Shown here one piece after another: positions 1 through 64,000 of a stretch of 64,000 nt of DNA. Every line of letters starts with the position of its first letter. The first letter of the stretch is position 1. Below the pieces are notes generated by a model. The model had not been told where the DNA came from. It did not search any database and saw only the letters and a program-made list of their open reading frames with translations. The DNA lies in the NCBI GenBank assembly GCA_903934295.1, contig CAIZNI010000019.1, positions 1 to 64,000 of the forward strand, given 5' to 3'. This DNA comes from an uncultured beta proteobacterium. GTDB taxonomy: Bacteria; Pseudomonadota; Gammaproteobacteria; Burkholderiales; Burkholderiaceae_E. The position numbers were made by a program, and so were the translations under genes.

Positions 1-1
1 C

Positions 2-259
2 CTGCGCGGCCTGCTCACCACCTTCATCAGCGACCGGCGCGTCTCCGAGGTCTCGAAAGGCTATGCCATCGAGCTTCAGTACGCGGGCGGCCGGATCTTC
101 CTGAAGACCTTCCGCGAGACCACTCCCAATGACCCCCTCGAGCTCCAGACCCGATCCGGCGCGGCTTCCTCTGCACCCGCTGAACCCACAGCACCGGCGT
201 CCGATGCGCCCACGCCTTCCGCTGCACCTGCTGTGCCTGCTGGCGCCCCTGCTCGCTGA
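2..259 (+). CDS. traE: TraE-like conjugation protein, C-terminal part (cut by window edge)
   Basis: The frame is open from the left edge to a TGA at 257-259. Its first about 45 residues resemble the end of TraE, a bitopic inner-membrane component of F-type conjugative pilus assembly (VirB8-like position): the segment LRGLLTTFISDRRVSEVSKG followed by an aromatic/basic strand ending FLKTFRETTP. A Pro/Ala-rich tail of about 35 residues follows, longer than usual for the family. It precedes traK, matching the traL-E-K-B order of F and SXT-like elements, and overlaps the traK start by 56 bp. The family call rests on position and on this short match. Confidence 0.65.
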   Translation: MRGLLTTFISDRRVSEVSKGYAIELQYAGGRIFLKTFRETTPNDPLELQTRSGAASSAPAEPTAPASDAPTPSAAPAVPAGAPAR

Positions 260-917
260 GCCCGCGCTCGCGCAGCAGGTCGTGGATGCCCGCGACGGCG
301 CCACCGTGCTGGCCCGGGTCTCGCGTCAGGAAGTCACCCGCATCGCGTTCGAGCGTTCGCGGGTGCGCCGGGTCACCGGCAACGCCAACGAGTTCGTGCT
401 GGAGAAGGACGACGAGCGCGGCCAGGTCTTCATCCGGCCTGCCGATCCGCAATCCACCAAGCCGATCAACCTCTTCGTGAGCAGCGACCGGGGCACGGTG
501 TCGCTGCTGCTTCAGCCGGTAGACGTGCCCGGCGACTCGATCGTGATCCGCGAGCCGCGCGCCACGGCAGATGCGCCGCCGCGCCTGGAAGCCAGCAGCC
601 GCCACGTGCGCACCCTGAAGAACCTGCTGGTGGCGCTCGCCGACGACAGCCTCCCGGAGGACATGGAGGTACGCGAGCCCGGGCGCGACATCGCGCTCTG
701 GACCGGAACCCGGCTCACGCTGGAGCGCGTGCTGTTGGGCACCCACCTGGTGGCCGAGAAGTACCGCCTGGCCAACACTGGCGCCGCTGCGCTGACTCTG
801 CACGAGCCCGACCTGCACAAGCGCGGCGTGATGGCCGTGAGCGTGGAGCGCGCAAGCCTGCAGCCTGGCGAGGCCACGCCCGTCTTCGTGATCCGGGAGC
901 GCCGCAGCGATGACTGA
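204..917 (+). CDS. traK: TraK, secretin-like outer-membrane core component
   Basis: TraK forms the outer-membrane ring of F-type conjugative secretion with TraB and TraV (VirB9-like role). The ATG at 204 is chosen because it starts directly with a good signal peptide (MRPRLPLHLLCLLAPLLAEP, then ALA before QQVVDARDGA); the in-frame ATG at 129 would add 25 residues before that signal. The mature protein is beta-rich, as expected, and about 237 residues long in total. It overlaps traB by 8 bp, indicating translational coupling. The order K-B-(dsbC)-V-C supports the assignment. Confidence 0.85.
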   Translation: MRPRLPLHLLCLLAPLLAEPALAQQVVDARDGATVLARVSRQEVTRIAFERSRVRRVTGNANEFVLEKDDERGQVFIRPADPQSTKPINLFVSSDRGTVSLLLQPVDVPGDSIVIREPRATADAPPRLEASSRHVRTLKNLLVALADDSLPEDMEVREPGRDIALWTGTRLTLERVLLGTHLVAEKYRLANTGAAALTLHEPDLHKRGVMAVSVERASLQPGEATPVFVIRERRSDD

Positions 918-2373
918 GCAACCTCTGCCGCCCGGCAATGTCGACGCACCCGCAGGTGCGAGCGCCGAGCGCATCAAGCGCCGCCAGTACCTGCTGCTGG
1001 CCGGGATCGCCGGGGTGATCGTCGCCGGCACCGTCGTGTCGGTGTCTCTTACCGGATCGGGCACCAGCAGCGAGCCCGCCCCTCGGCCCAAGTCCACCAA
1101 CATTCTCTCGCCCGGCGCCCAGGTCGATCCACGGGATGCTTGGCGCGGCCAGGCCGATGCGCAGCTGCGCTCCATCGAGCAGCGCTCGCGCGAACTCACG
1201 CAGCGCGGGAGCGAGCTCGAAGGCCAGAGCCGCGACATGATGGAGCGGCTCAAGCGGCTGGAAGCGGGCAACGCGGGCACCCCGGCAGGCCGCGCCGACA
1301 CCGGTGGCCTCACACCGCTGCCCCCGCCGCCGCTGCCCGCGCCCGCGGCTCGGCCGAACTTCGGCCCGGATCCGGTGGCGACACCGCCTGCGGCCAACCC
1401 GGCGCAGAGGCTTCCGCCTCCGCCGACGCCCGCCACCCTGCCAGCTCCTGCGGCCCCGCGCACCGGTCTGCCCGGTGGCCCCGGCGCCGCGCCGTCCGGC
1501 CTGGGCTCCGGTGGCATCGTCAGCATCACGCTGGCCGACCCGGCCGCCGTGCGCACCGGCGCCTCATCCGGTGCACCAGGATCGACCGACGCCACCGGCA
1601 AGCCTGCCTCGCCTTCTCGCGATACCCGCCGGTACCTGCCCAGCGGCAGCTTCACCCGCGCCCTGCTGCTCGGCGGGCTCGACGCGCCCACGGGCGGCCA
1701 GGCCCAGCGCAATCCGCAGCCGGTGCTGCTGCGCCTGCTCGATCACGCGGTGCTGCCGAACCAGTTCCGCGGCCGCATCAAGGAGTGCTTCGTGGTCGGC
1801 GCCGGCTACGGCGACGTGAGCGCCGAGCGCGCCTACATCCGCACCGAGTCGCTGTCCTGCGTCACACGCGACGGCAACGCGATCGACGTGCCGATCCGCG
1901 GCTATGTGGCCGGTGAGGACGGCAAGGCCGGCATGCGCGGGCGTCTGGTCTCCAAGCAGGGGCAGATCCTCGCCAACGCCCTGCTGGCCGGTGTGGCCAG
2001 CGGCATCGGCACCGCGTTCCAGCAGAGCGCCACCACGGTCTCGGTCTCGCCGCTGGGCACCACCGGCACGGTGGACCCGGGCAAGCAGTTGCAGGCAGGC
2101 CTGGGAACCGGCGTGGGCCGCGCCCTCGACCGGCTCGCCCAGTACTACATCACGCTGGCCGAGAAGGTCTTCCCGGTGATCGAGATCGATGCAGGCCGCA
2201 CTGTGGACGTGGTCCTCACCCAGGGCATCGCGCTCGGGCAGTCGCTGGACGGCACCCGCCCCGATGGCGCGAACGCCAACGCGAACACCGACCCCGACCG
2301 CGACGCCTTCCCGCACCTCGCGCGCCGCACCCCCACCGCACGGAGAACCACCGATGAAGACGACGAAGACTGA
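910..2373 (+). CDS. traB: TraB, inner- to outer-membrane channel scaffold (VirB10-like)
   Basis: TraB spans the envelope and links the inner-membrane assembly to the TraK/TraV outer ring. The 487-residue protein has a cytoplasmic head, one membrane segment at about residues 27-47, a charged coiled-coil-like stretch at about 75-120, a long Pro/Ala-rich periplasmic spacer to about 195, and a C-terminal conserved domain containing a Gly-rich channel region (GVASGIGTAFQQS). This is the classic TraB/VirB10 layout. It overlaps traK upstream and dsbC downstream, with an acidic tail (TTDEDDED). The start is an ATG 8 bp inside traK. Confidence 0.9.
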   Translation: MTEQPLPPGNVDAPAGASAERIKRRQYLLLAGIAGVIVAGTVVSVSLTGSGTSSEPAPRPKSTNILSPGAQVDPRDAWRGQADAQLRSIEQRSRELTQRGSELEGQSRDMMERLKRLEAGNAGTPAGRADTGGLTPLPPPPLPAPAARPNFGPDPVATPPAANPAQRLPPPPTPATLPAPAAPRTGLPGGPGAAPSGLGSGGIVSITLADPAAVRTGASSGAPGSTDATGKPASPSRDTRRYLPSGSFTRALLLGGLDAPTGGQAQRNPQPVLLRLLDHAVLPNQFRGRIKECFVVGAGYGDVSAERAYIRTESLSCVTRDGNAIDVPIRGYVAGEDGKAGMRGRLVSKQGQILANALLAGVASGIGTAFQQSATTVSVSPLGTTGTVDPGKQLQAGLGTGVGRALDRLAQYYITLAEKVFPVIEIDAGRTVDVVLTQGIALGQSLDGTRPDGANANANTDPDRDAFPHLARRTPTARRTTDEDDED

Positions 2374-3316
2374 CCTGGCCGCGCGCACCCCCAACCGCGC
2401 CCGCCATGCCGCCACGCTCGCGACCGCGCTGGCCACGACCCTGGCGGCCAGCCTGTACGCCAACCCGCTCGCCGCCCAACCCGCCGCCTCGCCAAAGACC
2501 GGTGCCGCGACGGCCACCCGCGCCGCGCCGACAGGACAGGCGCAGGCCGGCTCGCCCGCCCAGGCTCAAGCGGCGTCAGCCACCCAAGGCGTAGTTCGAT
2601 CGACCGGCACGCCGATCGGATCCGAACCGGCCGACGCCAGCACCCTCGTCGAGCGCCTGCAGGCGCTCTACCCCTCCACCCGCTTCGGCGCGATCCACCC
2701 CACGGCCTGGCCCGGCGTCTTCGAGGTGGCGATGGGCGCCAACCTCGCCTACGTCGATGCGACCGGCCGCTACTTCCTGTTCGGCCACCTCTACGACATG
2801 CGCCAGCAGCGCGACCTCACGGCCGAGCGCAAGGATGCGATGGCCCGCATCGATTTCGGGAGCCTGCCGCTGGCCGATGCGCTGACCGAGGTCCGGGGCA
2901 AGGGCACGCGCAGGCTGGCGATCTTCAGCGACCCGGACTGCCCCTACTGCCGCCGGCTGGAAGCCGAACTGCGCGGCCTGAACGACATCACGATCCACAC
3001 CTTCCTGATGCCGCTGGCCTCGCTGCACCCGGCCGCGCGCGGGAAGGCCATGTCGGTGTGGTGCGCGAGCGACCGCCTCGCCACCTGGCAGGCGCTGATG
3101 CTGCGCGATGCGATGCCGCCCAAGGCGGACTGCCCGCACCCGGTGGATCGCAACGTGGCGCTGGGTGAGCAACTCGGGATCAACGGCACACCGACCCTGA
3201 TCGCGGGCGACGGTCGCGTCCTCGCGGGTGCCGCCAGCAGGGATCAGATCGAGGCCTGGCTGTCGCGCCCCGGGGCGGATGCCCCCAACGCAGCGGCGGG
3301 GAGTAGCGCCCGATGA
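2354..3316 (+). CDS. dsbC: DsbC-like periplasmic disulfide isomerase of the transfer operon
   Basis: A thioredoxin-fold disulfide isomerase is common in SXT-like transfer operons, where it helps fold Cys-rich TraN, TraU and TraH. The 320-residue protein begins with a long cleavable signal (residues about 1-41, ending LAA), then a DsbC-type dimerisation region and a thioredoxin domain with the active site CPYC at residues 196-199 in FSDPDCPYC, and the cis-proline loop GINGTPTL. The ATG at 2354, inside the end of traB, is chosen because it starts the signal peptide; the frame is open further upstream but that overlaps traB deeply. CPYC differs from the CGYC of E. coli DsbC. Confidence 0.88.
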   Translation: MKTTKTDLAARTPNRARHAATLATALATTLAASLYANPLAAQPAASPKTGAATATRAAPTGQAQAGSPAQAQAASATQGVVRSTGTPIGSEPADASTLVERLQALYPSTRFGAIHPTAWPGVFEVAMGANLAYVDATGRYFLFGHLYDMRQQRDLTAERKDAMARIDFGSLPLADALTEVRGKGTRRLAIFSDPDCPYCRRLEAELRGLNDITIHTFLMPLASLHPAARGKAMSVWCASDRLATWQALMLRDAMPPKADCPHPVDRNVALGEQLGINGTPTLIAGDGRVLAGAASRDQIEAWLSRPGADAPNAAAGSSAR

Positions 3317-4020
3317 AGGGCGCGCACCTGGCGGCCAACTGCCGACCATCTCCCCGAGCGCTGCGCCTTACCGCTCTCCTCGCAGGCACCGCCGTGCTGG
3401 GTCTGAGCGGCTGTGCCTCGAACCTGTCGGGCGTCGGCGGCACCCCGACCTATGCCTGCAAGGCCCCGGCAGGCGCGCAGTGCACTTCGGTGTCCGGTGT
3501 CTACGCCAACGTCGGACAAGGCGCCCGGCAATTGCTCGGATCGGATGCGCCGCGCGCGGTTGGATCCGGAGCGCTGGGGACGCCCGTCGCCGACGCGACG
3601 TCCCACGGCCCGGTGGTTCGCAGCGGCGCTGGCGCACCTGCCCCCAAGGCATCCCCCGCTGAGACCCGGCCTGCGCCCGCGCCGGCAAGCGGCGCGACCA
3701 CAGTTGCCCCGACCGCACCTTCCGGTGCGGTGCCCGCCCAATCCACCGCCGCCCTGCGCACCGCCCCCCGCGTCCTGCGCCTTTGGATCGCTCCCTGGGA
3801 AGACAGCGACGGCGACCTGCACGAAGCCTCCACCGTCCACGTGCTGATCGATCGCGGCCGCTGGCTGATCGAGCGGGTCCGCCCCGCACCGCGTGGACCG
3901 CGCATGGGCGTCACCCCGCCCTCCGCTCCCAGCACTGCGCCGACGAGCGCACCACCTGGCAGTCAGGCGTCCGGCATCAGCCCCCGCGCCAACCCATCCC
4001 TCGACCAACCCGAGCCCTGA
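3313..4020 (+). CDS. traV: TraV lipoprotein
   Basis: TraV is an outer-membrane lipoprotein that completes the TraK-TraB channel (VirB7-like role). The lipobox LSGC follows a hydrophobic stretch (LTALLAGTAVLGLSGCASNL), and the mature start contains the two conserved cysteines in TPTYACKAPAGAQCTSVSGVY typical of TraV. The rest is Pro/Ala-rich with a conserved RVLRLWIAPWEDSDGDLHE block, then RWLIERVRP. The 235-residue start overlaps the dsbC stop (ATGA). A four-base gap separates it from traC. Confidence 0.88.
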   Translation: MKGAHLAANCRPSPRALRLTALLAGTAVLGLSGCASNLSGVGGTPTYACKAPAGAQCTSVSGVYANVGQGARQLLGSDAPRAVGSGALGTPVADATSHGPVVRSGAGAPAPKASPAETRPAPAPASGATTVAPTAPSGAVPAQSTAALRTAPRVLRLWIAPWEDSDGDLHEASTVHVLIDRGRWLIERVRPAPRGPRMGVTPPSAPSTAPTSAPPGSQASGISPRANPSLDQPEP

Positions 4021-4023
4021 GCC

Positions 4024-6582
4024 ATGCTGCGCACCCTGATCGACGACCTGGACGGTGCACTGCGCGCCACGCGCATCGGCGAGTTGCTGCGCCCGCCCAG
4101 TGCCGGGCCGCTGCCGCGCAACGACGCCGACTCCTTCTCCCACTGGCTGCCCTACCGCGCCTGGCTCGAGGACCGGCAGGTCTTCGTCAACCGCGACGCC
4201 CTGGGCTTCTGCCTGGAGCTGCGCCCGCAGTCCGGGGCGGACGAGGAGATGTCGCGCATCCTCACGTCCCTTTATGAGGCCGCACCGGCCGGAACCGGCA
4301 TCCAGTTCCACTTGCTCGCTAGCCCCGACATCCGTGGTCCGCTCGGCGCCTACGCCGACCTGCGCGTGCCCGACGAATTCATCCCCGAACTGAACGAGCG
4401 CGGCCGGCTGGGCCGGCACACCAACATCCACCGCACGCTGGCCCGCCGCCGGGTCGGGCACTACCTGCGCGGCGCTCGCCAGTCCCTGCTGCCCAACCAG
4501 AGCTACCTGCTGCGGCGCTTCCGGCTGGTGGCCAGCGTCTGCCTGCCCGGCAGCCCGGAGAACCTCGGGCGCATCGACGAACTCCTGCTCCTGCGCGACG
4601 GTATGCGCGCCACGCTGCACGCCGCCGGCTTCCCTTCCCGCCCGTGGACGGCCGGTGACCTCATCAACTGGGTCTCCGCCCTGCTCGATCCCCACCGGCA
4701 GGTGGGTGACGGCCTGCCGCTCACCTACGACGCCGGGCGCGAACTGCGCGATCAGGTGCTCGACCCGGCGACGATGCTGGTGATCCGACCCGGCGGCATC
4801 ACGCTGGCCAATCCGGTGGCCGAGGCTCAGGAAATGCGGCTGCTGTCGGTGCGCTCGTTCCCGCCACGCTTTGCGCTGTGGAACATGGGCAGCCTGATCG
4901 GCGACCTCTACCAGGCGACGCTGCAGTACCCCTGCCCCTTCATGATCACGCTCGGCGTGCACGTGCTGGACGCCGAGGCCACCCGCAACTGGGCGTATCT
5001 GAAGGCCGCCCGCGCCACCACCAACGCCACCAGCTACATGGCGCGCTTCCTGCCCGACATGCAGGAGCGCAAGGCCGACTGGGACATCGTGCTCAAGGCC
5101 CTGGACGACGGCCAGCAGCTGGTGGACCTGCAGCACCAGGTGGCGCTCTTCGCTGCGCCCGAGGCGATGGCCCGCGCCGAGCAGGCCGCCCGATCGATCT
5201 TCCGGGCGCGCGGCTTCGAGCTGTCGCGGGACACGATGATGATGGCCCAGGGGCTGATCGGCTCACTCCCCATGACGCTGTCGCCGCCCTTCCACGGCGA
5301 TCTCTCGCGCATGAAGCGGGTGAGCACCAAGACCTCGGCCAACGCGGTGCACCTGGCACCGCTGGTGGCCGAGTGGCAAGGCACCGGCACCCCGGTGCTG
5401 ATGCTGGGCGGCCGGCGCGGCCAGCTCATGCCGCTGGACGTGTACGACAACCCGGCCGGCAACTACAACGTGGCGATCGCCGGCACCTCGGGCTCGGGCA
5501 AGTCGCTGCTGCTGAACGAGATCGCCATGTCGTATCTCGGCACCGGCGCCCGGGTCTGGATCATCGACGTCGGCCGCTCCTACGAGAAGGCCTGCCGCAA
5601 CGTCGGCGGCAGCTTCATCGAGTTCACCGAGAGCGCCGGGATCTCGCTCAACCCCTTCAGCTTCGTCGAGGACATCGACGAGGACATGGAGCTGCTGCAG
5701 CCGCTGCTCGCCCAGATGGTCTCGCCGCGCGAGGCGCTGGATGGCTTTCGGTACTCGACGCTGGGTGCGGCCATCAAGAAGGTCTGGAAGGCCAAGGGCC
5801 GCGCAATGACGATCACCGACATCCACGCGCTCCTGGCCACCGGCCGTCTGGACGACGACGCCAATGCGGAGGCCGAAGGCGACCGCCGGCTCAAGGACCT
5901 GGCCGCGATGCTGGCGCCGTACGCGCGCGAAGGCACCTACGGCAAGTACTTCGACCGCGAGGCGAGCATCGACTTCTCGAGCGACTTCATCGTGCTCGAA
6001 CTCGAGGAGCTCAAAGCCAAGAAGGATCTGCAGACGGTGGTGCTGCTGATCGTCATGTACCGCATCACCCGCGAGATGTACTTCACCCGCGATCGCAAGA
6101 AGATCGTGATCATCGACGAGGCCTGGGACCTGCTCTCGGGCGGGGCGACGGCCGAGTTCATCGAAGCCGGCTACCGCCGGGCGCGCAAGTACAAGGGCGC
6201 CTTCATGTCGGCCACCCAGGGCGTGGACGACTACTACCGCAACCCGGCGGCCAAGGCGGCACTGGACAACTCCGACTGGATGTTCCTGCTGCGCCAGAAG
6301 CCTGAGTCCATCGAGATGATGGACAAGCTCGGCCAGCTCACCATGGACGACGCCATGAAGCGGCTGCTGCAGTCGCTGCGGACCGAGCATGGCGCGTATT
6401 CGGAGGTCTTCATCCACTCGCCGGCTGGCAACGGGGTCGGGCGCCTGATCGTCGACCCCTACAGCCTGCTGCTCTTCTCCAGCCGGGCGGAAGACTTCAG
6501 CGCGATCAACGCGAAGCGCTCCGAAGGCCTGTCGGTATCGCAGGCCATCGACGCGGTGCTGGCCGAGCGGGGGCAGGCGTGA
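4024..6582 (+). CDS. traC: TraC, conjugation ATPase (VirB4 family)
   Basis: TraC is the cytoplasmic VirB4-type ATPase that powers pilus assembly and substrate transfer. The protein has 852 residues, the normal size. The N-terminal half is the TraC/VirB4 N domain; the C-terminal half is the RecA-like motor with Walker A GTSGSGKS at about residues 487-494 and Walker B VIIDEAWDLL with D698-E699, then a conserved SATQGVDDYY segment. It is the longest gene of the operon and is followed by a GTGA overlap with the trbI-like gene. Confidence 0.95.
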   Translation: MLRTLIDDLDGALRATRIGELLRPPSAGPLPRNDADSFSHWLPYRAWLEDRQVFVNRDALGFCLELRPQSGADEEMSRILTSLYEAAPAGTGIQFHLLASPDIRGPLGAYADLRVPDEFIPELNERGRLGRHTNIHRTLARRRVGHYLRGARQSLLPNQSYLLRRFRLVASVCLPGSPENLGRIDELLLLRDGMRATLHAAGFPSRPWTAGDLINWVSALLDPHRQVGDGLPLTYDAGRELRDQVLDPATMLVIRPGGITLANPVAEAQEMRLLSVRSFPPRFALWNMGSLIGDLYQATLQYPCPFMITLGVHVLDAEATRNWAYLKAARATTNATSYMARFLPDMQERKADWDIVLKALDDGQQLVDLQHQVALFAAPEAMARAEQAARSIFRARGFELSRDTMMMAQGLIGSLPMTLSPPFHGDLSRMKRVSTKTSANAVHLAPLVAEWQGTGTPVLMLGGRRGQLMPLDVYDNPAGNYNVAIAGTSGSGKSLLLNEIAMSYLGTGARVWIIDVGRSYEKACRNVGGSFIEFTESAGISLNPFSFVEDIDEDMELLQPLLAQMVSPREALDGFRYSTLGAAIKKVWKAKGRAMTITDIHALLATGRLDDDANAEAEGDRRLKDLAAMLAPYAREGTYGKYFDREASIDFSSDFIVLELEELKAKKDLQTVVLLIVMYRITREMYFTRDRKKIVIIDEAWDLLSGGATAEFIEAGYRRARKYKGAFMSATQGVDDYYRNPAAKAALDNSDWMFLLRQKPESIEMMDKLGQLTMDDAMKRLLQSLRTEHGAYSEVFIHSPAGNGVGRLIVDPYSLLLFSSRAEDFSAINAKRSEGLSVSQAIDAVLAERGQA

Positions 6583-6959
6583 GCCGCAGCGAACTCGCCC
6601 TGATCGTCGGGCTCAACGCCGCGCTGAGCCTCGCGCTGGTGGCGGCCGCTTCCTGGCTGCTGCCGGCTTCCGGGCAGCGCCTGGCCACCGTGGACATCGC
6701 CTCGCTCTACCGCGCCAAGGAAGGCCAGGTCACCGCGCAACTGCTGCGCCGGGATGCCAGCGACACCGACCGCGCCGCCGCCCTGCGCGAGGCTGCCGCC
6801 TTCGGTGAGCAGCTCGACCGGCTGGTGGCAAGGCTGCCGGCCGAGTGCCGTTGCCTCGTCTTCACCCAGGGCGCACTGATCGGGTCTGGTGCCGGCAGCC
6901 GCATCGCCGACCTCACACCACAGCTTCGCCGGCAACTCGGACTGGAGGAATCGCGATGA
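6579..6959 (+). CDS. TrbI-like F-type conjugation protein
   Basis: A 126-residue bitopic protein: one membrane segment at about residues 6-28 and a soluble periplasmic domain ending in the motif LPAECRCLVFTQGALIG, which matches the conserved core of the F-type TrbI family (often ECQCLV in that family). TrbI influences pilus extension and retraction. It lies between traC and the S26 peptidase/traW, as in F and SXT-like operons. The start is a GTG overlapping the traC stop and its own stop overlaps the next ATG, so it is translationally coupled on both sides. Confidence 0.72.
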   Translation: MSRSELALIVGLNAALSLALVAAASWLLPASGQRLATVDIASLYRAKEGQVTAQLLRRDASDTDRAAALREAAAFGEQLDRLVARLPAECRCLVFTQGALIGSGAGSRIADLTPQLRRQLGLEESR

Positions 6960-7531
6960 GCCCGACCCCGATCACGCGAACGCTGCGTTTCGGGCTGGAA
7001 CCACGCGCCCTTCTGGCAGCGACATGGGCGCGCTTCGACGCCGCTCAGTTCCGCATCCGAACCGCAGCGCACCTGCGCCGCTGGGGCCTCGCCTACGCCG
7101 CCGCCCTGGCAGGCGCGTTCTGGTTCCACACCCACTACGCGCTCGGCCTGAACGCCACGCACAGCCTGCCGGGGACGCTGTACCTGATCGAGCGTGGCGC
7201 GCCTCCGCAGCGCGGCGAGCACGTCGCCTTCCGCTGGGCGGGGGGTGGCCCCTACCCGGCCGGCGTCACCTTCATCAAGGTGATGGCCGGACAGCCGGGC
7301 GACACGGTAGCCCGCGACGGCGTCACCTTCGTCGTTGCCGGCACCGCGCTCGGCCAGGCCAAGCCGACGAGCCGTCGCGGCGAGCCGCTCGAACCCGGCC
7401 CCACCGGCACCCTGCCCGAGGGTCGCTACTTCGTCTTCGCGCCGCACCCCGACAGCCTGGATTCGCGCTACGCGCTGACCAGCTGGATCGCACGCGAGCA
7501 GATCATCGGACGGGCCCGTGCGATTTTCTGA
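6956..7531 (+). CDS. TraF/TrhF-type S26 signal peptidase of the conjugation operon
   Basis: A 191-residue type I (S26) peptidase of the kind that matures or cyclises the conjugative pilin in SXT and IncP systems. It has an N-terminal membrane anchor at about 42-58, the nucleophile region THSLPGTLY with Ser70, and the general-base region FIKVMAGQPGDTV with Lys108, then a C-terminal conserved SLDSRYALTSWI box. The ATG at 6956 overlaps the preceding stop (ATGA) and is preferred over in-frame upstream codons that would run deep into the previous gene. It should not be confused with the thioredoxin-like TraF at 12584. Confidence 0.85.
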   Translation: MSPTPITRTLRFGLEPRALLAATWARFDAAQFRIRTAAHLRRWGLAYAAALAGAFWFHTHYALGLNATHSLPGTLYLIERGAPPQRGEHVAFRWAGGGPYPAGVTFIKVMAGQPGDTVARDGVTFVVAGTALGQAKPTSRRGEPLEPGPTGTLPEGRYFVFAPHPDSLDSRYALTSWIAREQIIGRARAIF

Positions 7532-8156
7532 TCGAGCCCGCTTCGCAGCGCTGCTGCTCGCGGCCGCAACCGCGGCAATCTACCCCTCGGCCCACGCCCA
7601 GCACCTGGGCGTGATCGGCCCGGTGTATCCGATCGCCGAGCCAAGCCTGCTCGCGCTCATCCAGTCCAAGCTGCGCGAACTCACCGCCAACGGTGGACTG
7701 GAGCGCCTGCAGCGCGAAAGCCAGGCGCGGATCCGCCGCCAGATCGAAGATCCCGCTCCGGTAGCGGGCCTCACCCGGACGGCGACCGCCCGGACCTTTC
7801 ACTTCGACCCGAGCATCGAAGTGCCGTACCCGATCAGCGATGCGGACGGCCGCCTGATCGTGGCGCCGGGCACGCGCGTGAACCCGCTGGACGTGGTCTC
7901 GCTGTCGCGTCCGCTCTTCTTCTTCGACGCCAGAGATGCCGAGCAGGTCGAGCGTGCCCGCCGCGAGCTTGCCGAGCAACGCGGCCAGGTGAAGCTGATC
8001 CTCATCGGCGGCTCCTATCTCGACCTGATGCGCCGCTGGAAGCAGACCGTCTACTACGACCAGCAGGGCCTGCTCACCACGCGGCTGGGCATCCGCCAGG
8101 TACCCGCCCGCGTCACCCAGGACGGCCGAAGGCTGCGCATCGATGAACTGCGCTGA
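7518..8156 (+). CDS. traW: TraW pilus assembly protein
   Basis: A 212-residue secreted protein with a signal peptide (residues about 1-28, ending AHAQ). The mature start GVIGPVYPIAEPSLL and the later PLFFFDARDAEQV and KLILIGGSY blocks are typical TraW. TraW acts in the periplasm with TraU and TrbC in pilus assembly. The start is a GTG 14 bp inside the peptidase gene; the end overlaps traU by 14 bp. Confidence 0.9.
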   Translation: MRFSDRARFAALLLAAATAAIYPSAHAQHLGVIGPVYPIAEPSLLALIQSKLRELTANGGLERLQRESQARIRRQIEDPAPVAGLTRTATARTFHFDPSIEVPYPISDADGRLIVAPGTRVNPLDVVSLSRPLFFFDARDAEQVERARRELAEQRGQVKLILIGGSYLDLMRRWKQTVYYDQQGLLTTRLGIRQVPARVTQDGRRLRIDELR

Positions 8157-9171
8157 CCTCCGTGCCCGGCTGCTGGCCCTGCTTCTGCTGGTCAGCATGC
8201 TGCTCACCCCCGCGCACGCTGCCGTGCCCACCGGCGGCGCCACCTGCCACGGGCGCTTCGCCAACCCGATCACCGACATCTGCTGGAGCTGCCTTTTTCC
8301 GCTCACGATCGGCGGCATCGGCATCGTCTCCGACGGCCAGCCCGATATCGGCAACCCGTCCTCGCCCGTCTGCTTCTGCAACAACCCGCCCCGATTGGGG
8401 ATCTCCATCGGCTTCTGGGAGCCGGTGCGCATGGTGGACGTCACCCGCACGCCGTTCTGCATGGTCGGGCTGGGTGGCCTGTCGCTGGACCCCGGCATCG
8501 GTGCACCACGCGGCGCGCAGGTCGGGCATGACTCGCAGACCCGCAACAGCTTCTATCAGGTGCACTGGTACGCGAACCCCATCCTCGCCTGGCTGGAGGT
8601 GCTGCTGGACTTCCCCTGTCTGGAGCAGGGTTCGCTCGATCTGGCCTACCTGACCGAGGTGGACCCGCTGTGGTCCGACGACGAGCTCTCGGCCATCCTC
8701 AACCCCGAGGCGGTGCTCTTCGCCAACCCGGTGGCCAAGGCCGCCTGCGCGGCCGACTGCGTGGCGGCGAGCGCGGGTTTTCCGGTGGCCAGCCTCTTCT
8801 GGTGCGCTGGCTGCCAGGGCTCGATCTACCCGATGACCGGCCACGTCACCACCCATATCGGCGGCGTGCAGGCCTCGGTACTGCTCACCCAGCGCATGAC
8901 CGCCAAGATGCACCGGCAGCTCACCACCTTCGCCACGGCTGGCTCGCGGGGCCTGTGCGGCCCCTACCCGCTGCCCATCTTCGACAAGACCCACTACAAG
9001 CTGCAGATGACCTACCCGGTGCCTGCCACCGCGAAGGTCGCCGGCCAGTGCTGCCAGCCCTACGGGCGCACCACCATGATCTGGGGCTCGGGCAAGTCCT
9101 TCCCCGTCAGCGGCGAAGACTTCAGCTACCAGATCTTCCGCAAGAGGAACTGCTGTGTCGGCGCCTGGTGA
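8143..9171 (+). CDS. traU: TraU, Cys-rich DNA transfer/pilus assembly protein
   Basis: A 342-residue Cys-rich periplasmic protein with a signal peptide (ending PAHA before AVPTGGATC). Recognisable TraU blocks are CWSCLFPLTIGGI, GFWEPVRMVDVTRTPFCMV and HGRFANPITD. About 20 cysteines are present, consistent with a need for the operon's DsbC and TraF. It overlaps traW and trbC on either side. Length matches the family. Confidence 0.95.
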   Translation: MNCADLRARLLALLLLVSMLLTPAHAAVPTGGATCHGRFANPITDICWSCLFPLTIGGIGIVSDGQPDIGNPSSPVCFCNNPPRLGISIGFWEPVRMVDVTRTPFCMVGLGGLSLDPGIGAPRGAQVGHDSQTRNSFYQVHWYANPILAWLEVLLDFPCLEQGSLDLAYLTEVDPLWSDDELSAILNPEAVLFANPVAKAACAADCVAASAGFPVASLFWCAGCQGSIYPMTGHVTTHIGGVQASVLLTQRMTAKMHRQLTTFATAGSRGLCGPYPLPIFDKTHYKLQMTYPVPATAKVAGQCCQPYGRTTMIWGSGKSFPVSGEDFSYQIFRKRNCCVGAW

Positions 9172-9934
9172 TCAGCGGGCGCAGCGGCACCCCATCGCAT
9201 GCATCCAGCAGGCCGCATGCCTCGCAGCGTCGAGCGTCATCGCATTGCTTGCGGTCGACGCCTTTGCCCAGGAGCAACCGACCGCCCCCCGCTGGCCCAC
9301 CGCGCAGGAGATCGAGCGCACCAAAGCCGAGCGTCCGCTTCCTGCATCAGATGCCCCGATCCCGGCACCGCGCGCCCTGCCCCGCATCGGCCCAGGCTCC
9401 GGCGAGGGACCGGGCGCAGCTCAGCGCCCTCCCGCAAGCGGCGCCGGCATCGACATCGGCGTCCTGGCCCGTCAGGGCAGCCAGATTGGCGGCGCCATGA
9501 GCCCCGGAGCCCTCCCACCCCAGGAGCCCGCGCTTCGCATCTTCGTCACCCTGGACATGCCCCAGGGCAGCCTGCGCCGCCTCGTCGACCAAGCCGAGCG
9601 CTCCGGCGCGGTTCTCGTGCTGCGCGGCTTGAAGAACCAGTCGATGCGCCAGACGGTCGCTGCTGTCAGCGAGCTGCTCGGCCAGCGCAAAGCCGGATGG
9701 GTGATCGACCCCGAGGCCTTCGAGCGGCACGGCGTCGAGGCCGCGCCCACCTTCCTGCTGACCATCGGCGAGGACGCCCCGCCCTGCAGCGCCACCACCT
9801 GCACCGTGCCGCGCCCCTTCATCTCGGTGTCGGGTGACGTGAGCCTGGACTACGCGCTGGAGCACATGGTCCGCCGCCATCCCGGCGCCGGTGCGGTCGC
9901 CGGCCCCTACCTCTCCCGGCTGCGCTCCCGATGA
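9155..9934 (+). CDS. trbC: TrbC, F-type pilin assembly protein
   Basis: A 259-residue secreted protein: signal-like hydrophobic stretch at about 20-38 (ending DAFAQ), a Pro-rich linker, then the TrbC domain with LRIFVTLDMPQGSLRRLV and LVLRGLKNQSM, a thioredoxin-like fold without catalytic cysteines. TrbC works with TraW in pilus assembly; the two are fused in some elements. The GTG start lies 17 bp inside traU, and the stop overlaps the next ATG. Confidence 0.87.
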   Translation: MSAPGDQRAQRHPIACIQQAACLAASSVIALLAVDAFAQEQPTAPRWPTAQEIERTKAERPLPASDAPIPAPRALPRIGPGSGEGPGAAQRPPASGAGIDIGVLARQGSQIGGAMSPGALPPQEPALRIFVTLDMPQGSLRRLVDQAERSGAVLVLRGLKNQSMRQTVAAVSELLGQRKAGWVIDPEAFERHGVEAAPTFLLTIGEDAPPCSATTCTVPRPFISVSGDVSLDYALEHMVRRHPGAGAVAGPYLSRLRSR

Positions 9935-10998
9935 AGAACCCACGCCCGGCACCTGTCCGACCGCGGTTTCCAACTGCGACCGCCCGCGGCGTGCTCGCAC
10001 GAGTCGCAGGAACAGCAAGAACAGCAGCCGTCGCAGCAATAGCAGCCGCCGTAATGCTCTGCCTGTCCACGCAGCCCGCCCAGGCCCAATCCCTCTCCGA
10101 CGCCTTCAACCAGGGCGCAGCCATGGGCCGTTCCGGCAATGCCGCCGCCCGCACCCAGATCAACCCGACCACCGCCCAGGGCACGGTGCTCGGCTACACC
10201 ACCAGTCCGCCGCAAGCCTCCTACTTCGGCAGTGCCGGGCTGGGCTCGCAGGCAGCCGCTGCCACCAGCGCCTGCGCGGCAGCCGGTAACGGCAACACCA
10301 CCGGCGCGCAAGCCTGCAACGCGGTGAACTTCTCGCAGACCAACCCGACCCGCCGGCCCACCTTCAGCATCGCGCCGAACGATCCGCTGCTCACGCGAGC
10401 CCGAACCATCACCGCCGACCCGCAGAGCATCGCGGGAAACATCGCCGGCACCTACAGCGGCTGCAGCGTGCAGACCACCACCACGCCCGACCGCTTCGAG
10501 ACGGCGTTGTGCCACCAGTACCGCACCGCCGAGACGCTCACCTGCGACAAGGTGCTCATCGTCACGCCGGTGCTCACGCCTGGCTGCAGCGACGGCGAAT
10601 TCCTCACCCGCGTCACCGCCGACCCCTGCCCGGCCTGCATCGATTACCTGGCCTTCGACTTCAGCTGTGCGGTCAACAGCTACCGGATGCACGCCTTCAC
10701 CATCGACAAGGGCAGCGGCGAGGTCTACATGGACCTCGGCAGCCAGAACGTGCCCGGCGCGCTCAACACCCAGATCCCGAAGACGCCCGGCCCGAGCCGC
10801 ACCGACGGCTTCTACTGCTACCAGACCTTCTACAGCCAGTCGTGCAGCGGCGCGAATTGCAGCATCGGCGCCTGGTTCGCCAACCCCTGCCAGGGCACGA
10901 GCTTCGAGGGGGTGAGCACCTTCGCCATGCCCACCCGCGTGAGCTTCACCGACACCTGGGACAACCAGTGCAGCGCACTGGAGGCGCGCGCCCGATGA
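9931..10998 (+). CDS. TraN-associated secreted protein (candidate N-terminal half of a split TraN)
   Basis: A 355-residue protein with a signal peptide (membrane stretch at about 31-45, then AQAQSLSD). It contains about 14 cysteines in the second half (TYSGCSVQTT, CSDGEFL, CPACIDYL, CYQTFYSQSCSGANC) and lacks a catalytic motif. The position directly before the Cys-rich TraN-like gene, with an ATGA overlap, suggests that the two together replace a single long TraN as found in SXT-like elements. This split is an inference from position and Cys content; the protein could instead be a separate conserved hypothetical of this ICE family. Confidence 0.6.
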   Translation: MKNPRPAPVRPRFPTATARGVLARVAGTARTAAVAAIAAAVMLCLSTQPAQAQSLSDAFNQGAAMGRSGNAAARTQINPTTAQGTVLGYTTSPPQASYFGSAGLGSQAAAATSACAAAGNGNTTGAQACNAVNFSQTNPTRRPTFSIAPNDPLLTRARTITADPQSIAGNIAGTYSGCSVQTTTTPDRFETALCHQYRTAETLTCDKVLIVTPVLTPGCSDGEFLTRVTADPCPACIDYLAFDFSCAVNSYRMHAFTIDKGSGEVYMDLGSQNVPGALNTQIPKTPGPSRTDGFYCYQTFYSQSCSGANCSIGAWFANPCQGTSFEGVSTFAMPTRVSFTDTWDNQCSALEARAR

Positions 10999-12197
10999 AG
11001 CTGCTTCGCCTCGCCCTCGCTGCCGTAGCAGCCCTAGCAGCAATAGCAACCTCGCCCGCCATCGCCGCGGACTGCGTCAAGGAGGCCGAGGTCTGCGTGG
11101 AAGGCCCCGCCACACGCATCATCAGCGGGCACCCGGTCTACCGCGACTGCTGGCGGACGACCTCGTCCTACAGCTGCCTCTCCGCCCGCAGCAACGACGA
11201 CTGCCAGCCGCTGCGCGACCGTGGCTGCAGCCAGGTCGGCTCCGCCTGCGTGGAGACCACCCCACATGGCCTGTGCACCGTGTTCGAGCAGTCCTGGCAG
11301 TGCAAGACCGCCAGCGGCACCAGCAGCACCGTCACGAACTGCGGCGACCGGCGCTTCTGCCTGAACGGCAACTGCTTCGACACGTCGCACACGCCCGACC
11401 CGGACTTCGCCCGCGCTGTCGCCGGCCTGGAGATCCAGCGCGAGGCCGGTCGCTACGTCGACCCCGACACGCTCGAAGTCTTCAAGGGCTTCGACAACCG
11501 CTGCCGCAAGAAGCTCTTCGGCCTGGTGAACTGCTGCAAGGGCGGCGGTGCCAGCGGCTCGCTCTTCAGCACGATGGCGCTGATCTCCGGTGCCGGTGGC
11601 CAGGCCATCGGTGCCGTAGGTTCGAGCTACACCTACGACGCGCTCTTCGCGGCTGACGCGCCGGACATGGTGATCGCCGGCTTCGAGGCGCTCTTCGGCG
11701 CGGGTGGCGGCAGCTCGGCGCTGGCAGGACTGATCGCGGGCGAACTGTCAGTGGGCTCGTTCATGACCTCGCTGGTGCCCGGCCCGTGGACGATCGCCAT
11801 GCTCGCCATCCAACTCTCGGGGCTGCTGTCCTGCGAGCAGGCCGAGCAGGTGCTGGCGATGAAGAACGACAACCGCCTGTGCCACAGCGTCGGCAGCTAC
11901 TGCTCGCGCAAGGTGCCGGTCCTCGGCACCTGCCTGGAGACCACCCAGAGCTACTGCTGCTTCAACTCGCGCCTGGCCCGCGTGATCAACGAGCAGGGTC
12001 GAGCGCAGCTCGGCCGCGGCTGGGGCGGCGCCAAGAACCCCGACTGCGCGGGGTTCAGCCTCGCGCAACTGCAGACGCTCGACTTCTCGCGCATGGACCT
12101 CACCGAGTTCTACGCCGAGATCGCCCCAACGCTGCCCGACGTCGGCGCGCTGGCCAACAAGGCGCGCAGCCGCGTGAACGGCGTCGTCGGGCCCTGA
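10995..12197 (+). CDS. traN: TraN, mating-pair stabilisation protein (short form or C-terminal half)
   Basis: TraN is an outer-membrane protein that holds donor and recipient together. This 400-residue product begins with its own signal peptide (residues about 1-24, ending AIAADC), has about 25 cysteines, and carries TraN-type blocks such as KKLFGLVNCCKGGG and YCSRKVPVLGTCLETTQSYCCFNSRLARVI near the C-terminus (quoted in part: VPVLGTCLETTQSYCC). A hydrophobic middle (about 190-285) is present. It is shorter than F TraN (about 600 residues). The ATG at 10995 overlaps the previous stop. Confidence 0.82.
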   Translation: MKLLRLALAAVAALAAIATSPAIAADCVKEAEVCVEGPATRIISGHPVYRDCWRTTSSYSCLSARSNDDCQPLRDRGCSQVGSACVETTPHGLCTVFEQSWQCKTASGTSSTVTNCGDRRFCLNGNCFDTSHTPDPDFARAVAGLEIQREAGRYVDPDTLEVFKGFDNRCRKKLFGLVNCCKGGGASGSLFSTMALISGAGGQAIGAVGSSYTYDALFAADAPDMVIAGFEALFGAGGGSSALAGLIAGELSVGSFMTSLVPGPWTIAMLAIQLSGLLSCEQAEQVLAMKNDNRLCHSVGSYCSRKVPVLGTCLETTQSYCCFNSRLARVINEQGRAQLGRGWGGAKNPDCAGFSLAQLQTLDFSRMDLTEFYAEIAPTLPDVGALANKARSRVNGVVGP

Positions 12198-12206
12198 GGA
12201 CAAGCG

Positions 12207-12587
12207 ATGAGATTCCTCCCCACACTGGTCCTGGCTGCGGCCTTGCCACTGGCGCTCTGCACCGCCCATGCGGCCGGCCCCGCAGAGACCACCCCACGCC
12301 AGGCCGTCACCGACCTCAAGCCCCTGCTCGCCCGCGCCGCCGCCGAGGGCACCGCCCGCGGCACGCTCACCGGCGCTGGCGCGCAGGCCATCGCGCGCCG
12401 CTTCCAGACCGATGCCCCGATCGAGATCGACGTGCGCCGCATCCAGCGCCTGCCCCAGCCCGGCTGCGGCCGGCTGGAGGTGACCACCCGGCAGCGCGAC
12501 GTGACCCAAGCGGGCAAGCGTGGCGACCAGGAGATGGTCTACCAGATCAGCTACTGCGCCGACGGCCGCTTCCCGGAGGAACGGTGA
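12207..12587 (+). CDS. Small secreted protein of unknown function in the transfer operon
   Basis: A 126-residue protein with a clear signal peptide (MRFLPTLVLAAALPLALC, then AHA). The mature part is short and beta-rich, with two cysteines (PGCGRLEV and ISYCADG) that could form one disulfide, and a conserved-looking block QTDAPIEIDVRRI. I do not recognise a family. It is placed between traN and traF, overlapping the traF start (GTGA), so it is probably an accessory periplasmic factor of the mating machinery. Confidence 0.75.
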   Translation: MRFLPTLVLAAALPLALCTAHAAGPAETTPRQAVTDLKPLLARAAAEGTARGTLTGAGAQAIARRFQTDAPIEIDVRRIQRLPQPGCGRLEVTTRQRDVTQAGKRGDQEMVYQISYCADGRFPEER

Positions 12588-13435
12588 GCGCTTTCCGATC
12601 CGTCCTGACCTTTCTGCTCGCCCTGCTCACCGCCCTCCCCGCGATCGCGGCCCACGCCGCCGAACCGGCCACGGCGCAGCCCCCTGACCCGGCCGAGACT
12701 GCCACCGTCTACTGGCAGCAGCACCGCGAAGGCTGGTTCTGGTACCGCGACCCGCCGCCCCCGAGAGCCCGCCCCGCCCCGAGGGCGCCAGCCACCCCAT
12801 CAAGGCCCCGCGAACTCGCCGACTTCGAGGCCATGCAGCAGCGACTGGAGATGCTCAAGCGCGTGGCCGTGATGAACCCCACCGACGACAACCTGATGGC
12901 CTACATGCGCTTCCAGCGCATGGTGATGGACCGCTCCCAGGCCTTCGCCGACCGCTGGCAGCGCCTGGTCTGGCGCGAGCCCAGCCTCGACTACGCATCC
13001 GACGGTCGCCCCACCAACACCCTGGCCATCGCCGCCTTCGACGAGCGCCAGCGCGAGCGGGATACCGCCGCCGTGCGGCACCTGGCCGCCACCCACGGCC
13101 TGGTCTTCGTCTTCCGCGGCGACTGCCCGTTCTGCCACCGCTTCGCGCCCGTGCTCAAGCGCTTCGCCCAGACCCATGGGCTGACGGTACTGGCCGTGAG
13201 CCTGGACGGCGGGACCCTGCCCGAGTACCCCGACGCCCGCCCCGACAACGGCATCGCCGCGCGCCTGAACGCTCGCGCCGTGCCGGCGCTCTACCTCACC
13301 CAGCCCAGCCGCCGCGAGTTCCGGCCGGTGGGCTTCGGCCTGATGTCGGACACCGACCTGCTGGAGCGCATCGCCGCACTGGCCCGCGAAGCCGACCCGG
13401 CCACGCCCCCCAACGCATCGAGGACCACGCCATGA
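12584..13435 (+). CDS. traF: TraF, thioredoxin-like pilus assembly protein
   Basis: A 283-residue periplasmic protein with signal peptide (residues 1-26), a Pro-rich linker, the conserved WYRDP and helical region MNPTDDNLMAYMRFQRMVMD, and a C-terminal thioredoxin domain with CPFC at residues 181-184 (FRGDCPFCHRFAP) and a cis-proline loop RAVPALYL. Many F-plasmid TraF proteins lack the cysteines; this one keeps them and could be redox active. The GTG at 12584 is chosen because it starts the signal peptide and overlaps the previous stop. Confidence 0.9.
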   Translation: MSAFRSVLTFLLALLTALPAIAAHAAEPATAQPPDPAETATVYWQQHREGWFWYRDPPPPRARPAPRAPATPSRPRELADFEAMQQRLEMLKRVAVMNPTDDNLMAYMRFQRMVMDRSQAFADRWQRLVWREPSLDYASDGRPTNTLAIAAFDERQRERDTAAVRHLAATHGLVFVFRGDCPFCHRFAPVLKRFAQTHGLTVLAVSLDGGTLPEYPDARPDNGIAARLNARAVPALYLTQPSRREFRPVGFGLMSDTDLLERIAALAREADPATPPNASRTTP

Positions 13436-14874
13436 CGCAACCCAGACGAGCCCTGGCAGCACTGCTGGCAACCACCATCGCCATCGGCCCCGCCCCTGCC
13501 CTGCCCGCCGACCTGAACACCGAGATGCAGACGATGTTCAACGACCTGGGGGCCATCGGCAACGTCACGAGCCCGGGCGCCTTCCGGGGCCAGGCGATGA
13601 ACCTCTACACCGGCGGCAGCCTGATGATGCGCGCTCCGGGGCGCAACTACCCGCTCGTCCAGGCCCAGCTGCCCAGCCTGAAGGCCGGCTGCGGTGGCAT
13701 CGACATCTACGGCGGCGCCTTCTCCTTCATCAACAAGCAGCAGTTCGTGGCCCTGCTGCAGAACATCGGCTCCAACGCCGTGGGCTACGCCTTCAAGCTG
13801 GCCCTGCAGTCGATCTCCCCCGACATCGACAAGTTGCTCACCGAGCTGCAGGACCAGCTCAACAAGATCAACGCCATGAACATCAACTCCTGCGAGGCGG
13901 CGCAGGCGCTGGTCAACGGCGTGGTGGGCGAGTACGACCAGTCGGTGCAAAGCGGCTGCGCGAACATCGCCCAGTACCTGGGCTCGGTCAGCGACCGCGC
14001 CGAGGCGCGCCTGACCTGCGCCTCCAACGCCCCGTCAGTGGTGCGTACCGCGGCGAACAGCGCCGACCCCAACGTGCGCAACGCCACCTTCGCCAAGGGC
14101 AACGTCACCTGGAACGCGCTCAACCAGGTGGGCGGCAGCATCAGCCGCGAGGAGAAGGAACTGATCATGAGCCTGATCGGCACCGTGATCGTCACCCCGC
14201 CCGCCGACGATGGCAGCGGCGCCGGCCCCCGGATGCTGGAGCCCACGCTCACCGGCATCCGGGATCTGCTGCTGGGTAAGGCCGACTCCGCCACCGCTGG
14301 CCTGGTGGATGTGGACGTCTACGTCTGCGACGAGACCGTCGAGTGCCTGAACCCCAGCCGCGCCACCGTGTCGGTCAAGCCCTTCACGAGGCTGGTGGCC
14401 GAGCGCCTGAAGCGCATCTCGGACAACATCGCCACGCGCAGCGCCCAGAGCCCGGCCGACATCGGCTTCATCAACCAGACCAGCGAGCCGGTCTACCGGA
14501 TGCTGGCCGTGGCCAACGCGGTACCGGGCTCGGGCACCGCCGAGACGCTGATCGAAACCTACAAGGACGTGATCGCGCTCGACTACGCGCAGACCTTCCT
14601 CGCCAGGGCCCTCGCCCAGGCCAGCACGGCACTCTCGCAAGCCTTGCGCCGCAGCGAAGTCGAGCATCGCTACCTGGACGAACTGCGCGCCCACGCCCGC
14701 GAGGCGCAGATGCAGATCCTCATCGAGAAGCAGGCCGCCTACGCCAAGGTGCGCTCGGTATCCTCGATGACCCAGGACCTGCAGAGCCTGGAGCGCCAGC
14801 TCTGGGCTGCCATGCCTCCCGCAGTGAAGGCCATGCTGGACTTCAGCGCCAACGCCGGCCAGCGCGGCTCCTGA
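13432..14874 (+). CDS. traH: TraH, pilus assembly protein
   Basis: A 480-residue secreted protein: signal peptide at about 1-26, then the typical TraH start NTEMQTMFNDLGAIGNVTSP and the blocks GGSLMMRAP, LPSLKAGCGGIDIYGGAFSF and NINSCEAAQALV. A C-terminal coiled-coil-like helix ends the protein. TraH acts in the periplasm/outer membrane in pilus assembly and mating-pair formation. It overlaps traF (ATGA) and precedes traG by 28 bp, the conserved F-H-G order. Confidence 0.93.
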   Translation: MTQPRRALAALLATTIAIGPAPALPADLNTEMQTMFNDLGAIGNVTSPGAFRGQAMNLYTGGSLMMRAPGRNYPLVQAQLPSLKAGCGGIDIYGGAFSFINKQQFVALLQNIGSNAVGYAFKLALQSISPDIDKLLTELQDQLNKINAMNINSCEAAQALVNGVVGEYDQSVQSGCANIAQYLGSVSDRAEARLTCASNAPSVVRTAANSADPNVRNATFAKGNVTWNALNQVGGSISREEKELIMSLIGTVIVTPPADDGSGAGPRMLEPTLTGIRDLLLGKADSATAGLVDVDVYVCDETVECLNPSRATVSVKPFTRLVAERLKRISDNIATRSAQSPADIGFINQTSEPVYRMLAVANAVPGSGTAETLIETYKDVIALDYAQTFLARALAQASTALSQALRRSEVEHRYLDELRAHAREAQMQILIEKQAAYAKVRSVSSMTQDLQSLERQLWAAMPPAVKAMLDFSANAGQRGS

Positions 14875-14902
14875 TCCCGAAACCAAGGCACAGACAGCCG
14901 GC

Positions 14903-17848
14903 ATGTTCGAGATCTACGCCTACGGCAACGTCGACACCCTGACCGGGGTCTTCAACGCCATCGCCGCCATCATGGGCGGCGCGGGGTATCTGGCCCTCAT
15001 CAAGACCATGGCCGTCACCGGCGTGCTGGTGGCTGCTGCTGCTGGCCTCTTCACCCCCGGGCGCTTCCACGGCTGGGGCTGGCTGATGGGCCTGCTGCTG
15101 GTCTACCACGCCATGTTCCTGCCCAAGGCGGATGTCGCCATCGTCGACAAGCTCGGCAGCCAGCCCCCCGCGGTGGTGGGAAACGTACCCATCGGCGTGG
15201 CCTTCTTCGGCCATGCCACGAGCCTGGTGGGCGACGTGATGACGCGATTCTTCGAGACCGCCTTCCAGGTGATCCCGGACACCAACGCCCAATTGCCTGA
15301 GGCGCTGGCCTACCAGAAGAACGGCGTCATGTTCGGCAACCGCCTGATCCAGGCCAGCCGTGCCGCCAACGTGGCCGACCCGCAACTGCGCGCCGACATG
15401 ATCGCCTTCGTGCACAACTGCACCGTCTACGACCTGCAGGACGGCACGATCGACCCGGCGGCGTTCGCCCAGAGCACCGACATCTGGGCGCTGATGGGCA
15501 CACCCAACCCGGGGCGCTTCTCCACATGGGGCAACCCGGTGCAGGTGGACACCTGCCCAGTCATCTACACCCGCCTCAACAGCCGCTTGCCCGCCGAGAT
15601 TGCACGGGCCCGGGCCACACTCGCCCTGCAGATGAACCCGACGCTGGACCCCAGCATCGCCGCCGGTGTCATCGACGGTCAGCTCGAGCAGGCCTACACC
15701 AAGACCCGCATCGCCACCGCCGCTCAGGGCGCCGCCGACCTGCTGCGCCAGAACATCCTGATCAACCTCGTGCAGGACACCAACACCCTGGCCGGCCTGC
15801 GCCTGAACGACCCTGCCGCGACCATGCTGGCCACGGCAAGGGCGAACGCCACGGCTTCCACCAATGCGTCCTTCATCACCATGGGTCGCATCGCCGCGCA
15901 GGCCCTGCCGATGATCCGCAACGTGATCGAGGCTGTGATCTACGCGGTCTTCCCCTTCGTGCTGCTGCTCTTCCTGCTGGCCCAGGGCAAGGGGCTGGCC
16001 CTGGCCATCAAGAGCTTCGTCATGAGCCTGGTCTGGATCCAGCTCTGGCCCCCGCTCTACGCCATCCTCAACTACGTCGGCACGCTGGCCAGCGCGAAGA
16101 ACCTCGCCGCTGCCGCGAGCCTCGGCTCAAACACCCGCGGCCTGACGTTGGACACCGCCGCCGGCATCTACCAGGGGGCGATCTCCGATCAGGCGATCGC
16201 CGGCTACCTGGTGGCCGCCATCCCGCTCATCGCCACCGCCATCATCAAGGGCGGCGAGGTCGCCTTCCAGGCCGTCACCGCCAGCAGCGCCATCCAGTCG
16301 GCCGCATCAAGCGAAGCTGCCGCAACCAGCAAGGGCCTGATCAGCCAGAACAGCGTCAGCCTCGACCAGCAGCAACTCGGCCCTACCCGCACCTCGGCCT
16401 TCATGGGCACCACCACCGAGGCCCACGGCACCACCATCCAGGGCATCGGCCCCGAGGCCGGCGTCTTCCGCTACCAGGCCACCATGAGCCGGCTGGCCAG
16501 CACCTTCACGATCAGCGAGCGGCAGGCCACCGCCATCGGCGAGAGCGCGAGACAGGCCGAGACTCTGGCCACCAGCGAGCGCGAAGCGATGCAGCGCAGC
16601 CAGGCGACGGCGCTGACCCGGGCGCTCAGCATTCAGGAGGGCTTCGAGCGATCCAACCAGCGCACCGGCGGCTCCAACACCAGCAACGGCGGCTCCACCA
16701 GCACACAATTCCAGACGCTGAACTCGATCGCGAAAGACGTGAACCGCAGGCTGGGGCTGAGCGACGACTCTACAGTTGGAAAATCGGTTGTCGCTGCCGC
16801 ATCCGTCGGCGCATCCATCCCGTTGACGCAGATCGGTGCGCAGGCGCGCGCCGAAGGCCGACAAACGGACCAGCAGACATTGCAAAGCTCCTACGATTTC
16901 GCTCGACGTGCAGTCGAGACCGCGCAACTCACAGAGGCGTCAAGCCTCGTTCGAGAGTTTCGCGCTTCCGACGCTTACCAGTGGGCACGCGGCAATCGGA
17001 CAACGTCCGCCGAGGCCTACGACTCCTCCTCACGGGACGCTATGGAACGCAACATTGCGAGTGAACGTGCGTTCTCCGAAGCACGTGAATTGAGTCGCAC
17101 GGCACAGTTCATGCGCGAATGGGGTAGCGGCACACAAACGGATTTCACCAATTACGCAGCTCGCCGCCTCGCGGAGCGCAGGCTCCTGCGCGAGGAAGAC
17201 CCGATCACGCTGCAGCGCGCCGTGACCGAGATCGCTCACTCCTATGCCCGCGGTGGAAATTCGGCGACCGGCTACGTCCCCAGCGACAGTCCGCTCGGTC
17301 CGTCGCGGCCGTTACTGGAAACCATGGGCTGGCCCGATTCAACACTCAGGGAGCAGTACGACGCCAACCGGCGCCCGGCGGACGGCGCTGCACTCGGCCA
17401 ACAGACCTCGGCAAATGAATCCGAGATCCGCGCTCGCCAGACTCGGCAGCGCGCTGTACCCGGCCAAGTAGTGGGCAACGACCTGGGGAGGCGCGTCGGA
17501 GCCAGCGAAGCCGACACGAAGGCCAAGATCGACAAGGGCCGCACGCAAGTCTCGCAGGTCGCCGGAACTCTCAGCGAGAACTACAAGGCCTCGGTTCGCA
17601 TCGGCAAGATCAGTCCCAACCACGGCGGCAACCGAGCGGTCTGGGATACGGTAGGCGCCAACGGGAGCGAGCCCAACCTCGGCACTGCGCCCAAGGTCGA
17701 ACCGATCGGCGAATGGCACTTCTACAAAGACGGCGTTCCGGTCGCAGGCGCCAAGCCACAACTGGCAGCACCGCCCCCGAAACCCGGAACCGACGATCCG
17801 CTTGACATAGCGAAATCGGATCGAGGTGGCAACACGAGCGAACGGTGA
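14903..17848 (+). CDS. traG: TraG, mating-pair stabilisation and exclusion protein, with a variable C-terminus
   Basis: A 981-residue inner-membrane protein. The N-terminal half is the conserved polytopic TraG domain with membrane segments at about 15-75, 335-365 and 415-455 (for example MGGAGYLALIKTMAVTGVL). The C-terminal half is soluble and repetitive in Gln, Ser, Thr and Ala, as in TraG proteins. From about nucleotide 16,740 (residue 612) codon use shifts from strongly G/C-ending to mixed, suggesting that the last third came from another lineage. In SXT/R391 the TraG C-terminal region sets exclusion-group specificity, so exchange there is plausible. A short gene on the other strand ends beside its stop. 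Confidence 0.9.
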   Translation: MFEIYAYGNVDTLTGVFNAIAAIMGGAGYLALIKTMAVTGVLVAAAAGLFTPGRFHGWGWLMGLLLVYHAMFLPKADVAIVDKLGSQPPAVVGNVPIGVAFFGHATSLVGDVMTRFFETAFQVIPDTNAQLPEALAYQKNGVMFGNRLIQASRAANVADPQLRADMIAFVHNCTVYDLQDGTIDPAAFAQSTDIWALMGTPNPGRFSTWGNPVQVDTCPVIYTRLNSRLPAEIARARATLALQMNPTLDPSIAAGVIDGQLEQAYTKTRIATAAQGAADLLRQNILINLVQDTNTLAGLRLNDPAATMLATARANATASTNASFITMGRIAAQALPMIRNVIEAVIYAVFPFVLLLFLLAQGKGLALAIKSFVMSLVWIQLWPPLYAILNYVGTLASAKNLAAAASLGSNTRGLTLDTAAGIYQGAISDQAIAGYLVAAIPLIATAIIKGGEVAFQAVTASSAIQSAASSEAAATSKGLISQNSVSLDQQQLGPTRTSAFMGTTTEAHGTTIQGIGPEAGVFRYQATMSRLASTFTISERQATAIGESARQAETLATSEREAMQRSQATALTRALSIQEGFERSNQRTGGSNTSNGGSTSTQFQTLNSIAKDVNRRLGLSDDSTVGKSVVAAASVGASIPLTQIGAQARAEGRQTDQQTLQSSYDFARRAVETAQLTEASSLVREFRASDAYQWARGNRTTSAEAYDSSSRDAMERNIASERAFSEARELSRTAQFMREWGSGTQTDFTNYAARRLAERRLLREEDPITLQRAVTEIAHSYARGGNSATGYVPSDSPLGPSRPLLETMGWPDSTLREQYDANRRPADGAALGQQTSANESEIRARQTRQRAVPGQVVGNDLGRRVGASEADTKAKIDKGRTQVSQVAGTLSENYKASVRIGKISPNHGGNRAVWDTVGANGSEPNLGTAPKVEPIGEWHFYKDGVPVAGAKPQLAAPPPKPGTDDPLDIAKSDRGGNTSER

Positions 17849-17849
17849 A

Positions 17850-18086
17850 CTACTCGTCGATTCGCGTCTTGCCGGCGCCGATCTCGAGGCTACCGAGACC
17901 GTTTCGCGTCATGCGGCCAGCTGCCTCATCCCACACAAGTGCTTCTAACGGACCGGGCGTCAGTTCGCACGCGTCAGGCCGAAGTACTTCCGCGCCGTCT
18001 TCGGCGGCGATGCCGACGTGGATGGCAGCCCGCACTTGGGTCGCGATACTCGCCATAAAGCTCGACAGCTTGCCGATTCCCGACAT
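17850..18086 (-). CDS. Small protein of unknown function, convergent with traG
   Basis: A 78-residue frame on the minus strand starting MSGIGKLSSFMASIATQVRA and ending at a stop one base from the traG stop. The composition is protein-like (balanced, no antisense-type Arg/Pro bias), and it overlaps no other gene. No membrane segment or known motif is seen. It sits where SXT-like elements carry the exclusion gene eex after traG, but it is too short and lacks a signal or membrane segment, so I do not assign that role. A 37-residue frame ends directly against its ATG. Confidence 0.45.
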   Translation of the reverse strand: MSGIGKLSSFMASIATQVRAAIHVGIAAEDGAEVLRPDACELTPGPLEALVWDEAAGRMTRNGLGSLEIGAGKTRIDE

Positions 18087-18324
18087 TTACCAAACCGCTC
18101 GATTCTTGGAAGCCACGCGAGCAATCCTACGCTCGCCGATGATTTGAAACCGTGAGGTTTTTGAACACGTACCTGCAGCAAGGGCGCGCGGCCTGGGCAT
18201 CGGGTGGCTGCCTCCTCACGCAGCGGCGACCAGCAGAGTGATTTGCATCGGCGGGGAAAAGCGCTGCGGCAGGTCGACGCGCGGCGCTTCCTGAACTGAG
18301 ACTACAAAGCGACCCACCAGAATA
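18087..18324 (-). other. Intergenic stretch with two tiny minus-strand frames
   Basis: Between the small convergent gene and the defence operon there is no certain gene. Two short minus-strand frames are noticeable. One covers 18087-18200 (37 residues, ATG preceded by a GAGGAGG ribosome-binding site), with its TAA abutting the ATG of the 78-residue gene. The other covers 18216-18317 (33 residues, GTG start). The second reads like protein (VGRFVVSVQEAPRVDLPQRF) and starts 8 bases downstream of the LexA-type box in that direction. They may be a tiny operon or the decayed remains of a longer gene. Confidence 0.3.
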
Positions 18325-18340
18325 CTGTATGCGAATACAG
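18325..18340. promoter_or_regulatory. LexA-type SOS box
   Basis: The 16 bases ctgtatgcgaatacag have the exact CTGT-N8-ACAG form and form a palindrome with flanking A/T (actgtat-gcg-aatacagt). This matches the LexA consensus of gamma- and betaproteobacteria. It lies 94 bases upstream of the ribbon-helix-helix gene that opens the defence operon, and could serve that operon or the small minus-strand frames. Binding is inferred from sequence only. Confidence 0.6.
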
Positions 18341-18379
18341 TTCGCTGGTTGCTGCCGCCGGGGAAAAGCAGGGGAAATC

Positions 18380-18420
18380 TTGCACCGATGTGGTGTAAAG
18401 TGGTGCAACTACGGTACAAC
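18380..18420 (+). promoter_or_regulatory. Phased GGTRYAA repeats, candidate operator of the RHH protein
   Basis: Three adjoining 10-base units, tggtgtaaag, tggtgcaact and acggtacaac (18391-18420), each carry GGT-R/Y-AA at the same phase, one per DNA helical turn. An inverted copy, ttgcacc, lies at 18380-18386. The array ends 14 bases before the start codon of the ribbon-helix-helix gene. Tandem, helically phased half-sites are typical of operators bound by RHH repressors, so autoregulation of the defence operon is likely. Confidence 0.5.
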
Positions 18421-18434
18421 ACTGGGTACGTCCG

Positions 18435-18626
18435 ATGGCACTGGCAGCAAAACAAAGCGCCCCTGCAAAGGAAGGCACGCGCGCTTCGGTGACCTTTCCG
18501 GCAGATCTTTACGCCGAGCTGGAACGCATCGCCGAAGAGAAGAAGGTGTCCGTCGCCTGGGTCGTCCGTGACGCCGTCGAAAAGTACGTCGAGGCGCAGT
18601 ACCCGCTGTTCCGCCGTGAGCAGTGA
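18435..18626 (+). CDS. Ribbon-helix-helix (CopG/Arc-like) DNA-binding protein
   Basis: A 63-residue protein whose core RASVTFPADLYAELERIAEE is a standard RHH pattern: a beta strand (SVTFP), then two helices with the turn KKVSVAWVVRDAVEKYV. Such proteins bind DNA as dimers and usually repress their own operon. It starts immediately downstream of the phased repeats and is 70 bp from the methyltransferase, so it probably controls the defence genes. It could also be an antitoxin-like protein, but no toxin partner is adjacent. Confidence 0.8.
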   Translation: MALAAKQSAPAKEGTRASVTFPADLYAELERIAEEKKVSVAWVVRDAVEKYVEAQYPLFRREQ

Positions 18627-18696
18627 ATGCGGCCATGCAGAACCCGAGAAGGTCCCGCCCCATGATCAATGAGCCTGTACAGGAAGGTGTCGCCCT

Positions 18697-20199
18697 GTGA
18701 CCAAGACTGCACGCGCTATTCGCCAGAAAATCGTCCGCCTGCAGGCGGGGGGCAAGCCTCGGGTACTTGATCTGTTCGCCGGCTGCGGCGGGATCTCGCT
18801 CGGCTTTTCGGCCGCGGGCTTCAGCATTGCAGGCGCTGTCGAGTTCGACCCGGAGGCCGCGGCCTCCCATGGCCGCAACTTCCACGGTGGCAACGCGGCG
18901 CACTCGCAGGCCCGCGACATCACGAAGACCAGCCCAGACCAGCTCGCAAAAGATCTGCAAGCCGGGGCCACCGCAGATGCGTTCGACGTGCTCGTCGGCG
19001 GCCCGCCGTGCCAGGCCTTCGCTCGAGTCGGACGGCCGAAGCTGCGCGAGGTGGACAACCACGCCGAAGCCTTTAAGCACGACCCGCGCGCTCAGCTCTA
19101 CATCGACTATCTGCGCTACGTTGAAGCCTTCGCGCCGCTCGCCGTCGTAGTTGAAAACGTCCCCGACGTGCTGAACCACGGCGGCCAGAACGTCGCCGAG
19201 GAGATCGCCGAAGTCCTGGAAAGCAAGGGCTACATCTGCCGCTACACGCTGCTCAACGCCGCCTTCTATGGCGTGCCGCAGATGCGCGAGCGGATGATTC
19301 TGATCGCGTACCGGCGCGAGGTCGCCGACGCGGTGACATTCCCGGAGCCGACGCACTTCATCGATCTCCCGCCAGGCTATGAGGGCACCCGGTCTGTTGC
19401 CCTCAAGTTCCTCAACAACGAGATCGCCGACGACGCGCACCACTACATCGGCGCGCCGAAGGCCGCACGCTCTCTACCACCCGCCATCACCGCGGAAGAT
19501 GCGCTCGGCGATCTTCCCGCCATCGACGCTCGCAAGCTGCTGAAGAGCGGTGAACTGCGCCGCGGCGCTCGGCGGTTCGACGCGCCCATGCCATACGGCA
19601 AGGATCCTCATACGGCCTATGCCAGGCTGATGCGGACATGGCCGGGCTTCGAGGCGCCGAAGGCCCTGACCGACCACGTCATCCGCTACCTGCCGCGCGA
19701 CTATCCGCTGTTCGCCCGCATGAATCCCGGCGACCAGTACCCGCAGGCCCACGAGCACGCCATGGAAATGTTCGAGCAGCACCTGGATCTGCTGGCGAAA
19801 CAAGGTATCAAGGTCAAGCCCGGCTCGCGGGAGTACGAAGAGATCAAGGCATCGATCGTGCCGCCGTACGACGTGGGCAAGTTCCCGAACAAGTGGCGCA
19901 AGATGTGGCGCGATCAGCCGGCGCGCACGCTGATGGCGCACCTTGGCAAGGACAGCTACAGCCACATCCACTACGACAGCAAGCAGGCCCGCACGATCTC
20001 TGTGCGCGAGGCCGCGCGTCTGCACTCGTTTCCCGACGGCTTCGTCTTCTGCGGAACGATGAACCCGGCCTTCCGCCAGATCGGCAATGCCGTCCCGCCG
20101 TTGCTGGCGAAGGCGGTGGCCATGCAGATCATGAAGACGCTCAAACAAGCAGAGAGGGAGACGGCTGATGAGCCTGCAAGAGCGGCAGCGGCAGTTTGA
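18697..20199 (+). CDS. dcm: DNA cytosine-5 methyltransferase
   Basis: A 500-residue C5 methyltransferase with motifs in order: motif I DLFAGCGGISLGF (residues 25-37), motif IV GGPPCQAFARVG with catalytic Cys105, motif VI VVENVPD, and motifs IX-X at the end (RTISVREAARLHSFPDGF, then QIGNAVPPLLA). A long target-recognition region lies between about 210 and 400. It uses a GTG start after a ribosome-binding-like ggaagg. Its 3' end overlaps the McrB-like gene by 32 bp. In context it most likely protects the host site against the McrB/McrC-like nuclease, as in LlaJI and BsuMI systems. The target site cannot be read from sequence. Confidence 0.93.
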   Translation: MTKTARAIRQKIVRLQAGGKPRVLDLFAGCGGISLGFSAAGFSIAGAVEFDPEAAASHGRNFHGGNAAHSQARDITKTSPDQLAKDLQAGATADAFDVLVGGPPCQAFARVGRPKLREVDNHAEAFKHDPRAQLYIDYLRYVEAFAPLAVVVENVPDVLNHGGQNVAEEIAEVLESKGYICRYTLLNAAFYGVPQMRERMILIAYRREVADAVTFPEPTHFIDLPPGYEGTRSVALKFLNNEIADDAHHYIGAPKAARSLPPAITAEDALGDLPAIDARKLLKSGELRRGARRFDAPMPYGKDPHTAYARLMRTWPGFEAPKALTDHVIRYLPRDYPLFARMNPGDQYPQAHEHAMEMFEQHLDLLAKQGIKVKPGSREYEEIKASIVPPYDVGKFPNKWRKMWRDQPARTLMAHLGKDSYSHIHYDSKQARTISVREAARLHSFPDGFVFCGTMNPAFRQIGNAVPPLLAKAVAMQIMKTLKQAERETADEPARAAAAV

Positions 20200-21823
20200 G
20201 GCGAAAGTCGCGTCGTCTCCGGGCATCAGCCCGGAAGCACGCATCGCCCGCAACTTCGGTTTTTCCAACAGCGCCCGGATCATCGAAGGCGGACTGTTCG
20301 CGTGCACCAACAATCTTGAGGCTTACTCGGAAAAGCTGGCCGCTGGAACCACGCAGCCGCTGACGCAGTTCATCTTCCTGTGCGTCCTCACCTTCCCGCC
20401 GCAGGACGAGGTCTATTTCGCAATCACGGTCAGCGGCGACGCCGACCGGGTTAACACCGGACTGGTCAAGCTCTACAAGGAAGGCAAGCAGCGCAACGAC
20501 GAGCTGATCGCGGCCGGCAAGAAGCCTGGCAGCATCAGCAATAACGTCAAGTTCTACATCACGTCGGACAGCCGCATCTACTTCCACAACAACGACTTTC
20601 AGGAAACCCTGCGGCCGGAGCCCGGCAAGGCCCCGCTCGACGAACAGTGCATGGCGCGGATCGACTCCGTGCTCTTCGCCATCTGGCCGCCATCGGCGTC
20701 GGCGCGCCGCAGCCTGCTGGCGCGTGAGTTCGTCGGCTACCTCGGCAACCAGGTCGGACGCGAGAAGGTCCACGAGCTGCCTGTCTGGACGGACGCTGAG
20801 ACGCTTGGCGCGTCGATGCGCCGCATGCCGGCCACCATCCCCGTTGCAGACATCGAAGCGGCTGTCGCGAAGCTCGGCGGTCACTACCCGAACGGCGAAG
20901 TGCGGCGCTTCCATGCCGCGCTCAACTTCCTCAGCCACAAGCACTTCGTGATCCTGTCGGGCCTGTCTGGCACTGGCAAGACGCAGCTGGCGCTGAAGTA
21001 CGCCCGCGCCGTCCACGGCCTCACGAACGACGCGGCCGATCCGCTGCTGTTCGTCTGCCCCGTGCGACCGGAATGGACCGACCCGACGGGGCTGACGGGC
21101 TACAACGACGTGCTGACAAGCCGCTACGTCGTGCCGACTTTCCTTGCCGCGGTGCTGGTGGCGACGGCGCACCGGGACTCCCCGGTTTTTGTCGTGCTCG
21201 ATGAGATGAACCTAGCGCGCGTCGAGTATTACTTCTCCGACGTGCTCTCCTGCATCGAGACGGGCAGCGCGCTGCAGCTGCACTCCAACGACGTGCCGCT
21301 GGAAGGCACTACAGGAACGGTAATCCGCGGCGAGCTGCCGCTGCCGCCCAATCTCTTCATCATCGGCACAATCAACGTCGACGATACGACCAACCCGGTC
21401 AGCGACAAGGTGCTGGACCGGGCCTCGGTAATCGACATGTCAGCCGACGATGTGCCCGGGTTCCTCGCCTCGCTGGAGACGCGCTTTGCGGACCTGAAGG
21501 ACGCGCGGGCAGCCGCGGGCGCGAAGCTGACGGAGATCCACGGCCTGATGCAGGCCCACAACCTCGGCTTCGGCTATCGCGTCATCGAAGAGTGCCTGCG
21601 CTATCACGCTTTCGACGCGCAGCATCTTAAGAACGACGCGGCAGACGTAACCGACCAGTTGCTGGTCCAGAAGATTCTGATCAAGCTGCGCGGCGCCGAA
21701 CGCCAACGTGCGCTGCTCACCGAGCTCGACAAGGCCTGCGACGGCATGCCCCGGTCGCGGGCCTTTGTTCGCCGGCTGCTGAGCGACCTCGACGAGTTCG
21801 GCTCCTTCCAGGCGATGCGGTGA
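20168..21823 (+). CDS. McrB-like AAA+ restriction subunit
   Basis: A 551-residue protein with a McrB-family AAA+ motor in the C-terminal half: Walker A GLSGTGKT at residues 265-272, a tract VCPVRPEWTDPTGLTGYND typical of McrB, Walker B VVLDEMNLARVEYYFSDVL with D345-E346, and the sensor/GTP-specificity-like stretch GTINVDDTTNPVSDKVLDRA. The first about 150 residues do not look like the methyl-binding DUF3578 of E. coli McrB and may be a different DNA-recognition domain. It overlaps dcm and is 3 bp from the McrC-like gene. Co-occurrence with a methyltransferase points to a LlaJI-like role: DNA translocation coupled to cleavage at unmethylated sites. Confidence 0.85.
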   Translation: MSLQERQRQFEAKVASSPGISPEARIARNFGFSNSARIIEGGLFACTNNLEAYSEKLAAGTTQPLTQFIFLCVLTFPPQDEVYFAITVSGDADRVNTGLVKLYKEGKQRNDELIAAGKKPGSISNNVKFYITSDSRIYFHNNDFQETLRPEPGKAPLDEQCMARIDSVLFAIWPPSASARRSLLAREFVGYLGNQVGREKVHELPVWTDAETLGASMRRMPATIPVADIEAAVAKLGGHYPNGEVRRFHAALNFLSHKHFVILSGLSGTGKTQLALKYARAVHGLTNDAADPLLFVCPVRPEWTDPTGLTGYNDVLTSRYVVPTFLAAVLVATAHRDSPVFVVLDEMNLARVEYYFSDVLSCIETGSALQLHSNDVPLEGTTGTVIRGELPLPPNLFIIGTINVDDTTNPVSDKVLDRASVIDMSADDVPGFLASLETRFADLKDARAAAGAKLTEIHGLMQAHNLGFGYRVIEECLRYHAFDAQHLKNDAADVTDQLLVQKILIKLRGAERQRALLTELDKACDGMPRSRAFVRRLLSDLDEFGSFQAMR

Positions 21824-21826
21824 ACC

Positions 21827-23485
21827 GTGACGGCACTCTTCATCCGGGCGGAAGGCGGCGGACCTGCATGGCAGGTGTGGCCCATGCCGGATGCGGTGCC
21901 GCCGGGTGTCGTGCGGGAAGGGGCCTCCTACCTCTTTGAGCTCCGCGACAGCGACGATGCGTTCGCCGCCGACCTGCTGATCGACGACGTGCCGGCCGAA
22001 GCGCTGCGCTCGCGTGAGCCCCGCATGGCCCGCTGGCGCTGGCAGCCTGGCTTTCATGCCGGCATGGTCGAGGCCGCGCTGCGCGTGCCCGGGACCGGAA
22101 CGCGACGCTTCGAGATCACGACCGATCCAGACCTGCGCAAGCTGACTCGCGGCGACTTCGACGCGATGGTCCGCGAGGTGCTGGAGGACACCTTCGCGCT
22201 CTTCTCGCTGAGCGCGTTCCGCAAGGGGATCGCGCGGCAGCCGGGCAATCGGCCACCTCCGCTGGCGCGCCTGGAGTTTCTGCGGTCACGGGCCGGCGAG
22301 ATTGCCGAAACCATCGCGGCGATCGGCCGGGCACCGCGCCACTTCCTTCGCGCGGAGGAAATGACCGTGCCTGCGCATCGTGCCACACGCGCGACTGGCG
22401 CCGAGATCATCAAGTCCTTCCGGTCGGGTGCGATCCGCCATGAGACCGTTAGCCCGTCGCGTCTGCCGCCGGCCCTGGGCGGCCGGCTCCCCGCGCAGAT
22501 CACGCTGCGCCAGCGCCGCAACAGCTTGGACATTCCCGAGCATCGGCAGATGAAGGCCTGCCTGCAATCCTGGTCGGCCTGGCTGGGCGGCGTGGCCGAA
22601 GTGCTGGCGCGCACGGGCGTGGCGGACGATCCTGAGACTACGACCATGGCCGGCGCCTGGGCCGTCCGGACGCGGCAGGTCGCTCGGCGCCTCGGCGAGG
22701 CCGCGGCGACGCCGTTCCTGGCCGAAGCGGGCGAGGGGCTGCCCCAGCTCCACATGTCGTCGCTGTTCCGCCGCGATCCCACCTACCGGCGCTTCTACCG
22801 GCTCTGGCAGGACATGAATCTCGGCTTGGCGGCGCTGTTCGGCGACTTCCTCAACATGCCGCTGGCCCGCACCTACGAGCTGTACGAACTGTGGTGCTTC
22901 CTGCGCCTGCTGCGCGCCGCGTCCGAGGAGTACGGGCCCGCGGGCGTTGACTTGAGTAGCCTGTTCCTCAGCGATGCCGCGGGCGGCGTGACTGTCGCGG
23001 CGGGCGCAGTGACCGTGCCGGTCGGCGGCAGCAACGTGCTGTGCTTTCAGCGGCAGTACCGCGAATACTGGATCGAGCCCGACGGCCAGGGCAGCTTCAG
23101 CCGCACGATGGTCCCCGATGTCGTGTTCGCCGGCGATGCCCCGGACGGCGCCGGCCGCCGCGTCATCGTGCTGGACGCGAAGTACCGCATCAACGACGGG
23201 CTCAACGACGCGCTGAACTCGATCCACACCTACCGCGACGCGCTGGTGCGGGAGGTGGGCGGAAACGACACCGAAGGCATCGTCACGGCAGCCTATCTTC
23301 TCACTCCGCACATGCCGGACCTGGCTGCCGACTTCAAGGCGACGCCCGTCCCCGGGCGCCTGTTCCATCCGCAGTACCGCGAGAAGTTCCGCTTCGGTGC
23401 CGTCACGCTGCGCCCCGGCATGAGCCTAGCCGAGCTGCGGGCCTGCCTGAAAACCATCGTCGCCGACGCGGCCGGTGCGCCATGA
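21827..23485 (+). CDS. McrC-like nuclease subunit (DUF2357 and PD-(D/E)XK)
   Basis: A 552-residue partner of the McrB-like ATPase. The N-terminal and middle parts look like DUF2357; the C-terminal third carries a PD-(D/E)XK nuclease core: an Asp in MVPDVVFAGD, then RRVIVLDAKYRIND with the D-x-K triad, followed by a helix NSIHTYRDAL. A McrC-like protein is needed for DNA cleavage in McrBC and LlaJI-type enzymes. The GTG start lies 3 bp after the McrB-like stop; its own stop overlaps the vsr ATG. Confidence 0.82.
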   Translation: MTALFIRAEGGGPAWQVWPMPDAVPPGVVREGASYLFELRDSDDAFAADLLIDDVPAEALRSREPRMARWRWQPGFHAGMVEAALRVPGTGTRRFEITTDPDLRKLTRGDFDAMVREVLEDTFALFSLSAFRKGIARQPGNRPPPLARLEFLRSRAGEIAETIAAIGRAPRHFLRAEEMTVPAHRATRATGAEIIKSFRSGAIRHETVSPSRLPPALGGRLPAQITLRQRRNSLDIPEHRQMKACLQSWSAWLGGVAEVLARTGVADDPETTTMAGAWAVRTRQVARRLGEAAATPFLAEAGEGLPQLHMSSLFRRDPTYRRFYRLWQDMNLGLAALFGDFLNMPLARTYELYELWCFLRLLRAASEEYGPAGVDLSSLFLSDAAGGVTVAAGAVTVPVGGSNVLCFQRQYREYWIEPDGQGSFSRTMVPDVVFAGDAPDGAGRRVIVLDAKYRINDGLNDALNSIHTYRDALVREVGGNDTEGIVTAAYLLTPHMPDLAADFKATPVPGRLFHPQYREKFRFGAVTLRPGMSLAELRACLKTIVADAAGAP

Positions 23486-23967
23486 CCGATGTGCTCACCG
23501 CGGCCCAGCGCCAGCTCAACATGAGCCGCATCCGCTGGCGCGATACCAAGCCCGAAATGCTGGTCCGCCAGGGGCTGCATGCGCGCGGCATGCGCTATCG
23601 GCTGCATGACCGGAAGCTGCCCGGCCGCCCCGATCTCGTATTCCCGCGCTATGGTGCCGTCGTCTTCGTTCACGGGTGCTTCTGGCATGCGCATGGCTGC
23701 GCTCTGTCCAAGGTGCCGGCCACTCGCCGGGACTTCTGGAAGCAGAAACTGGAAGGCAACGCCGCGCGCGATCGGAACGCAGTTGCTGCCCTGCGCGCAG
23801 ACGGCTGGCGGGTCCTGGTGATCTGGGAGTGCGCGCTGCGCGGGCCCGCCCGGTGGGCCGAAATCGAAGTCCTGAATATGGCCAGCTCATGGATTCGGCA
23901 CGCATCGCCTGGCCCGTTGGAGATCGCGGGCAAGAATGCTAGAAGAACGGACAGGGACAACGAGTAA
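23482..23967 (+). CDS. vsr: Vsr, very short patch repair DNA nickase
   Basis: A 161-residue Vsr-family endonuclease. The typical start NMSRIRWRDTKPEMLVRQGL, the catalytic Asp51 in GRPDLVFPRYGAVVFVHGCF, and the zinc-binding/active segment HGCFWHAHGC (64-73) are all present. Vsr nicks T:G mismatches that arise when 5-methylcytosine deaminates, so it accompanies C5 methyltransferases. The ATG at 23482 overlaps the previous stop (ATGA); it matches the normal family start. The last 20 residues are basic and may be a non-conserved tail. Confidence 0.93.
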   Translation: MTDVLTAAQRQLNMSRIRWRDTKPEMLVRQGLHARGMRYRLHDRKLPGRPDLVFPRYGAVVFVHGCFWHAHGCALSKVPATRRDFWKQKLEGNAARDRNAVAALRADGWRVLVIWECALRGPARWAEIEVLNMASSWIRHASPGPLEIAGKNARRTDRDNE

Positions 23968-23970
23968 ACG

Positions 23971-26121
23971 ATGACCTCAGGCACGCTCCACCCGCTACGC
24001 GCGCGAAGTCACCTCCTGCAGCTGCTTGGGGAAGAGCTGATCGGCGACGACCGGCTGGCCATCTTCGAGCTGGTCAAGAACGGGTATGACGCGGATGCCA
24101 ATGAGGTCGAGATCACCGTAAGCCTCGCGGCGCGCGCGCAGAAGTCAATCGTCGTCCAGGACGCAGGTACCGGCATGACGCTGGACGACATCACCGGCAA
24201 GTGGCTCGAGCTGGCGACCGACTCCAGGCGAAGAGATCGCGCCGTCAGGACGAAGCGGTTCCGCCGCCTTGCGCTTGGCGAGAAAGGTGTGGGGCGCATC
24301 GCCTCGTTCAAGCTTGGACGCTATGTGACGCTCACGACCCGCTCGGCCGGGCACCCTGAGTACGAAGCGACGATTGACTGGGACAAGCTGCTTGAGCAGG
24401 GCCCGTATCTTGAGGACCTGCACGTGCGGGTCCGCGAGAACGAGGAACCGAAGTTTTTCTCCGGAAGGGCCACGGGCACACGCATCGCTATCTCCGGTCT
24501 GCGGCGGGAGCAGTGGACGCGCGGCGACCTGCGCAAGCTGTACCGGCTGGTCACGTCGCTGGCGAGCCCCTTCAAGACGCCCGATCAGTTCGTGGTCAAG
24601 TTCAATGCGCCGGGTCGGGAAGGTGACCTGAAGGACCTCATCGCTCCGAACAACTTCCTGGAGCTCGCCGTCTGGAAGTTCGCCTTCAGCCTGGATGGGC
24701 AGACTTTCAGCTGGAACTACACCTTCAACCCGCCACATTGGAAAAGCGTCAAACCGCGCACCGACGAAAACAAGAAGGACCGCCTTCTGCTGACGCCGGC
24801 CGTTGATCCGGACGGCATTAAGCGCCGGCCTTCAGCGGCGCCGGAAACGCTGTTAATGACGGGGGACGAACTGGATGGAATCGGCCCGATCGAAGGCCGC
24901 ATCTACGCCTACTACCGACGCTCCGAAGTGTTGAATGCCACGGGCAGCTCAACGCAGGTCAGGTCGTGGCTCGACGATCAGACCGGGGTTCGGGTGTACC
25001 GCGATGGCGTCCGCGTGTTCACTTACGGTGAGCGGAACGATGACTGGCTGGGCCTCAATGTGCGGCGTATCAACACGCCGGCGGGCAAGCTGGGAACGAA
25101 CTCCGTCGTGTCCGCAATCCACCTTGAACTGGACGAAAGCAGCGGTCTGCGCGAAAAGACCAACCGCGAGGGCTTCGATCAGAACGGCGCCTATGAACGT
25201 CTGCGGCGGGTGATCCTCAGCGTCTTTGAGCATCTGGAACGGCTGCATGCCGACGATCGCAAGATGCTCGACGATGTCATTAAGGGCACGGTCGATGAAC
25301 AGCCGATGCGTTTCACCGAGGCCATGGATCACCTACGCACCGGCTTGAAATCGAAGAAGCTCGATCAGAGCTTCGCCAAGGACATTGACGCCATCGAACG
25401 CGAATTCGTGCAACTGCGCGACGTGATGACTAACGCCGGCGTTGCCGGCCTGAATCTGGCAGTCATCTTCCATGAAGTCGAGCGGGAGGTTGACTCTCTT
25501 GCGACCGCGCTGGATCGCGGTCTGGACCAGGAACGCCTGCGTGAGCAGATTGAGCACCTACATCAGCTGCTTCAGGGCTTCGCCCCGTTGCTGCGCAAGA
25601 ACACGACGCGGTCGATCTTCGCCAGCGGCGTGGTCCGCGCAGCGCTGATGACGCGCGAGCCGCGCTACAAGCACCACAAGGTGACCCTGTCGGCGCCGAT
25701 CCTGCAGAAGGAGCAACCTGACTTCAAGATTCGTGGCGCGTCTAACCTCATCGCTGGTGCGCTCGGCAATCTGCTGGACAACGCCCAGTTCTGGGCCCGA
25801 TACAGAAAGGAACGCGATGAACGCCCGGCGCCTGCGTCGGTGCTCGTCGCCACGGACTGGGACGACAAGTCGAACTCCGGCTTCATCGCCGTCGTTGACA
25901 ACGGTCCGGGCTTCTCGATCCCGCTGGATCGCGCGGCCGAAGCTTTCCACACGACCAGGCCGGGAGGCATGGGGCTCGGGCTTTACTTCGCGAAACACGT
26001 CATGGATCAGTGCGGCGGCGAGCTGACGATTCACTCCGCCGACGAGCTCCGCGACGAGATCGATATTCCGAAGGCGTTCGACGGTGCCGCCGTCGTCCTG
26101 CGGTTTGGGGAGAGCAAATAG
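23971..26121 (+). CDS. Double-GHKL ATPase: MORC/Hsp90-like domain fused to a histidine-kinase-like module
   Basis: A 716-residue protein with two ATP-binding GHKL domains. The first (residues about 1-200) has N box ELVKNGYDADAN (N37), G1 VQDAGTGM (D64) and G2 GEKGVGRIA, in the style of Hsp90, MutL and MORC proteins. The second (about 590-710) has N box LGNLLDNAQF (N600, N604), G1 VVDNGPGF (D643) and a GGMGLGLYFAKHVM lid, as in sensor kinases. Between them, VIFHEVEREVDSL with H501-E502 resembles a kinase phosphoacceptor box. No membrane segment is seen. The next gene encodes a receiver-like domain, so phosphotransfer from H501 is likely. Prokaryotic MORC-like (paraMORC) proteins are known to associate with restriction systems. 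Confidence 0.85.
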   Translation: MTSGTLHPLRARSHLLQLLGEELIGDDRLAIFELVKNGYDADANEVEITVSLAARAQKSIVVQDAGTGMTLDDITGKWLELATDSRRRDRAVRTKRFRRLALGEKGVGRIASFKLGRYVTLTTRSAGHPEYEATIDWDKLLEQGPYLEDLHVRVRENEEPKFFSGRATGTRIAISGLRREQWTRGDLRKLYRLVTSLASPFKTPDQFVVKFNAPGREGDLKDLIAPNNFLELAVWKFAFSLDGQTFSWNYTFNPPHWKSVKPRTDENKKDRLLLTPAVDPDGIKRRPSAAPETLLMTGDELDGIGPIEGRIYAYYRRSEVLNATGSSTQVRSWLDDQTGVRVYRDGVRVFTYGERNDDWLGLNVRRINTPAGKLGTNSVVSAIHLELDESSGLREKTNREGFDQNGAYERLRRVILSVFEHLERLHADDRKMLDDVIKGTVDEQPMRFTEAMDHLRTGLKSKKLDQSFAKDIDAIEREFVQLRDVMTNAGVAGLNLAVIFHEVEREVDSLATALDRGLDQERLREQIEHLHQLLQGFAPLLRKNTTRSIFASGVVRAALMTREPRYKHHKVTLSAPILQKEQPDFKIRGASNLIAGALGNLLDNAQFWARYRKERDERPAPASVLVATDWDDKSNSGFIAVVDNGPGFSIPLDRAAEAFHTTRPGGMGLGLYFAKHVMDQCGGELTIHSADELRDEIDIPKAFDGAAVVLRFGESK

Positions 26122-27560
26122 TGTTCGGTCCAATAAGGGCAGTCGCGGTAGACGATGAGCCTGGCCATCTTCTCTCGATCACAACCGGCCTATCGACCAT
26201 CGGCATCCCCTGCATGGGGTACTGGTACGACCGCGACACCAGCGAGCTGCGCCCGCCGCCGCCAGACGGCGGGTTGCCCCACCTTCGGCTTCTGTTCACC
26301 GATCTGAACCTTGCCGAGCTTGGCGGCGTTCCAGATACCTCAGTTCTTTGGGCCGCCGTGGTCAGCGTGCTCAAGCAGATCGTGTCGAAGGACAGCGGTC
26401 CTTACCTTCTCGTGTTCTGGACCCGTGTCGGCGCGAAGGCGGCCGAGGTCAAGGAAATGCTGTACGCGCGCGCGGAGCAGCTTGAAGGTGTCCCGTGCCC
26501 GATTGATGTCCTTGAGATGTCGAAGGCGCAGTTCCTTGTCGAGCCTCCGAGAGGCAAGGACTTCGACGAAGGCCTGCGCGAGTTCTACGCGGCGCTGCAC
26601 GCGAACATTGACAGGCTGAAGGAAGCGGTGGGCGCCGCTGTCGCGACCAATGCGACCCTGAACGCCGTCTCGGCATGGGAGACGCGCGCCGCTGAAGCGG
26701 CAGCCCTGGCGGTGAACGAGGTTCACAGGTGCGCTAGCACCGATGAGCAGGACCCGGCGAAGATCGGCGAGTCACTGACGCGAGTCGTGGCAAAGATCGC
26801 AGCCGCTGCGGCCGGCGGCGCTGCAGCGCAGGCCGAACCGGCGCGTGCCGTCGATGCGGGGATGCTTGACATCCTGGTGGACCAGTTCGGTTCTTCAGTC
26901 GATGCGCCGGAATACAAGGCAATGGTTGCCGCCGCCATCGGACCGACGCTCGACGGCGAAATCACGTTCGGCGACAACGTTGCAATGCACGCCGAGCTGA
27001 ATACCTTCTTCCACGTAGACCGGCAGATTGCGACGGCCAGATCATGGGACCGGGGGGTCGTCGTCCCTGCACGGCCGCCAATGAACGGCAACGTACTCGG
27101 CTTCAATGCTCGCGAGCTGCTGGGCAGCGAGTTCCTGTTTCCGCCGGAGTTGTTTCCGGAAGCCGAGCGCGATGGCGTCCGGGCGCTGCTGCAGCAGTTC
27201 AGGCTGGCTGCGGAGGTCGTGCTGATCGAGTTGGGCGCGGACTGTGACCACGCGCAGGATCACGACAGGACGCGGCGCTATCTTGTGGGGCTTGAGGTTC
27301 CTCAACAGTTCATACGCCTCGCGAAGGCCCCCGACAACGGCGGTCTTCGAAACGGAGCGCTGGAAATGCTGGGGCCCTGGAAGATCAACGATGTTCCGAC
27401 CTACCTGCTTGTCTCATGCCGGCGGTTCTGGACCTGGCAGCGCCGGGAGCCGCCGCTCGTGGACGCAGTTCGATACCGGCTGCGTGCCTCCGTGGTGGAC
27501 AAGCTGCTTCACCGCTATTCGGCCTGGAGCAGTCGTCCCGGCATCATCGAATTCAGATGA
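26121..27560 (+). CDS. Receiver-domain protein, presumed partner of the GHKL kinase
   Basis: A 479-residue protein with an N-terminal receiver-like domain keeping all key positions: acidic pair in AVAVDDEPG (D11-D12), phosphoacceptor D61 in LLFTDLNL, T101 in LLVFWTRVG, and K135 in VLEMSKAQF. The remaining about 340 residues have no recognised DNA-binding motif; one Ala-rich helical region lies at about 205-245. The GTG start overlaps the last base of the kinase-like gene stop, so the two are coupled. It most likely relays a signal to the downstream nuclease/helicase rather than acting as a transcription factor. Confidence 0.75.
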   Translation: MFGPIRAVAVDDEPGHLLSITTGLSTIGIPCMGYWYDRDTSELRPPPPDGGLPHLRLLFTDLNLAELGGVPDTSVLWAAVVSVLKQIVSKDSGPYLLVFWTRVGAKAAEVKEMLYARAEQLEGVPCPIDVLEMSKAQFLVEPPRGKDFDEGLREFYAALHANIDRLKEAVGAAVATNATLNAVSAWETRAAEAAALAVNEVHRCASTDEQDPAKIGESLTRVVAKIAAAAAGGAAAQAEPARAVDAGMLDILVDQFGSSVDAPEYKAMVAAAIGPTLDGEITFGDNVAMHAELNTFFHVDRQIATARSWDRGVVVPARPPMNGNVLGFNARELLGSEFLFPPELFPEAERDGVRALLQQFRLAAEVVLIELGADCDHAQDHDRTRRYLVGLEVPQQFIRLAKAPDNGGLRNGALEMLGPWKINDVPTYLLVSCRRFWTWQRREPPLVDAVRYRLRASVVDKLLHRYSAWSSRPGIIEFR

Positions 27561-27571
27561 ATTGATCCGCC

Positions 27572-29356
27572 ATGGAGCTGCCGAAAGAGAACGGGCCTGC
27601 GACCACGAAGCCAGCTGCCGCTCCCGCCATCTATCACCTCGCCATAGACCGCTTTCGCGGCATCAAGAGCCTGCGCTGGGCGCCGGCACCGGGCGTAAAT
27701 GTCATCCTTGGCGGCGGCGACGTCGGGAAGACAACCATCCTCGACGCCATCGGCCTGCTGCTCAGTCCGACCAATGCCACGGTCGTATCGGATACGGACT
27801 ACTACCTGCGCAGGGACGAAGATGAGTTCGTCATCGAAGCCATCATCGCGTTGCCGCCCGGCAGCGGCATCAGTCAGTTGACCAGGCCAGCATGGCCCTG
27901 GAACTGGGACGGCACGCAGGCGCTGGTTCCCGACCACAGTGACGATGGTGCACCGGCGGGCGAGCCTGTCTACCGGCTGCGGGTCCGCGGAACCAGTGAC
28001 CTTGAATTGACCTATGAAATTGTCCAGCCCAATGGTTCGCCGGACAGCCTGCCTGTTGCGCTGCGCAGGGCTATAGGTCTTGTCCGGCTAAGCGGCGATG
28101 ATCGCAACGACCGCGATCTTCGTCTGGTCCAGGGATCGGCTCTCGACCGGCTGCTCTCTGACAAGGGGCTGCGCTCAAGGATGGCCAGTGAGCTCGCGAA
28201 GAGCGACGTGCGCAGCGAACTGGGTGAGGAGGCGCGGATAGCGCTCGGTGCGCTGGACACTGTATTCAAGCTGGAGAAGCTTCCGGGCGACCTGGACATC
28301 GCCATCACCGGCGGTCAGGGTGCGTCGGTTGCATCGCTCGTGGGCCTGACGGCCAAGCGGGAAACGGTTCAGCTGCCGCTGGCCAGCTGGGGCGCCGGCA
28401 CACGCCGGCTGTCTGCGCTGACCATCGCTGAACAGATTCAGGGTGAAGCACCAGTCACCCTGGTCGATGAAGTCGAGAGGGGCCTGGAGCCATACCGGCA
28501 GCGTCTGCTCATGGCGAAGCTGCAAGCTGGCTCATCTCAGGTTTTCATCACCACGCACAGCCCGGCCGCAGTGTCGGCGGCATCGCTGGCCCGGCTCTGG
28601 TACGTCGACCATGCCGGCGCAATTGGTCCGCTGGACGGGAAGAAGGTCGACGCCCTGCGCGCCGATGACCCGGAGGCGTTTCTTGCGCGCCTGACGATCG
28701 TCGCGGAAGGTGCAACGGAGGTCGGCTTCGTCAGTGTTCTGCTTGAGCGGGCACTGGGAACGTCACTGCAGGCGCACGGAATCCACATAGCCGATGGCGA
28801 CGGGCACGAGTCAACTATCGGAATACTCGAAGCTCTGGCCGACGGTGGTTTGAGCTTCGGGGGTTTCGCCGACGACGAACAGAAGCACCCCGACCGCTGG
28901 GCAGCGCTGCACAGGCGCCTAGGCACACTGCTCTTCCGGTGGAAGTCCGGCGACATCGAATCCAACATCATTGGGGCAGTCGCCGAGCACCAGCTGGAGA
29001 GATTGCTTAGCGACCCGGCTGGCGAAAAGACCGGGTACCGTCTTCGCACGCTTGCGGACCGGCTGGGCATTTCTGAGAAGGAGTTCGCGCAGCTGCAGGC
29101 CAGGGCCGGCGAGGGGTTCCGCGCCCTGATGATCGAGGCGGCACACGGTAACGTACCCGTTGGCAAGGACGCTCTGAAGAAGGAGTACAAGAATCACGCC
29201 AAGACGTGGTTCAAGAGCGTGGCCGGCGGGCGGGAGATCGCGGACAAGGTCTTTACGCTCGGGCTGTGGCCGGAACTGAAGGCAGACCTTCTGCCGTTCT
29301 GCAATGCAGTGCGAACTGCCGCGCAGCTAGAGCCGCTTGACGACCTCGCGCCGTGA
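27572..29356 (+). CDS. OLD-family ATPase/TOPRIM nuclease (GajA-like)
   Basis: A 594-residue OLD-family protein. The N-terminal ABC-type ATPase has Walker A LGGGDVGKTT (K53), Walker B VTLVDEVERGLEP (D299-E300) and the H-loop ITTHSPAAV. The C-terminal half is TOPRIM-like, beginning IVAEGATEVGF with Glu379 and followed by acidic motifs such as GFADDE. A TOPRIM OLD nuclease directly followed by a UvrD-like helicase gene (GTGA overlap) is the arrangement of Gabija. It lies 11 bp after the receiver gene. It could be an effector that cleaves DNA when released from ATP inhibition, as described for GajA; activation by the phosphorelay is inference. Confidence 0.82.
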   Translation: MELPKENGPATTKPAAAPAIYHLAIDRFRGIKSLRWAPAPGVNVILGGGDVGKTTILDAIGLLLSPTNATVVSDTDYYLRRDEDEFVIEAIIALPPGSGISQLTRPAWPWNWDGTQALVPDHSDDGAPAGEPVYRLRVRGTSDLELTYEIVQPNGSPDSLPVALRRAIGLVRLSGDDRNDRDLRLVQGSALDRLLSDKGLRSRMASELAKSDVRSELGEEARIALGALDTVFKLEKLPGDLDIAITGGQGASVASLVGLTAKRETVQLPLASWGAGTRRLSALTIAEQIQGEAPVTLVDEVERGLEPYRQRLLMAKLQAGSSQVFITTHSPAAVSAASLARLWYVDHAGAIGPLDGKKVDALRADDPEAFLARLTIVAEGATEVGFVSVLLERALGTSLQAHGIHIADGDGHESTIGILEALADGGLSFGGFADDEQKHPDRWAALHRRLGTLLFRWKSGDIESNIIGAVAEHQLERLLSDPAGEKTGYRLRTLADRLGISEKEFAQLQARAGEGFRALMIEAAHGNVPVGKDALKKEYKNHAKTWFKSVAGGREIADKVFTLGLWPELKADLLPFCNAVRTAAQLEPLDDLAP

Positions 29357-29481
29357 GCGACGATAGTGTCAGCGCGGCCTTGCGGTCGGACGCGCAGCTT
29401 GTCGTCGTTGAGGCCCCGGCGGGTTGCGGCAAGACGCACCAGGGCGCGGACTATGCGCGCGAAATCGCTCTTGCGGCTCGT
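29353..29481 (+). pseudogene. UvrD-like helicase (GajB-like), only the N-terminal start remains
   Basis: The GTG at 29353 overlaps the OLD-family stop. The first about 43 residues (SAALRSDAQLVVVEAPAGCG, then KT and HQGADYAREIALAAR) contain a Walker A APAGCGKT typical of the UvrD/Rep/PcrA helicase start. At about 29,480 similarity stops and an IS3-type transposase end begins in another frame. The open frame happens to continue to 29982 but the later part is not helicase. The remaining several hundred codons of a helicase are absent from the window, so the gene is broken. Confidence 0.7.
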
Positions 29482-29632
29482 TCGGACCGACCAACTGCAT
29501 TACGTCACCCGAGCGCAGGCACGATTGGATATCGTCGACTGGATCGAGGGCTTCTACAATCGATTCAGACGGCATTCCTCGATCGGCTATCAGACGTCGG
29601 TAGGCAGGGAACTCGGCCACAAGGCCCCGTAG
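29482..29632 (+). mobile_element. IS3-family transposase remnant (C-terminal end)
   Basis: In a frame shifted from the helicase, about 50 residues match the end of an IS3-family OrfB (DDE) transposase: VTRAQARLDIVDWIEGFYNR, then FRRHSSIGYQT, stopping at TAG 29630-29632. This pattern (ATRAEAR..IEGFYN..RRHS.LGY) is characteristic of the IS3 family. Neither the catalytic DDE region nor clear terminal repeats are present, so this is a scar left after an insertion and deletion. The left boundary is approximate. Confidence 0.8.
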
Positions 29633-29639
29633 GCAGGTG

Positions 29640-29982
29640 TACGCGGAATCGAGGCAAGGTCAAAGCCTGGCTGCTTGCTCTGACGACCAGAGAGTTCGAG
29701 GAGTGGGTTTCGTCGGAGATCGAGAAGTGGTTCGAGTCTCCGCCCGACTGGGCATTCGAAGACGACTACCTTCCGCAGAGCGGTACGGCGCAAGGTGCCG
29801 CCATGGAGTTCTTCCAGTCGATGGATGTCGACCAGCTTGAGACGCTCGGCGTCGAGGTGGTCGAGGGCGAACACCCCGGCAGCACGTACTACGCTGCGGA
29901 GCTGCGAAACGACATCGACCAGGCAAACCGAGCAGCACAACAAGCCGGGATATCCGTTCGATTCGTCGCTGCCAAGAACTGA
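29640..29982 (+). pseudogene. 3' end of an unknown gene after the IS remnant
   Basis: About 110 residues read as real protein: LLALTTREFEEWVSSEIEKW, an acidic middle with DWAFEDDYLP, and a C-terminal block ELRNDIDQANRAAQQAGISV. No family is recognised. The frame has no good start of its own after the IS scar, and probably lost its 5' end in the same event. It may be the end of a further gene of the defence operon. An internal ATG exists at about 29803 but lacks a convincing ribosome-binding site. Confidence 0.45.
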
Positions 29983-30092
29983 CCTGACCCATCCCGCCGG
30001 GCGCCCGCGCTTATCCACGGCCGCGCGATCGGCGCCTCTCACGCAAGACTCGCGCGGCGGTGGGTAAGCCGCCTGAGTCTGCCCTCACCCGT

Positions 30093-30113
30093 GTCGTCAG
30101 CACTGCTGACGAC
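30093..30113. repeat. Perfect inverted repeat, 9-bp arms
   Basis: GTCGTCAGC, a three-base loop (act), then GCTGACGAC. The arm word GTCGTCA recurs in the larger palindrome at 30471-30509. It is not followed by a T run, so it is unlikely to be a terminator. Confidence 0.75.
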
Positions 30114-30470
30114 CAACGCACCCGGGGTCAGCCTGACCGCCGCCACTGCGGTTGCAGCCTGAACACACCTGGCGCAGCATCCCGCCCATCAACCGCTGGC
30201 TGAGTCAGCCCGCTTGATGCCCGTCACCGCATCGCCCAGCCCGCTTCGGCGGGTGCCCCCGCCGGCCTGATCTCCTGCAACCCGGCAGCCGCAAGGCCTG
30301 GAGATACGCGTCCGAGGTCGGCCTCGCCGACATCCCCTGCCCCAGCCTGGCCGAACAGCCCTGCGTGCGTTACCTGCCCCAACAGGGCGGCGACTTGCGC
30401 GCCACGGCCGGCATCGCGCCCTGCTGCAACCTTGGCGGCGCCCTGCCGCGACCTGCTGCGCCAACCGACA

Positions 30471-30509
30471 GCGTCGTCACTACGCGGCTCCAGCCGGTAG
30501 TGACGACGC
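30471..30509. repeat. Perfect inverted repeat, 13-bp arms
   Basis: GCGTCGTCACTAC at 30471-30483 and its exact complement GTAGTGACGACGC at 30497-30509, separated by 13 bases that are themselves partly self-complementary (gcggctccagccg: cggct/agccg). No T run follows. Arms this long are rare by chance and suggest a protein-binding or single-strand hairpin function, for example an origin or recombination site. Confidence 0.85.
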
Positions 30510-30977
30510 GCACGCAGCCCCAGCACGCCCCGGCGTACCCGGGCAATCGCCGGGCTGTCGCAAGTGACGGACCCGCGTGACGGGCTCCGCCGCGCCCTCC
30601 CCGGCCCGCGAAAGCGGCCACCGGAGCGACGTTGACGGTCGCCGACGACCGCCAGCCGCCTGCGCCAGCAGGCACCGTCGACCTGCGCACCGCCCTGCGG
30701 TGCATCCCCTGAGCCCAGGGCATGGGCTCGAGCCGACGGACCGACTTGCCGCAGCAAGCGCCGTCGGGGCCAACGCCGCGTGCCGCGGCGGCCAGCAGCA
30801 AGAACTCGGCACAAGACGGGAGTGGTGTCCCGTGTCCCTCGTGGTTCCCGTTGCGCTCAGGCGCTCGGGACGGACAGAAACACTTACCAGACCGACTTCA
30901 CACCAGCGACAGCGAACCCGCCCGCCCCCCAGGGGCAACCAACCGATCCGACAACGGAGACCGCCAGCAGCAACCGG

Positions 30978-31844
30978 ATGCGCGACCTGAACTACCAGCT
31001 CAAGCAGCTCTGCCACCGCAACCGCGACGGCAGCTTCGCCACGCAGCGCGACCGCGAGCGTGTGCTCGACCTCGTGGCCAACCAGCTCCAGGAGGCGGGC
31101 TTCCGACACCTGGGCGCCACGAGCCTGAAGCCCAAGCATGTGGACGGCCTGGTGGCGCGCTGGCAGGCCGAGGGCCTGGCCATCGGCACCATCAAGAACC
31201 GCATGGCCGAGTTGCGCTGGTGGGCCGAGAAGATCGGCAAGAGCAACGTCATCGCCCGCGACAACCACCACTACGGCATCGGCAACCGGCAGCACGTCAC
31301 CAACGTCAGCAAGGCGCGGGAACTTCAGGGCAGCGACCTCGCCCGGGTGACCGACCCGTACACCGCGATGTCGCTGCGGCTGCAGGCCGCCTTCGGGCTA
31401 CGGCGCGAGGAGTCCATCAAGATCCGTCCGGAATGGGCTGACCGGGGCAACGTGCTAGCACTGAAGGAAACCTGGACCAAGGGCGGTCGAGCGCGCGAGG
31501 TACCTGTCCGCAATGCGGAGCAGCGGCAACTGCTCGATGAGGCGAAGGCTCTGGCCGGCAAGGGCAGCCTCATCCCGGCGGACAAGACCTACGCCGAGCA
31601 GTTGCGCCGCTTCGAGCACCAGTGCGCCGCCGCCGGCATCCACCGGGTGCACGGGTTCCGGCACCAGTATGCGCAGCTGCGTTACCGTGAATTGACGGGT
31701 TGGGCAGCACCTGCAGCCGGCGGGCCGCGGTCACGGGAGCTGACGGCCGCGCAGAAGGCGATTGATCGGGAGGCCCGGCTTACGATCAGCGCGGAGCTGG
31801 GGCATGAGAGGGAGCAGGTGACGGCGGTTTACTTGGGGCGATGA
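30978..31844 (+). CDS. Tyrosine recombinase of the Integrase_1 (PF12835-like) type
   Basis: A 288-residue tyrosine recombinase often found inside ICEs. Start at ATG 30978, MRDLNYQLKQLCHRNRDGSF, which is the usual start of this family; the frame continues further upstream without protein character. An N-terminal SAM-like domain (about 1-100) precedes the catalytic domain: FGLRREESIKI (Arg), HGFRHQYAQLRY (His-x-x-Arg) and ELGHEREQVTAVYLGR (His and Tyr close to the C-terminus). All catalytic residues are present. It sits about 10 kb from the guaA-side integrase, so its role is probably internal, such as dimer resolution or the integration of a module. Confidence 0.85.
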   Translation: MRDLNYQLKQLCHRNRDGSFATQRDRERVLDLVANQLQEAGFRHLGATSLKPKHVDGLVARWQAEGLAIGTIKNRMAELRWWAEKIGKSNVIARDNHHYGIGNRQHVTNVSKARELQGSDLARVTDPYTAMSLRLQAAFGLRREESIKIRPEWADRGNVLALKETWTKGGRAREVPVRNAEQRQLLDEAKALAGKGSLIPADKTYAEQLRRFEHQCAAAGIHRVHGFRHQYAQLRYRELTGWAAPAAGGPRSRELTAAQKAIDREARLTISAELGHEREQVTAVYLGR

Positions 31845-32283
31845 CTGCAATCGACCCATAGCTGAAGTTCAGCAGCCTTGACAGCTGCCTTTCGGCCCTC
31901 CGCCATTTCCGCCTGGAGCTTGATCTCAACGCAAGAAGGCCGACTATGACGCTGCGCGTACGTTGCTGCCTCGCCATGGATGGCAATGCTGCGCCAGAGC
32001 CGAGCCAGCCCGGTACGGCAAGGCGCTGGCAACACAGGAGCGACTCCGCCACGATCCTGTTGGCAAGGAAGCAGTCGTTCCTGCTTGCGTCGATGCAGAC
32101 CTGTGCTTGCAGGTCGAAGGGCGGCAGCACACGCCCCCTTGGAATCACCCGCGTGACTGGGAATCGGAGTCATGGCTTCCGGGGTCATCTTGCAAATGCG
32201 CATCCGTTATCATTAAGCGCATCGCACAAGGGCCTCGGCACTTGTCTCGTCTCTTTCCACTTTCGATCTGCCGAGGTTCCCCC
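31845..32283. other. Gap of about 440 bp before the TonB receptor
   Basis: No convincing gene is seen. Minus-strand frames (for example around 31829-32203) include one stretch with normal composition, VEIKLQAEMAEGRKAAVKAA, which may be the remnant of a gene, but no start, family or partner supports it. The right end holds the candidate metal-regulator operator upstream of the receptor. The left part may also contain a recombination site for the neighbouring recombinase. Confidence 0.4.
32198..32222 (+). promoter_or_regulatory. Candidate Zur/Fur-type operator upstream of the TonB receptor
   Basis: An A+T-rich core, cgttatcattaagcg (32205-32219), contains TTATCATTA, similar to the GATAAT/ATTATC half-sites of Fur-family operators, and is flanked by two GCGCAT copies (32198-32203 and 32217-32222). 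It is 62 bases upstream of the receptor start in otherwise G+C-rich DNA, and a Zur-like repressor is encoded in the same cluster. The match to any Zur consensus is partial. Confidence 0.35.
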
Positions 32284-34410
32284 GTGAAACGCTCCACACG
32301 CGCCGCGCTGCTTTTCTGCTCAGCAGTCCCAACGGCCCATCCAGCCTTCGCCCAGGATACGAACCCAGGCGCGCGGCTGGAGGCTGTCACCGTTACCGGC
32401 ACGCGCCAGGCCTATCAAGGCGACTTCAATCGCCTGGAAACACCGCAAGCCGAACAGTCCATCGATGCGGAGACGCTGCGCGCCTCGGGCGCGGTCAACC
32501 TCTCCCAAGCCTTGGACCTGTCGGCCTCAGTGGCCCGGCAGAACAACTTCGGCGGGCTGTGGAACGCCTTCGCCTTGCGTGGCTTCGTGGGCGACGAAAA
32601 CCTGCCCAGCAACTACCTCGTGAACGGTTTCAATGCCGGCCGGGGCTTCGGTGGGCCGCGGGATCTGTCAGGCATCGAGTCGGTCGAGGTGCTCAAAGGC
32701 CCGCGCGCGGCGCTGTTCGGGCGCGGCGAGCCCGGCGGCACGGTCAACCTGGTGACCAAGCGTCCCACGTTCAAGACGGCTGGCGAGCTCCGCCTGTCCG
32801 CCGGCAGCTTCGAGACCTACCGAGCCGATGCCGACTGGACGACCCCGCTGTCCGATGCCGTCGCCGTCCGCCTGGTCGGCTTCGCCGAAGACGCCGGCAG
32901 CTTCCGCGACACGGTCGAAACCCGCAAGTACGGCATGAGCCCGTCGCTGGCGTGGCGCATCAGCCCGCAAAGCAGGCTGGTCTATGAACTGGAGCTCAGC
33001 CATCAGGAGATCCCGTTCGATCGCGGTGTCCTGGCCATCAATGGCCAACTCGGCCGAATCCCGCAGAGCCGCTTTCTGGGCGAGTCAGGCGACGGTCCGC
33101 TGAAGGCCGACGTGCAGGGCCATCAATTCGAGTTCCAGCACGACTTCAGCAAGGACTGGAGCGCCCTGGTGGGCTTCACCACGCGCAAGACCTCGCTCGA
33201 AGGCTTCTCGACCGAAGCGGAGTTGGCCGCCAACCGCCAGCGCTTGCTGGTGGACGGCCGGACGCTGACCCGGCAACGCCGGTTCCGCGACTACGACGCG
33301 TCCTACCAGGTGATTCGCGGTGAAATCAATGGCCGCTTCCAACTGGCCGGGCTTCAGCACCGGTTGATCTTCGGTGTCGATGCCGACCGTTTCGAAAACG
33401 ACCAGGTCTTCCTGCGCGCCCGCGCGCCCACGCTGGCCAGCAATCCGACGCCGGCCCAACAGCAGGCCATCGACATTTTCAATCCGGTCTACGGCAGCTA
33501 CACCCTGCCCACGCCGACACCGCTCACCAACCGCGTGGAGACGCAAAAGTCGGTGGGCGTGTTCGCGCAAGACCAGATCAACCTGAGCGAGCGTCTGCAA
33601 CTGCGCCTGGGAGCGCGCTTCGATGACTACAGGCAGACCCTTGAGGATCGGGCGGCCAGCCGGGTGTCGACGCAGAAGGAAACGCGCGTCAGCCGGCAGC
33701 TCGGCGTCGTGTACCGGGCGGGGGATGCACTCTCGCTCTATGCCACGTACGGCGAGAACTTCCGCCCGCTGTCCGGTGCGGATGCCCAGGGCAATGGCTT
33801 CGAACCCAACCAGTCCACTTCGGTAGAGGCCGGCGCGAAGTTTTCGCTGGGCGGCATCGACGGCACGGTGGCCGTGTTCCAGGTTAAGCAGAAGAACATC
33901 CTCGTGGCCGCCGATGCCAGCGCAGCAACCCAGCTGGCCATCGGCCAGGCACGAAGCCAGGGCTTGGAGATCGACCTGCAAGGCGAGATCACCAAGGACT
34001 TGAGCCTGTGGGCCTCGTACGCCTATGTCGACGCGAAGACCTCCAACACCTTCAACGACCCCAACTTCGGCGTTGCGGTGCCCGCAGGCTCGCGCTTGCT
34101 CAACGTGCCCAAGCACACGTTGAGCCTGCAACTGGTGAATTCCATGGCCGTGGCCGGGCGAGGCCTGCAGTTCGGCGGCGGCCTCCTTTACGTGGGCCAG
34201 CGTTCGGGCGAGTTCACCACGAACTTCAAGCTGCCGGCCTATACCGTGGCGCGGGCCTTCGCGGCCTATGGGCTGACGAAGTCAACGACCTTGCGCCTGG
34301 ACGTCGACAACCTGTTCAACGAGACCTACTACACCAACTCGTTCTCGGCCCTGTGGGTGCAACCGGGCACACCGCGCAGCGCGCGGGTGTCGGCGGCATT
34401 CAAGTTCTGA
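32284..34410 (+). CDS. TonB-dependent outer-membrane receptor, siderophore-receptor type, in a zinc cluster
   Basis: A 708-residue receptor: signal peptide (MKRSTRAALLFCSAVPTAHP, then AFA), TonB box region LEAVTVTGTR, a plug domain with GFVGDENLPSNYLVNGF and VEVLKGPRAALFGRGEPGG followed by VNLVTKRP, and a C-terminal barrel ending in Phe (VSAAFKF). The plug motifs match ferrisiderophore receptors, but all neighbours point to zinc, so it may import a zinc chelate. The GTG at 32284 is chosen because it begins the signal peptide after a weak GAGG site; the frame is open further upstream without protein character. Confidence 0.88.
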   Translation: MKRSTRAALLFCSAVPTAHPAFAQDTNPGARLEAVTVTGTRQAYQGDFNRLETPQAEQSIDAETLRASGAVNLSQALDLSASVARQNNFGGLWNAFALRGFVGDENLPSNYLVNGFNAGRGFGGPRDLSGIESVEVLKGPRAALFGRGEPGGTVNLVTKRPTFKTAGELRLSAGSFETYRADADWTTPLSDAVAVRLVGFAEDAGSFRDTVETRKYGMSPSLAWRISPQSRLVYELELSHQEIPFDRGVLAINGQLGRIPQSRFLGESGDGPLKADVQGHQFEFQHDFSKDWSALVGFTTRKTSLEGFSTEAELAANRQRLLVDGRTLTRQRRFRDYDASYQVIRGEINGRFQLAGLQHRLIFGVDADRFENDQVFLRARAPTLASNPTPAQQQAIDIFNPVYGSYTLPTPTPLTNRVETQKSVGVFAQDQINLSERLQLRLGARFDDYRQTLEDRAASRVSTQKETRVSRQLGVVYRAGDALSLYATYGENFRPLSGADAQGNGFEPNQSTSVEAGAKFSLGGIDGTVAVFQVKQKNILVAADASAATQLAIGQARSQGLEIDLQGEITKDLSLWASYAYVDAKTSNTFNDPNFGVAVPAGSRLLNVPKHTLSLQLVNSMAVAGRGLQFGGGLLYVGQRSGEFTTNFKLPAYTVARAFAAYGLTKSTTLRLDVDNLFNETYYTNSFSALWVQPGTPRSARVSAAFKF

Positions 34411-34411
34411 A

Positions 34412-35137
34412 GTGGCGGACCTGATGAGACTGCAGGCCGAGAAGCTGCGCGTGCTGCGCGGCGGCAAGGAGGTGCTTTCAGACGTTAGCTTTGCCGTGGC
34501 CCGCGGCGAGGTCTACGGCCTGCTGGGCGGCAACGGCGCGGGCAAGTCCACGACGCTGTCCACCTTTCTGGGCTTTGTGCCCGCCGCCAGCGGCCGGGTG
34601 CTCGTGGGCGGCCTCGATGTCGGCACCGATGTGGCGGCCGCCCGCCGAGCCATGGCCTATCTGCCAGAGGCCGCATCCTTGTACGAACACCTGGATGCAC
34701 GCGAGAACCTGCACTACTTTCTGCAGCTGGCGGGGGTGCAAAGCAGTGCGGCCGACATCGACGCGGCGCTCGACCGCGTGTCGCTGGCTGCTGCAGCGCG
34801 CGGCCTCCATCTGCGCGCTTACTCCAAAGGCATGCGCCAGAAGGTGGCCATCGCGCTGGCCATCCTGCGCGACACCGACATCCTGCTGCTCGATGAGCCG
34901 ACATCCGGGCTGGACCCCACGGCCATCGACGAATTCCACGACCTGGTGCGCGGGCTGGCTGATGCCGGCAAGTCCATCCTGATGGTGACGCACGACGTGT
35001 ACGGCGCCTGCCAAGTGGCTGACCGCATCGGCCTTCTGCGCGACGGGCAGTTGGTGGACCAGTTCGAAGCGCCCGCCAGTGGCCGCATCGACACCGAGAC
35101 CGTGCACCGGGCCTTCTCTGCGAAAGCGGTCGGGTGA
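34412..35137 (+). CDS. ABC transporter ATP-binding protein paired with DUF3526-like permeases
   Basis: A 241-residue ABC ATPase with Walker A LLGGNGAGKSTTL, a non-canonical signature YSKGMRQKVAIALA, Walker B ILLLDEPTSGLDPTA and H-loop MVTHDVYGA. The signature SKGMRQK is typical of ATPases that serve ABC-2-type permeases. The start is taken as GTG 34412; ATG 34424 is an alternative that removes four residues. It follows the receptor by one base and overlaps the first permease (GTGA), forming one operon. Confidence 0.88.
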   Translation: MADLMRLQAEKLRVLRGGKEVLSDVSFAVARGEVYGLLGGNGAGKSTTLSTFLGFVPAASGRVLVGGLDVGTDVAAARRAMAYLPEAASLYEHLDARENLHYFLQLAGVQSSAADIDAALDRVSLAAAARGLHLRAYSKGMRQKVAIALAILRDTDILLLDEPTSGLDPTAIDEFHDLVRGLADAGKSILMVTHDVYGACQVADRIGLLRDGQLVDQFEAPASGRIDTETVHRAFSAKAVG

Positions 35138-36570
35138 AGCGCCTGTTCACCATCGTCGGCGCCGAGTGGCGCTACTGGCAACGTTCACGCCTGGCGCTCG
35201 GTGGGGCCCTGCTGCTGGCAGGGCTGCTGATCGCGACCACGGTGCTGACCACGTTGCGCATGCAGGGCGAAGCTGCGGATCGCGCGCACCACCAAGCCGA
35301 GGCCGAAGCGGTCTTCCTCTCGCAACCCGCCCGCCATCCGCACCGCATGGTGCACTACGGACACTATGTCTTCCGCACGCCGACTCCCTTGTCCTTGTTC
35401 GATCCCGGGCTGGACGCGGTCACGGGCCAGTCGATCTTTCTCGAAGGCCATCGGCAGAACACCGCCATGTTCGCGGCGTCAGGCGCAGGCGCCGACCTGG
35501 GCGGCTTCAGCTGGCTGAGCCCGGCGATGGTCTACCAGCTGTTCGCCCCGCTGCTGGTGATCCTGCTGGGGCATGGCCTGATCGCCCGCGAACGCGAGGC
35601 GGCGACGCTGGCGACCCTGCTTGCGCAAGGCACGCCCGGCCGGGTGCTTCTGGCGGGCAAGGCACTGGCGCTGCTGTCCGTCGTGGTGTTGCTGCTGGTG
35701 CCGCTGGCGATCAGTGCAGGCCTGGCCGTCCGTGCGGGCGAGCAGGCGCTGGCTGCCTGGGCCTTGTTCGGCGCGTATCTGCTGTACCTGGTCATCTGGG
35801 CCGCGCTGGCCTTGCTGGCTTCTGCACTGCTGCGCCGCCGCTCGGCCGCGCTGGCGACCCTGGTGACGCTGTGGATCGCACTGAATCTGGTGCTACCTGC
35901 AGTGGCGGCCAGTTGGGCGTCGAACGCCGCCCCGATGGCGGGTAAGCTCGAGACCGACCTGGCGATGCTGTCGGACCTGCGCAAGCTGGGCGACGGCCAC
36001 AACGCCAACGATCCGGCCTTCGCCCAGCTGCGCGCCGACCTGCTGGCCAAGCACGGCGTGCAACGAGTCGAAGACCTGCCGGTGAATCTGCGCGGCGTTG
36101 TGGCGCAGTTCGGCGAGCAAAAGCTCACCGAGACGCTGAACCGCTACGCCCGCGCACAAGCGGCGGCAGAAACCCGACAGGCGGCCGTGCTGGCCAACCA
36201 GGGCTGGTTCACCCCGTTCCTCGCGGTGGCCGAGGCTTCACGCGCCGTGGTCGGCACCGATCTCGCGCACCACCACCGGTTCCTTCAGGAGGCCGAGGCT
36301 CTGCGCTACGCCTTCGTGCAGGGCCTGAACAAGGTACACGCCGAGAAGCTGGCCTACAGCGACGATGTCCGCCGCAGCGGCGATGCGTCAGCCGAGGAGC
36401 GAACCCGCGTGGACGCTACGAACTGGCAGCTGCTGGATCGCTTTCGTTTCGAACCCGACGCGGCAGGCAGCCGCATCGCCCGGGCGGGTCCGCAGTGGCT
36501 GATGCTGTGCGCCTGGTGCGTCATCCTGGTCGGCACTGGGTTCTGGGCTGGCGGAAGGCTCAAGCCATGA
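35134..36570 (+). CDS. ABC-2-type permease, DUF3526-like, first copy
   Basis: A 478-residue membrane protein: one N-terminal membrane segment (about 20-42), a large extracytoplasmic loop to about 130, a block of membrane segments at about 130-265, a second soluble loop rich in charged helices (about 270-440), and a last membrane segment near 450-470. The EREAATLATLLAQGTPGRVLLAGK loop (in part: EREAATLATLLAQG) is typical of ABC-2/DUF3526 permeases. It overlaps both neighbours and pairs with the second permease. Substrate unknown; context suggests zinc or a zinc chelate. Confidence 0.8.
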   Translation: MKRLFTIVGAEWRYWQRSRLALGGALLLAGLLIATTVLTTLRMQGEAADRAHHQAEAEAVFLSQPARHPHRMVHYGHYVFRTPTPLSLFDPGLDAVTGQSIFLEGHRQNTAMFAASGAGADLGGFSWLSPAMVYQLFAPLLVILLGHGLIAREREAATLATLLAQGTPGRVLLAGKALALLSVVVLLLVPLAISAGLAVRAGEQALAAWALFGAYLLYLVIWAALALLASALLRRRSAALATLVTLWIALNLVLPAVAASWASNAAPMAGKLETDLAMLSDLRKLGDGHNANDPAFAQLRADLLAKHGVQRVEDLPVNLRGVVAQFGEQKLTETLNRYARAQAAAETRQAAVLANQGWFTPFLAVAEASRAVVGTDLAHHHRFLQEAEALRYAFVQGLNKVHAEKLAYSDDVRRSGDASAEERTRVDATNWQLLDRFRFEPDAAGSRIARAGPQWLMLCAWCVILVGTGFWAGGRLKP

Positions 36571-37925
36571 GCCCGCCGGGCCGCCCCAAGGGCGAATACC
36601 GAAGTGCGCAGCACGAAGGTACTTCAGTGAGTGCGCCGTCGGCTTCCGTAGGCACGTGGCCCGCTGTCCGCCACGAGACCGCTTTCCTGGCCCGCGACCG
36701 GTCGGTATGGGCCTGGTGGCTGGTCGTGCTGTGCCTGTCGGTGCTGGCCGTGTCGGCGGGGCTGTCCGAGATCCGCCAGCAGAAGGCCACGATCGAACGC
36801 TTGGTCGAAGCCGACCGCGCCGATCGCCTGAATGTCTTGAAGACGCAGAAGGACTGGGGCGGGGCCGCGTACTACAGCTTCCACCTCACCTTCGACCCGC
36901 CGTCGGACTTCGCATTCGCGGCGCTGGGTCGGCGCGATGACGCGGCCTGGAAACACCGCGTGAGGATGCTGGCACTGGAAGGTCAGATTCATGAGCGCGA
37001 TGCCGGTCATCCCTTGCTGGCCCTGATCGGCCGGTTCGACTTCGCTTTCCTCGCGGCTTTCGTGTTGCCGCTGGTGCTGATCGTGCTGCTGCATGACCTG
37101 CGGGCCAGCGAGCGCGTGGCCGGACGTCATGACCTGCTGGTGGCCACCGCAGGGCACTCGGCACGGCTGTGGCAGCTGCGTGCCGGGCTGCGCGCCAGCG
37201 GTGTGTTCGTGTGTGCCGCGCTCCCGTTGGTGGTGGCTGCCGGCCTGAGCGGCAGCGCCGCGCCGACACTGCTGGCGGCCTGCGCGCTGCTGCTGGGCTA
37301 CGTGCTGTTCTGGACCGCGGTCTGCGCGGCTGTGGCGGCCTGGCAGCAAACGGGCGAAGTGATCCTGGCCACGCTGGTCGCGCTGTGGATCCTGCTGGGT
37401 GTCGTGGTCCCGGCCGCCGGCCGCATGGCCATCGACCGTGCGGTGCCCATACCATCGGGCGCGGACATCATCATGACCCAGCGCGAGGCGGTGAACGATG
37501 CCTGGGACCTGCCCAAGGCCACGACGATGACGGCCTTCGTCGAACGCCATCCGCAGTGGGCGGCCCATGCCGCTGTCGAACGTCCGTTCGAGTGGAAGTG
37601 GTACTACGCCTTCCAGCAGGTGGGTGACCAGAAAGCGCAGGCGCTGTCAGAGGCTTACACCGCAGGCCGCATGACGCGTGACAGGCTGGCCGGCTGGCTG
37701 GCCTTCATCGCGCCGCCCGTGCTGCTGGAGCGTTCGCTGCAGGCGCTGGCGGGAACCGATGTACGGGCGTCGCTGGCGTACGAGGCCAGGGTACGGGACT
37801 TTCATGCCGCGTTGCGAGCGTTCTACTACCCGCGGCTCTTTCTTGACGAGCGCTTCGATCCGGCAGCGTTCGACGCCTTGCCACACTTCACGGTTCGGTC
37901 CGCTGCCGACTCCCGCATCCGGTAA
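36567..37925 (+). CDS. ABC-2-type permease, DUF3526-like, second copy
   Basis: A 452-residue homologue of the preceding permease with the same layout: membrane segment at about 48-68, extracytoplasmic loop, membrane block at about 155-290, soluble loop and C-terminal part. The first about 20 residues, SPPGRPKGEYRSAQHEGTSV, are hydrophilic and unlike the first permease; I recall this peptide at the N-termini of unrelated betaproteobacterial proteins, so it may be an inserted repeat. An in-frame GTG at 36627 would start just after it (MSAPSASVGTW). The ATG 36567 overlaps the previous stop. Confidence 0.78.
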   Translation: MSPPGRPKGEYRSAQHEGTSVSAPSASVGTWPAVRHETAFLARDRSVWAWWLVVLCLSVLAVSAGLSEIRQQKATIERLVEADRADRLNVLKTQKDWGGAAYYSFHLTFDPPSDFAFAALGRRDDAAWKHRVRMLALEGQIHERDAGHPLLALIGRFDFAFLAAFVLPLVLIVLLHDLRASERVAGRHDLLVATAGHSARLWQLRAGLRASGVFVCAALPLVVAAGLSGSAAPTLLAACALLLGYVLFWTAVCAAVAAWQQTGEVILATLVALWILLGVVVPAAGRMAIDRAVPIPSGADIIMTQREAVNDAWDLPKATTMTAFVERHPQWAAHAAVERPFEWKWYYAFQQVGDQKAQALSEAYTAGRMTRDRLAGWLAFIAPPVLLERSLQALAGTDVRASLAYEARVRDFHAALRAFYYPRLFLDERFDPAAFDALPHFTVRSAADSRIR

Positions 37926-37934
37926 CCTCGATGC

Positions 37935-38390
37935 ATGGAACGCAACACTCGCCAGCGCAGCGCCATCCGCGACGCCATCGCCCAGGCCGACCGCCCGCTG
38001 CTGCCGCAAGAGGTGCTGGAAGCGGCCCAGCACGACGTGCCAGGGCTGGGCATCGCGACGGTCTACCGCAACCTCAAGGCATTGGTGCAGGAAGGCGAGT
38101 TGCAGCCGGTGAACCTGCCCGGCGAGAACCCGCGCTTCGAGTTGGTGGGGCATCAGCACCATCACCACTTCCAGTGCCGGCAGTGCCAGCGCGTGTTCGA
38201 TGTGCACGCCTGCCCGGGCGACCTGGGACGCCTGGCACCACAAGGCTTCACGGTGGACGACCACGACCTGACCCTGTACGGACGTTGCAAGGACTGCGTG
38301 GCGCCTGCGGACAAATCAGTCAAACGCAAGGCGTCCGATTCAGGCACCCACAACCACGCCAGCACGCACACCCACCGGCATCGCAGCTGA
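37935..38390 (+). CDS. zur: Zur-like Fur-family metal-responsive repressor
   Basis: A 151-residue Fur-family regulator: an N-terminal winged helix (QEVLEAAQHDVPGLGIATVY, RNLKAL recognition helix), the metal site HQHHHHFQCRQC and structural zinc cysteines 81, 84, 118 and 121. The C-terminus is unusual: Lys/Arg then a His/Thr-rich tail (THNHASTHTHRHRS). Neighbouring zinc importers make Zur the best guess; it would repress uptake genes when zinc is sufficient. It follows the permease by nine bases and precedes the zinc ABC importer. Confidence 0.8.
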   Translation: MERNTRQRSAIRDAIAQADRPLLPQEVLEAAQHDVPGLGIATVYRNLKALVQEGELQPVNLPGENPRFELVGHQHHHHFQCRQCQRVFDVHACPGDLGRLAPQGFTVDDHDLTLYGRCKDCVAPADKSVKRKASDSGTHNHASTHTHRHRS

Positions 38391-38406
38391 AGCTGCGGGG
38401 GCGGCC

Positions 38407-38496
38407 GTGCTGAGCGCCAGCGCCGGTGTGCGCCTGCTGCTGGCCAGCGCCGTCGTGGGCGTTTTGTGGCTGGCGGTGGCCTGGGCGCTGACATGA
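38407..38496 (+). CDS. Possible 29-residue membrane peptide coupled to the zinc ATPase gene
   Basis: A GTG-started frame, LSASAGVRLLLASAVVGVLW followed by LAVAWALT, whose TGA overlaps the ATG of the next gene (ATGA). Nearly all of it is one hydrophobic segment. It could be a small membrane subunit, a coupling leader, or chance. No ribosome-binding site is obvious. Confidence 0.3.
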   Translation: MLSASAGVRLLLASAVVGVLWLAVAWALT

Positions 38497-39239
38497 ACGC
38501 TGCCAGCACCCCGGCCGTTACCTTGCGCGACCTCACGGTGTCCTACCGCGGGCATCCGGCTGTACATCACCTCAGCGGCGCGTTCGCTGCCGGCATGTTG
38601 ACGGCCGTGGTCGGCCCCAATGGTGCGGGCAAGAGCACGCTGCTGGGCGCGCTGGGCGGCACGATCCGCGACTTCAAAGGCCGCATCGAGCGCGACCTGT
38701 CACAACGCGTGGCCTACCTGCCGCAGGCCTCGGCGCTGGACCGCAGCTTTCCGGTGCGCGTGCACGAGATGGTGGCCATGGGCTTGTGGTCGCGCATCGG
38801 CAGCTTCGCCGGCCTGCGGCCAGAAGACCGCAGCGGTGTCGACCAGGCGCTGGCCGCCGTGGGCCTGAGCGGGTTCGGGGCTCGCTGGCTGGGCGAGTTG
38901 TCGGCCGGCCAGGCGCAACGTGTGCTGTTCGCGCGCGTGCTGTTGCAAGACGCCGGCTTGATCCTGTTGGACGAGCCCTTCAACGCCATCGACGCGCGCA
39001 CCACGGCCGACTTGCTGGCGCTGCTCCATCGCTGGAAGCAGGAGGCGCGCACCGTGATCGCCGTGCTGCATGACATTGAACAGGTGCGCGAGCACTTCGA
39101 GCAGGTGCTGCTGCTGGCCCGCGAACGTGTGGCCTGGGGGCCGACGGCCGAGGTGCTCAAGGCCGAGCATCTGTTCAAGGCGCGGCAGATGGCCGAGGCC
39201 TGGGACGAGGCGGCGCCGCGCTGCGAGGTGTCGGCATGA
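38493..39239 (+). CDS. Zinc/manganese ABC importer ATP-binding protein (AztA/ZnuC-like)
   Basis: A 248-residue ATPase with Walker A GPNGAGKST (residues 41-49), signature LSAGQAQRVLFARVLLQ, Walker B LILLDEPFNAIDARTTADLL and H-loop IAVLHDIEQV. The DEPFNAID form is characteristic of ZnuC/AztA-type metal importers. ATG 38493 is chosen: it starts the family-typical N-terminus and overlaps the short upstream frame. It overlaps the permease gene downstream (ATGA), giving an ATPase-permease-binding protein operon. Confidence 0.88.
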   Translation: MNAASTPAVTLRDLTVSYRGHPAVHHLSGAFAAGMLTAVVGPNGAGKSTLLGALGGTIRDFKGRIERDLSQRVAYLPQASALDRSFPVRVHEMVAMGLWSRIGSFAGLRPEDRSGVDQALAAVGLSGFGARWLGELSAGQAQRVLFARVLLQDAGLILLDEPFNAIDARTTADLLALLHRWKQEARTVIAVLHDIEQVREHFEQVLLLARERVAWGPTAEVLKAEHLFKARQMAEAWDEAAPRCEVSA

Positions 39240-40114
39240 GCGTGGCTTTCGCGTCCTTGCTGGAACCGTTCATCGAGTTCCCGTTCATGCGCCGGGCGTT
39301 GGTAGCCACCCTGGCGTTGTCGCTGGGGTGCGCACCGATCGGCTGCGTGCTGGTGCTGCGTCGCATGAGCCTGGTGGGCGACGCAATGGCGCACGCTGTG
39401 CTGCCGGGCGCAGCTGCCGGCTTCCTGCTGGCAGGCCTGTCGCTACCCGCCATGAGCCTGGGCGGCTTCGTTGCCGCGCTGGCCGTGGCGCTGGCGGCCG
39501 GCTTCGTCACCCGCAGCACGCCGCAGCGGGAAGACGCCAGCTTCGCGGCCTTCTACCTGATCGCTCTGGCGCTGGGCGTGCTGCTGGTGTCCTTGCGCGG
39601 CAGCCAGGTCGACCTGATGCACATGCTGTTCGGCAGCGTGCTGGCGGTGGACGACACGGCGCTGCTGCAGATCGCCGTGGTGGCCAGCGTCACGCTGTGG
39701 ACGCTGGCGCTGATGTACCGGCCGCTGGTGCTGGAAAGCTTTGACCCCGGCTTCCTGCGCAGCGTGGGCGGGCCCGGGGCGCGCGCGCACATGCTGCTGC
39801 TGGTACTGCTGGTAGCCAACCTGGTCAGCGCCTTCCAGGCCCTGGGCACGCTGATGGCTGTGGGGCTGATGATGCTGCCGGCCGCCGCCGCGCGGTTCTG
39901 GGTGGCGAGCCTGCCGGCGATGGCTGCGCTGTCGGTGGCCATCGGCGCGGTGTCCGGCGCCGCCGGACTGCTGCTGAGCTACCACGCCGAGTTGCCATCC
40001 GGCCCCTGCATCGTGCTGGTTTGCGGTGGTGCCTACATCGCCTCGGTTCTGTTCGGCGCTCGTGACGGCATCGTCACGCGACGCTTTCTGGCTGCGTCCC
40101 ACCTCACCCGTTGA
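39236..40114 (+). CDS. Zinc/manganese ABC importer permease (AztB/ZnuB-like)
   Basis: A 292-residue polytopic protein of the ABC-3 (ZnuB/MntB/AztB) family, with about eight or nine membrane segments. Typical features are FMRRALVATLALSLGCAPIG and LVLRRMSLVGDAMAHAVLPG near the N-terminus (the conserved R.MSL.GDA..H...PG box) and the segment FQALGTLMAVGLMMLPAAAA. Length matches the family. It overlaps the ATPase gene and ends 5 bases before the binding-protein ATG. Confidence 0.92.
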   Translation: MSVAFASLLEPFIEFPFMRRALVATLALSLGCAPIGCVLVLRRMSLVGDAMAHAVLPGAAAGFLLAGLSLPAMSLGGFVAALAVALAAGFVTRSTPQREDASFAAFYLIALALGVLLVSLRGSQVDLMHMLFGSVLAVDDTALLQIAVVASVTLWTLALMYRPLVLESFDPGFLRSVGGPGARAHMLLLVLLVANLVSAFQALGTLMAVGLMMLPAAAARFWVASLPAMAALSVAIGAVSGAAGLLLSYHAELPSGPCIVLVCGGAYIASVLFGARDGIVTRRFLAASHLTR

Positions 40115-40119
40115 AAACC

Positions 40120-41013
40120 ATGACTCTGAACCGTCGTCAAACCCTCCAGCTCGGCAGTGTCGCCTTGGCCGCGCTGCATCCCCTGGCGACCCGCGCGCAA
40201 GCCTCGGCACCCCGCGTCGTCGCCAGCTTTTCCCTGCTTGCCGACATGGCGCAGGAACTGGCGCCCGTCGGTGTGCAGGTCACCGCGCTGGTCGGGCCCA
40301 ACGCGGACGCTCATGTCTACGAGCCCAGCCCTGCCGACGGCAAACGCCTCGCCCAGGCCGACCTGGTGTTGATCAACGGCCTGGGCTTCGAGGGCTGGAT
40401 CGAGCGCATGGTGAAGGTGTCGGGCTACCGCGGCACGGTCGCTGTGGCCAGCCAGGGCATCCGCGCACGAACCGGCGGTCACCACGATACCGATCCCCAT
40501 GCCTGGCAAGACTTGACGCTGGCGCGGCGCTACGCCACGAACATCAGCGCCGCCTTCACGCAGCGCTGGCCTGCGCAGCGCGACGAGATCGCCCGGCGCG
40601 GCGCGGACTACTTGGCCCGCATCGATGGCCTGGACAAGCAGGTGCGCGAGTGGCTGGGTGCGGTGCCGCGCGCCCAGCGCCGTGTCATCACCTCGCACGA
40701 CGCCTTCAACTACTTCGGTGCCGCCTACGGGGTGGACTTCCTGGCGCCGCAAGGCTGGAACACGCACAGCGAACCTTCAGCCGCCGCCGTGGCGCGCCTG
40801 ATCCGGCAGATCAAGAAGGACGGCGTGCGCGCGATCTTCATCGAAAACATCAGCGACCCGCGGCTGGTCGAGCGCATCGCCCGCGAAGGCGGTGTGCGCA
40901 TCGGCGGAACCCTGTACTCCGACGCCCTGTCCAAACCCGACGGGCCTGCGCCGACCTACCTGCGCTTGATCGAACACAACGCGCGCAGCCTGGCTGCCGC
41001 GCTGCAGGCCTGA
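40120..41013 (+). CDS. Zinc-binding periplasmic protein (AztC/ZnuA-like)
   Basis: A 297-residue cluster A-I metal-binding protein. It begins with a Tat-like or Sec signal (NRRQTLQLGSVALAALHPLA) and has the expected metal ligands: His65 in ADAHVYEPS, His127 in DPHAWQD, His193 in TSHDAFNYFG and Asp268 in LYSDALS. A short HHD stretch at 121-123 replaces the long His-rich loop of ZnuA, as in AztC. A TTG at 40111 overlapping the permease stop is a possible alternative start (three extra residues). Confidence 0.9.
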   Translation: MTLNRRQTLQLGSVALAALHPLATRAQASAPRVVASFSLLADMAQELAPVGVQVTALVGPNADAHVYEPSPADGKRLAQADLVLINGLGFEGWIERMVKVSGYRGTVAVASQGIRARTGGHHDTDPHAWQDLTLARRYATNISAAFTQRWPAQRDEIARRGADYLARIDGLDKQVREWLGAVPRAQRRVITSHDAFNYFGAAYGVDFLAPQGWNTHSEPSAAAVARLIRQIKKDGVRAIFIENISDPRLVERIAREGGVRIGGTLYSDALSKPDGPAPTYLRLIEHNARSLAAALQA

Positions 41014-41044
41014 ATCACCACTGCCACCCACCTGAGGAGATCCG

Positions 41045-41584
41045 ATGAACCGACCGACCCTTGTTTTGTGCATGACTTGCCTGGCCTTCGCTGCGGCCCC
41101 AGCCTGGTCGGCGGGCAAGGCGCACGAACACGGCGCGCTGAAGCTCGACGTGGCGATCGAAGGCAACAAGCTCACGATCGCGATGGAAGCGCCGCTGGAC
41201 AACCTGCTCGGGTTCGAGCGCGCGCCGCGCACCGATGCCGAGCGCAAGGCGGCCGCCGAGGTACTGGCCCGGCTGCGCAGCCCGACCCAGGGCAAGGCGC
41301 TGTTCAGCGCAGACGCCGCCGCGCAATGCACGCTGAGCAAGGCCGAAGTGAATGCGCCAGTGATCGAGCCCGGCGCCAAGCCGGCAACGAAGGACGAACA
41401 TGCCGACCTTGATGCCAGCTACGAGTTCAGCTGTGCGCAGCCTGCCGAACTGCGCAGCCTGGACGTCGGGCTTTTCGACGCCTACAAACGCATCCAGCGC
41501 ATCGACGTGCAGGTGGCGGGGGCGAAGTCCCAGTCGAAGGTGACCTTGAAGCGGCCAGCGCGCAGTGTCAAGCTGGTGCGGTGA
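41045..41584 (+). CDS. zrgA: ZrgA-family (DUF2796) zinc uptake protein
   Basis: A 179-residue secreted protein with signal peptide (residues 1-22, ending AWSA) and the DUF2796 start GKAHEHGALKLDVAIEGNKL, followed by the conserved PLDNLLGFERAPRTDAERKA block. DUF2796 proteins (ZrgA in Vibrio cholerae) belong to a zinc-repressed uptake system. A good ribosome-binding site (gaggaga) precedes the ATG. The gene follows the binding protein by 31 bp and is probably in the same operon. Confidence 0.85.
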   Translation: MNRPTLVLCMTCLAFAAAPAWSAGKAHEHGALKLDVAIEGNKLTIAMEAPLDNLLGFERAPRTDAERKAAAEVLARLRSPTQGKALFSADAAAQCTLSKAEVNAPVIEPGAKPATKDEHADLDASYEFSCAQPAELRSLDVGLFDAYKRIQRIDVQVAGAKSQSKVTLKRPARSVKLVR

Positions 41585-41784
41585 CCAGGGACATCGTAAC
41601 TGGCTCGCCGGCATGGCGGCGAACGGCAGCTAACTGGAGCAAGCCTGAACGGCTGGAATTGGCCGGGGGCGGACATAGCAGGCTGCGGATCCGAATGACC
41701 GAGATCAGTCTGTAGCCGTCGCCCCGGCGTATCGGATAGCCCCAGCGCGATAGACGCTCATCTACAACGAACGGCAGCGCCCCA

Positions 41785-43044
41785 TCACACCGGCGCCGCC
41801 GTCGTCACCACCTTCATGCTCGGCGGCAACAGCGTCGGCGTATGGCTATCCCCCGCCACCCACGCATCGATCATGTCCGCCCACTCCTGCAGCATGTGGC
41901 GCCGCTGCTCGGCGTACTCGGCCTTGTTGTAGACCCCGCGCGATGAGCGGCCGTCCTCGTGGGCAAGGCATTTCTCGATCCAGTCGCCGTTGAAGCCCAG
42001 CTCGTTCAGGATGGTCGACCCCGTGCGCCGCAGGTCGTGCACGGTGAACGGCGCCAGCGGCAGGTTCGACTCCTTGGCCTTCTCGGCGATCACCTGGGTC
42101 ACTCGGTTGAGCGTGGCCTTCGACATGCAGCGATCGGCGTCGTAGCGCGAAGGCAGGACGAACTTCGACCCGGCCGCGCAGGTGTGCAGCGCGATGAAGA
42201 TGTCGAGCGCCTGCTGCGACAGGTAGACGTTGTGCGGCTTGCCCGTCTTCATCCGCGACTTCGGGATCGACCAGACTGCGTTCTCGAAGTCGATCTCGTC
42301 CCAGGTCGCCTCGATCAGTTCGCTCTTGCGTACCAGCGTGAGCAGCACAAGGCGCAGGGCCAGCCGAATGGTCGGCAGCGTCGCTGTCGTCTCCAGCAGG
42401 CGGTGCATCAGCCGGATCTCGGAGGGCGACAGCGCCCTATCTTTCGGCACGAAGGTGGCGATCGACGAAGGCCCGACCTCGTCGGCAGGGTTCGGCGCCT
42501 TCTCGCCGTGCATGGCCGCGTAGGCGAACACGAGCTTGACGATCTCGCGGGCGATGACGGCCGTGGCCGGCGCACCGCGCCCCTTGATCTTGGCGCACAG
42601 GGCGCGCAGGTCCTCGGGCCCGATCTCGGCCATGCGGCGGTTCTGGAAGACCGGAAGGATGTCCCGGTCGATGATCGTCTTGCGCATGGCCTTGGTGCTG
42701 TCCGCCATGCGGTGCTCGGCCAGCCAGCGCTTGGTGTATTCGCCGAAGGTCTGGGCCTCGGCCTGGCGGCTCTTCTCGCGCTGCTTTTCCTGCGCGGGCG
42801 AGATGCCCTGCGCGATGGCCTTGCGCGCCTCCATGCAGCGCTCCCGAGCCATCAGCAGGGAGATCCCGTCCTTCGTGCCGTAGCGACCGATGGTGAGCGT
42901 CTCGCGCCGCCCGTTCAGGCGGTAGTCCATCCGAAAGCTGATGGTGCCGCGCGGGGTGACGACCACGTAGAGCCCGTCACGGTCGGCGACCTTGTAGAGC
43001 GAAGCCTGCGACTTCAGCCCTCGCAGCGTGCCATCTGACAGCAT
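41785..43044 (-). CDS. int: P4-type tyrosine integrase, guaA-associated
   Basis: A 419-residue integrase with the arm-binding N-terminal domain of P4-like integrases (SLYKVADRDGLYVVVTPRGT), a core-binding domain around 110-210, and a catalytic domain with TLVRKSELIEATWDEID (Arg), HDLRRTGSTIL (His-x-x-Arg), CLAHEDGRSS (His) and GVYNKAEY (nucleophile Tyr). All catalytic residues are present, so it looks active. It is transcribed away from guaA-proximal sequence, with its start about 300 bp from the guaA 3' end; integrases of this kind commonly insert islands at that site. Confidence 0.93.
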   Translation of the reverse strand: MLSDGTLRGLKSQASLYKVADRDGLYVVVTPRGTISFRMDYRLNGRRETLTIGRYGTKDGISLLMARERCMEARKAIAQGISPAQEKQREKSRQAEAQTFGEYTKRWLAEHRMADSTKAMRKTIIDRDILPVFQNRRMAEIGPEDLRALCAKIKGRGAPATAVIAREIVKLVFAYAAMHGEKAPNPADEVGPSSIATFVPKDRALSPSEIRLMHRLLETTATLPTIRLALRLVLLTLVRKSELIEATWDEIDFENAVWSIPKSRMKTGKPHNVYLSQQALDIFIALHTCAAGSKFVLPSRYDADRCMSKATLNRVTQVIAEKAKESNLPLAPFTVHDLRRTGSTILNELGFNGDWIEKCLAHEDGRSSRGVYNKAEYAEQRRHMLQEWADMIDAWVAGDSHTPTLLPPSMKVVTTAAPV

Positions 43045-43071
43045 CGGCGATCCCTCCTTGGCGGAGAATTC

Positions 43072-43225
43072 TACCGTCAGCCGAAAGAAGCGGCTACATC
43101 TACGCTAAGTGCTTGTCCCAAATGACATTTCTTGTCTTTTCTATACCGTCACGACTTGATCCGGTGTGACGGTAGAAATTTCGGGGACCCTAGCCACTCA
43201 GGATCTACCGCCAGAACTACCGTCA
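43072..43225. repeat. Repeated TACCGTCA motif in the integrase-guaA gap
   Basis: The 8-mer TACCGTCA occurs at 43072-43079, 43144-43151 and 43218-43225, inverted at 43167-43174, and once with a single mismatch (TACCGCCA, 43206-43213). The pair at 43144 and 43167 forms an inverted repeat. All lie between the integrase start and guaA. They are good candidates for integrase arm-binding sites or for an operator controlling int. Confidence 0.55.
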
Positions 43226-43243
43226 ATCTGAACCTCATCCCCC

Positions 43244-43328
43244 CGATAGTCCCTGATAGATCACGACAGACTTATACCCATGCATATCAACAACTTACGA
43301 CTGTTTTTCGACTGTCCTCGATAGTCCC
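43244..43328. repeat. Direct repeat CGATAGTCCC near the guaA junction
   Basis: CGATAGTCCC occurs at 43244-43253 and 43319-43328, the second copy 15 bases from the guaA stop codon. The 10-mers are followed by similar bases (TGATAG and CGAAAG). The spacing and position suggest binding sites close to the recombination core, but one pair of 10-mers could also be chance. Confidence 0.35.
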
Positions 43329-43342
43329 CGAAAGACGTCGAA

Positions 43343-43370
43343 TCATTCCCACTCGATCGTCGCCGGCGGC
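43343..43370. other. Candidate attachment-site core: 3' end of guaA
   Basis: The last bases of guaA, including the stop codon (TCA on the + strand), are the expected core for integrases that target guaA. The gene is intact, so the element must carry or restore this end. I looked for a second copy of the guaA tail in the rest of the window and did not see one; the other attachment site is presumably to the left. Confidence 0.35.
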
Positions 43371-44971
43371 TTCCCCGAAATGTCGTAAACCACCCGGTTG
43401 ATCCCGCGCACTTCATTGATGATCCGGTTCGACACCCGCCCCAGCAGTTCATGCGGCAGGTGCGCCCAGTGCGCGGTCATGAAGTCCTGCGTCTGCACCG
43501 CCCGCAGCGCCACCACATGTTCGTAGGTTCGCCCGTCGCCCATCACCCCGACCGAACGCACCGGCAGAAACACCGCGAACGCCTGTGAGGTCAGGTCATA
43601 CCAGCTGGTGCCGGCCTCGCCCTCGCCTGCCAGCCCGGCCGCCACGTCGCGCTCGGTGGCGAGCGTGGCGCGCAGTTCGTCGATGAAGATCGCGTCGGCG
43701 CGGCGCAGCAGATCGGCGAAGTCGCGGCGCACCTCGCCCAGGATTCGCACGCCCAGTCCGGGGCCGGGGAAGGGATGACGGTAGACCATCTCGCGCGGCA
43801 GGCCCAGGGCCACGCCCAGTTCACGCACCTCGTCCTTGAACAGGTCGCGAAGGGGTTCGAGCAGCTTGAGCCGCATCGACGCCGGCAGGCCGCCCACGTT
43901 GTGATGCGACTTGATGGTGTGCGCCTTCTTCTTGGCGCCGGCCGACTCGATCACGTCCGGGTAGATGGTGCCCTGCGCCAGCCACCGGGCGTCCTTGAGC
44001 TGGTCGGACTGGTGCTGGAAGACTTCGACGAACTCGGCCCCGATGACCTTGCGCTTGGCTTCCGGATCGCTGACACCGGCCAGCTTGCCCATGAAGGCCT
44101 CGGTCGCGTCCACATGGATGACGCGCACGCCCAGATGCCGGGCAAAGGTGCTCATCACCTGCTCGGCCTCGTTCAGGCGCAGCAGACCGTGGTCGACGAA
44201 CACGCAGGTGAGCTGCGCGCCGATCGCACGATGAATGAGCGCTGCCGCCACAGAGGAATCGACGCCGCCAGAAAGCCCAAGAATGACCTGATCGGAACCT
44301 ACCTGGGTGCGGATGCGTGACACCGCTTCCTCGATGAAGCCCGGCATCGTCCAGTCGCCATGCGCCCCGCACAGATCGAGCACGAAGCGGCGCAGGATCG
44401 CCTTGCCCTGACGGGTGTGGGTGACCTCGCTGTGCCACTGCACCCCGTACCAGCCGCGCGCCTCGTCGGCCATCGCGGCGATCGGGCAGCTCTCGGTCGA
44501 GGCCATCAGCTTGAAGCCCTCGGGCATGCGAACGACCTTGTCGCCGTGGCTCATCCACACGTCGAGCAGGCCATGGCCCTCGGGGGTTCGGTGATCCTCG
44601 ATGCCGTCGAGCAGCCGGGTGTGGCCGCGCGCGCGCACCTGGGCGTGGCCGAACTCGCGAACGGTGCCGGCCTGGACCTCGCCGCCGAGTTGCTCGGTCA
44701 TGGTCTGCATGCCGTAGCAGATGCCCAGGATCGGGACGCCCGCCTCGAACACCGCCTGCGGCGCCCGCGGCGAACCCGTCTCGGTGACCGAACTGGGTCC
44801 GCCCGACAGTACGATTCCCTTGAGCGAGCCCTCGGCCCGCCAGGCGGCGAGCACCGGCTCGGCCTCGTCGAAGGCGTGGATTTCGCAATAAACGCGCGAC
44901 TCGCGCACGCGACGGGCAATCAGCTGCGTGACCTGCGAGCCGAAGTCGATGATCAGGATCTTGTCGTGCAT
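43343..44971 (-). CDS. guaA: GMP synthase (glutamine-hydrolysing)
   Basis: Converts XMP to GMP with ATP and glutamine. The 542-residue protein has a class I glutamine amidotransferase domain (catalytic Cys85 in GICYGMQTM, His180 and Glu182 in VQWHSEV), an ATP pyrophosphatase domain with P-loop SGGVDSS (234-240), and the C-terminal dimerisation domain ending [18 protein letters not shown]. It follows guaB by 9 bp in one operon. Its end is complete despite being the island insertion point. Confidence 0.98.
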
Positions 44972-44980
44972 GCCCCAGGC

Positions 44981-47177
<2,197 letters not shown>

Positions 47178-47229
47178 GTGGTCAGCGGCGCAGGATGGCA
47201 GCGCGGCTGAACGCCGGACGGCAAGCGCG

Positions 47230-47574
47230 CTAGCGACCCTGCGGACGCCAACGGCTGCGCGTCTCGGCCGCGCGCCGATGCGCGACGCGTCGCTCGCGCG
47301 CCACCTTTGGATCGACCAGCAGCGCACCGGTGAGTTCGATCCGGTCGCCCTCGGCCAGCGGATGATCCGGACCGCGCAAGCGCCCGAACACCGACACCGA
47401 CACTGTATGGGCCGGCGGCAGCGTGACCTGCAGGCGCGCCGCCTCGATGGCCTCGCCCACACGGGTCCCGGAACTCACGGCCAGCGCATGCCGATGGATC
47501 TGCCCGTCGGCGGCCCAGGCGATCTCGATCGACCACACGGCCGGTACCGGCGCAGCGCTGGCTTGCGAGCTCAC
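47230..47574 (-). CDS. rnfH: RnfH-family protein (ubiquitin-like fold)
   Basis: A 114-residue protein of the RnfH/UPF0125 family. Typical features are VSSGTRVGEAIEAARLQ, VSVFGRLRGPDHPLAEGDRI and ELTGALLVDPKVARERRVAHR. Its start overlaps the ratA stop (ATGA), the conserved ratA-rnfH pairing seen across proteobacteria. Molecular function is not established. Confidence 0.92.
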   Translation of the reverse strand: MSSQASAAPVPAVWSIEIAWAADGQIHRHALAVSSGTRVGEAIEAARLQVTLPPAHTVSVSVFGRLRGPDHPLAEGDRIELTGALLVDPKVARERRVAHRRAAETRSRWRPQGR

Positions 47575-48008
47575 GGCGCCGAGTAGACCTGGTCGGCGCG
47601 CCGCACGAAGGCATCGACGAACGAGCGCGCGATGTAGTCAAACACCGGCACCAGCGTCTGGCCCAGCAGCCCGCTCTTGAACGCGTAGTCGAGGCTGAAC
47701 TCGACCTTGCAGGCGTCGGCGCGCAGGGGGTGAAAACGCCAGAGGCCGTCCAGTGACGAGAACGGCCCGTCGCGCAGCGTCATGCCGATGCGATGCGGCG
47801 ACTGCAGCGCATTCTCGGTGCTGAATGCCTGGCGGATGCCCCGGAATTCGATGCCCAGCGTGGCGACCATGCGCACCGCATCGCGCTCGTGCACGGTCGC
47901 GGTCGAACACCACGGCAGGAACACCGGATAGTTCTCGACATCGTGCACCAGCGAGTACATCTGCTCGGCGCTGTAGGGCAGCAGGACCGTCTTGTGAACC
48001 GAAGGCAT
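47571..48008 (-). CDS. ratA: RatA-family START-domain protein
   Basis: A 145-residue polyketide-cyclase/START-fold protein of the RatA/Coq10 family: VHKTVLLPYSAEQMYSLVHD, then NYPVFLPWC and a C-terminal helix ARSFVDAFVRRADQVY. E. coli RatA was described as a toxin that blocks 70S ribosome formation, and Coq10 homologues bind quinones; which role applies here is unknown. The start at 48008 matches the family N-terminus. It is divergent from smpB with about 56 bp between them. Confidence 0.92.
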   Translation of the reverse strand: MPSVHKTVLLPYSAEQMYSLVHDVENYPVFLPWCSTATVHERDAVRMVATLGIEFRGIRQAFSTENALQSPHRIGMTLRDGPFSSLDGLWRFHPLRADACKVEFSLDYAFKSGLLGQTLVPVFDYIARSFVDAFVRRADQVYSAP

Positions 48009-48064
48009 CGTAAGATGAGTGGAAGAACACCTGTCAAAGGCACCGGATTGTATCCTCCCCCTCC

Positions 48065-48511
48065 ATGAGCATCGTCGAAAACAGAAAAGCACGACACGAC
48101 TACTCGATCGAAGAGCGCTACGAGGCCGGGCTGGTGCTCGAAGGCTGGGAGGTCAAGGCGATCCGCGCCGGACGCTCGCAGCTCAAGGAAGCCTATGTGA
48201 TCGTGCGCCGCGCCGAGCTCTTCCTGATCGGCGCCCACATCACGCCGCTGCCCGAAGCCTCGACCCACATCACGCCCGACGCGGTGCGCACCCGCAAGCT
48301 GCTGCTGCGCGCCGAGGAAATCAGCAAGCTGATCGGCAAGGTCGAGCGCGCCGGCTACACGCTGGTCCCGCTGGATCTGCACTATGTCCGCGGCCGGGTG
48401 AAGCTGGCGGTCGGGCTGGCCAAGGGCAAGAAACAGCACGACAAGCGCGAGGCCGAGAAGGAACGGGAGTGGCAGCGCGAGAAGCAGCGCATCATCAAGG
48501 CGACGCGCTGA
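48065..48511 (+). CDS. smpB: SsrA-binding protein SmpB
   Basis: Binds tmRNA and delivers it to stalled ribosomes in trans-translation. The 148-residue protein has the SmpB hallmarks: [40 protein letters not shown], the HITPLPEAS segment, and a basic C-terminal tail ([20 protein letters not shown]). The smpB/ratA divergent arrangement is conserved in betaproteobacteria. The tmRNA gene itself is not seen in the window. Confidence 0.98.
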
Positions 48512-48543
48512 GAGGCCAGTGCCGGCTCAGGCGCCCGGGCCCC

Positions 48544-49224
48544 TCAGGCGCCCAGCCAGCGGGCCTGGCGGCACAGGGTCTGTAGCGGCGCGAACGCCCG
48601 CTCGCCGGGCGGCACATCGGCCAGCAGGCGCTGCAGCAGCATCGCGCTGGCCAGTGCATCGGCGACCGCGTGGTGGCGCTGCTCGACCTCGATCCCGAAG
48701 CGGGTCAGCCATTCATCGAGGGTTTGCGCCGGACAGCGCGGATGCAGGGCTGGTGCGAGTTGCGCCAGATCCAGCCAGGGATTGGTCAGTTCGACGCCGC
48801 CGTGAACACGCACGAAGCGCTGCAGGAAGGCGCGATCGAAGTCGGCCTGAAACGCCACCAGCGGCGCGTCCGCGATGAAGGCCAGCAGGTTCGCGCAGGC
48901 CTCGCCGGGATCGGCGCCGTCGCGCTGCGCCTGTGCACCCAGGCCATGCACCAGGATGTTCGAGCGGCTGCTGACCTGTTCGGGGCGCACCACCGTCTCG
49001 AGGCTGTCGGCCACCACGATCCGATGGGCGCTGAGCGCCACCGCGCCGATCGCCAGCAGCGCGTCGCGGCCGGGATCCAGGCCGCTCGTCTCCAGGTCGA
49101 GCACCACCCAGCGCGCGCAATCGCCGCGCCGGGCGCTGCCAACCCCCGGCAGCCGGCCGATGAAGCGGGCCAGCCGCGCCCGCAGCGACCCACCCTCCCC
49201 TGCGTTCGGGTGCGCGGCCATCAT
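48544..49224 (-). CDS. DnaQ-like 3'-5' exonuclease (DEDDh)
   Basis: A 226-residue exonuclease with the DEDDh motifs: WVVLDLETSGLDPGRDALLA (ExoI, D and E), VAFQADFDRAFLQRF (ExoII, D) and EQRHHAVADALASAML (ExoIII, H and D). It resembles the exonuclease proteins commonly encoded next to DUF294 proteins rather than the polymerase epsilon subunit. It is 40 bp downstream of the DUF294 gene and probably in the same operon. Substrate unknown. Confidence 0.9.
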   Translation of the reverse strand: MMAAHPNAGEGGSLRARLARFIGRLPGVGSARRGDCARWVVLDLETSGLDPGRDALLAIGAVALSAHRIVVADSLETVVRPEQVSSRSNILVHGLGAQAQRDGADPGEACANLLAFIADAPLVAFQADFDRAFLQRFVRVHGGVELTNPWLDLAQLAPALHPRCPAQTLDEWLTRFGIEVEQRHHAVADALASAMLLQRLLADVPPGERAFAPLQTLCRQARWLGA

Positions 49225-49264
49225 CGGTCGTTGCGCCAGGCCATCGCCATCGGTGTGCAGCCCG

Positions 49265-51199
49265 TCAGCCGGGGTAGTCCATCGCCAGGCGGTCCTGCAG
49301 CTTGCGGGCCTGGCGCACGGCCTCCTTCAGGATCCGCCGATCGAGTTCCGACAGTTCGCGCGGATCGATGACGTTGGCCTGCGTGAGGTCCGCACTGCGG
49401 CGCTCCTGGGCGCGCAGTCGCAATGCCTGGAGGAACTGGAAGGCGTCGATCCAGTTGCGCACCTCGGTGGCCGGCAGCACCCCCGCCGCCGCCAGCGCGT
49501 CGAGGCGTTCGGCAGTGCCGGTCTGGCCGATGCCATTGGCCAGGGCCAGCACCCGGGCCGCATCGACGAAAATCATGGTGCCGTGGCGCTTGAGATCGAA
49601 TGCCGCGGGCTCGCGGCCGAGCAGCTGCGCCAGCGGATTGCCCGACCACAGGGCCAGCGGGCGATTTTGCAGCGCGTTGTCACTCATCTGCTTCAGAAAG
49701 CGTGGGTTGGCGCGGGCCCGCGCCAGCACCTGCGTCGACAGGTCCGCCGCCAGCGTGGCGTCGCCGGCCAGCGCCCGGAAATCGAAGAAGATGCTGGCGT
49801 TGAGCAGGCTGCCCGGGTCGCCGCGTTCGATCCAGTGCTCGAACAGATCCGCCCACTGCGGCGCGCGCAGGCACCACGCCGGGTTGCCGGCCATGATGCC
49901 GCCCCGGCACAACGGATAGCCGCAGGCGTCGAGCGCGTGATTGACCGCATCGGCAAAGGCCAGCAGATCGGCCATCGGTGTCCGACACCGCGGTCCGATG
50001 ATCAGGCCGTTGTCCTGGTCGGTGGCGATGGTCTGCTCCTCGCGCCCCTCGCTGCCCAGCGCGAGCCAGCACAGGTCGCGCAGGTCGATGCCGCGCGCCT
50101 CGGCGATCGTTTCGAGCAGCCGCGCGGTCAGCTGATCGTTCAGACGGCTGATCAGTCGGGTGATGAAGCCGGGCGCGACGCCCTGCGCGACCAGGTTGTG
50201 CGACCACTCGCGGATGTCGGCCGCGACCAGTCCCAGGCTCGCCGGATCGCGCGCCCGGCGGATCGAATCGCCGATCTGGCGCAGGCTGCGCCGCTGCAGC
50301 ACGAACAGGTCGCGCTCGCTCACCACCCCGATCAACTCGCCGTCGCGCGTCACCGGCAGGTGCCGCACGCTGCGCTGCGCCATCTGCAGCATCGCGTCCG
50401 CGCCAGTGTCCTCGGCACGGGCGCACAGCACCGGCGTGGTCATGACCGCCGAGACCGGCGTGTCCAGTGACAGGCCGGGCAGCACCACTCGCCCGATCAC
50501 ATCCTGGCGGGTGAGGATGCCGGCGACCGGCGGGCGGCCCGTCGTGACCGTCTGCGTCACCACCACCGACCCGACACCCTGCGCCTCCATCGCCTCGAAG
50601 ACCGCCCGCAGGCTTTCGTCGGGCCGACAGGTCACCGCCGGCCCGCGCAGCAGGTCCGCCAGCGGCTGACTCATCGCACGCCATTGGGTGGCCTGCGCCG
50701 CCTGGCTCGCCTGCAGGGCCTGGCGCGACAGGTCGAGCAGTGCGGCCATCCGGCGCCGGCAGAAATCGAGGAACACCGGGCTGCGGTGCGTCAGTGCCCG
50801 GAAATCGTCGAGCGACAGCCGCCAGCAGAACGTGTCGCCAACCGCTCGATAGGTGTTCGTCACCGCGCGCTCAGCCAGCAGGGCACCCACCGGAAAGATT
50901 TCGCCCGGTGCGAGGTGCACCACCGCCGATGGTCGCGCATCGGACCCGGATGAACGCGGTGTCGATTCGTCGGGCGCAACCGTTCCCGCCAGCGCCAGCC
51001 CTTCGACCGTCCCCTGCCGGACGATCCAGCACGCCTCGGGAGTGCCCGCCGCCGGTGAGAGCAGGATTTCGCCGTCGGCGAAGTAGACCAATGTCAGACG
51101 CTGGGCCAGGAAATCGAGATCGGCCGGCGCCATCTGCGCGAATGGCGGATGCGCCTGCAGCAGGCGCCGGACGGTCGCGATCAGCGTCGCCGAAGCCAT
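49265..51199 (-). CDS. cNMP-binding/CBS/DUF294 nucleotidyltransferase-like signalling protein
   Basis: A 644-residue four-part protein: an N-terminal cyclic-nucleotide-binding-like domain (about 15-135, with PGEIFPVGALLAERAVTNTY), a CBS pair (about 170-290), a DUF294 nucleotidyltransferase-like domain with ALGSEGREEQTIATDQDNGL, and the DUF294 C-terminal helical domain. The GSEGR and D-x-D motifs are those of GlnD-like nucleotidyltransferases. The adjacent exonuclease is a frequent partner. It likely senses nucleotides, but the reaction is unknown. Confidence 0.88.
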   Translation of the reverse strand: MASATLIATVRRLLQAHPPFAQMAPADLDFLAQRLTLVYFADGEILLSPAAGTPEACWIVRQGTVEGLALAGTVAPDESTPRSSGSDARPSAVVHLAPGEIFPVGALLAERAVTNTYRAVGDTFCWRLSLDDFRALTHRSPVFLDFCRRRMAALLDLSRQALQASQAAQATQWRAMSQPLADLLRGPAVTCRPDESLRAVFEAMEAQGVGSVVVTQTVTTGRPPVAGILTRQDVIGRVVLPGLSLDTPVSAVMTTPVLCARAEDTGADAMLQMAQRSVRHLPVTRDGELIGVVSERDLFVLQRRSLRQIGDSIRRARDPASLGLVAADIREWSHNLVAQGVAPGFITRLISRLNDQLTARLLETIAEARGIDLRDLCWLALGSEGREEQTIATDQDNGLIIGPRCRTPMADLLAFADAVNHALDACGYPLCRGGIMAGNPAWCLRAPQWADLFEHWIERGDPGSLLNASIFFDFRALAGDATLAADLSTQVLARARANPRFLKQMSDNALQNRPLALWSGNPLAQLLGREPAAFDLKRHGTMIFVDAARVLALANGIGQTGTAERLDALAAAGVLPATEVRNWIDAFQFLQALRLRAQERRSADLTQANVIDPRELSELDRRILKEAVRQARKLQDRLAMDYPG

Positions 51200-51215
51200 G
51201 GGCGCGTTCGTGCCC

Positions 51216-52160
51216 TCAGGCCGAGCGCCCGCTGGAGATGGGGGTCACCGGCGTCTTGATGATCTGGGTAGCGGAGGCGAGCAGACTGGCCACATCGCCC
51301 AGGTTGGCCGGCACGATCATGGTGTTGTTCGTCTTGGCCAGGCCCGAGAACGCGTCGACATAGCGTTCGGCCACCTTCATGTTCACTGCCTCGATGCCGC
51401 CGGGCAGCCGGATTGACGCGGCGATTCGCTCGATCGCCTTCGCGGTGGCGTCGGCCACCGTTGAGATGGCCGCTGCTTCGCCAAGCGCTCGATTGACCTC
51501 GGCCTGGCGCTGCCCCTCCGAGCGCTGGATCTGGGACTCGCGCTCGCCGGTGGCGATGTTGATCTGCTCCTGCTTGCGGCCTTCCGAGGCGGCGATCAGC
51601 GCGCGCTTCTCGCGTTCGGCGGTGATCTGCGCCTGCATCGAGCGCAGGATCTCCTGCGGCGGCGTGAGGTCCTTGATCTCGTAGCGCAGCACCTTCACCC
51701 CCCAGTTCAGCGCCGCCTCATCCAGTGAGGACACGATGCTCGCATTGATGTAATCGCGTCCCTCGAAGGTACGGTCCAGTTCGAGCTTGCCGATGACCGA
51801 GCGCAAGGTCGTCTGCGCCAGTTGCGTGATCGCCACCACATAGTTGGACGAACCGTAGGAGGCCCGCACCGGGTCGGTCACCTGAAAATAGAGCACGCCA
51901 TCGACGGTGAGCTGGGTGTTGTCCTTGGAGATGCACACCTGGCTGGGTACATCGAGCGGGATCTCCTTGAGGGAGTGCTTGTAGGCCACCCGATCGACGA
52001 AGGGGATGAGGAAGTTCAGGCCCGGCGTCAGAGTGCGGTCGTATTTGCCCAGGCGCTCGATCACCCAGGCGTGCTGGTGCGGCACCTGCTTGACCGACTT
52101 GAAGATGAACAGCGCGGCGAAAGCCAGAAAGAACAGCGAGAAAAACAGATTACCGAACAT
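51216..52160 (-). CDS. qmcA: SPFH-domain membrane protein (QmcA/stomatin-like)
   Basis: A 314-residue SPFH protein: one N-terminal membrane segment (LFFSLFFLAFAALFIFKSV), the SPFH domain beginning VPHQHAWVIERLGKYDRTLT with RVAYKHSLKEIPLD, and a long Ala/Glu/Arg-rich coiled coil (ITAEREKRALIAASEGRKQE). It organises membrane microdomains and protease quality control in other bacteria. The start at 52160 is the family start. The NfeD protein encoded 29 bp upstream is its usual partner. Confidence 0.93.
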   Translation of the reverse strand: MFGNLFFSLFFLAFAALFIFKSVKQVPHQHAWVIERLGKYDRTLTPGLNFLIPFVDRVAYKHSLKEIPLDVPSQVCISKDNTQLTVDGVLYFQVTDPVRASYGSSNYVVAITQLAQTTLRSVIGKLELDRTFEGRDYINASIVSSLDEAALNWGVKVLRYEIKDLTPPQEILRSMQAQITAEREKRALIAASEGRKQEQINIATGERESQIQRSEGQRQAEVNRALGEAAAISTVADATAKAIERIAASIRLPGGIEAVNMKVAERYVDAFSGLAKTNNTMIVPANLGDVASLLASATQIIKTPVTPISSGRSA

Positions 52161-52189
52161 GGTGGGCTCCGGAATAGGCTGGGAATGAC

Positions 52190-52621
52190 TCAGTCGGGTA
52201 GGCCGAGCACCAGACGGTTGCCGTCGAGCGCGCGGATCACATAGTCGCCCGGCTGCGGCGGCTGGGCCGCGCCGTGCTCGATGACCGCCTCCCACGAGGC
52301 GCCGCGGTACTGGACTCGCGCGGTTCCTCCCGCCTGCCAGTGCTCGACCCGCACGCGGGAGCCGACATCGAGGAAGACCGCCGGATCGGCTTGAATGGAC
52401 GACTGGCGCCGCCGCGGTTGCAGCCGCCGGATCAGCAGCCAGCCCAGCAGCGCGATCAGGGCGGCGCACAGGATCTGGGCCACCGGCCCTGCGCCGAAGA
52501 AGGCCGCAGCACCGCCGCTGGCCGCCCCCAGCGCCAGGACCAGCAGATACAGCGTCGCGGTGGTCAGCTCGAACGCCGCCAGCGCCACTGCCACGCCCCA
52601 CCACCACCAATGTGCGCCCAT
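52190..52621 (-). CDS. NfeD-like membrane protein
   Basis: A 143-residue NfeD-family protein: two or three membrane segments in the first 70 residues (VALAAFELTTATLYLLVLAL, then ILCAALIALLGWLLI) and a C-terminal OB-fold domain (VGSRVRVEHWQAGGTARVQY, then GDYVIRALDGNRLVLGL). NfeD and SPFH proteins work as pairs, and the order nfeD-qmcA matches this. It starts the four-gene minus-strand cluster. Confidence 0.92.
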   Translation of the reverse strand: MGAHWWWWGVAVALAAFELTTATLYLLVLALGAASGGAAAFFGAGPVAQILCAALIALLGWLLIRRLQPRRRQSSIQADPAVFLDVGSRVRVEHWQAGGTARVQYRGASWEAVIEHGAAQPPQPGDYVIRALDGNRLVLGLPD

Positions 52622-52686
52622 CGTGCTTCTCCGGTTGTGCTGGATCGTACCGCAAGCCTTCCCCCCTGATGGCGGAGAGGCGATGA

Positions 52687-52715
52687 TTGCCGGCGACCGT
52701 GAATCGGGCTAGCAT
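52687..52715 (+). promoter_or_regulatory. Candidate promoter of the branched-chain amino-acid binding protein
   Basis: TTGCCG at 52687-52692 and TAGCAT at 52710-52715 are separated by exactly 17 bases, a good sigma-70 layout. They lie about 80 bases upstream of the start codon, leaving a leader of about 70 bases. Confidence 0.45.
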
Positions 52716-52794
52716 CCGCGCCGCACTGCAGCCCTCAGCGAACGCGCTGCCGGCGCCTTGCAGACCCCAACAAGCCAATCGAGGAGTGACCCTG

Positions 52795-53928
52795 ATGAAT
52801 CTCAAACTGATCAGTTTCGCGGTGGCTGCGGCTTTTGCCGTCGGCAACGCCGGCGCCCAGACCGTGGTGAAAATCGGCCATGTGGCCCCCCTGACCGGCT
52901 CGATCGCGCACCTGGGCAAGGACAACGAGGCGGGCGCCAAGCTGGCCATCGAGGACCTGAACGCGAAGAAAATCAAGATCGGCGGCAAGGAGATCACTTT
53001 CGAACTGGTGTCGGAAGACGACGCGGCCGACCCGAAGCAAGGCACCGCCGCCGCCCAGAAGCTGGTCGATGCGAAGGTTTCCGGTGTCATCGGCCACCTG
53101 AACTCGGGCACCACCATCCCGGCCTCCAAGCTTTACAACGATGCCGGCATCGCGCAGATCTCGCCCTCGGCGACCAACCCGAAGTACACGACGCAGGGCT
53201 TCAAGACCGCCTTCCGCGTGGTGGCCCATGACGGCCAGCTCGGCGGCACGCTCGGCAAGCTCGCGGTCAAGGAAGTCAAGGCCAAGTCGATCGCCATCAT
53301 CGACGACCGCACCGCCTACGGGCAGGGCGTGGCCGATGAGTTCGCCAAGGCCGTCAAGGCCGCCGGCGGCAAGGTGATCGGGCGTGAATACACCAACGAC
53401 AAGGCCACCGATTTCAACGCGGTGCTGACCAAGCTGAAGGGCGCCAAGCCGGACCTGGTGTTCTTCGGCGGCATGGATGCGGTCGCCGGCCCGATGCTGC
53501 GCCAGATGAAGCAGCTGGGCATCCAGGCGAAGTTCATGGGCGGCGACGGGATCTGCACCGCCGAGCTGGCCAAGCTCGCAGGTGACTCGATGGGCGATGG
53601 CCAGGTCATCTGCGCCGAAGCCGGTGGCGTGACCCCGGACAAGGTCAAGGACATGGAAGCGTTCAAGACCCGTTTCAAGGCCAAGTTCAACGCGGATGTT
53701 CAGATCTACGCCCCCTACGTCTATGACGCGACGATGGTGATGGTGTCGGCGATGCAGAAGGCCAACTCCACCGATCCGAAGAAATACCTGCCCGAACTCG
53801 CAAAGGCGAATTACAACGGCGTGACCGGCAAGATCGTTTTCGATCCCAAGGGCGACATCAAGGATGGCGCGCTGACCCTGTACACCTACAAGGCCGGGGC
53901 GCGCGAGCTGATGCGCGTGGTCAAGTAA
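52795..53928 (+). CDS. Branched-chain amino-acid ABC transporter substrate-binding protein (LivK-like)
   Basis: A 377-residue periplasmic protein: signal peptide (MNLKLISFAVAAAFAVGNAG), then TVVKIGHVAPLTGSIAHLGK, the typical start of Leu/Ile/Val-binding proteins, and GVIGHLNSGTTIPASKLYND, QISPSATNP and VFDPKGDIKDGALTLYTY. It follows a GAGGAG ribosome-binding site; the frame is open upstream to 52687 but overlaps the promoter. The permease and ATPase genes of the transporter are not adjacent, so this is an orphan binding gene whose ligand is uncertain. A strong terminator follows. Confidence 0.92.
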   Translation: MNLKLISFAVAAAFAVGNAGAQTVVKIGHVAPLTGSIAHLGKDNEAGAKLAIEDLNAKKIKIGGKEITFELVSEDDAADPKQGTAAAQKLVDAKVSGVIGHLNSGTTIPASKLYNDAGIAQISPSATNPKYTTQGFKTAFRVVAHDGQLGGTLGKLAVKEVKAKSIAIIDDRTAYGQGVADEFAKAVKAAGGKVIGREYTNDKATDFNAVLTKLKGAKPDLVFFGGMDAVAGPMLRQMKQLGIQAKFMGGDGICTAELAKLAGDSMGDGQVICAEAGGVTPDKVKDMEAFKTRFKAKFNADVQIYAPYVYDATMVMVSAMQKANSTDPKKYLPELAKANYNGVTGKIVFDPKGDIKDGALTLYTYKAGARELMRVVK

Positions 53929-53985
53929 GCGGGGTGAATCTGCGCGGACCCGGCCGACAGCGGTCGGGGCCTCGCGACTCCCGGA

Positions 53986-54009
53986 CGCGGCGCTTGCCGC
54001 GTTTTTTTT
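53986..54009 (+). terminator. Rho-independent terminator after the binding-protein gene
   Basis: Perfect stem CGCGGC/GCCGCG (53986-53991 and 53996-54001) with a four-base loop, followed directly by eight T (54002-54009). It lies 58 bases after the stop codon. Confidence 0.88.
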
Positions 54010-54224
54010 CGCCCGCGTTTCGGCACCGGGCCCTTGCGTCCGCATGCCGGCGGCGGGCCGTGCGTCCGACCGGTATCGGCAAGCCTGGAATTGCGCTGGA
54101 TTGCCCCCGCTGATCTCGCGCTGGCGAGGCCCCTTTCCAGGGTCCAATGCCCACGGGAGATTTGCAGTCGCGCGAGACGGCTGACGATGACCGATCCCGC
54201 CAAACCCGAATCGAGGGCAGCTCC

Positions 54225-55784
54225 ATGCGTGTCAACCTGCCGGTTACCCAGAACGAATACATCCTGCGCGATGACGACCTGATCGTGTCGCGAACCGACA
54301 CCAAGGGCCGGATCACCTACATCAATCCGATCTTCTTGCGCACCAGCGGCTTCGACGCCGAAGATCTGCTCGGCAAGGCGCACAACGTGGTTCGCCACCC
54401 GGACATGCCGCCGCAGGCCTACGCGGACATGTGGACCGACCTGAAGGCCGGGCGCCCCTGGTCGGGCATGGTGAAGAACCGCTGCAAGAACGGCGATTTC
54501 TACTGGGTCAGGGCCAATGTGACGCCGGTACGTGAAGGCGGCGAGATCACCGGCTACATGTCGGTCCGGACCAAGCCCGCCCGAGAAGAGATCATCGCCG
54601 CCGATGAAGCCTATCGGCGCTTGCGCGAAAACGAGGACAGCCGGCTGGCCGTCGAACACGGCAAAGCCATCCGCCGCGGCGTGGTGCACAGCGTCAAGAA
54701 GATCCTGCGACTGCCCGCCTCGCTGCGCATGGCCCTGCACACCGGGGTCGGTGCCGCCTTCATGGTGGCGAGCGCCGCGGCCGGCCTGCTGGGCGCCTCG
54801 CCGGTGGCGGTTGTGGCCCTGCCCCTGGTGGGCAGCCTCTGGTTGATCGGGGGCTGGCTGTGGCTGCAGCGCACCTGGCTGCGCCCGCTCCAGACGGCCC
54901 GTCACGCCGCCGAGATGGCCGCTTCCGGCGACCTGATCAGCGCCCATTTCGACGAATCCGCCGACCCGGAAGTCTCGGAGGTGATGCGGGCGATCGAGCA
55001 GATGAAGGTGAACCTGCGCGCGGTGATCAACGATGTGCGCCACAGCGTCGAGGAAGTGCGCGACGCGATCGAACGGATTTCACAGGGCAACGCCAACCTG
55101 TCGGATCGGACCCAGGCGCAGTCGGCTGCACTCGAGGAGAGCTCGGCGAGCCTGGAGCAGTTGTCGGCCACCGTACGCCAGAGCGCCGACCATGCCCGCG
55201 ACGCGAGCAGCGCCGCCGCCGACGCCTCGCAGCGCATGGCCGCCGGCAGCGAGGCGGTGCGCCGCGTCGTCTCCACCATGGAGAGCATCGGGTCGTCATC
55301 CTCGCGCATCCGCAGCATTGTCGGGGTGATCGACAACATCGCCTTCCAGACCAACATCCTGGCGCTCAACGCGGCGGTCGAGGCCGCACGAGCCGGTGAC
55401 CAGGGCCGCGGTTTCGCGGTCGTGGCCGGCGAGGTGAGGAGCCTCGCCCAGCGGGCTGCGTCGGCGGCCGGCGAGATCCGGACCCTGATCGATGAATCGC
55501 TCAAGCGCATCGACGAAGGCCAGCAGGCGGTGATTGATGCCAACGGCACCATCTCGGGCGTGGAGCAGCATGTGGGCCGGGTGAGCGACCTGGTGCGCGA
55601 AATCTCGCAGAGTGCCCGCGAGCAGGACCAGGGGTTGGCCCAGATCAACGAGGCAGTGGCCTCGCTGGACAATGTCACCCAGGAAAATGCCTCGCTGGTC
55701 GATGCCACCGCCGACTATGCGCGGCGCCTCGAAACCGAAGCAGCCGGACTGGTGTCGACCGTCTCGGCCTTCCGCGCCACCTGA
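54225..55784 (+). CDS. Aer-like methyl-accepting chemotaxis protein
   Basis: A 519-residue receptor: a cytoplasmic N-terminal PAS domain (NEYILRDDDLIVSRTDTKGR, then FLRTSGFDAEDLLGKAHN and VRHPDMPPQAYADMW), a central hydrophobic pair of segments at about 175-215 without a periplasmic domain, a HAMP-like linker, and the signalling hairpin tip IDNIAFQTNILALNAAVEAA in a long coiled coil. This is the Aer layout, so it probably senses redox or energy state. The start at 54225 has a purine-rich site before it and fits the PAS start; an in-frame start at 54147 would add 26 residues. Confidence 0.9.
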   Translation: MRVNLPVTQNEYILRDDDLIVSRTDTKGRITYINPIFLRTSGFDAEDLLGKAHNVVRHPDMPPQAYADMWTDLKAGRPWSGMVKNRCKNGDFYWVRANVTPVREGGEITGYMSVRTKPAREEIIAADEAYRRLRENEDSRLAVEHGKAIRRGVVHSVKKILRLPASLRMALHTGVGAAFMVASAAAGLLGASPVAVVALPLVGSLWLIGGWLWLQRTWLRPLQTARHAAEMAASGDLISAHFDESADPEVSEVMRAIEQMKVNLRAVINDVRHSVEEVRDAIERISQGNANLSDRTQAQSAALEESSASLEQLSATVRQSADHARDASSAAADASQRMAAGSEAVRRVVSTMESIGSSSSRIRSIVGVIDNIAFQTNILALNAAVEAARAGDQGRGFAVVAGEVRSLAQRAASAAGEIRTLIDESLKRIDEGQQAVIDANGTISGVEQHVGRVSDLVREISQSAREQDQGLAQINEAVASLDNVTQENASLVDATADYARRLETEAAGLVSTVSAFRAT

Positions 55785-55809
55785 ACCTCGGGCCTTAAGG
55801 ACAGCGATG

Positions 55810-55833
55810 AAAGGCCGGCGCGAGCCGGCCTTT
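55810..55833. terminator. Bidirectional terminator hairpin between the chemoreceptor and ppsA
   Basis: A perfect 10-bp stem AAAGGCCGGC/GCCGGCCTTT with loop GCGA, lying between two convergent genes. The A/T ends of the arms give a short T tract in both directions. Confidence 0.75.
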
Positions 55834-55844
55834 CGCATGGGGCC

Positions 55845-58268
55845 TCAGGCAGCCAGATCGCCGCGCGGCGGCGCCATCGCCAGCTGCCTCCAGGTCGAGA
55901 CCACCGTGTCCGGATTGAGCGAGATCGAGTCGATGCCCTGCTGCATCAGCCACTCGGCCAGATCGGGATGGTCGGACGGACCCTGACCGCAGATGCCCAC
56001 GTACTTGCCAGCCTTGTTGCAGGCGACGATCGCGCGCTCGAGCAGGGCGCGCACCGCCGGATCGCGTTCGTCGAAGCCCTCGGCCACCAGCCCCGAGTCC
56101 CGATCCAGCCCCAGGGTGAGCTGGGTGAGGTCGTTGGAGCCGATCGAGAACCCGTCGAAGTACTCGAGGAAGTCCTCGGCCAGGATCGCGTTCGAGGGGA
56201 GCTCGCACATCATGATGATTCGCAGACCGTTCTCGCCGCGGCGCAGCCCGTTGCGCGCCAGCAGTTCGATCACGCCCTTGGCTTCCTTGACGGTGCGAAC
56301 GAACGGAACCATCAGCTCGACGTTGGTGAGCCCCATGTCATCGCGCACCCGCTTCATCGCCCGGCACTCCATCTCGAAGCACTCGCGAAAATCCGGCGAG
56401 AGGTACCGCGAGGCGCCGCGGAAACCGAGCATCGGGTTCTCTTCCTCGGGCTCGTAGCGGGCGCCGCCGATCAGCTTGCGGTATTCGTTGGACTTGAAGT
56501 CGGACAGGCGCACGATGACCGTTCGGGGGTAGAAGGCGGCCGCGATGGTCGCGACGCCCTCGGTCAGGCGCTCGATGTAGAACGCCCGGGGCGTGCTGTG
56601 GCCGCGGGCCACGCCTTCGACCGCCTTGCGCAGTTCGGCATCGACATTCGGGTAATCGAGGATCGCCTTCGGATGAATGCCGATGTGGTTGTTGATGATG
56701 AATTCCAGGCGTGCCAGCCCGACGCCGTGGTTGGGCAGCTGGCAGAACTCGAAGGCGAGCTGCGGGTTGCCCACGTTCATCATGATCTTGACGCCGATCT
56801 CGGGCATGGTGCCGGCCTCGACCTCGGTCACCTCGGTCTCGAGCAGGCCCTCGTAGATGTAGCCGGTGTCGCCCTGCGCGCAGGAGACGGTCACGAAAGC
56901 ACCGTCCTTGAGGTGGTCGGTGGCGTCGCCACAGCCCACCACCGCCGGAATGCCGAGCTCGCGCGCGATGATCGCGGCGTGACAGGTGCGCCCCCCCCGG
57001 TTGGTGACGATCGCCGACGCCCGCTTCATCACCGGCTCCCAGTTCGGGTCGGTCATGTCGGTCACCAGCACATCACCCGGCTGGACGCGATCCATCTGCG
57101 AGGAATCGGTGACCACCCGAACCGGCCCGGCGCCGACCTTCTGGCCGATCGCCCGCCCGGAGGCCAGCACATCGGACGATCCCTTGAGCCGAAAGCGCAG
57201 CTGGCGCGTCGAGCCGGCCTGCGACTTCACCGTCTCCGGTCGGGCCTGCAGGATGTAGAGCTTGCCGTCGAGCCCGTCCTTGCCCCATTCGATGTCCATC
57301 GGCCGACCGTAGTGGCGCTCGATCTCGACTGCGTAACGGGCCAGCTCGATCACTTCGTCGTCGGTCAGCGAATAGCGGTAGCGCAGCTCGTCGGAAGTGG
57401 CCACGGTGCGCACGGTGCGCCCGACCGAACTTTCCGATGCCTCGGGCTCGGTGCCGTCGGCGAACTCCATGCGGATCAGCTTGCTGCCCAGCTGGCGGCG
57501 GATGATCGGGTACTTGCCGGCGGCCAGGATCGGCTTGTGGACATAGAACTCGTCGGGGTTCACCGCCCCTTGCACCACCGTCTCGCCCAGACCGTAGGAA
57601 CTGGTGATCAGCACCGCATCGGGATAGCCGGATTCGGTGTCGATGGTGAACATCACGCCCGACGAGGCGAGATCGCTGCGCACCATGCGCTGCACCCCGG
57701 CCGACAGCGCGACATCGCCATGCGCGAAGCCTTTGTGGACCCGGTAGGAGATCGCGCGATCGTTGTAGAGCGAGGCGAACACATGCAGGATGCGCTCGAG
57801 CACCGACTCGATGCCCAGCACGTTCAGATAGGTCTCCTGCTGGCCGGCGAACGAGGCGTCGGGCAGGTCTTCGGCGGTCGCCGACGAGCGCACCGCCACC
57901 GAGATCGGCGCACCTGCCTCCTTGACCATCAGCGCGTAGTGTTCGCGGATATCGGCCTCGAGGCGGGCCGGCAGCGGGCTGGCGATGACCCAGGACCGGA
58001 TCTCGGCACCGCAGGCCGCCAGCGCATTGACGTCCTCGGTGTTCAGGCCGGCCAGGCGGGCGGCAATCCGCTCGGTGAGGTGGTTCTCGGCGAGAAACTC
58101 GCGAAACGCCTGGGCGGTGGTGGCAAAGCCACCGGGCACCCGTACGCCGGAGGCCGAGAGCTGGCTGATCAGTTCACCGAGCGAGGCATTCTTGCCGCCG
58201 ACCGATTCGACATCGGTCATGCGAAGCGCCTCGAAGGCAACGACGGATCGCCCTTCGAAATGAGTCAT
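55845..58268 (-). CDS. ppsA: Phosphoenolpyruvate synthase
   Basis: Makes PEP from pyruvate and ATP for gluconeogenesis. The 807-residue protein has the ATP-grasp N-terminal domain ([18 protein letters not shown]), the swivelling phosphohistidine domain with [15 protein letters not shown] (catalytic His430, regulatory Thr428), and the C-terminal PEP/pyruvate barrel ([29 protein letters not shown]). It is divergent from ppsR, whose product regulates it by reversible phosphorylation of the Thr two residues before the catalytic His. Confidence 0.98.
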
Positions 58269-58550
58269 GGAAAAGTCCTGGCATGTTGGGAAGACGGGGG
58301 CGATGCAGGCCGGACAGGCAGCGGCTAAACGGCTTGGCGGCGGCGCAAAGCGCTGTAGTCGGGCTCATCCCCGGCGGCCAGGGACGGTCGGCGTGGGGGT
58401 TGGGCGCGGCTGCAGCACTCAGGCAGGGACCGCCGGATTCTACTTCGGGGGAGGCCCGCCCGCACGCGAATTAGCGCACCCCGCCTGGCGGGCGGGATCG
58501 GCGCGTTTGCACACTACACTGTCGCTGTCACAGCGCACGAGAGGCAATTC

Positions 58551-59381
58551 ATGGTCGATCTGCTCCGAGGTCCTTACGACCGATCGGTTTTCTATGTGTC
58601 CGACGGTACCGGCATCACGGCCGAGACCTTCGGACACTCGCTGCTCACGCAGTTCGAAAGCATCACGCTGCGCGAGATCCGGCTGCCCTTCATCGACACG
58701 ATGGACAAGGCACAGGAGGCGCTCGCCCGGATCCGCCTGCAGGCCTCGATCGACGGCAAGCGGCCGATCGTCTTCAGCACGCTGGTGAACCCCGATATCA
58801 ATCAGGTGGTGCGCCAGGCCGAGGTCATGTTCATCGACCTGTTCGCCACCTTTGTCGAACCGCTGGAGGCCGAGCTGGGCGTGCGCTCGAACCACACGAT
58901 CGGCCGCTCGCACGCCGCCGCCGATTCGGCGCAGTATCAACGCCGCATCGAGGCGATCAACTTCTCGCTCGCCCACGACGACGGTCAGTTGCACAAGGGG
59001 CTGGAGGATGCCGATGTGATCCTGGTCGGCGTGTCGCGGTGCGGCAAGACGCCCACCAGCCTGTACCTGGCCATGCAGCACGGCATCAAGGCGGCCAACT
59101 ATCCGCTGATTCCCGAGGATTTCGACCGCGGCCGACTGCCCGAGGCGCTCTACGGGCATCGCAGCAAGCTGTTCGGGCTGTCGATCACGCCCGAGCGGCT
59201 CTCGCAGGTGCGCTTCGAGCGCCGGCCCAACAGCCGGTATGCCTCGATCGAGAACTGCCGCAGCGAGGTGCTCGATGCCGAGGCGATGATGCGCCGGGAA
59301 GGCATCCGCTGGCTCTCGAGCACCACCAAGTCGATCGAGGAGATCGCGGCCACGGTGCTCCAGACGCTGGAGCTGCACTGA
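58551..59381 (+). CDS. ppsR: PEP synthase regulatory protein (bifunctional kinase/pyrophosphorylase)
   Basis: A 276-residue DUF299 protein: [20 protein letters not shown] near the N-terminus and the nucleotide-binding loop [16 protein letters not shown] (P-loop about 161-169). PpsR phosphorylates and reactivates PEP synthase. It is encoded divergently from ppsA with about 280 bp between them, the usual arrangement. A GAGG ribosome-binding site lies 6 bases before the ATG. The intergenic region has a TACACT -10-like hexamer at 58515. Confidence 0.96.
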
Positions 59382-59418
59382 GCCCAGGGCATCCTGCCCC
59401 CGGGGCGGCCCGGTGACC

Positions 59419-60243
59419 TCAGCCGGGTTGCGAACGCTGGCGCAGCTGCTCGAACAGGCACACCGCCGCTGCGACCGCCACATTGAGCGACTCGACCGCC
59501 GGGCGCTGCGGCAGACTCACCCAGTGCATGCCGGGCCCACTGCGCGCGGGGTTCAGCCCGCTGCCTTCGGCCCCGAACAGCCACAGCCGAGGCGCGCTCA
59601 GGTCGGCTGCCCAGACGGTGCGATCGGCCTGCGGCGCGGTCGCCATCACCGGCACGCGCAGCAGCGGCGCGAGCTGATCCCAGCCGATCGATTCATGAAT
59701 CGCGAGCGCGAAATGCGCCCCCATGCCTGCGCGCAGCACCTTGGGCGACCAGCACCAGGCGGTGCCCGGCGCGGTGATCACCCGTGAGACCCCGACCGCC
59801 GCGCAGGTGCGCAGAATGGTTCCGACATTGCCCGGGTCCTGGAGGCCATCGAGATAGACGCAGTCGTCGTCGATGACCGACGGCATGACCGCTACCGGCG
59901 TGTCGATGACGTACGCGATGCCGATTCCGTGCTCGACCTGACTCAGCTCGCCGAACAGCCCGTCGCCGAGCTCGATGCAATGCCCGCCGGGCAGGCCTGA
60001 CGTCTCGACAGACAGGGGCGAGTTCAGTGCCTGCTCGATCAGCACGCGCGCTTCCGGGTGCTGGCTGGCCTGTGCGGTGTGGATGACCTGTCGCGGCGCG
60101 CCGAAGCGGGCGCGGTAGCTCTGGCACAGGTGCACGCCCTCGATGAAGCTCACCGCCAGCTGGCGACGCTCGCGCGCCGAGGTGGTGATGCGCAGCAGCT
60201 GGCGAAACACCGGATTCTCGCGCGAGCTGATCCGGCGGCTCAT
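59419..60243 (-). CDS. TrmH/SpoU-family RNA 2'-O-methyltransferase
   Basis: A 274-residue SPOUT methyltransferase with the three SpoU motifs: [29 protein letters not shown] and [20 protein letters not shown]. An N-terminal RNA-binding-like part ([20 protein letters not shown]) precedes them. Substrate nucleotide unknown. The start at 60243 overlaps the rnhB stop (ATGA), and the frame upstream runs into rnhB. It ends the lpx-rnhB operon. Confidence 0.92.
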
Positions 60244-60920
60244 GCGGGGGAACCAGGGACCGCGAGTCGTCCGGCAGAGGCGTTCAGCGTCGGCAGCACG
60301 CCCGACTCGATGACCGCACGCACCGGGCCGAAGCTGCGCCGATGGTGCTCGCAGGGACCGACGCGCCGCAGCGCCTCGAGATGCACCGGCGATGGGTAGC
60401 CCTTGTGCCGATCGAATCCGTAGGCGGGATGAATCCGGTGCAACTCGAGCATCAGCGCGTCGCGGCCGGTCTTGGCCAGGATGGATGCGGCGGAGATCGC
60501 CGGGTCGAGCGCATCGCCACCGACCAACGTCTGGACCGCGCAAGCCAGTCGCGGCGCGCGGTTGCCGTCGATGCGCGCCAGCGTCGGCACGGGCGTCAGT
60601 GCCTCGACCGCGCGGCGCATGGCCAGCAGGGTCGCCTGCAGGATGTTGAGTTCATCGATCTCGGCCACGCTGGCCTGCGCCACCGCCCAGCCCAGCGCGC
60701 ACTCGCGGATCTGATCGGCGAGCGCTTCGCGGCGCGCGGCCGACAGCTGCTTGGAGTCGCGCAGTCCGGCGATCGGTCGTGCGGGGTCCAGGATGACGGC
60801 AGCCGCGAAGACCGGTCCGGCCAGCGGTCCGCGTCCGGCCTCGTCCACTCCGCACACCCGGGTGTGATCGGCTTCGATCCATCCGGGCTGCCGCTCGTCA
60901 AACCGGGCGCGGGTTGCCAT
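60240..60920 (-). CDS. rnhB: Ribonuclease HII
   Basis: Removes ribonucleotides and RNA primers from DNA. The 226-residue protein has the catalytic motif [20 protein letters not shown] (Asp, Glu), [15 protein letters not shown], and the distal Asp in the [13 protein letters not shown] region. The start at 60920 is one base from the lpxB stop; the open frame upstream overlaps lpxB and is rejected. Order lpxB-rnhB is conserved. Confidence 0.96.
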
Positions 60921-60921
60921 C

Positions 60922-62085
60922 TCAGCGGGGCCGATCGGCCAGTTCCAGCAGCACTTCGGCGGCGCGATCGGCGCAGCCCCGGCGCAGCTGTCCGTGCAGA
61001 TCGGCAAACCGGGCGCTGATGCGCTCGCGCAGCGCCGGGTCGTCGAGTTGCGCCAGCAGCGCCTGACCCATCGCCGGTGCGCTGGCTGCCCGCTGGATGA
61101 ATTCAGGGACGACCCAGTCGTTGCACAGGATGTTGGGCAGTCCGACCCACGGAAGATAGCCCATCTTGCGCATGAGGAGGTAACTGATCGGCGCCATCCG
61201 GTAGGCGATCACCATCGGTCGGCGGAACAGCGCGGCCTCGAGCGTCGCGGTGCCGCTGGCCACCAGGGCGACATCGCAGGCGGCCAGCGCCTCGTGCGAG
61301 CGGCCCTGGGTGAGCAGGATCGACGCTCGGGTGTTGCTGCGCGCCAGACGCGCTCGCAGGGCCTCGTACTGGCGCTCGCCGGCCGCGGGCAGCACGAAGC
61401 GCAGTTCCGGCCGGCGCGCCGCCAGCCAGTCGGCGGTCGCGATGAAGTCATCGGCCATGTAGCGGATCTCGGCCGGGCGGCTGCCGGGCAGCAGCGCGAC
61501 CACGGTGGCGTCCGGGGACAGCCCCAGCGCCTGCCGGACCGATGCCCGGTCGACGGTATCGGGGATGGTGTCGGCCATCGGATGGCCGACATACGTCGCG
61601 GGAATCCCCGCCTCGGCATAGAGCGGCGGCTCGAAGGGAAACACCAGCAGCATGTGATCGACCGCCTCGCGGATGCGCGCCAGCCGCTCGCGCCGCCAGG
61701 CCCAGACCGACGGACCGATGAAATGCGCCACCCGCATCCCCTGCCCGCGCAAGGCGATCTCCAGGTCGAGGTTGAAGTCGGGCGCGTCGACCCCCAGAAA
61801 GAGGTCGGCACGCCAGTCGAGCACCCGTTCACGCAGCGTGTTGCGCATCCGGCGCAGACGCGGATATTCGCGAAGCACCTCGACATAGCCGCGCACCGAG
61901 AGCTCATCGATCGACCACCAGGCGTCGAAGCCCTGCCCGCCCATGGCCGGGCCGCCGATGCCGCAGGCGGTGAGCTTTCGATCAGGACCGCAGCGCGCGG
62001 CCAGGCCTTCGAGCACACTGGCCGCCAGCAGATCGCCGGAGGCCTCGGCGGCCACCACCGCCAGCTTCCTGTCGCCTGAGGGCAT
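60922..62085 (-). CDS. lpxB: Lipid A disaccharide synthase
   Basis: Joins UDP-diacylglucosamine and lipid X to form the lipid A disaccharide. The 387-residue GT19 protein has [20 protein letters not shown] at the N-terminus, [20 protein letters not shown], the [10 protein letters not shown] box and the C-terminal [20 protein letters not shown]. It acts at the inner face of the cytoplasmic membrane. It lies 6 bp after lpxA. Confidence 0.97.
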
Positions 62086-62091
62086 CAGGGA

Positions 62092-62892
62092 TCAGCGAAC
62101 GATGCCGCGGGTCACGCGATCGAGGAATCCGGCCATCAGGTCGAGATCGGCGCCCGCTTCCCCGTCGGGATCGATCGAAGGATCACGCCCGGCCCCCAGG
62201 GCCGCGCGCGCCTGCGCCATCGTCAGGCCGTCTCGGTAGAGCACCCGGTAGGCGCGCCGAATCGCATTGACCCGCGCGGGCGAAAAGCCGCGCCGGCGCA
62301 GGCCCTCGGTGTTGATGCCGTGGGCGCTCGCGGTGTTGCCCGCAATCATCACGAACGGCGGCACATCGTGGAGGACCACCGACCCGACCGAGGCCATCGC
62401 ATGCGCGCCGATCTTGCAGAACTGATGCACACCGCAGGCGCCGCCCAGGATCACCCAGTCACCGATCTCGACATGGCCGCCCAGGTTGGTGCTGTTGGCG
62501 AAGATGGTGTGATCGCCGATCACGCAGTCGTGCGCCACGTGCACATACGCCATGATCCAGTTGTCGTCCCCGATCCGGGTCACGCCCTGGTCCTGGACCG
62601 TGCCGCGGTTCAAGGTCACGCTCTCGCGGATGGTGTTGCCGTTGCCCACTTCCAGGCGGGTCGGCTCGTCGCGGTATTTCTTGTCCTGCGGCGCCGCCCC
62701 GAGCGAGGCGAACGGATAGACCCGGTTGTCGCGGCCCAGCCGGGTGTGTCCGTCGATCACCACATGCGGCCCGATCACCGTGCCGGCGTCGATCTGCACA
62801 TGGGGCCCGATCACGCTGAAGGCGCCGACCTGAACGCTGGAGTCGAGCTGCGCGCCCGGCTCGATCAGGGCGCTCGGGTGGATCCGGCTCAT
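62092..62892 (-). CDS. lpxA: UDP-N-acetylglucosamine acyltransferase
   Basis: First acylation step of lipid A synthesis. The 266-residue protein is mostly left-handed beta-helix hexapeptide repeats ([20 protein letters not shown]), with the catalytic His in [15 protein letters not shown] and the C-terminal helical bundle from [20 protein letters not shown]. The start at 62892 overlaps the fabZ stop (ATGA). Confidence 0.97.
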
Positions 62893-63356
62893 GGCGTTGC
62901 GCCTGCCACCGGGTCGATGTCGCGCAGGGTGCACATCAGGTCGGCCTGCGCGGCCACCTGTCCGTCGACCAGCGCACGACCCGCGTATTTCCAGAGCGAT
63001 CGCGCGACCCGGACGATCTCGACCTCGAGGCGCAACTGGTCACCCGGCACCACCGGCCGTTTGAAGCGGGCGTTGTCGATGCCTACGAAGTAGTAGACGG
63101 ATGCGTTGTCGGTGACCCGGCCCATCGTCTGAAACGACAGGATGCCTGCGGCCTGCGCCAGCGCCTCGATCTGGAGCACGCCGGGCATGACCGGCAGGTG
63201 CGGGAAATGGCCGGTGAAATAGGGTTCGTTGATGGTGACGTTCTTGATCGCCACGATCCGCTTGCCCTTCTCGATCTCGAGCACCCGGTCGACCAGCAGA
63301 AACGGGTAGCGGTGGGGGATATGTTCCAGGATGGCGCGGATATCCAGCTGGCTCAT
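62889..63356 (-). CDS. fabZ: 3-hydroxyacyl-ACP dehydratase FabZ
   Basis: Dehydrates 3-hydroxyacyl-ACP in fatty-acid synthesis. The 155-residue hotdog-fold protein has [20 protein letters not shown] and the catalytic segment [20 protein letters not shown] (His and Glu). It overlaps lpxD upstream and lpxA downstream, coupling the shared acyl-ACP pool to lipid A synthesis. Confidence 0.97.
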
Positions 63357-64000
63357 GGAGATTCCTTGGGATCAGGGCCCGAAGCGCCTGGTGAACCGGG
63401 CGCTTCGGTCGATTCGGAGAGGGACTGTTCGAGTTGCCGCACCCGGTCGCGCAGGGCCGGCAGACGCTTGAGCGCCACCGCGGCTCGCTCCCAGTCGGCG
63501 TTGGGCATCAGGGGGAAGACGCCGGTGTGGAGCCCCGGCTCGCTGATCGATCGGGTGACCAGGCTCATCGCGGAGATGACCGCACCGTCACAGACGGTGA
63601 GGTGGCCGAGAATGCCGGCGCCGCCGCCGATCATGCAACCGCGCCCGATGATGGCGCTGCCGGCGATGCCCACGCAACCGGCGATGGCGGTGTGCTCGCC
63701 GATCCGCACGTTGTGGCCGACCTGGATGAGGTTGTCGAGCTTGCAGCCATTGCCGATGACCGTGTCTTCGAGGGCTCCCCGATCGATCGCGCAGTTGGCG
63801 CCGATCTCGACATCGTCGCCAATGCTGACGCGACCGAGCTGCGCGATCTTGGACCAGCGACCGCCCTCATGCGCAAAACCGAATCCGTCGGCGCCGATCA
63901 CGGTGCCGGCGTGGATGATGCAGCGCGCGCCGACCGAGCAGTCGGGGTAGAGCACTACCCGCGGGTGCAGCACCGAATCGTCGCCGATGCACGCGGATTC
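63353..64000 (-). CDS. lpxD: UDP-3-O-(3-hydroxyacyl)glucosamine N-acyltransferase, C-terminal part (cut by window edge)
   Basis: The frame is open to the right edge and ends at 63353. It shows the LpxD beta-helix: [20 protein letters not shown] with the catalytic-region His and the FGF signature, [20 protein letters not shown], and [20 protein letters not shown], then a C-terminal helix ([20 protein letters not shown]). The N-terminal uridine-binding domain is outside the window. It overlaps fabZ (ATGA). Confidence 0.95.

Follow-up and report, generated by a model that had tools for sequence, protein, structure and literature searches.

A sensor-receiver gene pair that recurs with cytosine-methylating restriction systems, in a bacterial locus of probably three modules

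Related systems

Restriction systems such as BsuMI couple an McrB-like motor and an McrC-like PD-(D/E)XK nuclease to a C5 methyltransferase; LlaJI has two methyltransferases. LlaJI likewise rests on an McrB-like motor and an McrC-like PD-(D/E)XK nuclease (PMC1459862). Methylase-linked McrBC systems of the ‘NxD’ clade, with two-component genes in the same operon, have also been noted, in a brief mention that leaves the group for later treatment (Bell et al. 2024, PMC11090510). A two-component-like pair found with C5-methylases was described in 2021 under the names HEF_HK (PF19191) and Response_reg_2 (PF19192); its sensor combines HATPase_c_3, DHp and HATPase_c domains, adjoins a REC-like gene, and has C5-methylase and Vsr neighbours (Bellieny-Rabelo 2021, PMC8011034). 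Finally, N-terminal GHKL clamps in a restriction or defence context are described for the paraMORC families (Iyer 2008, PMC2292703) and for VcSduA (PMC12137116).

The locus considered here lies in a 64,000-nucleotide stretch of DNA (‘the window’) from an uncultured beta proteobacterium (assembly GCA_903934295.1, contig CAIZNI010000019.1). A first-pass annotation had read it as a nine-gene composite defence operon, with relatives in LlaJI/BsuMI-like restriction, paraMORC-like GHKL proteins and Gabija. Those relatives fit the domain and PADLOC matches; the unity of the nine genes was not borne out. The reading that we consider reasonably probable is one of three modules: a restriction cassette (module 1), a GHKL-receiver pair that serves as its accessory (module 2), and a broken Gabija system that is simply a neighbour (module 3).

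Gene content and packing

All nine open reading frames occupy the + strand between 18435 and 29982 (Table 1). The dcm and mcrB genes overlap by 32 bp, mcrB and mcrC are separated by 3 bp, mcrC and vsr share an ATGA, vsr and the GHKL gene lie 3 bp apart, the GHKL and receiver genes overlap by 1 bp, 11 bp separate the receiver gene from the OLD gene (gajA), and the OLD gene and its successor share a GTGA; the strand and each of these spacings agree exactly with those first reported. The block is probably cargo of an F-type conjugative or integrative element.

Table 1. Genes and predicted phosphoacceptor residues of the locus (positions in the window)
Feature	Position	Strand	Description and matches
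rhh	18435-18626	+	63-aa ribbon-helix-helix (CopG-like) regulator; RHH_5 4e-9
dcm	18697-20199	+	500-aa cytosine-5 DNA methyltransferase; DNA_methylase 5e-58
mcrB-like AAA+ (R1-type) restriction subunit	20168-21823	+	PADLOC PDC-M26A 3e-41; Walker A
mcrC-like subunit	21827-23485	+	DUF2357 4e-14; PD-(D/E)XK nuclease, PDDEXK_7 1e-12
vsr, very-short-patch repair endonuclease	23482-23967	+	Vsr 1e-30; TIGR00632 1e-43
double-GHKL sensor	23971-26121	+	HATPase_c_3 7e-21; HATPase_c 4e-15
GHKL predicted phosphoacceptor His501, FHEVE H-box	25471-25473	+	present in 62/62 alignment rows
receiver protein	26121-27560	+	REC domain, then a helical region and an alpha/beta domain at the C-terminus in which Cys-Asp is invariant
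receiver predicted phosphoacceptor Asp61 of REC	26301-26303	+	present in 70/70 alignment rows
gajA (OLD-family ATPase + TOPRIM nuclease)	27572-29356	+	PADLOC GajA PDLC04168 7e-75, residues 20-562 of 594
gajB remnant (uvrD' of the first-pass annotation)	29353-29982	+	N-terminal ~79 residues of a ~505-aa helicase

The restriction cassette

The genes from rhh to vsr look like a LlaJI/BsuMI-like restriction-modification cassette: a C5 methyltransferase stands together with McrB-like and McrC-like subunits, and their packing suggests an operon. In contrast to LlaJI and BsuMI, the locus has a single methyltransferase, accompanied by Vsr, the RHH protein and the GHKL-receiver pair. Alignment backs the McrB-like identity of the PDC-M26A protein, and places its signature, N-V-D-D, against N-T-A-D in E. 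coli McrB; four relatives read N-[VI]-D-E at the same position, and the NVDD of the window can also be read as NxxD. These signatures may be that of the NxD clade, whose operons are likewise described with a methyltransferase and two-component genes (PMC11090510).

The same dcm-mcrB-mcrC order was found at three further loci (L137, L138 and L140), and in two of them, the rhizobial dcm-mcrB-mcrC-vsr cassettes L137 and L138, a CopG gene precedes dcm. Among plasmids, where four of the eight records matching McrC were read, three of four dcm-mcrB-mcrC-vsr cassettes display the same 32-bp overlap, and all four lack the GHKL-receiver pair. Beyond the window, no McrC relatives were found in the viral collection or, at E 1e-20, among 340 genomes of the class, and the only match of the block to plasmids by megablast was one stretch of vsr.

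In this reading, Dcm would place 5-methylcytosine on self DNA, the McrB-like motor and McrC-like nuclease would cut unmodified DNA, and Vsr would repair the T:G mismatches left by deaminated 5-methylcytosine, with the RHH protein as the probable regulator of expression.

The GHKL-receiver pair

The GHKL protein consists of an N-terminal MORC/Hsp90-like ATPase and transducer, followed by a C-terminal DHp and catalytic histidine kinase; its structure model (pLDDT 83.5) matches TRAP1, SMCHD1 and MORC2 as well as HK853 and CpxA. It shares the N-terminal clamp with the paraMORC families and VcSduA, but differs from what is described of them in that its C-terminus is a histidine kinase rather than a nuclease, and in having a receiver partner (PMC2292703, PMC12137116). 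In an alignment (A4) of 61 of the 80 GHKL genes from the best genome relatives plus that of the window, H501, N600, N604, D643, G645 and G668 are kept in all 62 rows. The receiver alignment (A3) comprises 70 rows, the receivers of 11 of the 80 loci having been omitted as partial, mis-started or for economy of rows; D11, D61 and K135 are present in every row, D12 in 67 and T/S101 in 63. (A further set, A5, comprised 54 loci and the window.) The residues of a two-component system (H-box His, N and G boxes, and the Asp-Asp, Asp, Thr/Ser and Lys of REC) are thus conserved in all or most rows, and phosphotransfer from the GHKL protein to the receiver is predicted.

As in the 2021 pair, HATPase_c_3, a His-containing DHp and HATPase_c are followed by an adjoining REC-like gene, with a C5-methylase nearby, and the GHKL protein of the window matches a profile of ten HEF_HK proteins at 100%. 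It differs in length (about 715 aa against about 1000 aa) and falls in a separate group of the tree, while the receivers are barely comparable (profile 5.7%). At E 0.1 PF19191 and PF19192 matched none of the 62 GHKL and none of the 70 receiver rows, and neither was found in the window’s own genome at E 1; PF19192 matches occur in 10 of 398 genomes. The scan rules out direct membership in these families. Since they miss the window and every relative scanned, the pair would belong to an unlisted sister clade, overlooked by Pfam models built for just such a pair, and it looks like a little-studied relative of the one described in 2021.

Genomic neighbourhoods of the pair

The pair is rare, being found in three of 398 genomes of the phylum (that of the window included). 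In all 80 of the best genome relatives the receiver ORF lies directly downstream of the GHKL gene, with a largest gap of 85 bp; five of these receiver ORFs are short. The fetched flanks of 71 of these 80 loci contain a cytosine-5 methyltransferase gene, at no more than 300 bp from the pair in 44 of the 71. Of the 49 loci with flanks of at least 9 kb on either side, 46 have one, as do 16 of 17 viral-collection loci and all four plasmid loci read (from seven records with receiver matches). Beside GajA, which served as the comparison set, the corresponding count was 0 of 16 (Fisher p about 1e-12); because restriction systems cluster in defence islands, such neighbourhood counts are inflated, and the GajA comparison is a partial control. 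The nine genome loci that show no dcm include three with full flanks (L024, L039 and L082), and none is seen at L110 and L151 either; L144, a repeat of L010, was not counted.

The link between the pair and restriction systems with dcm, and often vsr, recurs, and this part of the composite originally proposed stands; the unity of all nine genes fails the refuting condition that the first-pass annotation had set for it. Neither McrB nor McrC was found in the fetched flanks of the 80 genome pairs or of the 17 viral-collection loci. What varies between loci is the partner nuclease, as surveyed in a scan of 84 of the 138 listed neighbour proteins (65 loci), to which the NOV_C gene of L007 was added by hand, so that one of the two NOV_C counts was chosen rather than sampled. 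The two of the 80 loci whose dcm genes are nearest to that of the window are instructive: L008, from Lysobacter sp. cf310 (77% identical over aligned columns), has the order rhh-dcm-vsr-GHKL-receiver on one strand, and in both L008 and L007 (67%) a gene of ~370 aa adjoins dcm where the window has mcrBC, with a NOV_C domain in that of L007. The seven genes from rhh to the receiver, modules 1 and 2, probably form one functional system with an exchanged nuclease. As no second locus combining mcrBC with the pair was found, their co-function here would rest on the dcm link.

A broken Gabija system

The OLD gene encodes AAA_21 and OLD-like TOPRIM domains, and it resembles Gabija in its full-length GajA match and in its overlap with the gene that follows. 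That last gene, originally taken for a UvrD-type helicase, does begin as a GajB, but it is only a remnant: it has a weak match to the GajB N-terminal profile (E about 1e-3), and aligns with three intact GajB proteins (504-506 aa) over its first 55-79 residues only (blastp/tblastn). No further match to those three was found in 29300-31000 at E 1, and the last 129 residues, beyond the remnant, have no Pfam or plasmid match. A full-length GajB, which Gabija would include, is accordingly absent. Elsewhere, GajB adjoins GajA in 15 of 16 GajA loci without module 2, and dcm and the pair are missing around all 16 (six of the 284 plasmid records matching GajA were read). The gajA gene and gajB remnant thus look like a separate, broken Gabija.

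Function of the pair and rival readings

A single transcript and single defence system of nine genes now appears very improbable. The genes are tightly packed on a single strand without a break, just 11 bp lying between the receiver gene and gajA, which speaks for it, as might the absence of promoter-like sites in a promoter/terminator scan of 18000-30800, although shuffled sequences lead one to expect just 1.5 and the scan is uninformative. Against it stand the remnant state of gajB, the occurrence of modules 1 and 3 each on its own, and the absence of McrB, McrC and GajA from the flanks of the pair in the genome and viral-collection loci, apart from AAA matches of 20, 31 and 40 bits (L018, L032 and L080) that were not counted as GajA, against 871 for the window. 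A role for GajA as output of the phosphorelay was rejected, since the fetched flanks of the 80 pairs showed none. Tight packing by itself is poor evidence for one system, given a broken Gabija in the same block.

The likeliest role of the pair is that of a DNA-state-sensing phosphorelay accessory to 5-methylcytosine restriction systems, whose nucleases are of several types. Its MORC/Hsp90-like clamp would sense the state of DNA or of a protein; the kinase half would phosphorylate its own His and hand the phosphate on to the Asp of the receiver. In the receiver (model pLDDT 92.1) Pfam recognises no DNA-binding domain, and the C-terminal domain is for that reason proposed to act through protein contact or as an enzyme. 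No Pfam family is assigned to the window receiver; across the 70 receivers Pfam yields only weak matches (DUF2608 in four, Response_reg in one), and PADLOC only PD-Lambda-5_A in one, at 1.5e-4.

Restriction systems often need expression control, and a pair with standard kinase and receiver residues, so frequently near a methyltransferase gene, might be a transcriptional regulator of the restriction system. We regard this as unlikely: besides the missing DNA-binding domain, an RHH regulator is already present, and the fold matches of the receiver are weak (best E 6e-3) and, among those listed, mostly to receiver or flavodoxin-like proteins. Distinctly doubtful, too, is a role as a guard, in which the clamp detects failure or bypass of restriction and the receiver C-terminus, perhaps with a MazF/PemK-like RNase fold, arrests growth. 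Its basis is a pair of Foldseek matches in BFVD, one to a phage endoribonuclease (probability 1.00, target TM 0.66), the other to a PemK/MazF protein (0.99, target TM 0.72), assigned to the C-terminal domain by inference as the Foldseek answer gives no ranges, together with an invariant G312 and C375-D376 (70/70), R472 (69/70) and G474 (68/70). The E values of these matches are 0.027 and 0.11, with none below 0.001; comparison with ten PemK-family proteins gave a profile probability of 1.7% (controls 0.2-1.3%), no PemK was found by Pfam in 70 receivers, and a PDB sequence search returned no match up to E 10. Homology to MazF/PemK is thus unsupported by profiles or PDB sequences, and is kept as a lead. 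The broadest version, a rare but widespread clade whose MORC clamp-kinases guard 5-methylcytosine restriction of any nuclease type, such that restriction failure or lost self-modification alters receiver phosphorylation and a MazF-like effector halts growth, strikes us as a long shot; were the guard-phosphorelay reading true, methylation state would be an input to classical two-component signalling.

Across phyla, then, restriction systems that methylate cytosine are repeatedly accompanied by a signalling pair whose kinase and receiver residues are intact, while the nucleases vary. Whether a restriction system uses a phosphorelay to report DNA state, and for what purpose, becomes a testable question.

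Within the pair, GHKL and receiver distances are correlated at r=0.92 (n=76). For GHKL and dcm the correlation is r=0.35 (n=71), against at most 0.08 in permutations, and may reflect host phylogeny.

Architecture and surroundings of the block

The nine genes lie on one strand, and the window sequence confirmed every gap and overlap listed in the first-pass annotation; its gene identities also agree with domain scans (RHH, C5 methyltransferase, McrB-like, McrC-like, Vsr, GHKL and receiver-like), which assigned no family to the receiver-like protein. The accompanying proposal of one nine-gene defence system is unsupported: the rhh-dcm-mcrB-mcrC-vsr module and the gajA-gajB ('Gabija') module are each found without the rest, and the GHKL-receiver pair is found without McrB, McrC or GajA. 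A seven-gene restriction-plus-phosphorelay unit, formed by the restriction module and the pair, is plausible, and gajA-gajB is a broken neighbour of that unit.

Because F-type conjugation genes lie upstream of the block and an integrase gene downstream, the block looks like cargo carried by a conjugative or integrative element; the arrangement suggests an integrative conjugative element carrying defence genes. Past the integrase gene lie a TonB-dependent receptor-like ORF and then an ABC-type ATPase ORF (both named from their own sequence only), together with an ABC-2/DUF3526 membrane protein.

Features of the window and of related loci
Feature	Coordinates	Product or content	Basis
Nine-gene block	18435-29982 (+)
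rhh		RHH regulator	domain scan
dcm		C5 (cytosine-5) methyltransferase	domain scan
mcrB		McrB-like AAA+ protein	domain scan
mcrC		McrC-like nuclease, DUF2357 + PD-(D/E)XK	domain scan
vsr		Vsr	domain scan
GHKL gene	23971-26121	two GHKL ATPase domains	domain scan
gajA		GajA	PADLOC match, residues 20-562 of 594, 7e-75
gajB remnant	29353-29982	209-aa ORF	GajB start weakly matched by domain scan
F-type conjugation genes	910-17848	TrbI-like, DsbC-like, TraC, TraU, TraF, TraH, TraG
Integrase gene	30780-31844		domain scan
Region past integrase	31963-36570
TonB-dependent receptor-like ORF	31963-34410
ABC-type ATPase ORF	34412-35137
gajB of locus L131	9719-11235	two ORFs
gajB of locus L133	9737-10609	short ORF, Tn3-family transposase beside
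Rhizobium rhizogenes plasmid L138	10398-17647	UvrD-type helicase, helicase-related, DUF1998 and NERD-domain genes after dcm-mcrB-mcrC-vsr
Agrobacterium plasmid L003	7862-20462	adjoining GHKL-receiver pair, AbiE pair and vsr/dcm/ATP-binding/Z1/PD-(D/E)XK/AIPR set

The GHKL-receiver pair

The pair tends to be found together with METHYLTRANSFERASES. Genome loci were taken from a GHKL profile search as the best 80 of at least 482 relatives (hosts in Proteobacteria, Bacteroidota, Actinobacteria, Spirochaetes, Acidobacteria, Chlorobi and others), and in all 80 a receiver ORF lies immediately 3' of the GHKL gene on the same strand, at a gap of at most 85 bp; five of the receiver ORFs measure less than 380 aa. 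Within the fetched flanks of these best 80 loci, a dcm homologue is present in 71 (46 of the 49 with flanks of 9 kb or more on each side) and vsr in 48; the nearest dcm is no more than 300 bp from the pair in 44 of the 71, upstream and co-directional in 25 of those and downstream and convergent in 16. Among 17 loci from a viral collection, dcm and the receiver are each present in 16, and on plasmids dcm and vsr lie within 10 kb of the pair in 4/4 loci compared, out of seven records; in two further genomes, dcm adjoins one locus (L109) and none was seen at the other (L110). Comparison with GajA loci, of which 0/16 have dcm, gives p ~1e-12, a control that covers defence-island clustering only partly. 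Distance correlations of 0.92 (GHKL/receiver) and 0.35 (GHKL/dcm) each exceed all 2000 permutations, kinship of hosts being ignored.

The link originally drawn between the pair and a dcm-mcrBC-vsr module holds for dcm and often for vsr, but the best 80 of at least 482 loci showed neither an McrB nor an McrC homologue. Co-occurrence with GajA (the OLD gene) was not borne out, the same 80 loci yielding only weak AAA matches that reach no more than 40 bits. Partner nucleases differ between loci: the 85 neighbour proteins scanned include AspBHI-N/Mrr (5), EcoRII-C (4), MvaI_BcnI (3), AIPR (2), DUF4420 (2), HNH_2 (2) and NOV_C (2; one NOV_C protein was picked by hand) domains. The pair is rare, occurring in 3/398 phylum genomes (the window's included), in 1/369 class genomes by single-protein search and, by GHKL search, in 2/61 family genomes. 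In the Nitrotoga locus L009, genes resembling the L003 set in size and order, GHKL ATPase included, stand immediately 5' of the pair.

Both GHKL ATP sites and the H-box histidine are conserved: all 62 aligned rows keep E33, N37, D64, G66, G68, H501 and E502, as well as N600, N604, D643, G645, G647, G668 and G670. The predicted GHKL model (pLDDT 83.5) matches ATPase modules of Hsp90/TRAP1, SMCHD1 and MORC2 and the kinases HK853 and CpxA. Across 70 receiver rows, D11, D61 and K135 are invariant, D12 is kept in 67, and 63 have T or S at 101; G312, C375 and D376 are invariant in the C-terminal domain. The receiver model (pLDDT 92.1) has weak PDB matches, the best being a response regulator (E 6e-3), with flavodoxin-like reductases also near the top. 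Viral structures gave a phage endoribonuclease (E 0.027) and a PemK/MazF protein (E 0.11) at high probability; profile comparison with PemK gives no support for homology of the C-terminal domain.

The HEF_HK/Response_reg_2 pair (PF19191, PF19192) has the same architecture and gene context, as described by Bellieny-Rabelo et al. 2021 (PMC8011034), and dcm lies in the fetched stretch of all ten PF19192 loci (L099-L108), in agreement with the association given there. The HEF_HK proteins, of ~1000 aa, nevertheless score 165-213 bits on the window GHKL profile, versus 868 and 919 for two members in the same search; a tree places the two clades in separate groups (support 0.93), and the receivers are barely comparable with Response_reg_2 (5.7%). 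Neither family matched any scanned GHKL or receiver row, and none of the ten other phylum genomes with PF19192 is among the three carrying the window-type pair. In the literature searched, mostly open-access, two papers were found to name the two Pfam families, and no experimental study of the pair was apparent among the titles listed.

The restriction module and the history of the block

The restriction module occurs elsewhere without the other modules. A plasmid search found McrC in eight plasmids, with at least 80% coverage in five; in 4/4 compared of those five (L137-L140), dcm, mcrB, mcrC and vsr occur together and the GHKL-receiver pair is absent from the fetched stretches. The window's 32-bp dcm/mcrB overlap recurs in L137, L138 and L140, dcm is divergent in L139, and a CopG gene lies 5' of dcm in two of the four. 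In 340 class genomes, no McrC was found at E 1e-20 besides that of the window's own genome. The aligned McrB signature reads N-T-A-D in E. coli, N-V-D-D in the window and N-V-D-E or N-I-D-E in four relatives, so that the latter five appear to fit the NxD clade as outlined by Bell et al. 2024 (PMC11090510), where many NxD systems lie beside DNA methyltransferases and two-component genes are frequent in the same operon, their analysis being deferred. L138 carries a second defence-like set 3' of the same cassette as the window's; its UvrD-type helicase gene, directly 3' of vsr, scores 35 bits against GajB.

The simplest history of the block would be a nuclease exchange, in which either mcrBC joined an existing rhh-dcm-vsr-GHKL-receiver block or the pair was added to an rhh-dcm-mcrBC-vsr block. 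The window GHKL is 82% identical to that of L007 (a Lysobacterales MAG) and about 54% to those of L008 (Lysobacter) and L009. In L008 the genes of rhh-dcm-vsr-GHKL-receiver share a strand, and the opposite strand carries a ~370-aa gene; in L007, divergent from the pair, stand vsr, a 365-aa gene with a NOV_C domain, and dcm; no dcm was seen at L009, where the contig stops 1.5 kb past the GHKL gene. Among the best 80 of at least 482 loci, the dcm closest to the window's are those of L008 (77%) and L007 (67%), and dcm of the rhizobial mcrBC type is equally similar (802-804 bits, versus 777 for L008).

The Gabija neighbour

The Gabija module also occurs elsewhere without the other modules. GajA relatives were found in 11/398 phylum genomes, the window's included (E 1e-10), and 284 plasmid records contained them as well (E 1e-20). 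Sixteen loci were compared, ten from the genomes other than the window's and six from the plasmid records. Neither dcm nor the pair was near GajA in any of the 16 (fetched stretches mostly 7-9 kb each side), the sole related signal being a 24-bit GHKL match in L128. GajB adjoins GajA in 15 (split in L131, short in L133); L130 has a stop codon inside the gajA match and lacks GajB.

The last gene of the block, previously called uvrD', appears to be a broken gajB: its start does match the GajB helicase, covering only the first 55-80 residues of three intact relatives (504-506 aa), but its last 129 residues have no match in Pfam or plasmids, and no further GajB pieces were found in 29300-31000 at E 1. 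Among the eight closest GajA loci compared, gajB is apparently broken and gajA open in three (the window, L131 and L133), the other five being L121, L132 and L134-L136; selective loss of the helicase with gajA kept is possibly worth counting.
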